This document shows, in pieces, positions 1 to 42,919 of a stretch of 42,919 nt of DNA. Origin of the DNA: a virus; IMG/VR virus record IMGVR_UViG_3300031216_000021, positions 1-42,919 of that record. One strand, written 5' to 3'. A model generated the notes under the pieces. It worked only from the letters and a program-made list of their open reading frames with translations. It searched no databases and was not told where the DNA came from. The position numbers and the translations under genes are program-made. Positions within the stretch are counted from its first letter, which is position 1. Each line of letters starts with the position of its first letter.

Positions 1-50
1 ATGGCCCGGCTTCGGACTTCAACGCCAGCACCGTTGGCGAGGTCGTTTAA
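1..50 (+). CDS. C-terminal end of an upstream gene, probably major capsid protein A (partial)
   Basis: An open frame entering from the left edge ends at a TAA at 48-50 and encodes only about 15 residues ending in STVGEVV. The fragment is too short to identify by sequence. The call rests on synteny: a hairpin, a small Lys/Ala-tailed protein and a head-tail connector follow directly, the usual order after the major capsid gene in HK97-like phages. The second late module of this window has the same order after its recognisable capsid gene. Confidence 0.4.
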   Translation, partial: GPASDFNASTVGEVV

Positions 51-67
51 AGCTGCACCACCAACCC

Positions 68-91
68 GGGGCCGGCCACGCTGCCGGCCCC
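68..91 (+). terminator. GC-rich hairpin after capsid gene A
   Basis: GGGGCCGGC (68-76) and GCCGGCCCC (83-91) form a perfect 9-bp stem around a 6-nt loop, followed by only three T residues. It lies between the end of the probable capsid gene and the next ribosome binding site (GGAG, 97-100). The short T tract suggests partial termination or protection of the 3' end of the abundant capsid mRNA rather than full termination. Confidence 0.6.
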
Positions 92-106
92 TTTCTGGAG
101 AGCATC

Positions 107-328
107 ATGCCAAAGCAGAAAGAGAAGGCGATCAAGTTCGTTCGGGGCTACAAGGTCCAGAACGCTGAAGGCACCCAGTATCAGGTCGATCAAGTGGTGA
201 GCCTTCCCGAAGATTCGGCGAATCATTTCATCAACCGCGATGCGGCGGTCGAAGTGGAAGCCGACCAAGCCAGCAAGTCCACCAAGAAAACGGCGAGCAA
301 GAAGGCCGCGAGCAAGAAGGCCGATTGA
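107..328 (+). CDS. Small capsid-proximal protein with Lys/Ala-rich tail
   Basis: This 73-residue protein has a conserved-looking core (residues 8-45, with KFVRGYKVQNAEGTQYQVDQ) and a basic C-terminal run of Lys/Ala/Ser repeats (about residues 55-73). Small proteins of this kind often sit between capsid and connector genes in HK97-like head modules, but no function is firmly known. GGAG at 97-100 supports the ATG at 107. The stop overlaps the next start (ATTGATGATC), suggesting translational coupling. The basic tail could bind packaged DNA; that is inference. Confidence 0.6.
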   Translation: MPKQKEKAIKFVRGYKVQNAEGTQYQVDQVVSLPEDSANHFINRDAAVEVEADQASKSTKKTASKKAASKKAD

Positions 329-1146
329 TGATCAACGACGTCGTGACGGTGCCGCCCAGCGCTGAGCCTGTTGATGTTAGCTGGATCAAACAGCACACCC
401 GATTGGCCGCTGCCGTCACCGCGCACGACGACATTATTCGCGACCAGTACATGATGGCAGGCCGCGAAACCGTAGAGAACGACACCGGGCGGCTGTTTGT
501 ACAGCAGACCCGTGTGCTTTACCTTGATCGGTTTCCTGCAGCGATCAGCATCCCGCGTTCACCTGTTCGCGCGCTGGTCTCGCTGAAATATCTGGACCAG
601 TCCAATGTCGAGCGAACCTTCGATCTGGACAATCTGGTTATTGACCAGTCCGGCGAGTGGTTCCGACTTGCCCTGGCTGACGATGCGCTCTGGCCTGTAA
701 CCGATGACGCCCCGGGCGCTGTTCGTGTGGAGTACCGCGCAGGCTATGCCGCACCATTCACTGTTGATGATGCGACCGACACAATCACCGCGCCAAGCCA
801 CGACCATTCAGAAGGCGATTGTCTTCGCCCGATCACCTTTGGTGGAACGCTACCGGCTGGCCTAACGGCTCGTAATTACTTTGTTATAAACGCGGCAACC
901 GACACGCTGCAGCTGGCCGAGACGCCGGGCGGATCTGCGGTTGATATCACTGACACTGGCGCTGGTGAATTCTTTCTAGTGGCCCCGGCTGGATACTCTA
1001 TGTATTCGCGCATGGTTCTGGCAATGGCCTTGGCCGCTGCCACCTGGTTCGAAAACCGCGAAGCCGTGAACGTTGGCAACATTACCAGCCGCATGCCTAT
1101 GAGCTACGACGACCTGATTGCCGGACTGTCCCGCGTCGGTTTCTAA
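325..1146 (+). CDS. Head-tail connector protein (HK97 gp6-like) with an inserted domain
   Basis: This 273-residue protein resembles phage gp6/YqbG-like connectors that form a ring below the portal. The helical N-terminus (about 20-60, including LAAAVTAHDDIIRDQYM), the segment IPRSPVRALVSLKYLD (76-91), VRVEYRAGY (133-141) and a C-terminal AAATWFENREA helix are typical. The family is usually near 190-200 residues. The excess is a compact insert at about 146-219 with GTLPAGLTARNYFVIN and a TPGGSAVDITDTGAG motif, patterns also seen as repeat units in phage fibre or decoration proteins. Its stop overlaps the next ATG by one base. Confidence 0.75.
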   Translation: MMINDVVTVPPSAEPVDVSWIKQHTRLAAAVTAHDDIIRDQYMMAGRETVENDTGRLFVQQTRVLYLDRFPAAISIPRSPVRALVSLKYLDQSNVERTFDLDNLVIDQSGEWFRLALADDALWPVTDDAPGAVRVEYRAGYAAPFTVDDATDTITAPSHDHSEGDCLRPITFGGTLPAGLTARNYFVINAATDTLQLAETPGGSAVDITDTGAGEFFLVAPAGYSMYSRMVLAMALAAATWFENREAVNVGNITSRMPMSYDDLIAGLSRVGF

Positions 1147-1703
1147 TGCAGGTCTGCGTGCTGGCGTCCGGCCCTTCGATGTGCCAGTCCGATGCCGCGC
1201 GGGTCAGTGATTGGCGCAACGGCACCAACCGCCTGGCGATCGCGGTAAACAATACGTTTCTTCTGATGCCGATTGTTGATGCGATATTCGCAACCGACCG
1301 GCGGTGGTGGGGCCGGTATTACCCGCAAGCCAAAGCGACCGGCGCGCAGCTCTGGTGCCAGACGCCCAAACTATCGGACCAACTAAATATCAACGCAACT
1401 GAGTGGACATCAGACTCGGGCAACAGCGGCGAACGGGCGCTCAGGTTGGCTGCTGAGGGCTTTCAGGCTACCCGCATTATCTTGATTGGTTTCGATATGG
1501 AAGACAGCGCGCAGAAGCACTGGCACGGCCCGCACCCGAAAGGCTGGCCCAACCCAGAGCCGTCGCACTTCGTCCTGTGGCGCAACTGGATCGGCCGGCT
1601 GGTCGCTACGCACCCAAACATTGACTGGGTGAACGCCTCAAGACAAACCGCGCTGGAGTGCATCCCGCGCATTGATTTGGAGACTGCCCTGTGCCTGTCT
1701 TGA
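1146..1703 (+). CDS. Norphogenetic-type phage protein (DUF115/6-HMP-kinase-like)
   Basis: The 185-residue product starts VCVLASGPSMCQSDAA and contains AIAVNNTFLLMPIVDAIFATDRRWW, then a Rossmann-like ATRIILIGFDME and a His-rich KHWHGPHPKGWPNP segment. This pattern is known from phage proteins called norphogenetic protein and from DUF115-like enzymes related to sugar-transfer or pterophosphokinase-like folds; the reaction is unknown. It sits inside a head-tail connector operon, between connector and head-closure genes, so it is an accessory gene. It overlaps the next gene by 13 nt. Whether it modifies virion or host surface is inference. Confidence 0.6.
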   Translation: MQVCVLASGPSMCQSDAARVSDWRNGTNRLAIAVNNTFLLMPIVDAIFATDRRWWGRYYPQAKATGAQLWCQTPKLSDQLNINATEWTSDSGNSGERALRLAAEGFQATRIILIGFDMEDSAQKHWHGPHPKGWPNPEPSHFVLWRNWIGRLVATHPNIDWVNASRQTALECIPRIDLETALCLS

Positions 1704-2293
1704 TTACCGGATGCGCCCGATCAGGCACGAGCTTGACCGCCAGCATATTCAAGGCCCACGGGCTCGACCTTGGCACCGTGAACGGACTGTTTGAAAACAC
1801 CTCCATTCGAGAACACCTTCTAAAACCGATGATCGAGCGGGCAGGCGGTGATCGGCTTGGGCAATCTCGCTTGCCGAGTATTGGCGTAAGCCCGCCCGTT
1901 TCGTCCCTGCGTGCGCGCGTTGAAAAGCATTTCACTGGGCCATGGGCCTACAAAGACGCCAAGCTGTCATTGGTCTGGCGCACCTGGGCTGATGCCTTCC
2001 CAGAAGCGAAATGGGTCATCGTTCGCCGATCAGTGGAATCAATCGCCAAGTCGTGCATGGATACGTCATTCATGCGGGCCTACCAGACGGAATCAGAGTG
2101 GCACGACTGGGCCATTGCTTGCATCTGGCGTCTGCAGGATTTGCGATGCTCGATGAAGTGCCCTGAAATTGACATGGATCAAGTCATGCGCGGCAACTTT
2201 GAAAGCATGCGCAAAGCGTTCGAGTATTGCGAAATCGAGTTTGAACAGCCGCTGGCTGAATCACTACTGGACCCGACGAAATGGCGACACTGA
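1691..2293 (+). CDS. Sulfotransferase-family P-loop protein
   Basis: The 200-residue product opens with VLITGCARSGTSLTASIFKAHG, which matches the 5'-phosphosulfate loop of PAPS-dependent sulfotransferases (GxxRSGTS). A second motif, WVIVRRSVESIAKS (about 114-127), matches the 3'-phosphate-binding R/S segment. The start is GTG at 1691, overlapping the previous gene. In this position it is an accessory gene in the connector operon and may work with the preceding enzyme-like protein. Substrate is unknown; a general nucleotide-binding role without sulfation cannot be excluded. Confidence 0.65.
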   Translation: MPVLITGCARSGTSLTASIFKAHGLDLGTVNGLFENTSIREHLLKPMIERAGGDRLGQSRLPSIGVSPPVSSLRARVEKHFTGPWAYKDAKLSLVWRTWADAFPEAKWVIVRRSVESIAKSCMDTSFMRAYQTESEWHDWAIACIWRLQDLRCSMKCPEIDMDQVMRGNFESMRKAFEYCEIEFEQPLAESLLDPTKWRH

Positions 2294-2625
2294 GCTCATT
2301 AGGCGCGATGCGTCACAGCATCAACGTGCAGGAATACACCGAGACTACGAACCCCCAAACCGGCGTGCGAACACGCAGTTGGTCCGACAAATACACCGAC
2401 GTGCCGGCCGCTTATCGCGCTTTAACGTCACGCGAGCAACAGGCAGCATCGGCCAGAAACAGCGAGGTTTCGGTTGAGTTCGAGATGCACGCCGGACTAG
2501 CCATAACAGCAGCCAATCGTATTGTTTTCGAGGGCGACGTGTACGAGATCGAGCCGCCAACCTTGGACGAAACACGCCAGCGCCGAATGAAGATCAAAGC
2601 CGCCCGAGGCATGACCGATGGCTGA
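2281..2625 (+). CDS. Phage head closure / head-tail adaptor protein
   Basis: This 114-residue protein has the familiar opening LGAMRHSINVQEYTE, then TRSWSDKYTDVPAAYRALTSREQQAA and a C-terminal RIVFEGDVYEIEPP segment. These match the SPP1 gp16/HK97 gp7-like head closure family, small beta-barrel proteins that seal the connector after packaging. It overlaps the end of the sulfotransferase gene by 13 nt. ATG at 2308 is an alternative start, but family members usually carry several residues before the MRHR-like motif, so 2281 is preferred. Confidence 0.8.
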   Translation: MATLSSLGAMRHSINVQEYTETTNPQTGVRTRSWSDKYTDVPAAYRALTSREQQAASARNSEVSVEFEMHAGLAITAANRIVFEGDVYEIEPPTLDETRQRRMKIKAARGMTDG

Positions 2626-3070
2626 TCGATCAGAAGTCAAAGGCCTCGCGGAACTGCTGAACACACTGAGCAAGCTGCCGGATCATGTGGCGCCCCAGGG
2701 CGGTGGGCCGATCAATAAAGCGCTATTCAAAGCCGCTGGCATCTGGCGCGATCAGGCGCAAGCCAATGCGGCGGGTTTGGGGCCAGGCAATCACGCGCGC
2801 AAAGGCTTTTCGATCGTTGGACGGCTGAAGGACAACATCCTTCGCCGGCGTGATCCTGAGCCAGAACGTGACGGCCACTACGCCCGAGTGAGTGTCGGAT
2901 ATGCCGCGCGGTTTTATTGGGGCGGCTTCGTCGAGAACGGCACCGAGAAACAGGCCGCGCAGCCCTTTCTTCGACCGACACTGGATCAGTCCGGCGATGA
3001 ACCGATTAACGTTTTCGCGGCTGCTCTGTCGCGCGATATTGCAAGAATCACCAAGAGGCTGGCCAAGTGA
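2618..3070 (+). CDS. HK97 gp10-like tail-completion protein
   Basis: The 150-residue product has the hallmarks of the HK97 gp10/neck family: an N-terminal GLAELLNTLSKLP helix, KALFKAAGIWRDQAQANA, a basic middle and a FYWGGFVENGTEKQAAQPFLRP motif. Such proteins act at the head-tail joining region during tail completion. It overlaps both neighbours (start within the head closure gene, stop TGA overlapping the GTG start of the next gene). Confidence 0.8.
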   Translation: MADRSEVKGLAELLNTLSKLPDHVAPQGGGPINKALFKAAGIWRDQAQANAAGLGPGNHARKGFSIVGRLKDNILRRRDPEPERDGHYARVSVGYAARFYWGGFVENGTEKQAAQPFLRPTLDQSGDEPINVFAAALSRDIARITKRLAK

Positions 3071-3420
3071 TACCGCCAATCTATGAATGGCTGAACGTCG
3101 CCGCCGTCAATGCGATTGCAGGGACGCGGCTGTACCCGTTCGGCGATGCCGGGGACAGCCCGGCCTATCCCTACGCCACTTGGTTTCTGCCTTCCAGCGG
3201 TGCCGAGAATTATATTTCAGAAGTTCCAACGATTGACCGTGATCGAGTACAGATCGACTGCTGGGCGCAAACGCCACAGGATGCTCTGGACCTGGCCACG
3301 GCTGTTCGCAACGTGATGGACGCTCGGGGCCATCAGCACGTTCGCATCGTTCACCCGATCGATCCCGACACCAAAAGCTATCGTGTGCAACTCGACTACA
3401 CGGTCTGGCAGCCTCGCTAG
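3067..3420 (+). CDS. DUF3168-type tail terminator/completion protein
   Basis: This 117-residue protein reads IYEWLNVAAVNAIAGTRLYP, YPYATWFLPS, DRVQIDCWAQTPQDALDLA and a C-terminal SYRVQLDYTVW, the standard order of DUF3168 tail-completion proteins (lambda gpU-like role, capping the tail tube). It starts at GTG 3067 in a GTGA overlap with the previous gene. A strong hairpin with a T run follows, so it is the last gene before an internal terminator. Confidence 0.8.
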   Translation: MIPPIYEWLNVAAVNAIAGTRLYPFGDAGDSPAYPYATWFLPSSGAENYISEVPTIDRDRVQIDCWAQTPQDALDLATAVRNVMDARGHQHVRIVHPIDPDTKSYRVQLDYTVWQPR

Positions 3421-3445
3421 AACCCGTAGTTCAACTCATTATTTC

Positions 3446-3468
3446 CCGCCGTTCTGGCGGTTTTTTTT
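3446..3468 (+). terminator. Rho-independent terminator before tail tube gene A
   Basis: CCGCC (3446-3450) and GGCGG (3456-3460) form a stem with a GTTCT loop, followed by eight T residues (3461-3468). The stem is short but the T run is long. It separates head-completion genes from the tail tube gene, as often seen in siphophages to raise tail tube expression relative to upstream genes. An AAAGGAG Shine-Dalgarno sequence follows. Confidence 0.7.
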
Positions 3469-3482
3469 AAAGGAGAACAATC

Positions 3483-3947
3483 ATGTCGGAGCTTAAAACC
3501 CAGGGAACTCACCTGTTCCTGCTTGACGATGCCGACACCGGCAACGAAGTGCGAAAACTCGGCCAGATTACTGGCGGCACGGGTGTTGGTGGTGAAGCTG
3601 GAGAGATTGACGTCACAGACCTTGATTCTGAGGCAATGGAATACTTGACGGCACTCAAGGACAACGGCAGCCTATCGCTGAACGTCAACTGGGACCCGCA
3701 GAACCAAAGCCATCAGACGATCGATGCTCTGGTGGGCGGTGACAACAAGCGCATTCTGATCTGCTGTTCAGAGTCGGCGACTGATCCGAGCTTTACATCG
3801 GCATTTGTGCTTCCTACTGATCGCACGGTCCTGGACTTCACTGCTGGCATTCGCGCGTTTCAGAAGGACTTCACCACGAACGAAGTCTGGCGGGCCAGCA
3901 TCACAATGCGTATCTCAGGCGACATCACCATCACCCCAGCGAGCTGA
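3483..3947 (+). CDS. Major tail tube protein A
   Basis: The 154-residue product contains LKTQGTHLFLLDDAD, GEAGEIDVTDLDSEAMEYLTALKDNGSLSLNVNWD and a C-terminal WRASITMRISGDI. The VTDLDS...L..L.D.G..S..V.W pattern is typical of phage tail tube proteins of the TP901-1/lambda V superfamily. It follows a terminator and a strong ribosome binding site (AAAGGAGAAC, 3469-3478) and precedes the tail chaperone, the normal siphophage order. Confidence 0.75.
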   Translation: MSELKTQGTHLFLLDDADTGNEVRKLGQITGGTGVGGEAGEIDVTDLDSEAMEYLTALKDNGSLSLNVNWDPQNQSHQTIDALVGGDNKRILICCSESATDPSFTSAFVLPTDRTVLDFTAGIRAFQKDFTTNEVWRASITMRISGDITITPAS

Positions 3948-3952
3948 TACCC

Positions 3953-4384
3953 ATGAAACTTAATCAGTACATCAACCAAGCACGGGCAGACATTCTGCCC
4001 GTTTCTATCAAGGGCAACGAGATCGACGACGTGTACTTTCGCCGACTCTCAGCGGGCGAAGGATTGCAGCTCAAAGAAGCGTTTTCAGGATTGCTCAATA
4101 CAGCCGGATCAGCAGCGGCAAGTATTGCCAAGGGTGACGCCGAAGAGGCGGGCGCTGAAGCTGCGGCCAAACTATCCCCCGCGCAGCTGAAGGCACTGTT
4201 CGAGTTTCAAGCGTTGTTCGCATTTCTGCACTTGGGAGTCAAAGACGGATCACGCGCCTACACCGACCGCAAGGCCTTCGACGATGAGGTGCCCGACGAG
4301 TTCGTTCAGGCGTTCTATCAGGCTGGCAGCGAGCACAAGCAGAAAACCGAGCCCAGCGCCAAGGAGGCCGAGGGAAACTCCTAG
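3953..4384 (+). CDS. Tail assembly chaperone G (A module)
   Basis: This 143-residue protein sits between tail tube and tape measure, the universal place of lambda gpG-type chaperones, which coat the tape measure during tail assembly. It has a beta-rich N-terminus (ILPVSIKGNEIDDVYFRRLSAGEG) and an acidic, Ala/Glu-rich C-terminus. Its last codons are GAG GGA AAC TCC TAG, containing a perfectly phased slippery heptamer, so a fraction of ribosomes should make a longer GT product. Confidence 0.75.
   Translation: MKLNQYINQARADILPVSIKGNEIDDVYFRRLSAGEGLQLKEAFSGLLNTAGSAAASIAKGDAEEAGAEAAAKLSPAQLKALFEFQALFAFLHLGVKDGSRAYTDRKAFDDEVPDEFVQAFYQAGSEHKQKTEPSAKEAEGNS
4372..4378 (+). promoter_or_regulatory. Programmed -1 frameshift site GGGAAAC (A module)
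   Basis: The heptamer G GGA AAC is in the X XXY YYZ phase relative to the G frame, two codons before its TAG stop. Slipping back one base gives CTC CTA GAC at 4378 and an uninterrupted frame through 4728. The layout (G, slippery site, T in the -1 frame, then tape measure) is the conserved tail chaperone arrangement known from lambda. I did not identify a confident downstream pseudoknot. Confidence 0.85.
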
Positions 4385-4407
4385 ACTCCGAAGCGCTTCG
4401 TCTTTGT

Positions 4408-4728
4408 ATGCGAGTGGCTGACCGTCATGGTCGGTCACTCTCTGAAGTGCTCTCGGAGTATCCCGACTGGGAAATGTCCTATTGGGCCAGCTACTACGCG
4501 CGCGAGCCTGACTCTGGCCGTCGTGTTGAATACATGCTTGCCCGTTTTCTGTCGACCTATCTATCAGCGCACAGCAAAAAAGGCCACCAGCCACCCAAGC
4601 CGGCTGATCTGGTTCTGCCTGACTGGTATCGCGAAAACCATCAACCCACTGCATCCCGTGACGACGTGAACATGCTTATTGAGCTGTTTTCAGAATCAGG
4701 CATTCCGGTCCGCGTGAACAAGAGGTAA
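4408..4728 (+). CDS. Tail assembly chaperone T, expressed as a G-T frameshift fusion (A module)
   Basis: The frame is open from 4378, where the -1 shift enters, to 4728 (117 codons); the first ATG is at 4408. Residues include SEVLSEYPDWEMSYWASYYARE, which fits the T domain (a Pro-Asp-Trp...W..Y pattern) that recruits tail tube protein. No good Shine-Dalgarno sequence was seen before 4408, so synthesis as a GT fusion is more likely than independent translation. The tape measure starts 5 nt after the stop. Confidence 0.75.
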   Translation: MRVADRHGRSLSEVLSEYPDWEMSYWASYYAREPDSGRRVEYMLARFLSTYLSAHSKKGHQPPKPADLVLPDWYRENHQPTASRDDVNMLIELFSESGIPVRVNKR

Positions 4729-4732
4729 CACC

Positions 4733-7700
4733 GTGTCCACATCCCTTGGCCGTCTAGTTCTGGATATGGCAGCAAACGCTGCCGGATTCGAACGAGACAT
4801 GCAGCAGATCAGCCGGTCTGCCAAGAAAGAGCTGAACAAGGTCAATCGTGAATTGTTCTTTGCTCAGCGCGACCTGGACGCCGCACGGGGCAAGGTCACA
4901 AAGCTGGCCACGGCATTTGGCGCGCTGAGCGGCGCAGGCCTGGCCATTGCGGGACGTGAGCTGCGCCGTTTCACGCAAGAGGCTGACGGGCTCGACAAGG
5001 TGTCCCGCACGGTCTCTCTGACCGTTGGGGAACTTCAAGAGCTTCGGTTTGCTGCAGAGCAGGCCGCGGGCGTTACCAGCCAAACGCTCGACATGGCCAT
5101 GCAGAGATTTGCACGGCGCGTAGGCGAAGCCGCGAACGACACCGGTGAACTGAACACGATCGTCAAAGAGCTTGGCGTCGAGCTGCGCAATGCAGATGGC
5201 AGCCTGAAGTCTCAAACCGAACTGCTGGGCATCTTCGCCGACGAAATCTCAAAGGCGGGAAGCGAGCAGGAAGCGCTGCGCATTGCCTTCAAGCTGTTCG
5301 ACTCCGAAGGCGCGCGTATGGTCACCATGCTGCGTCAGGGATCAGGTGAAATCGAGCGGCTGCGTGAGCAATTCCGGCAGACCGGGGCGACCATTTCAGG
5401 CGATACGGTAGAGGCCACCGTTCGCTTCAATGATGCAATGGGCGTCCTAAGCCAGAACCTAGCCGGAATGCGCAATGCGTTCATGGCTGATCTGATCGAG
5501 CCGCTGTCTGACTACGCCGATTTCCTGGCCAACACGGAGCAGGGTCAGCGCGTATTCAAGCAACTGCTCGAAGATGTAGGCCGAGCCGCTCAGGTCACTG
5601 GAACAATTATTGCAGTCGGATTCACCGGCGCGCTGGTTAAAGCGATCGTTCAAATGGCGCTGGCCGAGGTCCGGGTCGCTCGCTTGACCGCCGCCAAATT
5701 AACACTGAACGGCGCGTCCAGATCGGCGGCCATTGGCGTGACTCTATTTGGTCGGGCGGTGGCTATTGCAACCGGCCCTGTAGGCGTCACCATTGCCCTT
5801 CTGTCAACGCTCGGCATCACATACCTGTCGCTCCAAGACAACATCCGGGCAGCGGGCGAAGAGTTTGACGAGTTCACCAGCCGAATCGACCGAGCGCGAG
5901 AATCAACGGTTGCATTCCGATCTGCTCAGCTTCAATCAGACCTGATCGAGATTGGTGCCCGCGTTTCTGATATCAACGCAGAACTTGAACGCCTGCAGCG
6001 AATTCAGATTGGGATGGAACAGGCCCAGTTTGGAGATCCACGCCTACCGGAAGAAATGGCCGATCGGGTGCGTGAGCTAACCTCAGAGCAAAACGACCTG
6101 CGCAAGTCCGCTGGTGTATTGAATGATCAGCTTGAGCAGCTGAACACGGCCACAGAAGGAGCTTCCGAAGCCACTGAAACCAGCACAGCGACGGTTGAAG
6201 ACCTGGGTCGCGCTGTTGATTCGATTGCGGCCAGCCTGCAGAACCAGATTGATCGACTGCGTGAAGAAAAGATCGAAACCATCGGCGGCACCCGGGCGCT
6301 GTTGGACTACACCATCGCCAAGGAAGCCGCCAACGGTGCCACCGTCGAACAGATCCGCGAGCTGCAGCTCTTGCGCGATGAGCTTCTGGACGAGCAAGAC
6401 GCCCTGGAAGCGGCCACCGGCGCGATGGAAGAACGCCAGCGCCAGGCTGAAGAAATGGCAAATCAGATGCGCGAGGTCGCTGCTGCGTTCATCGAGGCCG
6501 CCACTGGCGTTCGCATCTTCAATGATGAGAACCAGCGCGGGGCTGGGGCGGGGCAGTCTAGTGGTGGCGCCTTCAGCGCTATCGGCGCGGGCTTAGCGCA
6601 GTCGATTTTCAATGGCCAGTCGATCGGTGATGCGCTGGGCTCGGCATTCACCGGATTTGGCTCGCAAGAACTCGGCAAGGTCGCTGATAAATTCTTCGAG
6701 GACGCGGCCACCAAAGGCATCGGCACGGCCTTCGAAAACAGCAAAACACAAAAAGGGGTGGCGGGAGGCTTCGCGATGGCGATCGGCCAAGCCTTTCAGG
6801 GGCAGTATGGGGCGGCGATCGGCGGCGCCATTGGTACGGCGGTTGCCGGACCTATCGGCGGCATGATCGGCCAGGTCTTGGGCAGCCTCATCGATGGGCT
6901 GATCGGCGAAAAGGCGGTCGAGATTCAATTCAGGGGCAGCCAGGGCAGCACCGGAAGCGACCGCACTGATCGCAGCATTGACACGGCACTGGGGCAGGTC
7001 GACATCCGATTCCGCCGCATCGAGGGGCAGGCCCGCTCCCAGTTCGTCAACGCCCTGGAAGAGATGGACGCCAGCATCGCCGCATCGCTTCGCGGCACCG
7101 GGCTGTTGCCGCAGGCCAGAGAAGCGGCCGATCGCTTCGGCGGCGACACCGGTGATTTCGATAACGACGTCGAGGCGGCACTGCGCCAGCGACTGAATGC
7201 GATCGTGAGAACCTTCGATTCCTTTGTCGCGGATTTCGTGAATTCGTCCGAGTCGCTTGAGGGGCAGCTGGAGAACCTGGCCAGCGTCATGGCCGTCAAT
7301 CGCAGCCTGCTGGCCGGTGCCACGCTGGGCCTGCCCGCTGATTTCGTCAGCACCGTTACCCAGCCGACCCTGCCTGGCCCCGTCAACCCTGGCACACCAG
7401 GCGGCGGGGATGCGCGCGGCGGCGGGGGCGGGGGCGACTTCATCAAACAAACCGTAGCCACTATCAGCGACAGCGTCTCGGGCTTCAATGCCGCGATGCA
7501 AACCGTGGGCGAGGGCGTTGACAGCGCCACCGTGCAAACCGGCCAGCTCGCGCCCGAGCTTGCCGCCACCGTCAGTGCCCTGCTGCAAGTGCGCATCGGC
7601 AATGAGCCGCTGATCGACACCTTCGCGCGCACTTCGCAGATTCTCGGCACGCTCGACACCGCGTCGGCGCTGCTGGGCGCGCGGTTTGGTCAGACCAGAA

Positions 7701-9505
7701 TGGAGGCCATCGCCTTTGGCGCTGACCTGGCGACGATGTTCGGTGACGATGCCGGCAAGGTCGCGGCCCAGTTCAATCGCGTATTCGAAGCGTTCTATAC
7801 CGAAGCCGATCGCGCACAGGCGCAGTCGGAGATGGCATCGCAAGAAGCGACCCGGCTGCTGACCAGCCTGCTGGCTGAGGTTGACGGCGTCGAGTTCGAC
7901 GCCGGGCAGCTGACGCAGGCCGGCTTCAGAGAATTGTTCGAGTCGCTGACCTCACTCGGCACGCTGACCGCTGCCCAGACCGCTGTGCTACTGAATGCCG
8001 GCGTCGCGGTGGCGGACTACATCGACGCACAGGGCACGCTGAACGACACCCAGCAAGACGCGGCCGACATCGCACAGCAGCAGGCTGATGCGCAAGCCCT
8101 GCTGAATCGCCTGCAGCAAGAAACGCTCGATCTGATCGCGCCTAGCTGGGCGCAGTACGACCAACTCAACCGCGCTGTCGCTGAAAACATCAACCAGGCG
8201 CGCGAGCTGGGCGGATCAGAGCAGACCCTTGCCGCCGCGCGACGGCTTGCGCACCTGCAGCAGCAGGCCTTTGTCGGCGAGCTTCGAGCCAGCATCGCCA
8301 GCCTGAATGACCAGCTGTTCGGCACCGGCGAGGACCCCTTCAGCCAGATGGCCAGCAGCGTGCAGTCGTCGGCCAGCAACATCGGCGACAGCATCATCAA
8401 CGGCCTGCAGGGCGTGCAGGACTGGCTGGACAGCCAGCTGCTGAGCAACCTGAGCAGCTTGACGCCTGAAGAGCGGTTGGGTACGGCACAAAGCCAGTTC
8501 GACAGCGCGATCGCCGCGATTATGGCCGGCGACTTCAGTGCCCTAGGCAACCTGCCCGGGCTGGCGAATCAACTGCTCGGCGAAGGCGCTACTTTTTTCG
8601 ACACCAGCTCCGATCAGTTCGGTGAACTTGAGTCGCAGGTGCGCGACGCGATGGAGTCTATCGCCGGGTTGGCACCACCGGGAAGTGGCCAGCCACCGAC
8701 GTTTGCGCAATCTGCCAACATCGAAAGCGCGACTCAAAGCACAGCGCTTTCTGCCCTGGAGCAAGCCCAGCTCGGCGGGCAGCTGGTGCAGCAAATTGCC
8801 TTGCTCTCTCGCCTCACCGGCAAAAGCCCGTCAGCGATCGGTGAAGAGTTCGGTATCCCCATCGGGCAGCTTATTCAAGCCGTGACCGGCGAGCTGCCAA
8901 GCGCCACGGGTGATGCGCTTTCGACGTACTTCAATGACCTGGTCAGCGGCGTTGACGATGAGCTGAGCGCCTTGCTGGATATTTCAGCGGCCCAGACAGC
9001 AGCCCAGGCCACACGCGAAAGCATTGATGAATCGCTGAGGCGCATTGCTGGCCGGCCGGAATCTCAAGCAGCTTTCTACGCCTATCAGACCACCATGGGG
9101 CCACAGCCGCCAGGTACTGATTCAGGCTCGACCATGGGGCCACAGCCGCCAGGTACTGATTCAGGCTCGACCATGGGGCCACAGCCGCCAGGTACTGATT
9201 CAGGCTCGACCATGGGGCCACAGCCGCCAGGTACTGATTCAGGCTCGACCATCCTGCCGAGGCCTGACCCCTTGATCTCGCTGGAGCAAACGCTGAGTGC
9301 TGATAATCTGGCGCTGCGCGATGAAATTCGCAGCTTGCGTGCCGAGCTTGTGCGGTTGGGTGATCTAACCGAAAACGGAAATAATGACCGCCGCCAACTG
9401 GTGACTGAGACTGCCGGGGTTGGTGACGATGTGCGCGGCTCGGGCGACAGAATCGTTCGAGCGATCAATGCCCGTCAAACCACGCGGCGGGGGCCGGGGC
9501 AGTGA
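4733..9505 (+). CDS. Tape measure protein A
   Basis: This 1590-residue protein is the largest here and follows the tail chaperones. It has a helical coiled-coil N-terminus (NAAGFERDMQQISRSAKKEL), hydrophobic stretches near 285-310 and 340-365, more coiled coil (410-470, 500-590), a Gly/Ala-rich middle (615-730, with AIGGAIGTAVAGPIGGMIGQ), a Gly-rich linker near 885-905, and four exact 13-residue repeats TMGPQPPGTDSGS near 1454-1505. Tape measures set tail length and take part in DNA delivery. Start is GTG 4733 after AGAGGT. Residues about 587-857 are nearly identical to part of tape measure B at the right edge. Confidence 0.9.
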   Translation: MSTSLGRLVLDMAANAAGFERDMQQISRSAKKELNKVNRELFFAQRDLDAARGKVTKLATAFGALSGAGLAIAGRELRRFTQEADGLDKVSRTVSLTVGELQELRFAAEQAAGVTSQTLDMAMQRFARRVGEAANDTGELNTIVKELGVELRNADGSLKSQTELLGIFADEISKAGSEQEALRIAFKLFDSEGARMVTMLRQGSGEIERLREQFRQTGATISGDTVEATVRFNDAMGVLSQNLAGMRNAFMADLIEPLSDYADFLANTEQGQRVFKQLLEDVGRAAQVTGTIIAVGFTGALVKAIVQMALAEVRVARLTAAKLTLNGASRSAAIGVTLFGRAVAIATGPVGVTIALLSTLGITYLSLQDNIRAAGEEFDEFTSRIDRARESTVAFRSAQLQSDLIEIGARVSDINAELERLQRIQIGMEQAQFGDPRLPEEMADRVRELTSEQNDLRKSAGVLNDQLEQLNTATEGASEATETSTATVEDLGRAVDSIAASLQNQIDRLREEKIETIGGTRALLDYTIAKEAANGATVEQIRELQLLRDELLDEQDALEAATGAMEERQRQAEEMANQMREVAAAFIEAATGVRIFNDENQRGAGAGQSSGGAFSAIGAGLAQSIFNGQSIGDALGSAFTGFGSQELGKVADKFFEDAATKGIGTAFENSKTQKGVAGGFAMAIGQAFQGQYGAAIGGAIGTAVAGPIGGMIGQVLGSLIDGLIGEKAVEIQFRGSQGSTGSDRTDRSIDTALGQVDIRFRRIEGQARSQFVNALEEMDASIAASLRGTGLLPQAREAADRFGGDTGDFDNDVEAALRQRLNAIVRTFDSFVADFVNSSESLEGQLENLASVMAVNRSLLAGATLGLPADFVSTVTQPTLPGPVNPGTPGGGDARGGGGGGDFIKQTVATISDSVSGFNAAMQTVGEGVDSATVQTGQLAPELAATVSALLQVRIGNEPLIDTFARTSQILGTLDTASALLGARFGQTRMEAIAFGADLATMFGDDAGKVAAQFNRVFEAFYTEADRAQAQSEMASQEATRLLTSLLAEVDGVEFDAGQLTQAGFRELFESLTSLGTLTAAQTAVLLNAGVAVADYIDAQGTLNDTQQDAADIAQQQADAQALLNRLQQETLDLIAPSWAQYDQLNRAVAENINQARELGGSEQTLAAARRLAHLQQQAFVGELRASIASLNDQLFGTGEDPFSQMASSVQSSASNIGDSIINGLQGVQDWLDSQLLSNLSSLTPEERLGTAQSQFDSAIAAIMAGDFSALGNLPGLANQLLGEGATFFDTSSDQFGELESQVRDAMESIAGLAPPGSGQPPTFAQSANIESATQSTALSALEQAQLGGQLVQQIALLSRLTGKSPSAIGEEFGIPIGQLIQAVTGELPSATGDALSTYFNDLVSGVDDELSALLDISAAQTAAQATRESIDESLRRIAGRPESQAAFYAYQTTMGPQPPGTDSGSTMGPQPPGTDSGSTMGPQPPGTDSGSTMGPQPPGTDSGSTILPRPDPLISLEQTLSADNLALRDEIRSLRAELVRLGDLTENGNNDRRQLVTETAGVGDDVRGSGDRIVRAINARQTTRRGPGQ
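6491..7302 (+). repeat. Long direct repeat shared by both tape measure genes (copy A)
   Basis: This segment aligns without gaps to 42108-42919 at a constant offset of 35617 bases and in the same reading frame in both genes. By eye about 30 differences are spread over the 812 bp, roughly 96% identity. The match starts abruptly at ATCGAGGCCGCCAC; the flanking tape-measure sequence upstream is not similar. The second copy is cut by the window end, so the repeat may be longer. Confidence 0.95.
9092..9247 (+). repeat. Four tandem 39-bp repeats in tape measure A
   Basis: Four perfect 39-bp units start at 9092, 9131, 9170 and 9209, each beginning ACCATGGGGCC and ending GGCTCG. Each encodes 13 residues, TMGPQPPGTDSGS, so copy number can change without breaking the frame. 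The exact identity of all units points to recent expansion. The peptide is Pro/Gly-rich and likely a flexible linker near the tape measure C-terminus. Confidence 0.97.
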
Positions 9506-12500
9506 GCGAATCAATCGTGATTGTTGCGCGTATTCAGTACGCGGTTGATGGCGAGCTCCGAGCGCTTGGCGTGTCCGATGCCAGCTATTTCGACATCGGC
9601 AACACGGCCGCGCTCGAGCGGGGCGTGTATTGGCCCTTGATCGACCCCGGTTCAGAAATTACCTGGTCTGAACAAGCCCGCCACGCCTTCCATAGCCAGC
9701 CAGCGCCCCTGTCTATTGGCGAACTTGTCCTTGTCAACTCCAGCGGTTTTTTCGACGATTGGGTCGACTACCAGGTCAAGGGATTTCAAACCGAGATTCG
9801 CCGCGGATCACCAAACACCCCCTGGGCCGATCTGGAGCCCGTGCTCGTGGCGCGCAACGAAGCCCTGCGATTCCCCAACCGCAGCCAGATGGTCATCACG
9901 CTCGGCAATGTCCTGCAGGCGCTCGCCAGCCCATGGAATACCGTTGTTTTCGAGGAAGGGCAAGCCAACCCGCGGTTGGATAACACCAGCGTGCCCGCTG
10001 TGCTGGGCAAGGCGCTGCAAGTGAATGGCTTGCCGGTCGACCCCGGACAACTCCGATATGTCGCGGCGTGGAATCTAGGATTTGTGTGGCAGGTAGCCGC
10101 AGGCGGCAACCCGATCACGGCGTGGAATTTCAGTGACCGTGGATGGATTCTTGACGCAAACCCCACGCTGACGATCACCGGCACGATCAGCGGGCCGCCT
10201 GTTCCGATCGAGAATGTGATTGACTTGGCTGCCGACGCGGGCGACTTCACGGCATTGACTGACCTTACTGATTACACCGTGGTAGACAATTCACCAGACG
10301 CCACGGCGGTGCTGACCGCATCGCCTGCCGAAGGCCTGCAGCTCAATATCGACGCGTCGGCCTATGAATTTGATTTCGAAAGCTTTGCCGGGGCTAGCGA
10401 GCGATGGGCTGGCGGGAATGTCGCTGTCTCAACAGTGGGCACCGGCGGGCAGACCCTGCCCATTGATGACCAGTGGGAGTTTGTTGATGATCCCGCCGAT
10501 GAAACCAGGTATCTGCGTATCGCATGGGGAACAGGACAAGCACCTGGAACATTGAGCAATGGCGTTTCATTCAGTGGGTTCACGTTCACCGATCTTCCAG
10601 ACGACGCGGTAATCGACTATATCGAGATTGATCACACCGCAGAACTGCAAACCGGATTTGGCGTGCTTGACGCCGGCCTGGAAGAGATCGTGATTCGCAA
10701 AGCCAGCGGCGCGGTCAGCGCCAACGGCATTGATGGATCAAGTGTCAACGAGACCGCGTTTACGCCGGTTCCCACCACAACCACCACGCAAACGATCACC
10801 ACCGACAGCACCATGGGGTTGCGGCTCACTGGTGCAGACTGCAAGCAAACCGGCTTCCAGATTCGCCTGCGCTGGCGTTCTGAAAAGCCGATACCGTCAC
10901 CGATTGGGCCGGTTCTTAACGCCGTGCTCCACGTCTACGGCATCAAGTTCCGCGTGTATTTGAAGGACTCCGGCAACGTCATCACGCTGCACACCGATCT
11001 GGGCATGGTCCCTGGCAACAGCTATGAATTGCAATTCGATCACGACGAAGACCCGGCAGAAATCATCGCGCGCTGGGCCGGCGTTGAAACCGCCACATCG
11101 CCCGTAGAGGGCCAAGGCGACACGTTCTCGACCTTTCAGGGCCGGCTCACCGATGACGGCGAAAGCGCCTTTCGATTTATGGCCGATGGCCCCGTACTGG
11201 CGTTGGGATTTGCCTGCGACCCGGCCACCGACGCCAGCCAGCTAATTCACAGTATCCGCGTGATTGAGGTCGGGCAGGTCGTCGACCGCTACGCCGGTCT
11301 CGTGCCTTACATCGTCGATGAAGCCGGCCTTGATCCTGTGCTGAATGTCGATCAGGATTCAGTCGACGAACACGACACGATCACTGGCGAAATGCCGACC
11401 GGCTGGCTCGTCTCCAACAGCGAATCAGCCGACGATCTGTTATTTCTGCTCGCCTCCGATCGCGGCGGTGCGGTTTATCACGGGCTGGACGCAAAAGTTC
11501 ACAGCGGCCTGATCCGAAACCCCGCCGACGTGACCGACACCCTGCCCGAAGTCGGGCCAGAGCGCATCGACATCGACAGCGCAGAGATCTGGGACGACCT
11601 GCCCCCCGGCATCACCGATCGAGTGCAGGCCGCGCGCAACTGGAGCCCCATACCCGAAGACCGCGCCGCTGGCATCGTCGCCACGTTTACTGAGCAAGAC
11701 CGCGCCGACGTTTCAGCCGATTATCGAATTACGAAAAAAGCCCGTTTTGGGGATTTGCAGGGGTTCATAGAACCAGAACCCGTTCTGACAATTTCAGCAA
11801 TTAGCCCGGTTACGGGCGACGAAGCCGGCGGCGAATCGGTCACGATCACCGGGACAGGGTTTGAAGCCGGGGCCACCGTTACCATCGGCGGCGCATCAGC
11901 CACCAGCGTCGTGATCGACAGCGCAACCCAGATCACTTGTGACACCCCAGCCGGAACAGCGGGTGACGTGGACGTGGTGGTCACAGTGGGCGCGGAATCG
12001 GCTACGCTGACGGATGGGTTTGAGTTTGCCGGGCCGTGGACACCAGCCGACGAAACGACCGAAGTATGGATCAAGTCCGACGACTTAGCCACGATCACAG
12101 ACACCGCAGGAAGCGTCACCCAGATCAACGACAAATCGGGCAATTCTCGGCACTACGAACAAACGACAACCGCGCTCAGGCCAACAACTGGCGTTGATAC
12201 AATCGGCGGCAAAAACGTGCTGCGGTTTGATGCTGACTGGCTTAGAAACACCGCAGCGCCTGCGGTCTGGGAATTTCTGAATAACGCCGATGGCTTTTCG
12301 GTTTTCGCCGTAATCAAGCCTGGGCTAATAGCCAACCCAGATGATCTTTATGGAATATTTGGCAACAACGGCGGCAGCACGTTTGGCCGGGGGATGTACG
12401 TGCGTTACGACGATCGTTCTGCATTGTCTTTTTCAGACACGCTTGTTCACATATCCGCTGATGCTAACAACGTGCGCCCGGTCGCTCATTACAAGCAGGA

Positions 12501-12849
12501 TTCAGCTCCAGCGCAGACAGCTATCGTTCTTTCTATCGTGTCTGACCCGACGCTGGTAACAGCCGCCGACCGCGCTCCGCAGTGGATCAACGGCATCGCT
12601 CAGACGCCGATAGACACGTCGCTTGTGAACTCGTCGATAGTCCCCGTGAACGCGCCAACCATACGGCTTGAGCTGGGCGCGGTCGGCAATGGAACGTGGC
12701 CGCTAAAAGGGCAGATTGCAGAGTTTGTAATAATGAAAGGCGCTGCAAGTGCAACGCTTCGCCAGAAGTTTGAAGGGTATCTTGCGCACGATTGGGGGCT
12801 AGAGGGCGACCTGGACGTTACACATCCCCATAAGGCAACGCCGCCATGA
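9502..12849 (+). CDS. Tail-tip protein with IPT/TIG and LamG-like domains
   Basis: This 1115-residue protein starts at GTG 9502 in a GTGA overlap with the tape measure stop. The N-terminal 240 residues look like a tail-tip or baseplate structural domain. Residues about 761-845 form an IPT/TIG fold (ISPVTGDEAGGESVTITGTG, ATVTIGGASATSV). The last 270 residues resemble a concanavalin A/LamG-like sandwich (WIKSDDLATITDTAGSVTQI, FEGYLAHDWGL), common in phage adhesins. It probably reaches the host surface; the receptor is unknown. GTG start and position support a distal-tail or J-like role. Confidence 0.7.
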   Translation: MSESIVIVARIQYAVDGELRALGVSDASYFDIGNTAALERGVYWPLIDPGSEITWSEQARHAFHSQPAPLSIGELVLVNSSGFFDDWVDYQVKGFQTEIRRGSPNTPWADLEPVLVARNEALRFPNRSQMVITLGNVLQALASPWNTVVFEEGQANPRLDNTSVPAVLGKALQVNGLPVDPGQLRYVAAWNLGFVWQVAAGGNPITAWNFSDRGWILDANPTLTITGTISGPPVPIENVIDLAADAGDFTALTDLTDYTVVDNSPDATAVLTASPAEGLQLNIDASAYEFDFESFAGASERWAGGNVAVSTVGTGGQTLPIDDQWEFVDDPADETRYLRIAWGTGQAPGTLSNGVSFSGFTFTDLPDDAVIDYIEIDHTAELQTGFGVLDAGLEEIVIRKASGAVSANGIDGSSVNETAFTPVPTTTTTQTITTDSTMGLRLTGADCKQTGFQIRLRWRSEKPIPSPIGPVLNAVLHVYGIKFRVYLKDSGNVITLHTDLGMVPGNSYELQFDHDEDPAEIIARWAGVETATSPVEGQGDTFSTFQGRLTDDGESAFRFMADGPVLALGFACDPATDASQLIHSIRVIEVGQVVDRYAGLVPYIVDEAGLDPVLNVDQDSVDEHDTITGEMPTGWLVSNSESADDLLFLLASDRGGAVYHGLDAKVHSGLIRNPADVTDTLPEVGPERIDIDSAEIWDDLPPGITDRVQAARNWSPIPEDRAAGIVATFTEQDRADVSADYRITKKARFGDLQGFIEPEPVLTISAISPVTGDEAGGESVTITGTGFEAGATVTIGGASATSVVIDSATQITCDTPAGTAGDVDVVVTVGAESATLTDGFEFAGPWTPADETTEVWIKSDDLATITDTAGSVTQINDKSGNSRHYEQTTTALRPTTGVDTIGGKNVLRFDADWLRNTAAPAVWEFLNNADGFSVFAVIKPGLIANPDDLYGIFGNNGGSTFGRGMYVRYDDRSALSFSDTLVHISADANNVRPVAHYKQDSAPAQTAIVLSIVSDPTLVTAADRAPQWINGIAQTPIDTSLVNSSIVPVNAPTIRLELGAVGNGTWPLKGQIAEFVIMKGAASATLRQKFEGYLAHDWGLEGDLDVTHPHKATPP

Positions 12850-13796
12850 GTATTTCAATCGTTGCATCAATTGCGCCGGTATTCGCTAACGACAATTCAA
12901 CTCCGGGCACTGTCTCTATCTCGTCAGACATCCCCGCGCAAACGCAGCCTGGCGACTTAATCGTGATGGTTGTTATGACTCGCGCCGAGTTAAACAACCC
13001 GGAAGGATTCACAACGGAAGCCGAAGAAAGTCTTCCGGCTAATTCATTAGCGGTAACCCGGGTCGCAACAAAAATTGCAGCATCAGGTGACGCCGGGAAG
13101 ACCATCAACCTGACCAATTCCGGCGATCGACTCGGCCTCGGATTTATTGTATTTAGAAGCGCATCAGGTTCACTGGGGCTGGAAAATATAGCAACGTCTC
13201 AGACTGATTCTGTAACGGCCCGCATTGCCGTTGGTGACGAGTCGCTTGGCTTTTCTGCGGCAGGTACTTTACGTGCAGAATTTTCTCCAACTGCTGAGAC
13301 ATTGAATGTCTCTACACCTTGGGATTTAAAAAGCAACCCCTCAATCGTTGACAATAGGCTAGGGTTTGCTACTGTCAGTCCATCAGCAAATCAGATACCT
13401 GCTGTCACTTGGACCTCTGGCTCACAAGGATTGCAGGAATACGCGACTATTTCGTGCGCCGTTGTTCAATTCGTGCCCGTCCCAGAAACAGAAGAAGAAA
13501 TCTGGGCCGCGAATTTCGCCGAAGCCCAAGGGGCACCACCCCAGACCACCGCACTAATCCGAGCCGCAGACGCCCAAACCCTGGCCGATCACAACGTCGG
13601 GCTATTCCTGAATGGCCCGCGCTGGTATCGCCTGCCCGTGGTCGTGCCAGTAGGTCAGCTGGACGATTTCACCATTTTCACCGTGCGCACATTCCGAGCC
13701 GATCTGCCCGGCCTGCGAACTGGTAAAAAACTAATGATCCTTGGACGCGAAGGCACAGCTACGCCCGGCGTCGTCACACTCACATGCTGGGGGTAA
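12846..13796 (+). CDS. Probable tail-tip or fibre protein
   Basis: The 316-residue product overlaps the previous gene by an ATGA junction. The N-terminal 210 residues are beta-rich (IPAQTQPGDLIVMVVMTRAE) and resemble small carbohydrate-binding-like or virion decoration domains. From about residue 213 (ETEEEIWAANFAEAQGAPPQ) the sequence looks different and ends in a hydrophobic VVTLTCWG. I do not recognise a family. Its place after a LamG-bearing tail protein suggests a distal tail part. Confidence 0.5.
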   Translation: MSISIVASIAPVFANDNSTPGTVSISSDIPAQTQPGDLIVMVVMTRAELNNPEGFTTEAEESLPANSLAVTRVATKIAASGDAGKTINLTNSGDRLGLGFIVFRSASGSLGLENIATSQTDSVTARIAVGDESLGFSAAGTLRAEFSPTAETLNVSTPWDLKSNPSIVDNRLGFATVSPSANQIPAVTWTSGSQGLQEYATISCAVVQFVPVPETEEEIWAANFAEAQGAPPQTTALIRAADAQTLADHNVGLFLNGPRWYRLPVVVPVGQLDDFTIFTVRTFRADLPGLRTGKKLMILGREGTATPGVVTLTCWG

Positions 13797-13799
13797 AAA

Positions 13800-14588
13800 A
13801 TGGCCGTCTTCGCATACTCCAACCGAGCCCTGGGCCTCGGCGCCTTCACAGCCGTCACCGGCACCTGGGCCACCAACCCACCCATCGCCAACCTAGGCAC
13901 GCTGCAGGTGCCAACCCCGCACGCAGAAGTCACGCCGGACGCCGGCGAGATCGAGTTCAGTTTTGAGGCGCTGGACCAGGCAGAAGCCGCCGAGACGGTC
14001 AGCGTGCAGTTGCTGGGCCTGATGGCGCACAACCTGCCCGACAGCGCGGTGGTGACGTTCTTGAACGGGGCAACACAGCTAGCGCAGATCACCTGGTCGG
14101 CGCTGGCTGAGCGCAATCGAGCGGCGAATACATTCGCCGTGCTGAGCGCGGCCGAGGATCTGGACACGCTCACGGTCAAAATCACCAGCGCCGGATCCGA
14201 ACCGATCCGCATCGGCGGCCTGTGGATGAGCCGGATGATTCAATTCCAGGCCGACAAGGGCGCGGACTGGGGCGCGGACGACTACAGCCGCATCGTTCGC
14301 GTCAGCGCCACCCCGTGGCCCAACCAGCGCACCCAGGCCGACCGCGTGACCTGCACGGCCAGCTTCATCCGCGACCCGCAGGCCTGGGGCACTGAGGGCG
14401 GCGTGAACTTCAAGGGCATCTTCGAGCGCGTCAAAACCACCGAGCCCGTCGTCTACATCCGACGCACCAGCACCCAGGCCGATATCGACCGCTGGAGCAT
14501 CTACGGCCAGCTGGCAGCACCAGGGCGGATTGCGCACCGGCGCGGCCCGCTGAACCGGGTGGAGTTTGATGTGATGGAGATACGGTAG
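13800..14588 (+). CDS. Tail protein of unknown role, last gene of module A
   Basis: This 262-residue protein starts AVFAYSNRALGLGAFTAV and has a regular beta-rich pattern. The middle (LWMSRMIQFQADKGADWGAD) and the end (WSIYGQLAAPGRIAHRRGPL, followed by VEFDVMEIR) are typical of short minor tail proteins seen at the end of siphophage tail operons, but I cannot name the family. It is followed by a hairpin and the divergent repressor, so it closes the late operon of module A. Confidence 0.55.
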   Translation: MAVFAYSNRALGLGAFTAVTGTWATNPPIANLGTLQVPTPHAEVTPDAGEIEFSFEALDQAEAAETVSVQLLGLMAHNLPDSAVVTFLNGATQLAQITWSALAERNRAANTFAVLSAAEDLDTLTVKITSAGSEPIRIGGLWMSRMIQFQADKGADWGADDYSRIVRVSATPWPNQRTQADRVTCTASFIRDPQAWGTEGGVNFKGIFERVKTTEPVVYIRRTSTQADIDRWSIYGQLAAPGRIAHRRGPLNRVEFDVMEIR

Positions 14589-14604
14589 CCCGCGGGGCGG
14601 GCTA
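14586..14604 (+). terminator. Hairpin at the end of late operon A
   Basis: TAGCCCGC (14586-14593) pairs perfectly with GCGGGCTA (14597-14604) around a 3-nt loop. It overlaps the tail-gene stop codon. No long T run follows, only short T triplets, so termination may be partial. It lies between two convergent transcription units (tail operon A on the plus strand and the repressor on the minus strand). Confidence 0.6.
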
Positions 14605-14641
14605 CGGTTTCCGGTTTACGGTTTAATCGGAGGCGGCGCAG

Positions 14642-14671
14642 TATGACGACACAGGACGCAGATCTGGGCTA
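14642..14671 (+). other. Nine-codon open frame with a strong ribosome binding site (possible gene remnant)
   Basis: A GGAGG at about 14630-14634 precedes ATG 14642, but the frame ends after nine sense codons at TAG 14669-14671. A good ribosome binding site with almost no gene suggests the start of a truncated gene, in a spot where two phage modules abut. It could also be chance. The rest of 14605-14717 shows no gene. Confidence 0.3.
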
Positions 14672-14717
14672 GCGCTGTAACTGTTGATTCGCCTGCTCGG
14701 CCTGAGCAATTATTTGA

Positions 14718-15056
14718 TCAGCAGTTTTTCCGTGGAACTGTTCCGCGACCCTTTCGGGGAGCGCGCCGCCGTTCTAGAGTCGGCGGCACTTTGTAACCGG
14801 CCGCCGTATCTTCACGAACTACTGTTTCGGCCTCATAGCCACCAACAGCAAGCCGCAGACGGATCAGTTCGAATAAATCCGCACCTGATATTTCTGAAAA
14901 TCGAGCGAGATAGTCCAGCTCCGGCAGGCGATGGCCCCGTTCGTAATCCCCGACGGTCCGGCGAGAAGCCCCAATCAGCTGCGAAAACTGCTCAATCGTA
15001 CCCAATCCACGCAACTTTCTTATTTCCTTCAGTTTTTTGCGAAACTCATTACTCAT
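14718..15056 (-). CDS. XRE-family transcriptional repressor (CI-like)
   Basis: The 112-residue minus-strand product has a classic helix-turn-helix: LKEIRKLRGLGTIEQFSQLIG, then ASRRTVGDYERGHRLPELDYL (about 9-52). The C-terminal half (EAETVVREDTAAGYKVPPTL and a basic tail) is short and lacks the LexA-type peptidase Ser-Lys pair, so SOS self-cleavage is unlikely. It is divergent from the early operon and shares a short promoter region holding a palindromic operator. By position it is the lysogeny repressor of the right-hand phage. Confidence 0.8.
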   Translation of the reverse strand: MSNEFRKKLKEIRKLRGLGTIEQFSQLIGASRRTVGDYERGHRLPELDYLARFSEISGADLFELIRLRLAVGGYEAETVVREDTAAGYKVPPTLERRRAPRKGRGTVPRKNC

Positions 15057-15092
15057 AGGGGTAAATGCTTTCTCTTAAATCATAAAATATGT

Positions 15093-15121
15093 TTGACAAG
15101 GGCAAATAGTTGCCCTATCGT
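15093..15121 (+). promoter_or_regulatory. Early rightward sigma70-type promoter
   Basis: A perfect -35 TTGACA (15093-15098) is followed after 17 bp by TATCGT (15116-15121) as -10. The spacer is almost completely filled by the palindrome 15100-15115, so a bound repressor would block RNA polymerase. It faces the ribbon-helix-helix-like gene and the early operon. Confidence 0.75.
15100..15115. promoter_or_regulatory. Palindromic operator GGGCAA-N4-TTGCCC
   Basis: GGGCAAATAGTTGCCC has perfect 6-bp arms around ATAG and lies between the -35 and -10 boxes of the early promoter. It is the natural binding site for the divergent repressor, its antagonist, or both. A looser pair, GGGGTAA near 15057-15063 and TTACCCC near 15121-15127, may be half-sites of additional operators. 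Confidence 0.7.
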
Positions 15122-15168
15122 TACCCCAAGCTCCCTACTTTTATGCAGACCTAGGACATTGTCTCACG

Positions 15169-15411
15169 ATGCAGAACCAAGCCACCAACATCGGCAATGA
15201 GCGCGACCAAACGCAGCTGAATATTGCCATTGACAGCTCGCTGCACCAGTCATTAAGGATTCAGGCCTTCCTGAAAAAGCAGTCGCTGCGTGAGTTTTCT
15301 GAAGCGATCTTGCGCAACGGCGTTGAGAAGCTTGATTCCCATGCAGGGAAATCTAGTTCCTCTGAATCTGCTGCGCCAGTGGCCGAACCCGATGACGCGT
15401 TCGATCGATGA
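15169..15411 (+). CDS. Ribbon-helix-helix-like DNA-binding protein (Cro-position)
   Basis: This 80-residue protein has a short beta strand and two helices (QLNIAIDSSLHQSLRIQAFL, then SLREFSEAILRNGVEK) that fit the Arc/CopG ribbon-helix-helix pattern, with a disordered acidic C-terminus. It is the first gene of the early operon and divergent from the repressor, the position of Cro. It may bind the same operators. The family call is by pattern only. The stop overlaps an ATG (15408). Confidence 0.6.
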   Translation: MQNQATNIGNERDQTQLNIAIDSSLHQSLRIQAFLKKQSLREFSEAILRNGVEKLDSHAGKSSSSESAAPVAEPDDAFDR

Positions 15412-15518
15412 GCAAACCGAACCCCCCTTCTGGCGTGCAACGGTCGGCCGAGCGGACCCTCCCCGAAGCGATCGGCGACGGAACTGCGCCAGGAGGGGAT
15501 CTATTCCGCCACCTCTAA
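15408..15518 (+). CDS. Possible 36-residue early protein
   Basis: An ATG overlapping the previous stop (ATGA) opens a 36-residue frame starting MSKPNPPSGVQRSAERTLPE. The ATGA overlap is the rule in this operon, which supports it. A competing frame across 15412-15612 has no ATG, but its end (LDCAGAIWRWYGKALTERF) looks protein-like. One of the two frames, or a fusion by frameshift, may be real. No family recognised. Confidence 0.35.
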   Translation: MSKPNPPSGVQRSAERTLPEAIGDGTAPGGDLFRHL

Positions 15519-15614
15519 CGTCCAGACCGGCCAGCGCCTTGATTGCGCGGGCGCGATCTGGCGCTGGTACGGCAAGGCTTTGACTGAACGATTTACCCGC
15601 CAAGGAGGCTAGAC

Positions 15615-15857
15615 ATGCAGACCAACCCCAACATCATGCCGACTTTGACCCCGGTGCAGATGGACCTGGCCATGCCAGGCTGCCCCTCGGCCGTTGACGA
15701 AGCCTGGTCGGTGCACAAGAAAGCGCTGGCCCCAATGAACCTGAACCAGGCATTGGAGCACGCGCTCTATGGCCGTCTGATTCGTGCCCATGCCGGGGCG
15801 ATCGAGGCGATGCGGCGATCAGCCGTGCGCCGGCGTATTCGGCGGGCCAAGCGATGA
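15615..15857 (+). CDS. Small early protein, basic C-terminus
   Basis: This 80-residue protein follows a strong ribosome binding site (AAGGAGG, 15602-15608). It contains MNLNQALEHALYGRLIRAHAG and a C-terminal Arg-rich helix (RRSAVRRRIRRAKR). I do not recognise a family; the helical, basic character would suit nucleic-acid binding. The stop overlaps the next start. Confidence 0.55.
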   Translation: MQTNPNIMPTLTPVQMDLAMPGCPSAVDEAWSVHKKALAPMNLNQALEHALYGRLIRAHAGAIEAMRRSAVRRRIRRAKR

Positions 15858-15970
15858 ATATCAGCGCGGCGGCTTCGAATTCAATCACGCTGGTGTTCAT
15901 CATTGTGGCCATTGCCGTGGCACCGGTGGTGCTCTACGCGATTTGCAGCTGGTTCAAGGATCGCCAATGA
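15854..15970 (+). CDS. Single-span membrane microprotein
   Basis: The 38-residue product starts MNISAAASNSITL and then has one strongly hydrophobic segment (VFIIVAIAVAPVVLYAICSW) before a short charged tail, KDRQ. ATGA overlaps on both sides (15854 and 15967) support it as a real gene in the early operon. It is probably an inner-membrane peptide; function unknown (host-membrane or superinfection effects are possible). Confidence 0.5.
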   Translation: MNISAAASNSITLVFIIVAIAVAPVVLYAICSWFKDRQ

Positions 15971-16377
15971 GTGCCCAGCAATTCCAGATTTTGAACACCG
16001 GCGACCCGGTGGATCCACGCCGCCGAAACCGGCAGTGGGGCGAGGTGGGCGCGAGCTTCATGCTGTGCGGCACGCTGCTGATTCCCCTTATCAATATCGC
16101 GGGCGATATCTGGTTCCAGATGTTTACCCGCGAAGGCGACGAGGTTGGCGGACTGCCGATCGCCCCGATGAGCTTCGAGCCTGAATCCCCTTATCGCGTG
16201 GTGCCACGGGCGCTGCGCATTCACCCGAACGGCCGACCTGAAGCCGTTCTGATCGAAACCCAATACACCGGCCAATTCAACACATCAACGAGACCGGTCT
16301 GGGCCACTTCAAATAACGAGGACGACGATGCAAACGACGAATCAAAACACATTCAACCGCTATCTGACGCAGGCTGA
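15967..16377 (+). CDS. Early protein of unknown function with a hydrophobic segment
   Basis: The ATG at 15967 overlaps the stop of the microprotein gene and starts a 136-residue frame (MSAQQFQILNTGDPVDPRRR). A hydrophobic stretch near residues 30-50 (ASFMLCGTLLIPLINIAGDI) may span or touch the membrane. The C-terminal 17 codons (16328-16377) overlap the next gene in another frame, an unusually long overlap here. The frame is open further upstream, but 15967 fits the overlap pattern. Confidence 0.5.
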   Translation: MSAQQFQILNTGDPVDPRRRNRQWGEVGASFMLCGTLLIPLINIAGDIWFQMFTREGDEVGGLPIAPMSFEPESPYRVVPRALRIHPNGRPEAVLIETQYTGQFNTSTRPVWATSNNEDDDANDESKHIQPLSDAG

Positions 16378-16942
16378 AGAGCGAGCGCTTTTCCGCTGCG
16401 TCAAAGACCACGCCGGGCCACTGGCCGCGCGTGACTACCAATGGATGCGCCTGGCCCGCAACACCGGCCTGCGTGTCGGCTCACTGGCCGGGCTGACCGT
16501 GATGGATGCGCGCCTGGCACTGGCCAGCAAGCACATGGCCATCAGGTCAGACATTGCCAAGCGCAAACAGGCCCACACCGTGCACCTGAACAAACACGCC
16601 CGAGCCGCTCTGGTCGCGCTGCTTAAAATTCGGCGCGAGCTCGGCCACCCCGAAACCGACTCAGCACCGCTGATCATGAGCCGCAATAAAAACGGGCTTT
16701 CGATTCGCAGCTTTCAAGCGCGCATGCGCTACTGGGCCAAAAAGGCCGATCTGCCCGTGCAGGCCACCCCGCACTGGTTCCGCCACACCCTGGCCATGCG
16801 CCTGATGAAAAACAGCACAGCCCAGGATCCGCGCGGCGTAGTGCAGGGCGCACTCGGCCACCGCGACATCAATTCAACCGCCGTCTACACCCGGCCCAGC
16901 CGCGAAGACGTGGCGCTGGCGCTGGATGAGGTCGGGTCATGA
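16328..16942 (+). CDS. Short tyrosine recombinase
   Basis: The 204-residue product contains the full tyrosine-recombinase signature: Arg in NTGLRVGSLAGL (about 48), HWFRHTLAMRL (about 149-152), GALGHRDINSTAVY with His near 177 and Tyr near 188. It lacks the usual separate N-terminal core-binding and arm-binding domains of integrases (330-400 residues), so it is catalytic domain plus a short leader. It sits in the early operon, far from the full-length integrase. It may resolve dimers or act as a recombination accessory; its site is not seen. Confidence 0.75.
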   Translation: MQTTNQNTFNRYLTQAEERALFRCVKDHAGPLAARDYQWMRLARNTGLRVGSLAGLTVMDARLALASKHMAIRSDIAKRKQAHTVHLNKHARAALVALLKIRRELGHPETDSAPLIMSRNKNGLSIRSFQARMRYWAKKADLPVQATPHWFRHTLAMRLMKNSTAQDPRGVVQGALGHRDINSTAVYTRPSREDVALALDEVGS

Positions 16943-17280
16943 GCGACTCAAAAAGGGAAACGATGACTCGCGACGAATTCCTCACCATTGCGACAGGAAA
17001 CGGCGCCGTACCAATCGAGAAAGCATTGTTCGAATGCCCTATGTGCAAAACCAAGCAATCAGCGACTGACTTGATTGATGCCGGGGCGGGCGATTCGCTT
17101 GAATCTGTTCAAGGATATCTGGCGTTCAGCTGTATCGGTCGATGGGATTCAGCCAAGGGCTGCGACTGGACGCTCGGCGGACTTTTCCAATTGCATGAGG
17201 TTGAAGTTGAATTTGAGCCTGGTCAGATGCGGCCCTGCTTCAGGCCGGTCGAGCCGGCAGCGGTGGAGGTGGAATCATGA
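16939..17280 (+). CDS. VVA0879-like zinc-binding early protein
   Basis: This 113-residue protein contains CPMCKTKQSATDLIDAGAGD, then VQGYLAFSCIGRWDSAKGCD. The CxxC and C-x(n)-C arrangement suggests one zinc site and the pattern matches the VVA0879-type family common in phage early regions, whose role is unknown. ATGA overlaps join it to the genes before and after. ATG 16963 is a possible later start. Confidence 0.65.
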   Translation: MSDSKRETMTRDEFLTIATGNGAVPIEKALFECPMCKTKQSATDLIDAGAGDSLESVQGYLAFSCIGRWDSAKGCDWTLGGLFQLHEVEVEFEPGQMRPCFRPVEPAAVEVES

Positions 17281-17522
17281 GCAGTCTCGCACTTTTTGCC
17301 GGCATCGCGATCGGCATTGCCTATGTCTTCATCGGCCTGACGCTGCTGATCGCTTTCGACAAAGCCTATCGCTCAGCGGTTGGGCCTTGGCTGGGTGATC
17401 GTGGCTCGGTCTGGGTCGGGCTTGGGGTGCTGTTCTGGCCCGTCTCGCTGCTGATCGATATTGCGATCGAGGTGTTCTATTCACTGCGCGGCCGCAACCG
17501 CCGCATTGGGGGTGCTCGATGA
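17277..17522 (+). CDS. Small two-span membrane protein
   Basis: The 81-residue product has two hydrophobic segments (about 3-28, LALFAGIAIGIAYVFIGLTL, and 45-68, WVGLGVLFWPVSLLIDIAIE) separated by a short loop, with a basic C-terminus (RGRNRRIGG). It overlaps both neighbours with ATGA junctions. It is likely an inner-membrane protein; no family recognised. Confidence 0.55.
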   Translation: MSSLALFAGIAIGIAYVFIGLTLLIAFDKAYRSAVGPWLGDRGSVWVGLGVLFWPVSLLIDIAIEVFYSLRGRNRRIGGAR

Positions 17523-17779
17523 GCGATTCCAAGCAAAAAGCGACCACGCTGGCCGGCCTTGCGGAGCCTGAATGGGTAGCGCTGGCGCGCCGGGTGGGTA
17601 ACGGCCTGGCCACAGCCCATGACGCCGAAAAGATTGAATCGATCGGCCTGCTGCCACAGGCCATACGAGTGCGCCAGGGCCTGGCCACGCATTCCGATGG
17701 AGTGCTTGTGAATCTGCAGGCAGGCCTGCGCTTGCTGGGCTTTATTTCAGCAGAGAAAAGCGCGCGGAGGGTGGTATGA
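17519..17779 (+). CDS. Hypothetical early protein
   Basis: This 86-residue protein contains LAEPEWVALARRVGNGLATA and a GLRLLGFISAEKSARRV tail. It is predicted mostly helical and has no recognised motif. It lies in the tightly overlapping early operon with ATGA junctions at both ends, which is the main evidence that it is real. Confidence 0.5.
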   Translation: MSDSKQKATTLAGLAEPEWVALARRVGNGLATAHDAEKIESIGLLPQAIRVRQGLATHSDGVLVNLQAGLRLLGFISAEKSARRVV

Positions 17780-17988
17780 CTAGAAAACACATCGAAGCCG
17801 CCCAGCTGGTCGCCATCCGGATGCGCAGCGGTCCAATACCCAATCCTACCCAGGTATCGCGTGACTACAACATCGGCGGCACGCAAGCGTATGCCGTCAT
17901 CGAACGAGCGCAGGAGCTGCACATCCGCTGGCAGCTGGCGTTCTTTGCCCCACCACCGCTGAAAGTAGCGCGGAGGGTGGCGGCATGA
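17776..17988 (+). CDS. Small helix-turn-helix-like early protein
   Basis: The 70-residue product contains NPTQVSRDYNIGGTQAYAVI, reminiscent of a helix-turn-helix (PTQVSRDYNIGGTQAYAVIE: helix, turn at Gly-Gly, recognition helix). A hydrophobic basic tail follows. It could be a DNA-binding regulator, but the motif is weak. ATGA overlaps on both sides place it in the early operon. Confidence 0.45.
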   Translation: MTRKHIEAAQLVAIRMRSGPIPNPTQVSRDYNIGGTQAYAVIERAQELHIRWQLAFFAPPPLKVARRVAA

Positions 17989-18302
17989 GCGAGCTTATGC
18001 GCAAGGGCAACACCGTGCATCTGCCTGCGAGCGGCGAGCTGATTCATTCCTGTCTGTTGTTGTTCAGCATCGACGATCGCGAGCCGGAACCTGGAAGAGC
18101 CTGCTGGCTGCTGCTTGCGGCTGAAGGTGAGATTGAATGGGAGTTTGGCGAGTGGCAAGACGGCAAAGGAACGGGCGCGAAGGGCTGGTATCTGATCGGC
18201 GAAAGTCGGCCAATCAACGAATTTGATTATCGGATAGAAGCGTGGGCCTACCCGCCGCCGATTCCGCCATTGCCATTCGATGATGCGCGAGAGCCGTCAT
18301 GA
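17985..18302 (+). CDS. Hypothetical early protein
   Basis: This 105-residue, acidic protein is beta-rich in its first half (HSCLLLFSIDDREPEPGRAC, then WLLLAAEGEIEWEFGEWQD) and ends with a WYLIGESRP...RIEAWAYPPP pattern. That ending resembles short phage proteins that carry DUF551-like W-Y...P.P motifs, but the match is too weak to name. ATGA junctions at both ends. Confidence 0.5.
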   Translation: MSELMRKGNTVHLPASGELIHSCLLLFSIDDREPEPGRACWLLLAAEGEIEWEFGEWQDGKGTGAKGWYLIGESRPINEFDYRIEAWAYPPPIPPLPFDDAREPS

Positions 18303-18676
18303 ACCGCCACGCATCCATGGATTTTATCGATGCGGCACTGCATCACCTGCTGCGATATCCCGACGTGCTGGCAGAGCTGGCCGCTGGCCGGCGCTTTTTG
18401 ATGGTGAGCGATTCCGGATCGATGGGCTTTGCTCGACCCGACGAGCTGACCGTAGGCTGGCGCGAGATTGGCCGGGCTTCCGACCTGATGCCGTTCATGC
18501 AGGCTATCGCGAAGTTCGAAGCTGACGCCCATCGCTGCCGCCACAAATCAAAGGCGTGCCGCAAGTTGCTGCGCTACGGCTGGCTGATGATTGGTCTGCA
18601 TCGATCCTACGACCTGTTGGTCGACCTGCACCAGGACGCGGTCAACCCGAAGCGACGCGCGAAGGTGCCGGCATGA
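18299..18676 (+). CDS. Hypothetical early protein
   Basis: The 125-residue product has an N-terminal DFIDAALHHLLRYPDVLAEL, a possible small beta sheet (FLMVSDSGSMGFARPDELTVG) and a C-terminal His/Lys-rich helix (AHRCRHKSKACRKLLRYG). No family recognised. It lies between two genes with ATGA overlaps. Confidence 0.5.
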   Translation: MNRHASMDFIDAALHHLLRYPDVLAELAAGRRFLMVSDSGSMGFARPDELTVGWREIGRASDLMPFMQAIAKFEADAHRCRHKSKACRKLLRYGWLMIGLHRSYDLLVDLHQDAVNPKRRAKVPA

Positions 18677-18915
18677 GCCGCCGCGATGCACCCGCCTGCA
18701 ATTGGCCATATCCGGTCGAGATCAGCCGCGAGAACATCCTGACCCACACGGTGAAGATCAGCGATTTGCCCCCCGTCCAGCGCGCGGCCGCGTTCAAGAA
18801 GATGCAGGAAGTCGAGCCGGGCATGGCTGAGTTTCTCAAGCAGATGGCCGGCACCTTCGGCAAGAGCGAAACCTTTGTGGATGAAGAGACAGCCAAGCGG
18901 CTGGGGGTGGAATGA
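18673..18915 (+). CDS. Hypothetical early protein
   Basis: ATG 18673 overlaps the previous stop and opens an 80-residue frame beginning MSRRDAPACNWPYPVEISRE. It includes THTVKISDLPPVQRAAAFKK and an acidic end. The frame is open further upstream inside the previous gene, but the overlap pattern favours this start. Function unknown. Confidence 0.5.
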   Translation: MSRRDAPACNWPYPVEISRENILTHTVKISDLPPVQRAAAFKKMQEVEPGMAEFLKQMAGTFGKSETFVDEETAKRLGVE

Positions 18916-19115
18916 TGAATGATTTTGATCAGTGTTCAGAGGCTATTGTCTGCCCGAACTGCCAATCCGTTCAGGATGCCTTGATCGTTTTTGATCTAGG
19001 TCTGCCATTTCCTTGCTACGTACACACCTGCTCTGATTGCGGCCGCGTGATCCTTGAAAGCGAGTGGATTCCCGCCGATGAGCCTGAATATGAGATTGAG
19101 AGGGCAGGCTTGTGA
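18912..19115 (+). CDS. Small zinc-ribbon-like protein
   Basis: This 67-residue protein has two Cys pairs, CPNC (14-17) and CSDC (about 40-43), separated by 22 residues, a spacing suited to a zinc ribbon. The rest is acidic (EWIPADEPEYEIE). It may bind nucleic acid or protein; the role is unknown. Its start overlaps the previous stop, and the next gene starts with GTG overlapping its stop. Confidence 0.55.
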   Translation: MMNDFDQCSEAIVCPNCQSVQDALIVFDLGLPFPCYVHTCSDCGRVILESEWIPADEPEYEIERAGL

Positions 19116-19312
19116 CCGGCTTCAAATTGACCCCCGGCGTCGTGCCCCTGAACCTCCAGATCAAATGCGGAGCCCGTGAGCTGGCGCTGCGCAAGCGCTG
19201 CTACCCGCGATGGGTGGCGCACAAGCGCATCAAGGAAGACGAAGCCGCCCGCGAGATCGAACGAATGGAGGCGGTTCTCGACACGCTTCAAGCCCTGGCC
19301 GGCGGGCACTAA
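19112..19312 (+). CDS. Small basic early protein
   Basis: The 66-residue product starts at GTG 19112 (TGTGA overlap). It contains CGARELALRKRCYPRWVAHK and a C-terminal amphipathic helix (DEAAREIERMEAVLDTLQAL), which may form a coiled coil. It is the last gene of this overlapping run; a spacer with a hairpin separates it from the primase. No family recognised. Confidence 0.5.
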   Translation: MTGFKLTPGVVPLNLQIKCGARELALRKRCYPRWVAHKRIKEDEAAREIERMEAVLDTLQALAGGH

Positions 19313-19326
19313 ACCTTAACTTTTCT

Positions 19327-19350
19327 GCACCCGGCCGGGCCGCTGGGTGC
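19327..19350 (+). terminator. Hairpin between the small early genes and the primase
   Basis: GCACCC (19327-19332) pairs with GGGTGC (19345-19350) around a 12-nt GC-rich loop. No T run follows, so it may be an attenuator or mRNA-processing structure rather than a true terminator. It sits about 20 nt before the primase ATG. Confidence 0.35.
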
Positions 19351-19372
19351 TGCTGAACTGACGGCGAGAGTC

Positions 19373-22111
19373 ATGCAAAACGATATTCAACGAATCAAAC
19401 AACAGGTAGAAATCCACGACCTAGCGAACCGCCTGGGCATGGAGCGCCCCGACCAGCGGGGCAACTACCGAAGCCCGCACCACGACGACAAGGACCCCAG
19501 CGTGGCGCTCTACGACGACGGCGGCTGGAAGGACTTCAGCGCCGATCAGCACGGCGATGTGATCGACCTGGTCGAGTACGTGCGCGGCTGCGACACCGGC
19601 GAGGCGCTGGAGTGGCTGCGCCGTGAGTACGGCATGGAGCGGCCCAAGCCGAACGGGCAGGGCGCACCGCGCGAGAAGTTGACGATATCGGAAGCGATCG
19701 CGTTTCGCTCTAGCAAGACGGACCCGGGGCCGGCGGTTGAATACCTGACCGGGCGAAGCCTGCCTGAATCGATCGTGCAGTGGGCATTGCGGCGCAAGGC
19801 GCTCGGCTATAACGACTGGTGCTCCGAGCAGCGCGCCGAGGGCGAGATTGGCCACGGTGGGCCGGCCGTCGCGTTTCCGTGTCGGCGGCTGTCGGACGGA
19901 AAAATCACCGGCATTGATCTGCGCTATCTGGACCCGGCGATGAACGGCGGCCTGAAAACCAGCAGCCAGGGCTGCAAGGACACGCCCTATATTCCCTGCC
20001 TGCGCCAGTTTGCGAATGCGCGGACGATCTACGTGGTCGAGTCAGCGATCAATGCGCTGTCGATCGAGGCCCTGAAACTGCCGAAATCAGCCACGCTGGC
20101 CACCCGGGGCACGGCGACGTGGGAGCAGATCGACTGGTCGATGTGCGCCGGCAAGCGGGTGATTCTGGCCATGGACGCCGATGAGCCCGACGACAACGGC
20201 AAGCGAGCGGGGCCAGAGGCGGCCTGGCGAATTCTTGAAAAACTGACCGCGCTGAACATTCCGGCCCAGCTGGTTGATCAAACGCGCTGGTATGCCGAGG
20301 AAGGCTGGAACGACTGCAACGACATCCTGCAGGCCCAGGGCCTGAGCACGCTGCAAAGTTGCGTACAGGCGGTCGAGCCCTGGCTGGTGCCGGGGCTGGC
20401 AGGGTCCGATGGTGTGCCGGGCAGGAAACGACTGTTTCTGCCGCCGCACGACTGGGCGATTTACTGGAAATATCGCACCACCGAGGATTTCACCCGCTAT
20501 ATCGACGAAGTGGACGAAGACGAACACGGCGGCGAGCGCAAGGTTTTCAAAGACGTGTGTGGCTTTCGCATCACAGGCATCAGCCAGGTGCAGATTGCCG
20601 ACCACAACAGCGTGCTGTCGGGCGAGGCCAACGCCCAGCCGACCACGGTGTTTTCAGTCAGCGCCCAGCGACCGGGCGACAAGTTTTCGCTCGAGCGGCG
20701 GGTGATGCCATCCGAGCGCCTGCACAAGCTGGACCAGTGGGACAAGTTCGGCAGCATCTTCAACCAGTATATTTTCAAGCGCATGCTGTCAATGCTGGAG
20801 CGCACCACCGGGCTGATGCGCACCGACGCGGTGAACTTCGTCGGCCTGTGCTGGAAGCACGGCGATTTGGTGGTGAATGAGGGGTCCGACTGTTATTTCG
20901 ACGACCAAGAGCAGCAGTGCCCCTACCACGGCCTGCGATTCCCTTCCGGCACGCGCAATCAGGCGCACGACGTGTTCGAGGCCTACCGCCTGACCTACAG
21001 CCACCACGCGGCGCTTCGCATGCTGGTCTGGTCGCTGGGTGGCCACATGAAGGCGCTTCTTGGGTTCTGGCCGCACATGGCGCTGCAGGGGCCGAAGGGC
21101 TCGGGCAAGTCTGTGCTGACCAGCCGGCTCGAGCGCACGATCGGCATGCACATGTATGGGTCCGAGCAGATCAAGACACCATTCAGGCTGCTGTGCTCGG
21201 TCAGCTGCACCAGCCACCCGATCGGCTGGGAAGAGCTCAGCACCAACGACCAGCGCGTGATCGATGCCGCCGTGGCCATGCTGCAGCAGGCCTACCAATC
21301 GGCCCACACCACGCGCGGCAGCGACCACCTGGCGTTTTTGATCAGCGCCCCGGTGCTGATGGCAGGCGAGGACGTGCCCGTGAGGAGCCTGACCGGCAAG
21401 CTGGTGGCCGAAGAGCTGACCCACAAAACCAAGGGCCAGATGATGCCCGAGAACCTGGCCCCGTTCCCGGTGCGCGAGTGGCTGCAGTTTTTGGCCGCCT
21501 GCGGGCGCGACAAGGCCCGCGAAAACCACCAGCGTTGGCAGAAGCGGCTGCTGCAGGTTAGCCGCGCCGACTCGGACGACTCCGGCGCCCAGCGCATGAT
21601 CTCCAACTACGCCGCCGTGATGGCCGCCGCGGGCCTGCTGTTTGAATTCTCGGGCAGTGAGCACTTGATCGATGACTTTTACGATCACCTGGCGCGCGAA
21701 ATGAACGTGCACATGAAATCAACCGAGCACGATCGCGAGCCCTGGGTGTGGATCCTCGAGCACATCCTGAGCGATATCGACAGCCATCAGTTCGACTACC
21801 CCTACGGCGTGCGAGACCACGACGGCCAGGCCTGCCTGGTGATCAAGGCCAAGCACATCATGCAGCACCTGCAAACCACCAGCCGCTACCGCCAGGTGTG
21901 GGACAGCCTGCCCGTCAAAAGCACGGTCGTATTCAAAACCCAGCTGCAGCGCGCCGGCGTGCTCATATCAGAAACCAAAGAATTCACCCACAACAACCGC
22001 CGCCACCAACGCATGGCCGCCCTGAGCCTCGAACAGCTCGACCGCTGGGGCCTGGACGTCGCGATGGAGCAGGGAGCGTTTGATGCACCAACTAAGGAAG
22101 ACCAGCAATGA
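19373..22111 (+). CDS. Toprim primase-helicase with degenerate CHC2 zinc finger
   Basis: This 912-residue replication protein begins with a CHC2-like fold (about 20-75) in which the expected zinc cysteines are absent: RGNYRSPHHDDKDPSVAL and WKDFSADQHGDVIDLV replace the CPFH...WKCFGCG pattern. A Toprim domain follows (VVESAINALSIEAL near 220, DADEPDDNGKRAG near 267). The C-terminal half carries a Walker A motif, GPKGSGKS (near 572), typical of a phage helicase. It should prime and unwind DNA at the phage fork. It is the only clear replication enzyme here; polymerase would come from the host. Confidence 0.8.
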   Translation: MQNDIQRIKQQVEIHDLANRLGMERPDQRGNYRSPHHDDKDPSVALYDDGGWKDFSADQHGDVIDLVEYVRGCDTGEALEWLRREYGMERPKPNGQGAPREKLTISEAIAFRSSKTDPGPAVEYLTGRSLPESIVQWALRRKALGYNDWCSEQRAEGEIGHGGPAVAFPCRRLSDGKITGIDLRYLDPAMNGGLKTSSQGCKDTPYIPCLRQFANARTIYVVESAINALSIEALKLPKSATLATRGTATWEQIDWSMCAGKRVILAMDADEPDDNGKRAGPEAAWRILEKLTALNIPAQLVDQTRWYAEEGWNDCNDILQAQGLSTLQSCVQAVEPWLVPGLAGSDGVPGRKRLFLPPHDWAIYWKYRTTEDFTRYIDEVDEDEHGGERKVFKDVCGFRITGISQVQIADHNSVLSGEANAQPTTVFSVSAQRPGDKFSLERRVMPSERLHKLDQWDKFGSIFNQYIFKRMLSMLERTTGLMRTDAVNFVGLCWKHGDLVVNEGSDCYFDDQEQQCPYHGLRFPSGTRNQAHDVFEAYRLTYSHHAALRMLVWSLGGHMKALLGFWPHMALQGPKGSGKSVLTSRLERTIGMHMYGSEQIKTPFRLLCSVSCTSHPIGWEELSTNDQRVIDAAVAMLQQAYQSAHTTRGSDHLAFLISAPVLMAGEDVPVRSLTGKLVAEELTHKTKGQMMPENLAPFPVREWLQFLAACGRDKARENHQRWQKRLLQVSRADSDDSGAQRMISNYAAVMAAAGLLFEFSGSEHLIDDFYDHLAREMNVHMKSTEHDREPWVWILEHILSDIDSHQFDYPYGVRDHDGQACLVIKAKHIMQHLQTTSRYRQVWDSLPVKSTVVFKTQLQRAGVLISETKEFTHNNRRHQRMAALSLEQLDRWGLDVAMEQGAFDAPTKEDQQ

Positions 22112-22161
22112 ATACCAAAAGCAAGGCCAATGCTGTTCTGCGCGGCGGTTGGGCGTCATAA
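22108..22161 (+). CDS. Possible 17-residue peptide
   Basis: ATG 22108 overlaps the primase stop and has a good upstream purine stretch (AAGGAAG). The frame, MNTKSKANAVLRGGWAS, ends at TAA 22159-22161. It may be a leader, a truncated gene start, or chance; nothing else supports it. Confidence 0.25.
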   Translation: MNTKSKANAVLRGGWAS

Positions 22162-22179
22162 AAATAATCTGAGTAATTG

Positions 22180-22208
22180 TTGACATATACGCCGAATTGC
22201 CGTAATAT
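22180..22208 (+). promoter_or_regulatory. Strong sigma70-type promoter
   Basis: TTGACA (22180-22185) and TAATAT (22203-22208) are separated by exactly 17 bp. The promoter lies in the AT-richer gap after the primase (22112-22272) and faces the 89-residue protein, HTH and J-domain genes, so this block can be transcribed apart from the early operon. I saw no clear operator. Confidence 0.75.
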
Positions 22209-22272
22209 AGGTTTCGTGGTCAGCAGATCACAACCCGCGCCTCGGGGGATTCGGGGGCAAATGGAGAGAATA

Positions 22273-22542
22273 ATGAACACTTATAGACTGTTTCGCCTGA
22301 ACGAAAATTCATCATTCGCTACTATCTCAAGCAACGATCTACCAAACCCGCCCAGACGAATGGGGTTGAGCGCCGTAGTTAACGCGGTATATGGAGGAGA
22401 ATATGGCGCGGAGCTGGTGGAAAATCTTGGCGACGGGCGATTCAAGGTCCAGCCGGGGTATCCATTGGACAGCGGTGGAACGACACTCAGCCGCCCGATA
22501 ATTATTGATATTGAAGCGCATGAAGTCGGGGCGGGGTCATGA
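22273..22542 (+). CDS. Hypothetical protein, first gene after the second promoter
   Basis: ATG 22273 follows a GGAGA (22263-22267) at good distance and gives 89 residues starting MNTYRLFRLNENSSFATISS. ATG 22261 is in frame but lacks its own ribosome binding site. The sequence includes MGLSAVVNAVYGGEYGAELV. No family recognised. Its stop overlaps the start of the HTH gene (ATGATG). Confidence 0.5.
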   Translation: MNTYRLFRLNENSSFATISSNDLPNPPRRMGLSAVVNAVYGGEYGAELVENLGDGRFKVQPGYPLDSGGTTLSRPIIIDIEAHEVGAGS

Positions 22543-22784
22543 TGCCTAATCACCCCAACCGCAGCCGCCGGGGCGGTCATTTCACGCAACCAAGCGCAGG
22601 CCGCGTGACGCATTTACGGAGCGTAGCAGGCTGGACTCAGGCCCAAGCAGCGCAAGTGCTAAAGGTGGGCATCCGCACCTACCAGCGCTGGGAAGACCCA
22701 GACGACACGGCCATGCCTGCAAACGTGTGGGAATTGATGAAAATTCGAGCATCTGAGCGAATTGATGAAAATTCGAGCATCTGA
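22539..22784 (+). CDS. Helix-turn-helix protein with duplicated 3' end
   Basis: The 81-residue product has a Cro/YdaS-like helix-turn-helix (VTHLRSVAGWTQAQAAQVLK, then VGIRTYQRWED). A perfect 28-bp tandem duplication (22731-22786) crosses its 3' end. With one copy the frame would read ELMKIRASEQGETK and stop at TGA 22801, overlapping the next ATG as elsewhere in this genome. With two copies it reads ELMKIRASERIDENSSI and stops early. It probably regulates phage genes; the altered tail lies after the DNA-binding domain. Confidence 0.6.
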   Translation: MMPNHPNRSRRGGHFTQPSAGRVTHLRSVAGWTQAQAAQVLKVGIRTYQRWEDPDDTAMPANVWELMKIRASERIDENSSI

Positions 22785-22786
22785 GC
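22731..22786 (+). repeat. 28-bp perfect tandem duplication
   Basis: The unit starting GAATTGATGAAAATTCGAGC and ending ATCTGAGC occurs at 22731-22758 and again at 22759-22786 without a difference. Because 28 is not a multiple of three, the second copy is read in another frame and brings a stop at 22782-22784. Confidence 0.97.
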
Positions 22787-22799
22787 AAGGAGAGACAAA

Positions 22800-23103
22800 A
22801 TGATTAAGGCAAATCCCCCCGGCCCAGGCCCACGTATTCCCCTGCGACCGCTGGGACCGCGTCGGAGATCTCCGCCGTGTGTTCCCAGGCTTCAACGCCC
22901 TGCCACCCGGATCAGGCGAATCCTACGGCCACGCCGAACACTGGTGGCAAACCCTGGGCGTCTCCAAAGACGCCCGACGTCCCGAAATCGAAACCGCCTA
23001 CCGCCGTCAGCGCAGCCAACACCACCCAGACTACGGCGGAGATCCTGACCGCTTCGACCGCGTCCAACGCGCATTTGAAAACGCAAGGAGCGCATGGCGA
23101 TGA
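22800..23103 (+). CDS. J-domain (DnaJ-like) protein, frameshifted near its start
   Basis: From 22822 to 23103 the frame reads AQAHVFPCDRWDRVGDLRRV, then FNALPPGSGESYGHAEHWWQ, then a J domain with TLGVSKDARRPEIETAYRRQ and the catalytic HPD (SQHHPDYGGDPDRFDRV). This frame has no ATG. The expected ATG at 22800 is in another frame; skipping one base at a run of six C (22815-22820) joins them as MIKANPPAQAHVFPCDRW. The cause may be a mutation, a sequencing error in the C run or a +1 shift. GTG 22879 is a poor internal start. J-domain proteins activate DnaK, often in phage replication. Confidence 0.6.
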
Positions 23104-23312
23104 GCAGATCAAGACCGTTATGGTGCCAAGTGCCCGAGTGGGCCCAGTATTTGACCCGAGACCGCAGCTGCTTGTGGATGTGGTGGAAGACCAAACCCTT
23201 CATGAACGGCTTCGGTAATTGGATATCAGGCGGTCTGAGCAAGGTTGCCCTGGCGAACTCAGAAAAGCCAATTCTCGAACAGCGGCCGGGTGACTCCGAG
23301 GCGGCCGCATGA
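23100..23312 (+). CDS. Hypothetical Trp-rich protein
   Basis: ATG 23100 overlaps the J-domain stop and gives 70 residues starting MSRSRPLWCQVPEWAQYLTR. ATG 23094 is an alternative start, closer to the AAGGAG at 23085-23090. The segment contains several Trp residues (CLWMWWKTKPF) and no recognised motif. It is the last convincing gene before the AT-richer segment. Confidence 0.45.
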   Translation: MSRSRPLWCQVPEWAQYLTRDRSCLWMWWKTKPFMNGFGNWISGGLSKVALANSEKPILEQRPGDSEAAA

Positions 23313-23774
23313 TCTCGATCAAACTGACCAAAACCACCGATTTCACCCTGTTTTTGGAAAATCAGCGCCAAAAATGTAGGGCCTGGCCAAAATCAGAGGA
23401 GGAAAAAGGAGGCCGAAAAGGTGTGAAACGGCCCTTTTTCAATTTGGGAGGGGGGGAGACATCAGAAAAAGCGAGGGCTTGGCCCCTTTTTTCACGTAAG
23501 TCACTGAGCGTTGAGCAGTTTTCATGCACAAATTTCGTTTTATCCCCTACATTTTACCTTTTAACTACTACAAAAAAAATAAGAAGCCCTACAGAAGGGG
23601 ATAGGTGGCCCTCGCTTTTTTCAACTGGTCAATTTTTGCTCCTACATTTTTTTAGGGCCATTTCCAAAAAGCGAGGGGGTGTGTTTCGTTCTAAATCAAT
23701 CACTTACCCCCAAAACACCCCTAAAACCACCCCCTACATTTCTGACTCCCCCCCCCCTCCTGAAAGGCAGGCCT
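23313..23774. other. Gene-poor AT-richer segment with repeated motifs (candidate origin or regulatory site)
   Basis: This 462-bp stretch stands out by low GC, purine/pyrimidine tracts and short C runs. The 10-mer AAATGTAGGG occurs at 23372-23381 (plus) and 23545-23554 and 23732-23741 (minus), with a 9/10 match at 23641-23649 (minus). The 12-mer AAAAAGCGAGGG occurs at 23466-23477 and 23666-23677 (plus) and 23609-23620 (minus). A 157-codon open frame crosses it (23309-23782), but its translation looks random and encodes the repeats. Its place between the replication genes and integrase suits an origin, an attachment site or a regulatory region. Confidence 0.5.
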
Positions 23775-24842
23775 GTGGATAACTTGTTAGTAAGTCGAGA
23801 ATGGGCGGAACTTGTGGCCCGATATGAGACCTGGCTCAGGCACAGCTCTGGCCGTTCACCTGCGACCTGTCAGAAGTACGGCGGGCAGCTCATGGCGCTG
23901 GGCCGGTGGTACAAGAACCCGCCAGAGGATGCGAAGCTGCGCCCGACAGCACCCAGCCCGGAGCGTGCCAGCACGGATGACCTGGAGCTGTTTTCTGGGT
24001 TGTATGCCCACCATCGCGGCTTGATGCCGCGCAGCAGGGCGCCGATCATCGCCTCGCTGAAGTCGTTCTTTCGCTGGGGCAGCAAGCGCGCCGGCCTGAG
24101 CAACCCGGCCAGCGGGCTGGTCTATCCAGAGATCGGACGCAGGCTGCCGGTGCCGGCCAGCCTGGAGACGGCAGAGAAACTGCTGATGGCGCCGGACCTG
24201 ACCACGTTCATGGGGCTGCGTGATGCGGCGATACTGGCGACGCTGATCGGCACGGGCATCCGCGTCAGCGGCCTGGTGTCGATGAATCAGTCGGCACTGC
24301 TATGGACCACCGAGAAAGGCAGCCGCGTGCTCGACATCAAGGTCGCAGAGAAGGGCGGCAAGCAGCGGATAGTGCCGGTGCCTGTCGAGGCCCAGGTGCT
24401 GATCCGAGCCTACCTGGCCCACCCAGAACTAGATGGCATCGATCGCCAACTAAAGGATGCTGATCGGGTGCTATGGATCAGCACCCGCAACCGGTCCTGC
24501 CCACCGCATGAGTATCAAGGCGAGCGCCGGCGCATGCGACCTGGTGCAATCAATCAGCTGATTAAGAGGCACGGCAAGCGCGCCGGCGTGCCAGTCGAGC
24601 ACTGCCACCCCCATGCATTCAGGCACCTGTTCGGCACTGAGCTGGCCGAACACGACATCGATCCCTGGCAACGCCAGGCAATGATGGGCCACGCTGATAT
24701 CAAGTCGACCGAGGTTTACACCCATCTGGCGCTTCGCAAACTCAGAGAGAGCAGCGACAAGGCCAACCCACTCAAGCGCCTGCGATCGCCAATCCTCGAC
24801 AGCGCCAGGGAGATCCACAAGCGAAGCGGGTCCGAGTCATGA
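23775..24842 (+). CDS. Phage integrase (tyrosine recombinase, full length)
   Basis: GTG 23775 with the upstream GAAAGGCAGG gives about 355 residues. An N-terminal core-binding domain (WAELVARYETWLRHSSGRSP, then APIIASLKSFFRWGSKRAGL) precedes the catalytic domain: Arg in IGTGIRVSGL (about 158), Lys in VAEKGGKQRIVPV (about 190), HAFRHLFG (about 280), MGHADIKST (about 305) and the nucleophile Tyr in EVYTH (about 314). It should integrate and excise the phage at an attP, which is usually close to the gene; none is obvious. It ends in an ATGA overlap. Confidence 0.85.
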   Translation: MDNLLVSREWAELVARYETWLRHSSGRSPATCQKYGGQLMALGRWYKNPPEDAKLRPTAPSPERASTDDLELFSGLYAHHRGLMPRSRAPIIASLKSFFRWGSKRAGLSNPASGLVYPEIGRRLPVPASLETAEKLLMAPDLTTFMGLRDAAILATLIGTGIRVSGLVSMNQSALLWTTEKGSRVLDIKVAEKGGKQRIVPVPVEAQVLIRAYLAHPELDGIDRQLKDADRVLWISTRNRSCPPHEYQGERRRMRPGAINQLIKRHGKRAGVPVEHCHPHAFRHLFGTELAEHDIDPWQRQAMMGHADIKSTEVYTHLALRKLRESSDKANPLKRLRSPILDSAREIHKRSGSES

Positions 24843-25090
24843 GCACCCAGCCGATATGCCAGCCAACCGGATCCGGACGTCTGCCCGCGACCAACAGACC
24901 GCTAGAAATCTTATTGCCCCAGCCACAACAGCTTGTAAAGGCTATGATTGCCAGTGGCTACGGGCTGCCTCAGAATCCGCCTTTGAAACGGGCTAAGTCC
25001 ACAGCCTCGCAGAATTGTCCAGCTGCGCACTATTGGATAACACGCAGCTGGGGAAGTGACCAGGCCAGACAGATCAGGGGCTTACGATGA
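24839..25090 (+). CDS. Hypothetical protein downstream of integrase
   Basis: The 83-residue frame starts in an ATGA overlap with the integrase stop and ends in another with the next gene. Its sequence (LPATNRPLEILLPQPQQLVK, then PPLKRAKSTASQNCPAAHYW) shows no motif. Support is mainly positional. A recombination directionality factor would fit this site, but nothing in the sequence shows it. Confidence 0.4.
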   Translation: MSTQPICQPTGSGRLPATNRPLEILLPQPQQLVKAMIASGYGLPQNPPLKRAKSTASQNCPAAHYWITRSWGSDQARQIRGLR

Positions 25091-25545
25091 TCACCAGCAA
25101 CGGAAAGCGCAGCTCGAACAACGGAATGGATCCAGATGACCAGGCCAGCGATGGGGTGGGGGGTCGGCAGGCAGATGGACCCACTGACCAGCGCGGGGGT
25201 GGGTACTTGGATATCTGCAATGAAAAAAAGCACGGCTTTGCGGATCCACGGCGCGCGGATTTGGTCGACCTTGTGCCGGATCACTGGCTGGCGGTGGCTG
25301 ATCAAATCGGCGTCGACAACTTTCTATTGACCTGGCAGCTACTCAGTGAGAACGATTCGATTCAGGATAATTTCGGGCGAGTCCATATCCCGAATTTTTC
25401 GGCATGGCTCCGATATCAACGAAACCGGCTGATCTCGACCCTTGCCCGGCGCGGTGATTCTGCCCAGGATATCCACGAGACTCTGAAAAAGCGGCTCGGG
25501 TATGATTTGAGCTTTGGGCACATTCGGGATTTGATGAAGCAATGA
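25087..25545 (+). CDS. Hypothetical DNA-binding-like protein before the late operon
   Basis: This 152-residue protein has a low-complexity N-terminus (to about 45) and a helical C-terminal domain: LVPDHWLAVADQIGVDNFLL, PNFSAWLRYQRNRLISTLAR, then RGDSAQDIHETLKKRLGYDL and a final FGHIRDLMKQ. The last 45 residues resemble a helix-turn-helix as in Mor/late-activator-like proteins. It is the last gene before the first TTGCCATAGAT promoter-like site, so a late-gene activator is an attractive but unproven role. Confidence 0.45.
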   Translation: MITSNGKRSSNNGMDPDDQASDGVGGRQADGPTDQRGGGYLDICNEKKHGFADPRRADLVDLVPDHWLAVADQIGVDNFLLTWQLLSENDSIQDNFGRVHIPNFSAWLRYQRNRLISTLARRGDSAQDIHETLKKRLGYDLSFGHIRDLMKQ

Positions 25546-25600
25546 CGACGGCGTGATCTACGCGAGGGTGAGTACGGCTCCCCGTGTCGGGCTTGCTAAG

Positions 25601-25618
25601 AACCGCTTGTGAGCGGTT
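25601..25618 (+). terminator. Hairpin between early and late operons
   Basis: AACCGCT (25601-25607) and AGCGGTT (25612-25618) form a perfect 7-bp stem with a TGTG loop, in the gap between the integrase operon and the terminase gene. No strong T run follows. It may end early transcription or serve as a protein-binding site. Confidence 0.45.
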
Positions 25619-25650
25619 GCCGGTGCGTTGGCGGGTGGCTGCTTGATGAG

Positions 25651-25684
25651 TTGCCATAGATTTCGGCGTTGACGGCTGTTATTA
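25651..25684 (+). promoter_or_regulatory. Late-promoter-like element upstream of terminase
   Basis: TTGCCATAGAT (25651-25661) is repeated exactly at 31159-31169 before the capsid gene. After it both sites share a C-x-GCG-xx-GAC pattern and an AT-rich TTATTA/TATAAC region. The distance from TTGCCA to the AT-rich box is 21-22 bp, too long for a normal sigma70 spacer, which suggests an activator-dependent late promoter. The terminase start codon is 31 nt after the site. Confidence 0.5.
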
Positions 25685-25691
25685 CCGCGTA

Positions 25692-26630
25692 ATGGGAAAG
25701 CGGCGCGACAAGCTGGCGACGGTGAGGCTTCACTGTCCGGAATGTGATCATCGCTGGGCGGGTGAGCCTGGGCGGGTTGTTGATGTTCCGGATAAGTCGC
25801 ATCACCCCTGGGACTATTTCGCGGAGTGCCCGCGCTGTGGCGAGGAAGGGCATCAGGATGGGCGCGAGCAGGCGCTGCTGAAGGCCTGGGCTAATGCGAC
25901 CGGCCCGCGCACGTCGGAGGGCATGGCGAACACGGCGAAGAACCTCGAAGGGCACCCGACGCCGGAGGAAGCGCGGCGGACTCGGTTCAACGCTTTGAAG
26001 CATGGCGCCTATGCTGAAACGGCGCGCTATTTTCCGGCCAGCCCGGGCAAGTATGCCGAGTGCAACGGCTGCCCGTATTTCAATGACTGCGGCCTTGATG
26101 GGAATCCGGCCTGCCAGCGCAAGACCGAGCTATTCATGCGCCATCAGATCGCGTTTGACTCTCAAGACCCGACCCTTCTGCAGGGCATCCGCGCGTCGAT
26201 GCACGCATCGGTCGCTGCCATCCTGGACATGATCATCCAGTCGATCATTGCGCGTGGTGTCGAGCTGGTCAGTCCGGCCTGGTATTACGACAAAGACGGC
26301 GGTTTCCACTTGGCGGAATACGAAGACACCAAAGGCGAGCGCCAGCTGATCATGGAGGTCAAGGAGAATCCGCTGCTCAAGCGCATGAGCGAGATCATCA
26401 AGTCGACCGGCATGACGCTGAGTGATTCCGGCATGACGGTGGCCACCCAGCAGGAGCGTGACTCGATCGAGGGACAGCTTTCCGGCGAACAAACCGACCG
26501 CGCGACGCTGCTGGAGTATCAGCAGAAGCAAGCGCTGGCGCTGGAGTCGATGAGCGACATTCTTTCGCGTGCCGCGGCCCGTTCCGAGAAAGACCCGATC
26601 GCGCTGGAGCATGCTCGCAATGCCGAGTGA
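25692..26630 (+). CDS. Terminase small subunit-like protein
   Basis: The 312-residue product has an N-terminal zinc-ribbon-like pair (CPECDHRW, CPRCGEEG), the motif TPEEARRTRFNALKHGAYAE, a Cys cluster (CNGCPYFNDCG...C) and a helical C-terminus. The LKHGAY-type motif and cysteine cluster are common in proteins that precede large terminases in phages and act as DNA-recognition subunits. It overlaps the large terminase gene. The call is mainly positional plus this motif. Confidence 0.6.
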   Translation: MGKRRDKLATVRLHCPECDHRWAGEPGRVVDVPDKSHHPWDYFAECPRCGEEGHQDGREQALLKAWANATGPRTSEGMANTAKNLEGHPTPEEARRTRFNALKHGAYAETARYFPASPGKYAECNGCPYFNDCGLDGNPACQRKTELFMRHQIAFDSQDPTLLQGIRASMHASVAAILDMIIQSIIARGVELVSPAWYYDKDGGFHLAEYEDTKGERQLIMEVKENPLLKRMSEIIKSTGMTLSDSGMTVATQQERDSIEGQLSGEQTDRATLLEYQQKQALALESMSDILSRAAARSEKDPIALEHARNAE

Positions 26631-28206
26631 ACGCAGCTCGCCGGCGCAGCGGATCCAGGCGCAGTCTCAGGCCGAGCGCGAGATCAAGCGGTTTTCTGAC
26701 AATCATGCGCTGTGGCACAAGCACATTCACAACGTCGATCTGGATCCGATGCAGGTATTCAAGTGCATAGAGATGGACGAAAACCGTTACACGGTCGATT
26801 TTAGCTGCCGCCGTACCGGTAAGACGACCATCAAAGAGCTGTGGCTGCTGAAGTACCTGGCCGAGAACGCCGACCAGGAGCTTGGCATTGTTGCCCCGCG
26901 CGAGGCGCAGTCGATCACTAGCCTGAACTACCACCTGGCCGCGATTCGCCGCAGTCCAATCCTGAAGGCCTGGGTTAATCACAAATCGGGCCGCCAGCAG
27001 ATGGCCGACACTTATTATCAATTTGGCAATCGAAGCGTTGCCCGGGCCTACGGCATTTTTTCCCAGATCGACGGCGCTGACCTGACGGTCGCCAGCCTAG
27101 AAGAGGTGGACGATCTCCCGCGCGAGAGATTGTTCAGCCGATTCCTGTTGACGATGGGCGCCACCCGCCGTCTGGGCGCGAGCTCGGAGGCGAAAAACGA
27201 GCCGCGCATCCATATCACCGGCGTCTACAAGGGCGCCGACACGCTGTCGGAGATCATCGCCAGCGGAAACTACAAGACGCTGCCGGCCGTTGACTGCCAC
27301 CTGGGCGTCGAGCTGGGCATCCTGAATGCAGAATTCATTGACAAGATGCGCCGCGAGCTGTCGCCAGATGAATACATTCGCCAGCTGCTGTGCAAGAACG
27401 TCAGCGCCAAGAATTTGATCTGGGAATCGTATGTGCGTCGAGCGCAGCAGGTCGGCCTGCAGGCCAGTCTCGATATCGTCCAGCCGATGCCTGGCGAAAC
27501 CTACCGCCCGCGCGGGCTGATTGGCCTGGGCTATGACGCCGGCGGCCACGGCGAGCGCCCGGAAAGCTCGAAGCATTGCCTGGTCATCACAGAGCAGATC
27601 GGCGAGTGGGTGTTTTTCCCGTTCGTTCGCACTTGGCCGGCCAACGCTGATGACATGGCCGTCGCGCGCGATATCGTCTCGATCTGGCGTTATTTTTCGC
27701 CCGACTACGCGCTGGGCGACAGCTACGGCGTCGGACTGATCAGCCTGGTCAATGATCTGCTGTTCAGCGAGGGCCTGATCAAAACCGACCGGCGAGCGGT
27801 CAGCGATGGCGAGAGCGGGCCCAGCACCTGGCCCGAATGGGACTTCAGCCCGATCCAGTTCGACGGCCAGGCCAAGCACCAGATGGCCCAAGCCCTGCGC
27901 CGCGTGTTCCACGAAGGTCGGGCCGTAATCCCGTATTTTGAAGATTCTGACGCCAGCCTGATCGACATGGACACAATCGGCCACCGCACGCTGATGCGCC
28001 AGCTCCCCAACGTCCGCGCGGTGCCGACCTCGAAGAGTTACAGCCGTTACGAAATGGTGCGCAGCACCCAGGGCGATGACGCCTTCGATGCCTCGATGGC
28101 GTCGGTCTGGTCGCTGGCCACGCGCGGCATGCTGGACGACGTCGCGCCCCTTATTCTCACCAGCCCGCGAAGCCGGGCCGACCTTTTGGAAGGAACCGTC
28201 GCATGA
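26611..28206 (+). CDS. Terminase large subunit
   Basis: This protein of about 531 residues has an atypical but clear ATPase loop, FSCRRTGKTTIKEL (64-77 from ATG 26611), a Walker B-like ADLTVASLEEVDD (156-168), and a C-terminal RNase H-like nuclease beginning LIGLGYDAGGHGE with later acidic residues (DYALGDSYGVG, GDDAFDASMAS). It cuts and pumps DNA into the prohead. Starts at 26611 or 26620 lie inside the end of the small terminase gene. It ends in an ATGA overlap with the portal gene. Confidence 0.9.
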   Translation: MLAMPSERSSPAQRIQAQSQAEREIKRFSDNHALWHKHIHNVDLDPMQVFKCIEMDENRYTVDFSCRRTGKTTIKELWLLKYLAENADQELGIVAPREAQSITSLNYHLAAIRRSPILKAWVNHKSGRQQMADTYYQFGNRSVARAYGIFSQIDGADLTVASLEEVDDLPRERLFSRFLLTMGATRRLGASSEAKNEPRIHITGVYKGADTLSEIIASGNYKTLPAVDCHLGVELGILNAEFIDKMRRELSPDEYIRQLLCKNVSAKNLIWESYVRRAQQVGLQASLDIVQPMPGETYRPRGLIGLGYDAGGHGERPESSKHCLVITEQIGEWVFFPFVRTWPANADDMAVARDIVSIWRYFSPDYALGDSYGVGLISLVNDLLFSEGLIKTDRRAVSDGESGPSTWPEWDFSPIQFDGQAKHQMAQALRRVFHEGRAVIPYFEDSDASLIDMDTIGHRTLMRQLPNVRAVPTSKSYSRYEMVRSTQGDDAFDASMASVWSLATRGMLDDVAPLILTSPRSRADLLEGTVA

Positions 28207-29579
28207 GCCTGCTCAGCAAACTCACGTTCGGCATGTATGGCCGGACCAACCCCGCACCCGATACCACCGTGCCCGGCGAAACCCGCCCCAGCACGGAAAC
28301 CGGCCGCCGCCCGAGCCTCGACAACTGGATGCGCCGCGAGCTGATGCTGGCCAACTACGTCGACTTCGAGCTGCGCGAGACCATTCAGCGGATCCGCTAC
28401 ATGGACCGCGTCGACCCGCGCGTGAAGCGCATTCACGCCCGAACGGCCCGCGCGGCGGCCAAGGGTGGCCTGCGCCTGCAGACCAGCTCGGGCAACACGA
28501 AGCTGATCAAGGCCTGGAAGGATTTCGAGCGCCGCCTGCACCTGCATCGTCGGGAAAAGCTGGAATCCGACCTGCGCGGCTTCATGATGGAAGGCAATCT
28601 GCCGCTGCAGTGGGTGCTCAGCACCGAACAGCCGCGCGTGATCGGTGCCGTTCGCATGCCCAGCGAGACGCTGGTGCCGCTGGTCGACAAGACCGGCCGA
28701 TTCGAATCACCCGAACGGGCCTGGCGCCAGATCAACCCCGTCACCGGCGAAGAGCTAACGCATTTTGCCCTGTATCAGCTCACCGTCGCCCGCTTGACGC
28801 CGGACAATTACGACGACTGGGGATCACTGGGCCGCCCGTACCTCGACGCCACGCGGGCGATCTGGAACAAGCTGCGCATGACCGAAGACGACATGGTCGT
28901 TCGCCGCAAGACCCGCGCGCCTCAGCGCATGCACCACAACCTGCCCGGCGCAGATCCGGACCAGCTCAAGGACTACCAGGCTGGCGTAGACGCCGACCAG
29001 GCCGACGGCAACTGGCGCGACTACTACACCAACAGCAAGGACGCCAAGGTCACAGCCGTTGGCGGCGATGCCAACCTGCACGAAATCGCCGACGTGGTGC
29101 ACCTGCTCGACACATTCATGAGCGGCAGCGACATGCCCAAGGGCCTGCTTGGTTACTTCGAAGGCCTGAGTCGCGACATCCTCGAGGACATCAAGCGCGA
29201 CTGGTTCGACTCGCTTGACAGCCTGCAGGACCTGGCCGCTCAGATCTACGACTTCGGCTTCCGGCTCGATCTTCTGCTGCAGGGCGTCAACCCAGATCAG
29301 TACGACTTTTCGGTGATGTTCGCCGAGCGCCACGCCGAAAGCCTGAACCAGCGCGCCGACCGCGCCCTGAAATACCAGGCGATGGGCGTCCCGCGCGACA
29401 TGGTCTGGGACGCCGCCGGCCTCGACCCGGCCGCCGTGCGCAAACAGCGCGAAGCCGAAGCCGACGACCTGGACCCGTACCCCGGTGACGACCCAGGCAG
29501 CGACCCCGCGCGCCCGCGCGTCAGCATCACGCCGGGCAATGGCCGGCAAGGTGATTCGAGCACGTCGATTAGCAATTAA
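28203..29579 (+). CDS. Portal protein
   Basis: The 458-residue product follows the large terminase. It has the pattern of a portal protein: RRELMLANYVDFELRETIQR, VKRIHARTARAAAKGGLRLQ, then GFMMEGNLPLQWVLSTEQPR, a DMPKGLLGYFEGLSRDILED segment and a C-terminal SLNQRADRALKYQAMGVPRD helix. The acidic tail is disordered. Portals form the dodecameric DNA channel of the capsid and bind the terminase and connector. Confidence 0.85.
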   Translation: MSLLSKLTFGMYGRTNPAPDTTVPGETRPSTETGRRPSLDNWMRRELMLANYVDFELRETIQRIRYMDRVDPRVKRIHARTARAAAKGGLRLQTSSGNTKLIKAWKDFERRLHLHRREKLESDLRGFMMEGNLPLQWVLSTEQPRVIGAVRMPSETLVPLVDKTGRFESPERAWRQINPVTGEELTHFALYQLTVARLTPDNYDDWGSLGRPYLDATRAIWNKLRMTEDDMVVRRKTRAPQRMHHNLPGADPDQLKDYQAGVDADQADGNWRDYYTNSKDAKVTAVGGDANLHEIADVVHLLDTFMSGSDMPKGLLGYFEGLSRDILEDIKRDWFDSLDSLQDLAAQIYDFGFRLDLLLQGVNPDQYDFSVMFAERHAESLNQRADRALKYQAMGVPRDMVWDAAGLDPAAVRKQREAEADDLDPYPGDDPGSDPARPRVSITPGNGRQGDSSTSISN

Positions 29580-29601
29580 CCACAAGCCGGAGAAGGCGAA
29601 C

Positions 29602-29814
29602 ATGGAAAACGAACGCGAAGAAAGGTCCAGAATATTCAAAATACTGAACTCGATCCTGCTGGCGAGGAAAGAGCTGGCGGAGGGCGGTATCGAGCCAACG
29701 CGCGTCAAGATACCCGTTCTTGCCATGCAATATGGTGCCATCGATCAGATACGTGAGAGCGAGGTAACAGATCTGCTGTCGTGTCGCCTGATTGATATCG
29801 TCTGTGACAACTGA
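29602..29814 (+). CDS. Small hypothetical protein between portal and MuF
   Basis: ATG 29602 follows GGAGAAGG and gives 70 residues (MENEREERSRIFKILNSILL, LAEGGIEPTRVKIPVLAMQY). It has an acidic, helical character. No family recognised. The frame is also open upstream inside the portal gene, but this start has the ribosome binding site. Composition is less GC-rich than its neighbours, hinting at an added gene. Confidence 0.5.
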   Translation: MENEREERSRIFKILNSILLARKELAEGGIEPTRVKIPVLAMQYGAIDQIRESEVTDLLSCRLIDIVCDN

Positions 29815-29824
29815 CGCCTGATCC

Positions 29825-30919
29825 ATGCCCAACGACACCAACACACGCGGCCGCCTGATACGCCAGGGCCAAAAGGCCGCTGCCGTCAGGCTCCAGGCGA
29901 TTGGCAATCAAAGCTCGGAGGATCTGCTCGCTGCCTTTGAAGCGGCTTTGGCCCGAATCCGGTCTGGCCTTGAGAGTCTGACCGATGCCAGCGGCACGGT
30001 GCCGATCCAGTCGCTGCCCGCTGCCGAGCAGCTGGTCAATGATGCGTTGTCGGCGCTGAACCAGCAGACGCGCCAGATCGTTGATTCCAGCCTGTCGGTT
30101 GCCGCGACGTTGGGAATTGATCCGTGGTCAGAGGTCGCTGATGTGATCTCGGGCGTTGACCTCCGCAATGAAGTTCTCGAGTGGGTCCAGACCTTTGTCG
30201 ATGAGAACGGCCTGCAGCTTTCCGACCGTCTGTGGCGAGTCGATCGCCTGGCAAAAACAAGGGTGATCGAGGCAATCCAAGGCGCGGTGATTGAGGGCAG
30301 GTCGGCATCTCAAGCCGCCCGGGACCTTTTGCTGCGCGGGCGATTTGTACCTTTCGACCTGGAAAGCAAAGCCGGAAGAGCGGAAATAGCGAGAATACAG
30401 AAAGAACTGGGCGACGCCCTGCTCACCGGCCAGGGCAATCCGTGGTTCAACGCGGAACGGGTGATGCGCACGGAAATCAACCGGGCCTACGGCGAGGTCG
30501 CCGTGCGCGCGGCGGCCGAGCATCCGGACGTGGTCGCCGTTCGCTTCCTGCTCAGCCCGCGCCACCCGCGCCCGGACATCTGCGACATGCACGCCACGGC
30601 CAACCTGCACGGCTTAGGCCCGGGCGTGTATCCGATCGATAACCACCCCTGGCCCGCGCACCCGAACACTCTGTCTTATCTTGAGCCGATCTTCATCGAC
30701 GAGATCACCACCGAAGACCGCAAGGGTCGGGAAACCATGACGAACTTCATCAACGGCCTGCCCGCGGATCGGCAAGACGCGATACTGGGCGGCAAGGCCA
30801 AGGGCTGGGCCTGGCGCGCTGGCCACCTTGACCCGCGCCAGGTCAGTACGCCCTGGTACAAGGTTCGCGCCCAGCTGCAGCGCCGAGGCATCGACATACC
30901 GCAGGAGCACGCCCCATGA
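29825..30919 (+). CDS. MuF-like minor head (morphogenesis) protein
   Basis: The 364-residue protein has a helical N-terminus and a C-terminal Mu F-like/SPP1 gp7-type head morphogenesis domain: WFNAERVMRTEINRAYGEVA, then HPRPDICDMHATANLHGLGP and YPIDNHPWPAHPNTLSYLEP. Such minor head proteins bind the portal and are packaged with the capsid. A few ejected MuF proteins carry toxin domains; none is evident here. It overlaps the next gene by ATGA. Confidence 0.8.
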   Translation: MPNDTNTRGRLIRQGQKAAAVRLQAIGNQSSEDLLAAFEAALARIRSGLESLTDASGTVPIQSLPAAEQLVNDALSALNQQTRQIVDSSLSVAATLGIDPWSEVADVISGVDLRNEVLEWVQTFVDENGLQLSDRLWRVDRLAKTRVIEAIQGAVIEGRSASQAARDLLLRGRFVPFDLESKAGRAEIARIQKELGDALLTGQGNPWFNAERVMRTEINRAYGEVAVRAAAEHPDVVAVRFLLSPRHPRPDICDMHATANLHGLGPGVYPIDNHPWPAHPNTLSYLEPIFIDEITTEDRKGRETMTNFINGLPADRQDAILGGKAKGWAWRAGHLDPRQVSTPWYKVRAQLQRRGIDIPQEHAP

Positions 30920-31098
30920 ACAAACCCAAGCCCCCCGCGCCTATTCAATGCAAGTGTGGGTTCAGGATATGGGACGGCGACGTGGTGCGATCGCGCGTGC
31001 TCAGATTAACGTCAGGCGCACGATTTGAGGCGAAATGCAGGTGCAAGCGATGGATTCGAGTTCCGGTCAGCTTGGACGCGCCGGAGGCTGGTGAATGA
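30916..31098 (+). CDS. Com-like small zinc-binding protein
   Basis: This 60-residue protein has two Cys-x-Cys pairs (IQCKCGFRIWDGD near 10-22 and AKCRCKRWIRVPV near 38-50), basic residues and a small beta-rich core. It resembles phage Mu Com, a zinc-binding translational activator of mom, although Com has CxxC spacing. No mom-like gene was seen beside it. It might bind RNA or DNA. A terminator follows its stop. Confidence 0.5.
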   Translation: MNKPKPPAPIQCKCGFRIWDGDVVRSRVLRLTSGARFEAKCRCKRWIRVPVSLDAPEAGE

Positions 31099-31118
31099 AC
31101 CATAATGGTTGATTCACG

Positions 31119-31146
31119 AAGCCCCGCCGAGTTCGGGGTTTTTTTA
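31119..31146 (+). terminator. Rho-independent terminator before the capsid gene
   Basis: AAGCCCCG (31119-31126) pairs with CGGGGTTT (31134-31141) around a 7-nt loop, with one wobble pair, and is followed by a T run to 31145. It ends transcription from the terminase-portal genes just before the second TTGCCATAGAT promoter-like site, so the capsid gene likely has its own promoter. Confidence 0.85.
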
Positions 31147-31158
31147 TGTGCCGATAAC

Positions 31159-31191
31159 TTGCCATAGATAGCCGCGCCGACCTTCTATAAC
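31159..31191 (+). promoter_or_regulatory. Late-promoter-like element upstream of capsid gene
   Basis: TTGCCATAGAT (31159-31169) is identical to the site before the terminase gene and is followed by GCCGCGCCGACC and TATAAC (31186-31191). The 21-bp distance between TTGCCA and TATAAC is atypical of sigma70 promoters, as at the other copy. Directly after a terminator, it is well placed to drive strong capsid expression. Confidence 0.55.
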
Positions 31192-31218
31192 GTCGATCGT
31201 GCATGAACTCAGGGCAAT

Positions 31219-33897
31219 GTGTTGCATCGATACGATCCCCATTCTCCCCGGCTTCGGTCGGGGAGCTTTCAAGCCGAAGCGCAGCCCGTGGGTCTCCCGG
31301 GTCAGCGGTTTCGGCTTTCTGCGTCAGCACGCCCGAAGGGTGTGTGTCTTTTATCCAGTCTTCCGGACTCGATCCGACTGAGTGATGAGAATCGCTCGAC
31401 CTGGGTCACGCTGACGCGCACGGGATCATGGAACCACCCTGCCTATGGCCGATTCTCGATTACCGAGGACACGCTGCAGCAGATCGTTCGCAATTTTCAG
31501 GCCGACACCTACGGCCAGAAGATCTTCATTGACGTGGGGCACAACCCCGACGGCGGCTCGGGCGGCGAAATTGTCCAGCTGACGATCGAGGGCAAGCGGC
31601 TGCGCGCGCAGATCGACTGGACACCCTGGGGCGTCAATCAGGTCACCGAGAAGGGCTTTCGCTATTTCTCGGTGGACTTCACTGATGAATACGTCGACCC
31701 GGAAACCGACCGCAACCATGGCCCGCTCTTGTTCGGTGCCGCACTGACCACCCGGCCGTTCGTCAAACGGCTCGACCCTGTGACCTTATCCGAAGATTTC
31801 ACGCCGCCGGACCGACGGGTGTTCATGCACCCCGAACTGCGCCGGCAGCTTTCTGAATATGTGGAGACCCATCAAATGAACTGGCTCAATGAACTGAAAA
31901 AGAAACTCAGCGCGCTCGGCTTTTCCGACGTGGTTGTAAAGCAGCTTTGCGCAACCGCTCAGGCGGCCGCGAAGCACCTGGGCGAAGATGAAACCGCCTT
32001 GCAGGCACTCTCTGCGCAGTTTGTCGAAACCGGCAAGACGCTGTCCGAGTCGATCGGCGACAAGGACGTGAAGCTGTCCATCAACCTGCCCGAGGCCCCC
32101 AAGGCCGACGACAAGGCCACCCAGCTCAGCGAAGAGCGGGTCGCCGGCATGGTCTCGAGGCAGCTCAAGGCTGCTGAAGACGCTGCCGAGGCCAAGCGCA
32201 AGCAGCAGGCCGACTCACTGGCCGATCGCCAGAAGGTGCTGGCCGATACGGTTGACGCCGCTGATGGCCTGTCGGACGAATCCAAGGCTGAGCTTAAGAA
32301 GACGCTCGGCGAGCTGATCAACGAAAACATGACCGCCGACCAGGTCAAGCGCCTGGCCGAGTTCCAGCTGACGCAGGCCAACCAGGCCGCTGCGCAGGCC
32401 CAGCTCAGCGCGCTGGGGTATCAATCCAGCCGCAGCGGGTCGCCGCAGATCACCATTGATGATGCCGGCGGCATCAAGAAGCTCTCGGGCATCATTCGCG
32501 AGAACCTGGAGAAGACCAGCGTGGCGCAGAACGGCGGGCTTCGCCTGGCTGAGAAGGATCATCCCTTCCTGCAGCGCGTGCTGGCCGAGTTCGACCGCCA
32601 CCATGCCAGCCAGCTCGAACATGAGCGCAAGGTGCTGTCCGGTGAGGTCACGGTCGACGGCAACACGAACCTGCCGGCGGGTTTCCGCCGCGAGGTCATC
32701 CGTGAAGCCCTGTCGGATCTGAACATTCTGGCGCTGCTCCAGCAGCTGACCGACTTCACGTCCACGGCCACGACCACGATGCAGATCCCGTATGAGGAAC
32801 GCCAGACCGGCGGCATTCTCAATGATGGGGTGGTCGCAGAAGGCGCTGGCATTCCGAACGCTGGCGTCAGCCAGAAGATGGACTCGGCCTATGTGCAGGC
32901 GATGAAGCTGGCGATGAACGTCACCAACGAGGTGATGTATTTCACCCGCGCCAGCATGGTTAACTGGGACGCCTGGGCCCGCACCGGCGCGTCGATCAGC
33001 CGCCTGATTCGTGATCTGCTCCAGCGCCGTGTGGCGAATGAGCTGCAGCGGATTTCCGACAGCTACCTTTCTGCCCCGATCACTGGCGAGAGCATCGCCA
33101 CGCAGCTTGATGGCTCGACCTCGACGATCAAAACCGCGCAGTTCCCGATCGTGCGGCCGCGTCAGGTTAAGGACATCTCCGGCAACAACGTCGGTTCGGT
33201 CCAGAACGCCATCGTCATCGACTTCGACGGCACGCCGGTAACCGAGTACGACGGCAGCGGCACGCAGTCGGCCGGCGAGTATTTCCGGGTGACCGACTTC
33301 AACCTGGGCTACGTCCAGATCGTTGATGAATCCGGTGACCCGGTCACGCCCAGTGAAACCACGGCGACGATCGGCTACAGCCAGGCCACCAACCTGATCA
33401 AGTGGGATTCGGATTACGTCGCCGCCGAGATCTCGCTCGAGAAGCACTGGAACGGTGCCCTTCGCGCCATCGGCAACCGCAAGGCCGCGCTGAACGGCGG
33501 TCGCCAGGTGCAGCCCGACTTCTCGCTGATGAGCCCGGTACTGGCCGAGGAAGTGACGAACGCCGAGCACTTCACTCCCAGCCGTCGTCAGCCTGGTGCC
33601 AACGCCAACGACGTGACCGGCGAGTTGGAGCGCGTCAAGGGCCTGCCGATCTTCGAGTGCAACGCACCGCAGCTCGACATGGGCGACTCCCGGATTCTGA
33701 TCGGCCAGCGCGGTGTCGGTGCCTACGGCATCGCCAAGCCATGGATGATCGCCCCGCCGTTCGAGGCCGTCAACGCCCAGGGCCAGCCGACCGGCCAGAA
33801 GGTGGCCTACGGCGAGGAATACAACGTGGTCCACGTCCCGAGCCCGGTCCATTACCGGTTCAGCTCGGTGCTGGTGTATTCGGCGACCGGTCGATAA
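31219..33897 (+). CDS. Fused prohead protease, scaffold and major capsid protein
   Basis: The 892-codon frame combines three head functions. The first part (about 60-175) resembles the Mu gpI protease (SWNHPAYGRFSITEDTLQQI, then FIDVGHNPDGGSGGEI). Residues about 220-395 are a charged helical scaffold. From about 410 (ITIDDAGGIKKLSGI) to the end (VHYRFSSVLVYSATGR) it is a major capsid protein. The start is uncertain: GTG 31219 gives an atypical leader; GTG 31342 matches the conserved beginning (LLSSLPDSIRLSDE) but has poor spacing to GAAGGG. An internal in-frame ATG (31876, MNWLNELKKKL) has GGAG at 31863-31866, so separate scaffold-capsid synthesis is possible. Cleavage by the protease probably releases mature capsid protein. 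Confidence 0.8.
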   Translation: MLHRYDPHSPRLRSGSFQAEAQPVGLPGQRFRLSASARPKGVCLLSSLPDSIRLSDENRSTWVTLTRTGSWNHPAYGRFSITEDTLQQIVRNFQADTYGQKIFIDVGHNPDGGSGGEIVQLTIEGKRLRAQIDWTPWGVNQVTEKGFRYFSVDFTDEYVDPETDRNHGPLLFGAALTTRPFVKRLDPVTLSEDFTPPDRRVFMHPELRRQLSEYVETHQMNWLNELKKKLSALGFSDVVVKQLCATAQAAAKHLGEDETALQALSAQFVETGKTLSESIGDKDVKLSINLPEAPKADDKATQLSEERVAGMVSRQLKAAEDAAEAKRKQQADSLADRQKVLADTVDAADGLSDESKAELKKTLGELINENMTADQVKRLAEFQLTQANQAAAQAQLSALGYQSSRSGSPQITIDDAGGIKKLSGIIRENLEKTSVAQNGGLRLAEKDHPFLQRVLAEFDRHHASQLEHERKVLSGEVTVDGNTNLPAGFRREVIREALSDLNILALLQQLTDFTSTATTTMQIPYEERQTGGILNDGVVAEGAGIPNAGVSQKMDSAYVQAMKLAMNVTNEVMYFTRASMVNWDAWARTGASISRLIRDLLQRRVANELQRISDSYLSAPITGESIATQLDGSTSTIKTAQFPIVRPRQVKDISGNNVGSVQNAIVIDFDGTPVTEYDGSGTQSAGEYFRVTDFNLGYVQIVDESGDPVTPSETTATIGYSQATNLIKWDSDYVAAEISLEKHWNGALRAIGNRKAALNGGRQVQPDFSLMSPVLAEEVTNAEHFTPSRRQPGANANDVTGELERVKGLPIFECNAPQLDMGDSRILIGQRGVGAYGIAKPWMIAPPFEAVNAQGQPTGQKVAYGEEYNVVHVPSPVHYRFSSVLVYSATGR
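31244..31265 (+). other. Strong hairpin in the leader of the capsid gene
   Basis: CTCCCCG (31244-31250) pairs with CGGGGAG (31259-31265) around GCTTCGGT. A further GCTTCGG/CCGAAGC pair lies close by. The hairpin is inside the doubtful N-terminal extension of the protease gene. This favours a non-coding leader and a start near 31342. Confidence 0.5.
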
Positions 33898-33944
33898 CCG
33901 ACAGCCGTTAGCAGCCAGCCGAAACCGGCAAGCAGTAGAACCCG

Positions 33945-33962
33945 GCCCGGATCGATCCGGGC
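33945..33962. terminator. Palindromic hairpin after capsid gene B
   Basis: GCCCGGATCGATCCGGGC is a perfect 18-bp palindrome in the 92-bp gap after the capsid stop, followed by GGGCTTTAAGCCC. No T run follows, so it may limit rather than stop transcription, or stabilise the capsid mRNA. An equivalent hairpin follows the probable capsid gene of module A. Confidence 0.55.
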
Positions 33963-33989
33963 TGGGCTTTAAGCCCAAGGAGAAAGCCA

Positions 33990-34325
33990 GTGAAAAAGGT
34001 CCATTATTTCAACGACACGCCGCAGCGCCGAACGATCGGCGGCCAGGCCTGCGCGCCGGGCGCGACGATCTTCGTCGACGAGCGCGACCACCCCAATTTC
34101 AAGCCGCAGGCAAAAGCCCGGCCCAAGAAAGACCACAGCGACCCCATTCTGGCGCTGCTGGATAACCCGGTTGCGGACATCATTCCGGAACTACCGAATT
34201 TGACCGACGAGCAGTTCGAACTGCTTCAGCAGGCAGAGAAGGACGGCAACAAGACTCGCAAGAGCTTGCTGAAAGCCTTCGACGAAGAGCACCTGCGTCG
34301 CGCTGACGCCAAGGTCGACGAGTAA
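33990..34325 (+). CDS. Small capsid-proximal protein of module B
   Basis: GTG 33990 follows AAGGAGAAAG and opens a 111-residue frame (KKVHYFNDTPQRRTIGGQAC, then GATIFVDERDHPNFKPQAKA) with an acidic helical C-terminus (LTDEQFELLQQAEKDGNKTR). Its place directly after the capsid gene mirrors the 73-residue protein of module A, but the sequences differ. It may be a head decoration or connector-assisting protein; no family recognised. Confidence 0.55.
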   Translation: MKKVHYFNDTPQRRTIGGQACAPGATIFVDERDHPNFKPQAKARPKKDHSDPILALLDNPVADIIPELPNLTDEQFELLQQAEKDGNKTRKSLLKAFDEEHLRRADAKVDE

Positions 34326-34333
34326 GTGAATGC

Positions 34334-34409
34334 ACCGCAGCGGCATCAGTTCTTTGAACCGGCGATTGTCAGGCCCGCGACCTTTATCGCTGGCCGCTGT
34401 GGTTTTTTT
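34334..34409 (+). terminator. Probable terminator with long loop before connector B
   Basis: ACCGCAGCGGC (34334-34344) can pair with GCCGCTGTGGT (34393-34403) with one wobble pair, and a run of T (34403-34409) follows. The loop is about 48 nt and contains further short pairings. The structure overlaps an open extension of the connector frame, which argues that the connector starts at ATG 34435. Confidence 0.55.
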
Positions 34410-34434
34410 CTGCGCGTGGATTTCGGGCAGCACC

Positions 34435-35073
34435 ATGGCCAGCGTTGACGCCAGTGATCTGATTGCCGAGCTGAAAGCCTCGCTGCTTTCATCGGCTGAT
34501 TATTTTCAAGGCACGGATTCCGATGCGGATGCCGATTTCAAGCGCCACCTGCAAGTGGCCGCTGCGGATCTGGCCGAGCATCGCAACCTGACCCTGCTGG
34601 GTGAGTTCGAGCTCGAGGCCGATCAAGCCGACTACACCGACGTTCCCGCCGACCTGGTGCGGATAAATTCCGCGTTATGGGGCACCGAAAAGCGCCTGCA
34701 CCCCTGGGCCGATAACTACCCCGGCCCGCTGCCGCGCGCTCGCCTGAGCCGCACCAGCTCCGGCCAGCGCATCAGCCTGGCACCGGCGCCGACGCGCACG
34801 CAGATTCTGACGCTGGGTTCGACCTATCGCTTTTACTACGCCGCCAGCTACTGGACCGGCAGCACCAGCGACCCACTGAACCTGGACGGCACTGATCGCG
34901 GCCTGATACTGCTGCGCGCCCAGGCCGAAGCATGCAAAGAGCTGGCGCTGATGAACGTGACGCGCACCGTCGAGACCCGCACCAGCGTTTCCGGCCCGCG
35001 CAACCAGACCCCGCGCTCTCTGTTTGAAATGCTGATCGCGGAATACCGCAAATCACTGGGGGTGGTGGCGTGA
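34435..35073 (+). CDS. Head-tail connector protein (module B)
   Basis: From ATG 34435 the product has 212 residues (MASVDASDLIAELKASLLSS, then FKRHLQVAAADLAEHRNLTL). It has the helical start and beta-rich end of phage gp6-like connectors. The frame is open back to 34330 but that part spans a terminator-like structure and is hydrophobic, so the internal ATG is preferred. A C-terminal ACKELALMNVTRTVETRTSV segment and the GTGA overlap with the next gene fit a connector operon. Confidence 0.6.
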   Translation: MASVDASDLIAELKASLLSSADYFQGTDSDADADFKRHLQVAAADLAEHRNLTLLGEFELEADQADYTDVPADLVRINSALWGTEKRLHPWADNYPGPLPRARLSRTSSGQRISLAPAPTRTQILTLGSTYRFYYAASYWTGSTSDPLNLDGTDRGLILLRAQAEACKELALMNVTRTVETRTSVSGPRNQTPRSLFEMLIAEYRKSLGVVA

Positions 35074-35555
35074 GTGCATCTGTTCGCCACACGGTCGACC
35101 GCTTGGCTGAACAATTACGCCGCGCCAGTCTTCAGGTTATCCGGGCGACGGATCGCGCCGTTCAGCGCGTGGCGATCGAGGCGGCCCGCATCGGCAAGGA
35201 AGACGCGCCCAAGTCGCTCAGTGAGCTGACAAACAGCATCCGCAACGAGCAGATTGGGGTCGCATTTCATCGAGTCATTGCAAGTGCTGCCCATGCGCGT
35301 TATGTGCATGACGGAACAACGGGCGGAGGTGTCGCGCCCATTGAGGTACTTAGGCGCTGGGTTCGCGTCGCGAACATCCGGCCTCGCCTAGCCATTTCCG
35401 AAGATGAAATGCTGTATCTCATCCAGCGAAAAATTTACAACGAAGGATCCAAGGCTCAGCCGTTCTTTAATCGAGCACTCAGAACCAGCCGCGAGCGCAT
35501 GCTGGCCCTGGTGCCTGCCGCCGCGCGTGATGCAATCGAGGTGTCGCTGTCATGA
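35070..35555 (+). CDS. HK97 gp10-like tail-completion protein (module B)
   Basis: This 161-residue protein starts at GTG 35070 (GTGA overlap). It reads LRRASLQVIRATDRAVQRVA, then KEDAPKSLSELTNSIRNEQI, HARYVHDGTTGGG and AQPFFNRALRTSRERML. The Y-V-H-D-G-T and QPFF...A pattern matches gp10-like neck proteins. It is a functional counterpart of the gene at 2618-3070 but too different to be a recent copy. Confidence 0.65.
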   Translation: MSASVRHTVDRLAEQLRRASLQVIRATDRAVQRVAIEAARIGKEDAPKSLSELTNSIRNEQIGVAFHRVIASAAHARYVHDGTTGGGVAPIEVLRRWVRVANIRPRLAISEDEMLYLIQRKIYNEGSKAQPFFNRALRTSRERMLALVPAAARDAIEVSLS

Positions 35556-35986
35556 CTGACCAGCTGACCGACTTCGAAGCAGTGCTCAATGCCATAGAGA
35601 CATTGCTGACCACGATCGCCTCTGATCGCCTGGTGACGCGCGACCTGAAGGACTGGGACCAGCACGACCGCACTGAACGTGCCGGTGGCGTGTTCACCAT
35701 CCTGCCGGGCCCGCGTGATGCCTATAACTACGAATATCGGCCTGGCGATTTGCCCCGCGTGCAGATCTTTGTCTACGGCGAAATACAGCTGGCCCGCGAT
35801 GTGGCAGGCCGTGAGATTGACGCCGAAGAGAACGCCATGGCGCGCGAGCTTGAAACCCTGGCCAACCAGGCCCCCGAGCAGGACCTTCTGGCCGAACTGG
35901 CCCTGCAGTCCATCACCGGCTCGGCCCAGACCATGAAACCCACAGCCTCGATTCTCGGGGTGTTTGTATTCGGAGTAGACCGATGA
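35552..35986 (+). CDS. Tail terminator-like protein (module B)
   Basis: The 144-residue product contains LNAIETLLTTIASDRLVTRD and GDLPRVQIFVYGEIQLARDV, with a C-terminal ILGVFVFGVDR. The position between gp10-like and tail tube genes, and the short alpha/beta pattern, suit a gp37/DUF1834-like tail terminator. ATGA overlaps with both neighbours. Confidence 0.55.
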   Translation: MTDQLTDFEAVLNAIETLLTTIASDRLVTRDLKDWDQHDRTERAGGVFTILPGPRDAYNYEYRPGDLPRVQIFVYGEIQLARDVAGREIDAEENAMARELETLANQAPEQDLLAELALQSITGSAQTMKPTASILGVFVFGVDR

Positions 35987-36126
35987 AAAAGGAACTTCAA
36001 GACGCGCTGCGCAAGCAGCCCGCCAAAACCAAGCCCCGCTCGCGCATCGCCCGCAAGGGCGAGCGATCAGTGGCAAAGCAACGGCCCGAAGGCAAAAAGC
36101 CGGCCAGCAAAGGAAAGGAGAGCTAA
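35983..36126 (+). CDS. Small very basic protein
   Basis: ATG 35983 overlaps the previous stop and gives 47 residues, very rich in Lys/Arg (LRKQPAKTKPRSRIARKGER). It ends at TAA 36124-36126, next to a strong GGAAAGGAG ribosome binding site for the tail tube gene. It may be disordered and nucleic-acid binding. The role is unknown; the ATGA overlap is the main evidence for expression. Confidence 0.45.
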   Translation: MKKELQDALRKQPAKTKPRSRIARKGERSVAKQRPEGKKPASKGKES

Positions 36127-36129
36127 CCA

Positions 36130-37080
36130 ATGGCCAAGCAACGATTTAATCGAGTGGCCCTGTTGGCTGCGATCGAGGCCACTTATGGAACCGATGTAGA
36201 GCCGACCGGCGCACTGAACGCCATCCTGACTCGCAACCTCGAAATTCGGCCGCTTCAGGGTGACGAACTTCGCCGCGAGCTGGACAAGGGAACCTTCGGC
36301 AACGACCCCGGCACCTTGCTGGGCCAGCATACCGAGATTACGTTTGAAGTCGAGATCGCTGGTGCCGGCACCGCTGGTGACCTGCCTGCTTATGATCCCC
36401 TGCTGCGCGCAGCCGGCCATGCGCAGGACGGCGATGATCCGACCACCCCGACCGAGATCTATTACGACCCGATCGACGACGATGTGCCCAGCGTCACGCT
36501 GTATTTTTACGGCGACAAGACGCTGCACAAGGTGGTCGGCGCGCGTGGCAGCGTGACGATGACCCTCGCCAAACGCCAGTACGGCATTTTCTCGTTCACC
36601 TTCATGGGGCTGATCGACGACATCGCCGGCGGCACCATCCCGACGCTGGACCAGAGCGCTTTCGTCAAGCCGATACCTTTCCGCGCGACCAATGTGGACT
36701 TCAGCCTGTTCGGCGACACCCGCCCGATGCACAGCCTGACCATCAACGGCGGCCAGACGGTCAGCTTCTACGAGAATTCCGAGGAAGAAACCCTCGAGCA
36801 GGAAGACCGCGAGAGCAGCTGGGAAGCAACCATCGAGCACCCGGACCTGTCGACCTGGGACGTGTATGCCGCGATCCGCAACGACACCATCGGCGCGCTA
36901 CAGATGGTGCTGGGCACGACCGCAGGCAACATCGTGCAGGTGGATGCGGGCGAGGTTCAGATGCTGAGCCCGCCGAGCCGATCCAGCGAGAACGGCGTGG
37001 TGGCACTGGGTCTCGGCGGCAGCATCATTGCCAGCGACACCAGCGCCCAGCCGACGGGCTATCGCATCACCGTCAAGTAA
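36130..37080 (+). CDS. Major tail tube protein B
   Basis: This 316-residue protein follows the strong ribosome binding site GGAAAGGAG and begins KQRFNRVALLAAIEATYGTD, then QGDELRRELDKGTFGNDPGT and a beta-rich body (SVTMTLAKRQYGIFSFTFMG). The order and motifs (E-x-x-Y-G-T-D, tail tube-like IgG fold) fit phage tail tube proteins. It is twice as long as tail tube A, so the two tails are not interchangeable copies. Confidence 0.7.
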   Translation: MAKQRFNRVALLAAIEATYGTDVEPTGALNAILTRNLEIRPLQGDELRRELDKGTFGNDPGTLLGQHTEITFEVEIAGAGTAGDLPAYDPLLRAAGHAQDGDDPTTPTEIYYDPIDDDVPSVTLYFYGDKTLHKVVGARGSVTMTLAKRQYGIFSFTFMGLIDDIAGGTIPTLDQSAFVKPIPFRATNVDFSLFGDTRPMHSLTINGGQTVSFYENSEEETLEQEDRESSWEATIEHPDLSTWDVYAAIRNDTIGALQMVLGTTAGNIVQVDAGEVQMLSPPSRSSENGVVALGLGGSIIASDTSAQPTGYRITVK

Positions 37081-37089
37081 TTCATCGCT

Positions 37090-37103
37090 CGGGCTTCGGC
37101 CCG
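37090..37103 (+). terminator. Hairpin after tail tube gene B
   Basis: CGGGC (37090-37094) and GCCCG (37099-37103) form a stem capped by a stable TTCG tetraloop, followed by GGTGGTTTT. It lies between tail tube and chaperone genes and probably lowers chaperone expression relative to tail tube. Confidence 0.5.
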
Positions 37104-37152
37104 GGTGGTTTTGAATCAAGAGCAACCGTCAAACGCACAGGAGCGAAAAGAC

Positions 37153-37500
37153 ATGTTCAACATCGACGAAGGCAGGACCTTCAAAAAACGGGTTGTTTTC
37201 AACCACCCGACAGAATCGGGCGTCGACAAGCAAGTGACGCTCGAGACTGAATTCAAGAGCCTGCAGCGCTCAGAGCTGATCGCCATGCAGCAGGACTGCG
37301 ACGACTCCGAAGCGTACGAGCGGGTAGTCACCGGCGTTCATGGCGTCGTGCAGGGTGGCGATGACATGCCGCCCGCCGAGGCCAAAACGGCGATGGGCGA
37401 AGTAAACGCCTTCGTATTTCAGGCACTGATGACCTACTACCAGGCCATGCAGGGAAACTCCGGGCCGAAAACCTCAAGGAAGCGGCTCGGCACTGGGTGA
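37153..37500 (+). CDS. Tail assembly chaperone G (module B)
   Basis: ATG 37153 follows AGGAGCGAAAAGAC and gives 115 residues (FNIDEGRTFKKRVVFNHPTE, ETEFKSLQRSELIAMQQDCD). The frame is open upstream to 37105, but this ATG has the ribosome binding site. Its helical C-terminus (FVFQALMTYYQAMQGN) precedes a slippery GGGAAAC, after which the unshifted frame adds only 14 residues (SGPKTSRKRLGTG). It is the lambda gpG-type tape-measure chaperone of the second tail. Confidence 0.75.
   Translation: MFNIDEGRTFKKRVVFNHPTESGVDKQVTLETEFKSLQRSELIAMQQDCDDSEAYERVVTGVHGVVQGGDDMPPAEAKTAMGEVNAFVFQALMTYYQAMQGNSGPKTSRKRLGTG
37452..37458 (+). promoter_or_regulatory. Programmed -1 frameshift site GGGAAAC (module B)
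   Basis: CAG GGA AAC contains G GGA AAC in the X XXY YYZ phase of the G frame. A -1 slip reads CTC CGG GCC GAA from 37458 and continues without a stop to 37865. It is the same heptamer as in module A, at the same functional point, although the surrounding genes are unrelated. Confidence 0.85.
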
Positions 37501-37865
37501 GACACCAGACCGATCCGGGTTATTCGGCGGATGAAATAGAGGATCTGCGGCGGGCCGGCTTCGGCCCTGAACAGATTCAGGACGTGATCGACAGCGCCAA
37601 GGTCCCCGACTTTGGCCTGTGGCCAGAAAACGACGCGCTGATCCAGATCGCGCTCGACTGTCACTGGGATCGATCGCTGGGCGGCATGGGTGGCCGCATC
37701 TGGAACGGCGTCAGCAGTTCCGAGGTGACAGCCACGATGAGGGTTTACCGCACCCCTTCCAGTGACCGCCTGGACACGCTGCGACTGGTGAGGCTATTCG
37801 TCTCGACCGCCTGCGGCGGATTGAACAACTGGGAATCAGAACGCGCCGAGGAGGCCAGACGATGA
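37497..37865 (+). CDS. Tail assembly chaperone T, G-T frameshift product (module B)
   Basis: The frame is open from 37458 (the -1 landing codon) to 37865; a GTG at 37497 is a possible start, but no good ribosome binding site precedes it. The fusion reads LRAENLKEAARHWVRHQTDP, then GYSADEIEDLRRAGFGPEQI. A -1 fusion with G is much more likely than separate translation. Its stop overlaps the ATG of the lipoprotein gene. Confidence 0.7.
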   Translation: MRHQTDPGYSADEIEDLRRAGFGPEQIQDVIDSAKVPDFGLWPENDALIQIALDCHWDRSLGGMGGRIWNGVSSSEVTATMRVYRTPSSDRLDTLRLVRLFVSTACGGLNNWESERAEEARR

Positions 37866-38584
37866 ACACGCACCACCTGAACCGAACCCTCATTCGCTAC
37901 CTTGTCCTTGGCGGTGCGCTTGTCGTGCTGGCTGGCTGTGGCACCACGGCCATCAACCAGATGGCGATGGAAGCCCACCGCGAAAGTCTGCTGACTCAGC
38001 GAACGGCGATCGAGCAGCACCAGAACGCCTGCGCTTCGAATGCGGTCGGCTGCCGGGATGACATGTGCCGAGTGGCCGTGACGCTGGCCTGCGCGCTGGG
38101 TCAGCCTGAGATGCGAATCGAGGCCCCGAGGCTTCGCAGCCCTGGCGAAGAGTTTGCGCGCGGATTCAGCCCGATCGCCAGCCTGGCCCAGGCGGGCATT
38201 CAGGTCTGGGGCGCGGGCTGGCTGGTTGACCGGTCTGGCCAGAACATGGTGGACCTGGTCACCGCGAGCGGCGGACTGGTGCAGCAAGTCGGCGGGGTGA
38301 TTGGTCCGCTGCAGGGGCCGGTCGACAACTCGATCACCGTGGGCGGCAATTACGGTGATTCAGACAGCTCGACGAACGTAGGCGGCAACTTAGGAAACAC
38401 CGAGACCGTCGGCCGCGACCAGATCGGCGGCGACCAGCGCCTGGGTGACGACATCGACGGCAGCTGCATCGGCGATGCCTGCCGCAATACCAGCCCGGGC
38501 CCGATCGACCAGAGCGACAATTCGGACAACTCCGACAACTCGACGAACCCGCCGCCCGATCCTGAGCCGGATCCGGACCCGTAA
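37862..38584 (+). CDS. Putative phage lipoprotein
   Basis: This 240-residue protein has a lipoprotein signal: basic and hydrophobic start (NRTLIRYLVLGGALVVLAGC) with a lipobox ending in Cys26. The mature part has several Cys, a beta-repeat-like NVGGNLGNTETVGRDQIGGD, and a low-complexity Asp/Asn/Pro tail (DNSDNSDNST, then PDPEPDPDP). It lies with the lysis genes, so it may act in envelope disruption or superinfection exclusion. No family recognised. Confidence 0.6.
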   Translation: MNTHHLNRTLIRYLVLGGALVVLAGCGTTAINQMAMEAHRESLLTQRTAIEQHQNACASNAVGCRDDMCRVAVTLACALGQPEMRIEAPRLRSPGEEFARGFSPIASLAQAGIQVWGAGWLVDRSGQNMVDLVTASGGLVQQVGGVIGPLQGPVDNSITVGGNYGDSDSSTNVGGNLGNTETVGRDQIGGDQRLGDDIDGSCIGDACRNTSPGPIDQSDNSDNSDNSTNPPPDPEPDPDP

Positions 38585-38594
38585 GGAGTAGGTC

Positions 38595-39260
38595 ATGCCA
38601 AACCAACCCCGCGGCGTCCGCAATGCCAACCCCGGCAATATCCGCCACAACCCGCGCAACAAATGGCAGGGCCTGGCGGCGGACCAGCCGGATCTGGAGT
38701 TCGTGACCTTCATCGGCCCTGAGTGGGGCATTCGGGCCATGGTGCGGGTCCTGGTGAACTACCGCGACCGGCACCGCATCACCCGCCTGTCGACCATCAT
38801 CAAGCGCTGGGCCCCTGAAAAAGGCCAGCGCCCGGACGGCACGCGCTACACCCAGCCGACGCCAGCCTATATCGCCCACGTTGAGCGCCTGACGGGCTTC
38901 AACCGCAACCAGAACATCGACCTGCACAGCTACGCCCACGTCGAGCCGCTGGTCAAGGCGATGATTCGGCATGAGAACGGCGTGCAGCCATACGACCAGG
39001 ACACCATCGACCGAGGCCTGGAGCTGGCCGGCATTGTTCGGCCCCGCCCGCGCAAGTTGACCACGCCTGAAGCCCGTGCCGGAGCCGTGACCGCCGGCGG
39101 CGCTGGGTCGCTTGCCGTGGCCAGCCTGATGAGTGAGGCCGCGCCCGCGCTGCCGATTCTCCAGACCTTAGCCGACCATCTGCCCGCCGCCGTGCTGGGC
39201 GTGGCCGTACTGGCCGCTGGCTACTTGGGATGGAAGTACTTCAGGCGGGCCGCGACGTGA
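38595..39260 (+). CDS. Peptidoglycan-hydrolase-like protein with C-terminal membrane anchor
   Basis: The 221-residue product starts RGVRNANPGNIRHNPRNKWQ, then FVTFIGPEWGIRAMVRVLVN; this RGIRNxNPGNIR...GIRAM pattern is found in phage virion-associated or lysis proteins linked to cell wall hydrolysis. A C-terminal hydrophobic stretch (about 180-215, AAVLGVAVLAAGYLGWKYF) suggests a tail anchor, a signal-arrest or holin-like element. It precedes the spanin-like pair. The enzyme activity is inferred from context and motif. Confidence 0.6.
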   Translation: MPNQPRGVRNANPGNIRHNPRNKWQGLAADQPDLEFVTFIGPEWGIRAMVRVLVNYRDRHRITRLSTIIKRWAPEKGQRPDGTRYTQPTPAYIAHVERLTGFNRNQNIDLHSYAHVEPLVKAMIRHENGVQPYDQDTIDRGLELAGIVRPRPRKLTTPEARAGAVTAGGAGSLAVASLMSEAAPALPILQTLADHLPAAVLGVAVLAAGYLGWKYFRRAAT

Positions 39261-39721
39261 TTGCATCACGCATCATTGGCACCACCATCACCGGACGCAT
39301 TCTCGGCGGGGTGCTGGTGCTTGTCGCGGCGCTGGTCGCACTGCTGCTGCTGAGCCGCTGCTCGAACGCGGAGCTGCAGCGCGAGATCGGCGCGCTAAAT
39401 CAGAGCCAAGCCCAGGCCACGGAAACCAACCGTAACCAGACCGAACGGCTACGCGAATGCGTCGAGGGCTTTACCGCTTTAGCGGATCGCTTTCGGATCG
39501 AACAGAACGCCAACGATGCTGCCGTTTTGGCTGCCGAGCGACGTGCTCGACAGCGTGAACTGGCCCGGATCGCCGAACAGGCCGAGCGCGGACGGATCTA
39601 CGACGAGAACCCGGACTGTGAGCAGTGGGGCGTTCAGAGGGTCTGTCTGGAAATCGGCGATCGCATGCGCGCCAATCGCCGGGCGCTGATTGATCGGTAT
39701 CAAGGAGAAAGTGATGAATAG
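39257..39721 (+). CDS. Rz-like inner membrane spanin subunit
   Basis: GTG 39257 overlaps the previous stop (GTGA) and gives 154 residues; ATG 39230 is an alternative start. One membrane segment near the N-terminus (GRILGGVLVLVAALVALLLL) is followed by a long charged coiled coil (LQREIGALNQSQAQATETNR...). This is the topology of i-spanins, which link to an o-spanin across the periplasm at the last step of lysis. The next gene is a matching small lipoprotein. Confidence 0.65.
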   Translation: MIASRIIGTTITGRILGGVLVLVAALVALLLLSRCSNAELQREIGALNQSQAQATETNRNQTERLRECVEGFTALADRFRIEQNANDAAVLAAERRARQRELARIAEQAERGRIYDENPDCEQWGVQRVCLEIGDRMRANRRALIDRYQGESDE

Positions 39722-40052
39722 CCGGGCTTCCTGCGTGAAATCTGAGCGCGCTTCGTGGGTCTCGTGCCGCAGAATTCAAGCTGTTGCGCTGCTCATGCTT
39801 GCTGTATTCGCTGTTGGCTGTGCCCAGCAGCCGGTCTATATCACCCGCACCGAGATTCAGCGCATACCGACGCCGATCATCATCCCGATCGCCGATGAGT
39901 TCATCGAGCCGCTGGTGGTTCGGGAGCTTCCTGAAGACCTGAATAATCGCGACCTCGAGGCCGACATCGAAGTCCTCGAGGCTGTGGTCGACACATGCCA
40001 GGACGATCGGAAAGCCCTTCGAGAGCGACAGGAGGATCAGGATGCACATTGA
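39714..40052 (+). CDS. Rz1-like outer membrane spanin lipoprotein
   Basis: ATG 39714 lies just after AAGGAG and inside the end of the Rz-like gene, an overlap typical of Rz/Rz1 pairs. The 112-residue product has a lipoprotein signal ending in VFAVGC (lipobox, Cys36) and a Pro-rich mature start (QRIPTPIIIPI), as in o-spanins. The C-terminal helix is acidic. It should anchor in the outer membrane. Confidence 0.65.
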   Translation: MNSRASCVKSERASWVSCRRIQAVALLMLAVFAVGCAQQPVYITRTEIQRIPTPIIIPIADEFIEPLVVRELPEDLNNRDLEADIEVLEAVVDTCQDDRKALRERQEDQDAH

Positions 40053-40452
40053 AGCCGACCCAGCCGCCCGATGGGCAACCAAAGTCCAGAACGAACGCCA
40101 TATTCAAACGCTGCTGATGGCCTTGAGCACTATCGGCATCACCGTGGTCTGCGCCATGCTTTGGTTTATGAACGGGCAGATCGAGAAGGTCAGTAGCTCC
40201 TCTGATCAGCATGCCGTGGCGATCGCGGCTATTGCCCAAAAACAGCAAGATACGAGCGATCGTATCGCGTACATGTCGACTGATCGATACACCGGTACGC
40301 AAGCCGCACAGGACCGGATCCAGTTTGTTGAGCGGATGGCGGAAATGTCCAGCGACCAGCGTGACATCAAGGAACGATTGCGCGAGCTGGAGCAGCAGTT
40401 CGCGCGGTTCCGCGCCCGGTTTGACGACACGGAGAGTGATTCAGAATCATGA
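40042..40452 (+). CDS. Membrane protein with coiled coil (holin- or lysis-associated)
   Basis: This 136-residue protein has one membrane segment (about 23-43, TLLMALSTIGITVVCAMLWF) and a long coiled-coil C-terminus (RIQFVERMAEMSSDQRDIKE). The topology resembles phage proteins of the lysis block such as type III holin-like or hemolysin XhlA-like proteins. It ends in an ATGA overlap with the tape measure gene. Confidence 0.5.
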   Translation: MHIEADPAARWATKVQNERHIQTLLMALSTIGITVVCAMLWFMNGQIEKVSSSSDQHAVAIAAIAQKQQDTSDRIAYMSTDRYTGTQAAQDRIQFVERMAEMSSDQRDIKERLRELEQQFARFRARFDDTESDSES

Positions 40453-42919
40453 CCCGCCCGGTCGTCATTGAATTCCGCGCCGATGACGGCAGCCTGATCC
40501 GCTCGATGCGGACTACCGGCGCGCAGGCGGATCGCCTGTCGGGCCAGCTCGACGGCACCGGCAACAGCGCCGAGAAGATGGGCCGGCAGACCACGCAGTC
40601 GGCCGGGGCAATGAGTCAGCTCAGAGTCGCCGCTGCAGCCACAGCCGTCGTTCTCGGCGCGCGCGTCTATGCAAAGTTCGCCGACGAAATGGCGACCATG
40701 AACGCCCGCTTGGCGCTGGCGACAAACGGCCAGAAGGAATTCAATCAGGCTCAGGTCGACGTCACCCGCATCGCCAACGACAACGGCCGGCAGCTGGGCG
40801 CGATCGCTGAGCTCTACACCCGCCTGGCGCAGTCGACGGAAGACTACGTCGGCAAAGCGACCGACACGGCCACCATCACCCAGACCGTGACGCAAGCCAT
40901 GCGCGTCAGCGGCACCAGCGCAGCGGAATCCGCCGGCGCGATCCGCCAGCTCAGCCAGGCCTTTGCCAGCGGCGTGCTGCGCGGCGATGAATTCAACAGC
41001 GTCAACGAACAAGCCCCGCGCATCATGCAGGCCCTGGCCGACAGCCTGGGCGTGACCCGTGGCGAACTGCGCGCCATGGCCGAGCAAGGTCAGCTGACCA
41101 GCGATATCCTGCGCACGGCGCTGATCGACGAGGCTGGGGCCATTGCTGCAGAGTCGGCCCAAATCCCGCAGACCTTGGGCGAGGCGTTCACCGGCCTGAT
41201 CAATAACGTGATGCTGGTGGTCGGCGCATTCGATTCAGCGGCAGGCAGCAGCCAGGGCTTTGCCGGCATCATCACCAACGTGTCCAATCGGATCGGCGGC
41301 GCGGCGGACTGGATCCGCGAACGCACGCTTTCGATTCGCCTTGCGGGCATTGCAATGGTGCGGGGCGTGTTGCTGGCTTTTGAAGAGCTCGCGGGCGGCT
41401 TCCGGTTTGTTCAGGGTGTCTACACTGAGTTTTTCGCGTTGCTGGGCAACGGGTTCAATACCCTGGTTTCTACTGCAGCAAATGCCGCCGCAAGCTTCAT
41501 CAGCATCAATGCGTCGTTTGCCGCCTGGGTGCCTGGAATGGGCGATGTGGCGGCGTCGCAGAAAGGCATGGCGGAAAGCCTGCGAGCCACTGCCGCCGCT
41601 GCCGAGGCTGGCATCATCACGGTTGCCGGCCTTGGGACCGTCTGGGAAAGGACCCGCGCAGAAACCGAAGCCGCGAAGAATACGGTTCGGACCATCACGG
41701 ATGAAATGGCCGACTACGAGATCGCCTCGCACAATGCGGCCGAGGCGACCGGCGAATTCACTGAAGCCACCGAAGAAGCCGACGCCGCCCGCGCGGCAAG
41801 CCAGCAGCGCAGCGAAGAGGTCATCGATTCAATTGACGATCTGGCCCGCAGCCTGGCCGAGCAGGCTGAGCGGCTGCGTGAGGAGGTGGTCCAGCGCGCG
41901 GCCGGCACGCGCGGGTTGATCAATTACCGGATTGCAAAGTTGGCCGCCGCGGGGGCGACGGAGGCTGAAATCAACGCGCTGGAAGACCTGCGCGATGGAT
42001 TGATTGACCAGGAAGGCGCGCTGGATGCCCTGAATCGCGCGCAACAGGTTGCCATTGAGCGGGCTCAGGCGCACGCCAGCGCCATGCTTTCGGTCGCGGC
42101 ATCGGCGATCGAGGCCGCCACGGGCATCAAGATATTCAATGATGAGAACCAGCGCGGGGCTGGGGCGGGGCAGTCTAGTGGTGGCGACTTCAGCACTATC
42201 GGCTCGGGCGTAGCGCAGTCGATTTTCAATGGCCAGTCGATCGGTGATGCGCTGGGCTCGGCATTCACCGGCTTTGGCTCGCAAAAGCTCGGCAAGGTCG
42301 CTGATAAATTCTTCGAGGACGCGACCACCAAAGGAATCGGCACGGCCTTCGAAAACAGCGAAACACAAGACGGTGTTGCGGGCGGATTCGCGATGGCGAT
42401 CGGCCAAGCGCTTCAGGGGCAGTATGGGGCGGCGATCGGCGGCGCCATTGGTACGGAGGTTGCCGGACCTATCGGCGGCATGATCGGCCAGGTCTTGGGC
42501 AGCCTCATCGATGGGCTGATCGGCGAAAAGGCGGTCGAGATTCAATTCAGGGGCAGCCAGGGCAGCACCGGAAGTGACCGCACTGATCGCAGCATTGACA
42601 CGGCACTGGGGCAGGTCGACATCCGATTCCGCCGCATCGAGGGGCAGGCCCGCGACCAGTTCGTCAACGCCCTGGAAGAGATGGACGCCAGCATCGCCGC
42701 ATCGCTTCGCGGCACCGGGCTGTTGCCGCAGGCCAGAGAAGCGGCTGCGCGCTTCGGCGGCGACACCGGTGATTTCGATAACGACATCGAGGCGGCACTG
42801 CGCCAGCGACTGAATGCGATCGTGAGCACCTTCGACGCCTTTGTCGCGGATTTCGTGAATTCGTCCGAGTCGCTTGAGGGGCAGCTGGAGAACCTGGCCA
42901 GCGTCATGGCCGTCAATCG
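40449..42919 (+). CDS. Tape measure protein B (partial, runs off the window)
   Basis: The frame from ATG 40449 is open to the window end (823 codons). The N-terminus (RPVVIEFRADDGSLIRSMRT) is followed by a standard tape-measure N-terminal domain (about 75-215): LATNGQKEFNQAQVDVTRIA, then RQLSQAFASGVLRGDEFNSV and GVTRGELRAMAEQGQLTSDI. Residues from about 554 (IEAATGIKIFNDENQ) match tape measure A almost exactly to the edge, while the first 550 residues are unrelated to A. It sets the length of the second tail. Confidence 0.9.
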   Translation, partial: MTRPVVIEFRADDGSLIRSMRTTGAQADRLSGQLDGTGNSAEKMGRQTTQSAGAMSQLRVAAAATAVVLGARVYAKFADEMATMNARLALATNGQKEFNQAQVDVTRIANDNGRQLGAIAELYTRLAQSTEDYVGKATDTATITQTVTQAMRVSGTSAAESAGAIRQLSQAFASGVLRGDEFNSVNEQAPRIMQALADSLGVTRGELRAMAEQGQLTSDILRTALIDEAGAIAAESAQIPQTLGEAFTGLINNVMLVVGAFDSAAGSSQGFAGIITNVSNRIGGAADWIRERTLSIRLAGIAMVRGVLLAFEELAGGFRFVQGVYTEFFALLGNGFNTLVSTAANAAASFISINASFAAWVPGMGDVAASQKGMAESLRATAAAAEAGIITVAGLGTVWERTRAETEAAKNTVRTITDEMADYEIASHNAAEATGEFTEATEEADAARAASQQRSEEVIDSIDDLARSLAEQAERLREEVVQRAAGTRGLINYRIAKLAAAGATEAEINALEDLRDGLIDQEGALDALNRAQQVAIERAQAHASAMLSVAASAIEAATGIKIFNDENQRGAGAGQSSGGDFSTIGSGVAQSIFNGQSIGDALGSAFTGFGSQKLGKVADKFFEDATTKGIGTAFENSETQDGVAGGFAMAIGQALQGQYGAAIGGAIGTEVAGPIGGMIGQVLGSLIDGLIGEKAVEIQFRGSQGSTGSDRTDRSIDTALGQVDIRFRRIEGQARDQFVNALEEMDASIAASLRGTGLLPQAREAAARFGGDTGDFDNDIEAALRQRLNAIVSTFDAFVADFVNSSESLEGQLENLASVMAVN
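42108..42919 (+). repeat. Long direct repeat shared by both tape measure genes (copy B)
   Basis: This is the partner of 6491-7302: gap-free, same reading frame, roughly 96% identical by eye, and continuing to the window edge. Several stretches of more than 100 bp, such as the middle around 42470-42570, show no difference. The two genes encode different N-terminal halves, so only this block has been shared. Confidence 0.95.

Follow-up and report, generated by a model that had tools for sequence, protein, structure and literature searches.

The window analyzed here, a virus contig of 42,919 bases taken in full, contains two tape measure genes (A and B) that carry near-identical copies of one 0.8 kb block. 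Judged by protein families, it also holds two head-tail modules, located at 1-4728 (preceding gene A) and at 34-40 kb (preceding gene B), together with a single packaging and capsid set. The genes were compared with relatives of two lineages, termed X for the left part of the record and Y for the right. Searching with the gene A N-terminus, we recovered the IMG/VR phages G036 (IMGVR_UViG_3300038954_000088) and G037 (3300037796_000043). Relatives of the window's terminase gave a Y-family set of 16 phage records for gene-by-gene comparison, the closest being G003 (IMGVR_UViG_3300022719_000227), an uncultivated phage that is probably a complete circle, as its two ends share an identical 127-bp sequence. 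The features of the window are as follows:

1-47, + strand: end of an upstream gene that, judging from its position, probably encodes the X capsid
1-4728, + strand: X-lineage head-tail module, with, after position 47, a small ORF, a head-tail adaptor, two glycan/sulfo-transferase-like genes, neck, tail terminator, tail tube and two chaperone-like ORFs (PHROG hits; colinear homologues of g02-g10 in G036/G037, up to 76% identity)
4733-6490, + strand: tape measure gene A, N-terminal part of 586 codons, X type (51% identity to G036 over residues 1-506)
6491-7302, + strand: shared block, copy A, X residues 587-856 (95.57% identity to 42108-42919; 38% to G003 and 29% to G036)
7303-9505, + strand: C-terminal part of tape measure gene A, where the Y gene is also expected to continue (homologues: tape-measure C-termini of G003, the relative G022, Microcystis phage vB_MaeS-yong1 and G036)
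9502-14588, + strand: tail-tip genes g12-g14, present in both lineages (in G036, G003 and G022, homologues follow the tape measure gene in unchanged order)
15784-33897, + strand: Y-lineage early genes, small and large tyrosine recombinases, primase, terminase, portal, head morphogenesis and protease/capsid (colinear with the circular G003)
33990-40452, + strand: Y-lineage head-tail module and lysis genes (homologues of g44-g48 in most Y-family relatives, of g44-g54 in G003)
40449-42107, + strand: tape measure gene B, N-terminal part of 553 codons, Y type with Pfam TMP_3 (PF20155, 3.8e-58; 51% identity to G003 over residues 1-294)
42108-42919, + strand: shared block, copy B, ended by the end of the record (last 82 bases equal to copy A)

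Using BLASTN and direct comparison, we found 776 of 812 bp identical between the two block copies with no gaps, and both copies lie in frame 0 of their tape measure genes. Identity exceeds 90% at both levels (95.6% in nucleotides and 94% in protein over 270 residues), which confirms the preliminary description of the repeat as gap-free, in frame and about 96% identical. The only other long repeat in the window is a 39-bp tandem array. The 36 differences between the copies affect 29 codons, 18 of which change the amino acid, and occupy codon positions 1, 2 and 3 in 13, 5 and 18 cases, with a dS of 0.080, a dN of 0.035 and a ratio of 0.44. They are also clustered, with 15 neighbors lying within 3 bp (4.4 expected), and 26 fall in the first half of the block against 10 in the second.

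Similarity along the two proteins changes in three steps. In windows of 40 residues, genes A and B share 1-7 residues up to X residue 473, 16-20 (40-50%) at X residues 474-593, and 35-40 (87-100%) from X residue 594 onward. Over the first 473 residues, identity is about 10%, and the two N-termini belong to different PHROG families and separate lineages; these parts of the proteins are no more similar than chance and are not merely fast-evolving. The pairwise alignment proposed in the preliminary description hence gives a stepped rather than an even identity, and its statement that the upstream parts are unrelated holds up to X residue 473 and has to be refined for residues 474-593. Given these steps, the sharp left edge of the block, placed at 6491 or, after a 27-bp transition with 7 differences, at 6518, sits within older homology. 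At this edge, the copies have only 14 exact bases in common, and 7 of the following 13 differ. Copy B reaches the last base of the contig, so gene B is truncated to its first 823 codons and the right edge of the block is not visible. An identical end of 82 bases is not in itself proof of a graph break. Equating its length with the word length of a particular assembler was considered and rejected as unprovable, since identical runs of 117 and 90 bases also occur earlier in the block.

The genes at 1-14588 are colinear with G036. Both G036 and G037 have counterparts of g02-g14 in matching order but lack any of g15-g55, and upstream they encode their own HK97-type terminase, portal, protease and capsid, the head genes being unrelated to those of the Y lineage. 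Their tube, terminator and neck genes are 67-76% identical to those of the record, whereas in the block they diverge to the 29% listed above. The N-terminus of gene A scores 466 bits against G036 and 50 against G003, with other tested relatives at about 50 bits or below, and gene A as a whole is a full-length open frame with 40% identity to G036 over residues 2-1410. No DNA similarity to the X leader was found in phages or plasmids. As a separate observation, the X head-tail operon includes sialyltransferase-like (PHROG 4603, 3.7e-39) and sulfotransferase-like genes at 1146-2293, an odd location for glycan-modifying genes, which are retained in G036 (45% and 24% identity).

Homologues of the X head-tail genes g01-g10 were found in none of the 16 Y-family records, all of which carry head-tail genes of the Y type. 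The circular gene order of G003 equals that of the window from the block (6491) round to copy B (42919): it follows the record from g18 to g56 and on into the block, the C-terminus and the tail tip, with identities of 76% for the terminase, 74% for the primase, 76% for the integrase and 33-69% for the Y head-tail genes. However, G003 has a single tape measure gene of 1257 aa, composed of a Y-type N-terminus, the block and the C-terminus. This gene matches Y residues 1-294, the block, X residues 939-1112 and 1232-1317, and is followed by g12-g14; the X leader is lacking. Microcystis phage vB_MaeS-yong1 (MT855965) likewise shares the Y-family packaging, capsid, primase, recombinase and head-tail genes, with a terminase 60% identical, but differs in having a tape measure gene of 2073 aa that matches mainly the C-terminal part and in lacking the X leader. 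The terminase, portal, protease/capsid, recombinase and primase genes are shared with this family and lie in one circular order, placing the right part of the record in the group of G003 and vB_MaeS-yong1. Collectively, the colinearity with G036/G037 and the circular order of G003 assign the left of the record to the X lineage and the right to the Y lineage, its two halves thus being colinear with two unrelated phages.

Based on this comparative genomic evidence, the record is likely to combine two temperate-type tailed phages. The two would have a swapped part of the tape measure gene in common, and the assembler would have produced all or part of the join; a genome with two tape measure genes is probably not real. 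Since G003 combines a Y-type N-terminus, the block and the C-terminus in one gene, gene B is probably the front of the only tape measure gene of the Y phage, whose back half would be found at or after 7303, downstream of copy A. The two tape measure genes of the preliminary description are therefore best read as having leaders of two lineages, and two such genes in one phage are not supported; in the survey of relatives no genome was seen with two, each relative examined carrying one such module. Directly observed are the block with its left edge, the lineage to which each flank belongs, and an architecture with a single gene in G003; we infer that the presence of both leaders in one record is a product of assembly and not a real molecule.

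Under the composite reading, everything in the record beyond about 15.8 kb would represent a Y-lineage phage with a genome of about 35.6 kb and would break off within the single tape measure gene of this phage, while an unrelated X-lineage phage would have contributed its head-tail module and tape-measure N-terminus as the first 6.5 kb. The join may have become possible when the X tape measure gene acquired the block, perhaps along with the C-terminus and tail tip, from a Y-lineage phage by intragenic recombination, or the reverse. With X and Y locally identical at the block, assembly would take one path and the other branch, copy B, would stop. Chimeric contigs that combine co-existing viruses sharing some regions have been described in benchmarks on simulated viromes (PMC5610896; PMC10563150). 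The switch between X and Y lies between 7221 and about 15.8 kb, where the tail tip stands at about the same distance from relatives of either family, and tetranucleotide signatures were not decisive in locating it. Genes A and B are each known from this one apparently composite record, B being truncated, and our searches, in sets that may omit near records, recovered neither a second record of either gene nor a separate record of either parent with the block. More generally, two phages can come to stand in one public virus record through a shared block of this kind, so that the record resembles one genome with two tape measure genes.

The record is continuous, without host genes or an obvious break, which would also suit one real molecule, namely a recombinant phage, a concatemer or a tandem prophage with an X-headed genome before a Y genome, and a tandem of recombinant prophages would give the observed gene order. 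We regard this as unlikely, given that the record has only one packaging and capsid set and that the relatives examined each carry a single such module. We rejected, in particular, two distinct prophages, X and Y, in tandem: X early genes and an att junction should then be present, whereas the tail tip is immediately followed by the Y early genes. The preliminary description also raised gene conversion. Acting between two tape measure genes in a single phage genome, it would be consistent with the sharp left edge and the clustered differences. Yet it needs two tape measure genes per genome, an arrangement found in no relative, and in G003, whose order matches 6491-42919, both fragments make up one gene, leaving this option unsupported and highly improbable. 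The alternative put forward alongside it, module exchange between two phages, is supported by leaders of different lineages joined to a block that is 94% identical in protein.

Even within a composite record, the tape measure mosaic itself, the X leader joined to the block, is probably natural as judged from the sequence at the junction. Copy A is not a stray piece of copy B, because the two differ at 36 sites, and these sites, along with the mere 14 exact bases shared at the join of X leader and block, rule out an assembler jump between the copies there. Alternatively, copy A could be the allele of a second Y strain wrongly joined to the X leader, with no natural exchange at all; the record is probably composite anyway, and the two might be linked by a third sequence that was not seen. 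This is rather improbable, as the exact match at the edge is too short for the usual assembly word and is followed by mismatches, and as the X tape measure gene is open over its full length and homologous to that of G036.

Both copies of the block are closer to the Y relative G003 than to the X relative G036 (38% against 29%), with the block of gene A scoring 162 and 90 bits, respectively, and G003 was the only close block relative among the viral contigs, bacterial genomes and GenBank phages searched. The GC3 of both copies (0.76) matches that of the Y N-terminus (0.78), compared with 0.65 in the X leader. These two features suggest that the transfer ran from Y to X, although one relative per side is a thin basis. 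From the gene neighborhoods, we infer that the N-terminal part moves together with the neck and tube genes, and the C-terminal part together with the tail tip, presumably because these parts interact. A broader and more tentative proposal, which we hold possible but doubtful, is that two unrelated temperate phages of one community share a near-identical host-entry module (block, C-terminus and g12-g14) swapped mid-gene, the tape measure gene acting as a hinge between the head-neck-tube and host-recognition modules.

The block, gap-free and 94% identical between tape measure genes of two lineages, is a candidate recent mosaic with edges readable on one side. It resembles the recent protein mosaicism surveyed across phages (Nat Commun 2023; PMC10684548) in comprising a highly identical fragment, here over 270 residues, in otherwise different proteins. 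That large survey was unable to confirm any genuine recent case in a tape measure protein, and for this reason the block matters as a candidate.

Within the block, a Gly/Ala-rich uncharged stretch extends over 46 residues in copy A and over 28 residues before a Glu in copy B, and a long stretch of this kind is also present in G003 and G036. It is not strongly hydrophobic, no 19-residue window in the block reaching a Kyte-Doolittle mean of at least 1.6. A role of the block in passage through the host membrane is at most possible. Structure prediction for the block was unusable (mean pLDDT 41.5), and comparison with solved structures gave only a meaningless hit (E=0.2). Further along gene A, at 9092-9252, a perfect 39-bp tandem repeat of 4.1 copies encodes the unit TMGPQPPGTDSGS; it is absent from the tape measure gene of G003.

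Several features of the Y part were recorded independently of the exchange. Two tyrosine recombinases, at 16328-16942 and 23679-24842, are both kept in most relatives, the larger (23679-24842) having a different place in the gene order of vB_MaeS-yong1. This phage is recorded for Microcystis aeruginosa, while the other terminase relatives of the group lie in gamma- and betaproteobacterial genomes, and the stated host of MT855965 may deserve a check. A perfect 28-bp direct duplication (22731-22786, 2.0 copies) occurs at the end of a small ORF. Finally, the 892-aa frame at 31219-33897, conserved across the Y family, apparently fuses a Mu-I-like protease with the capsid region.
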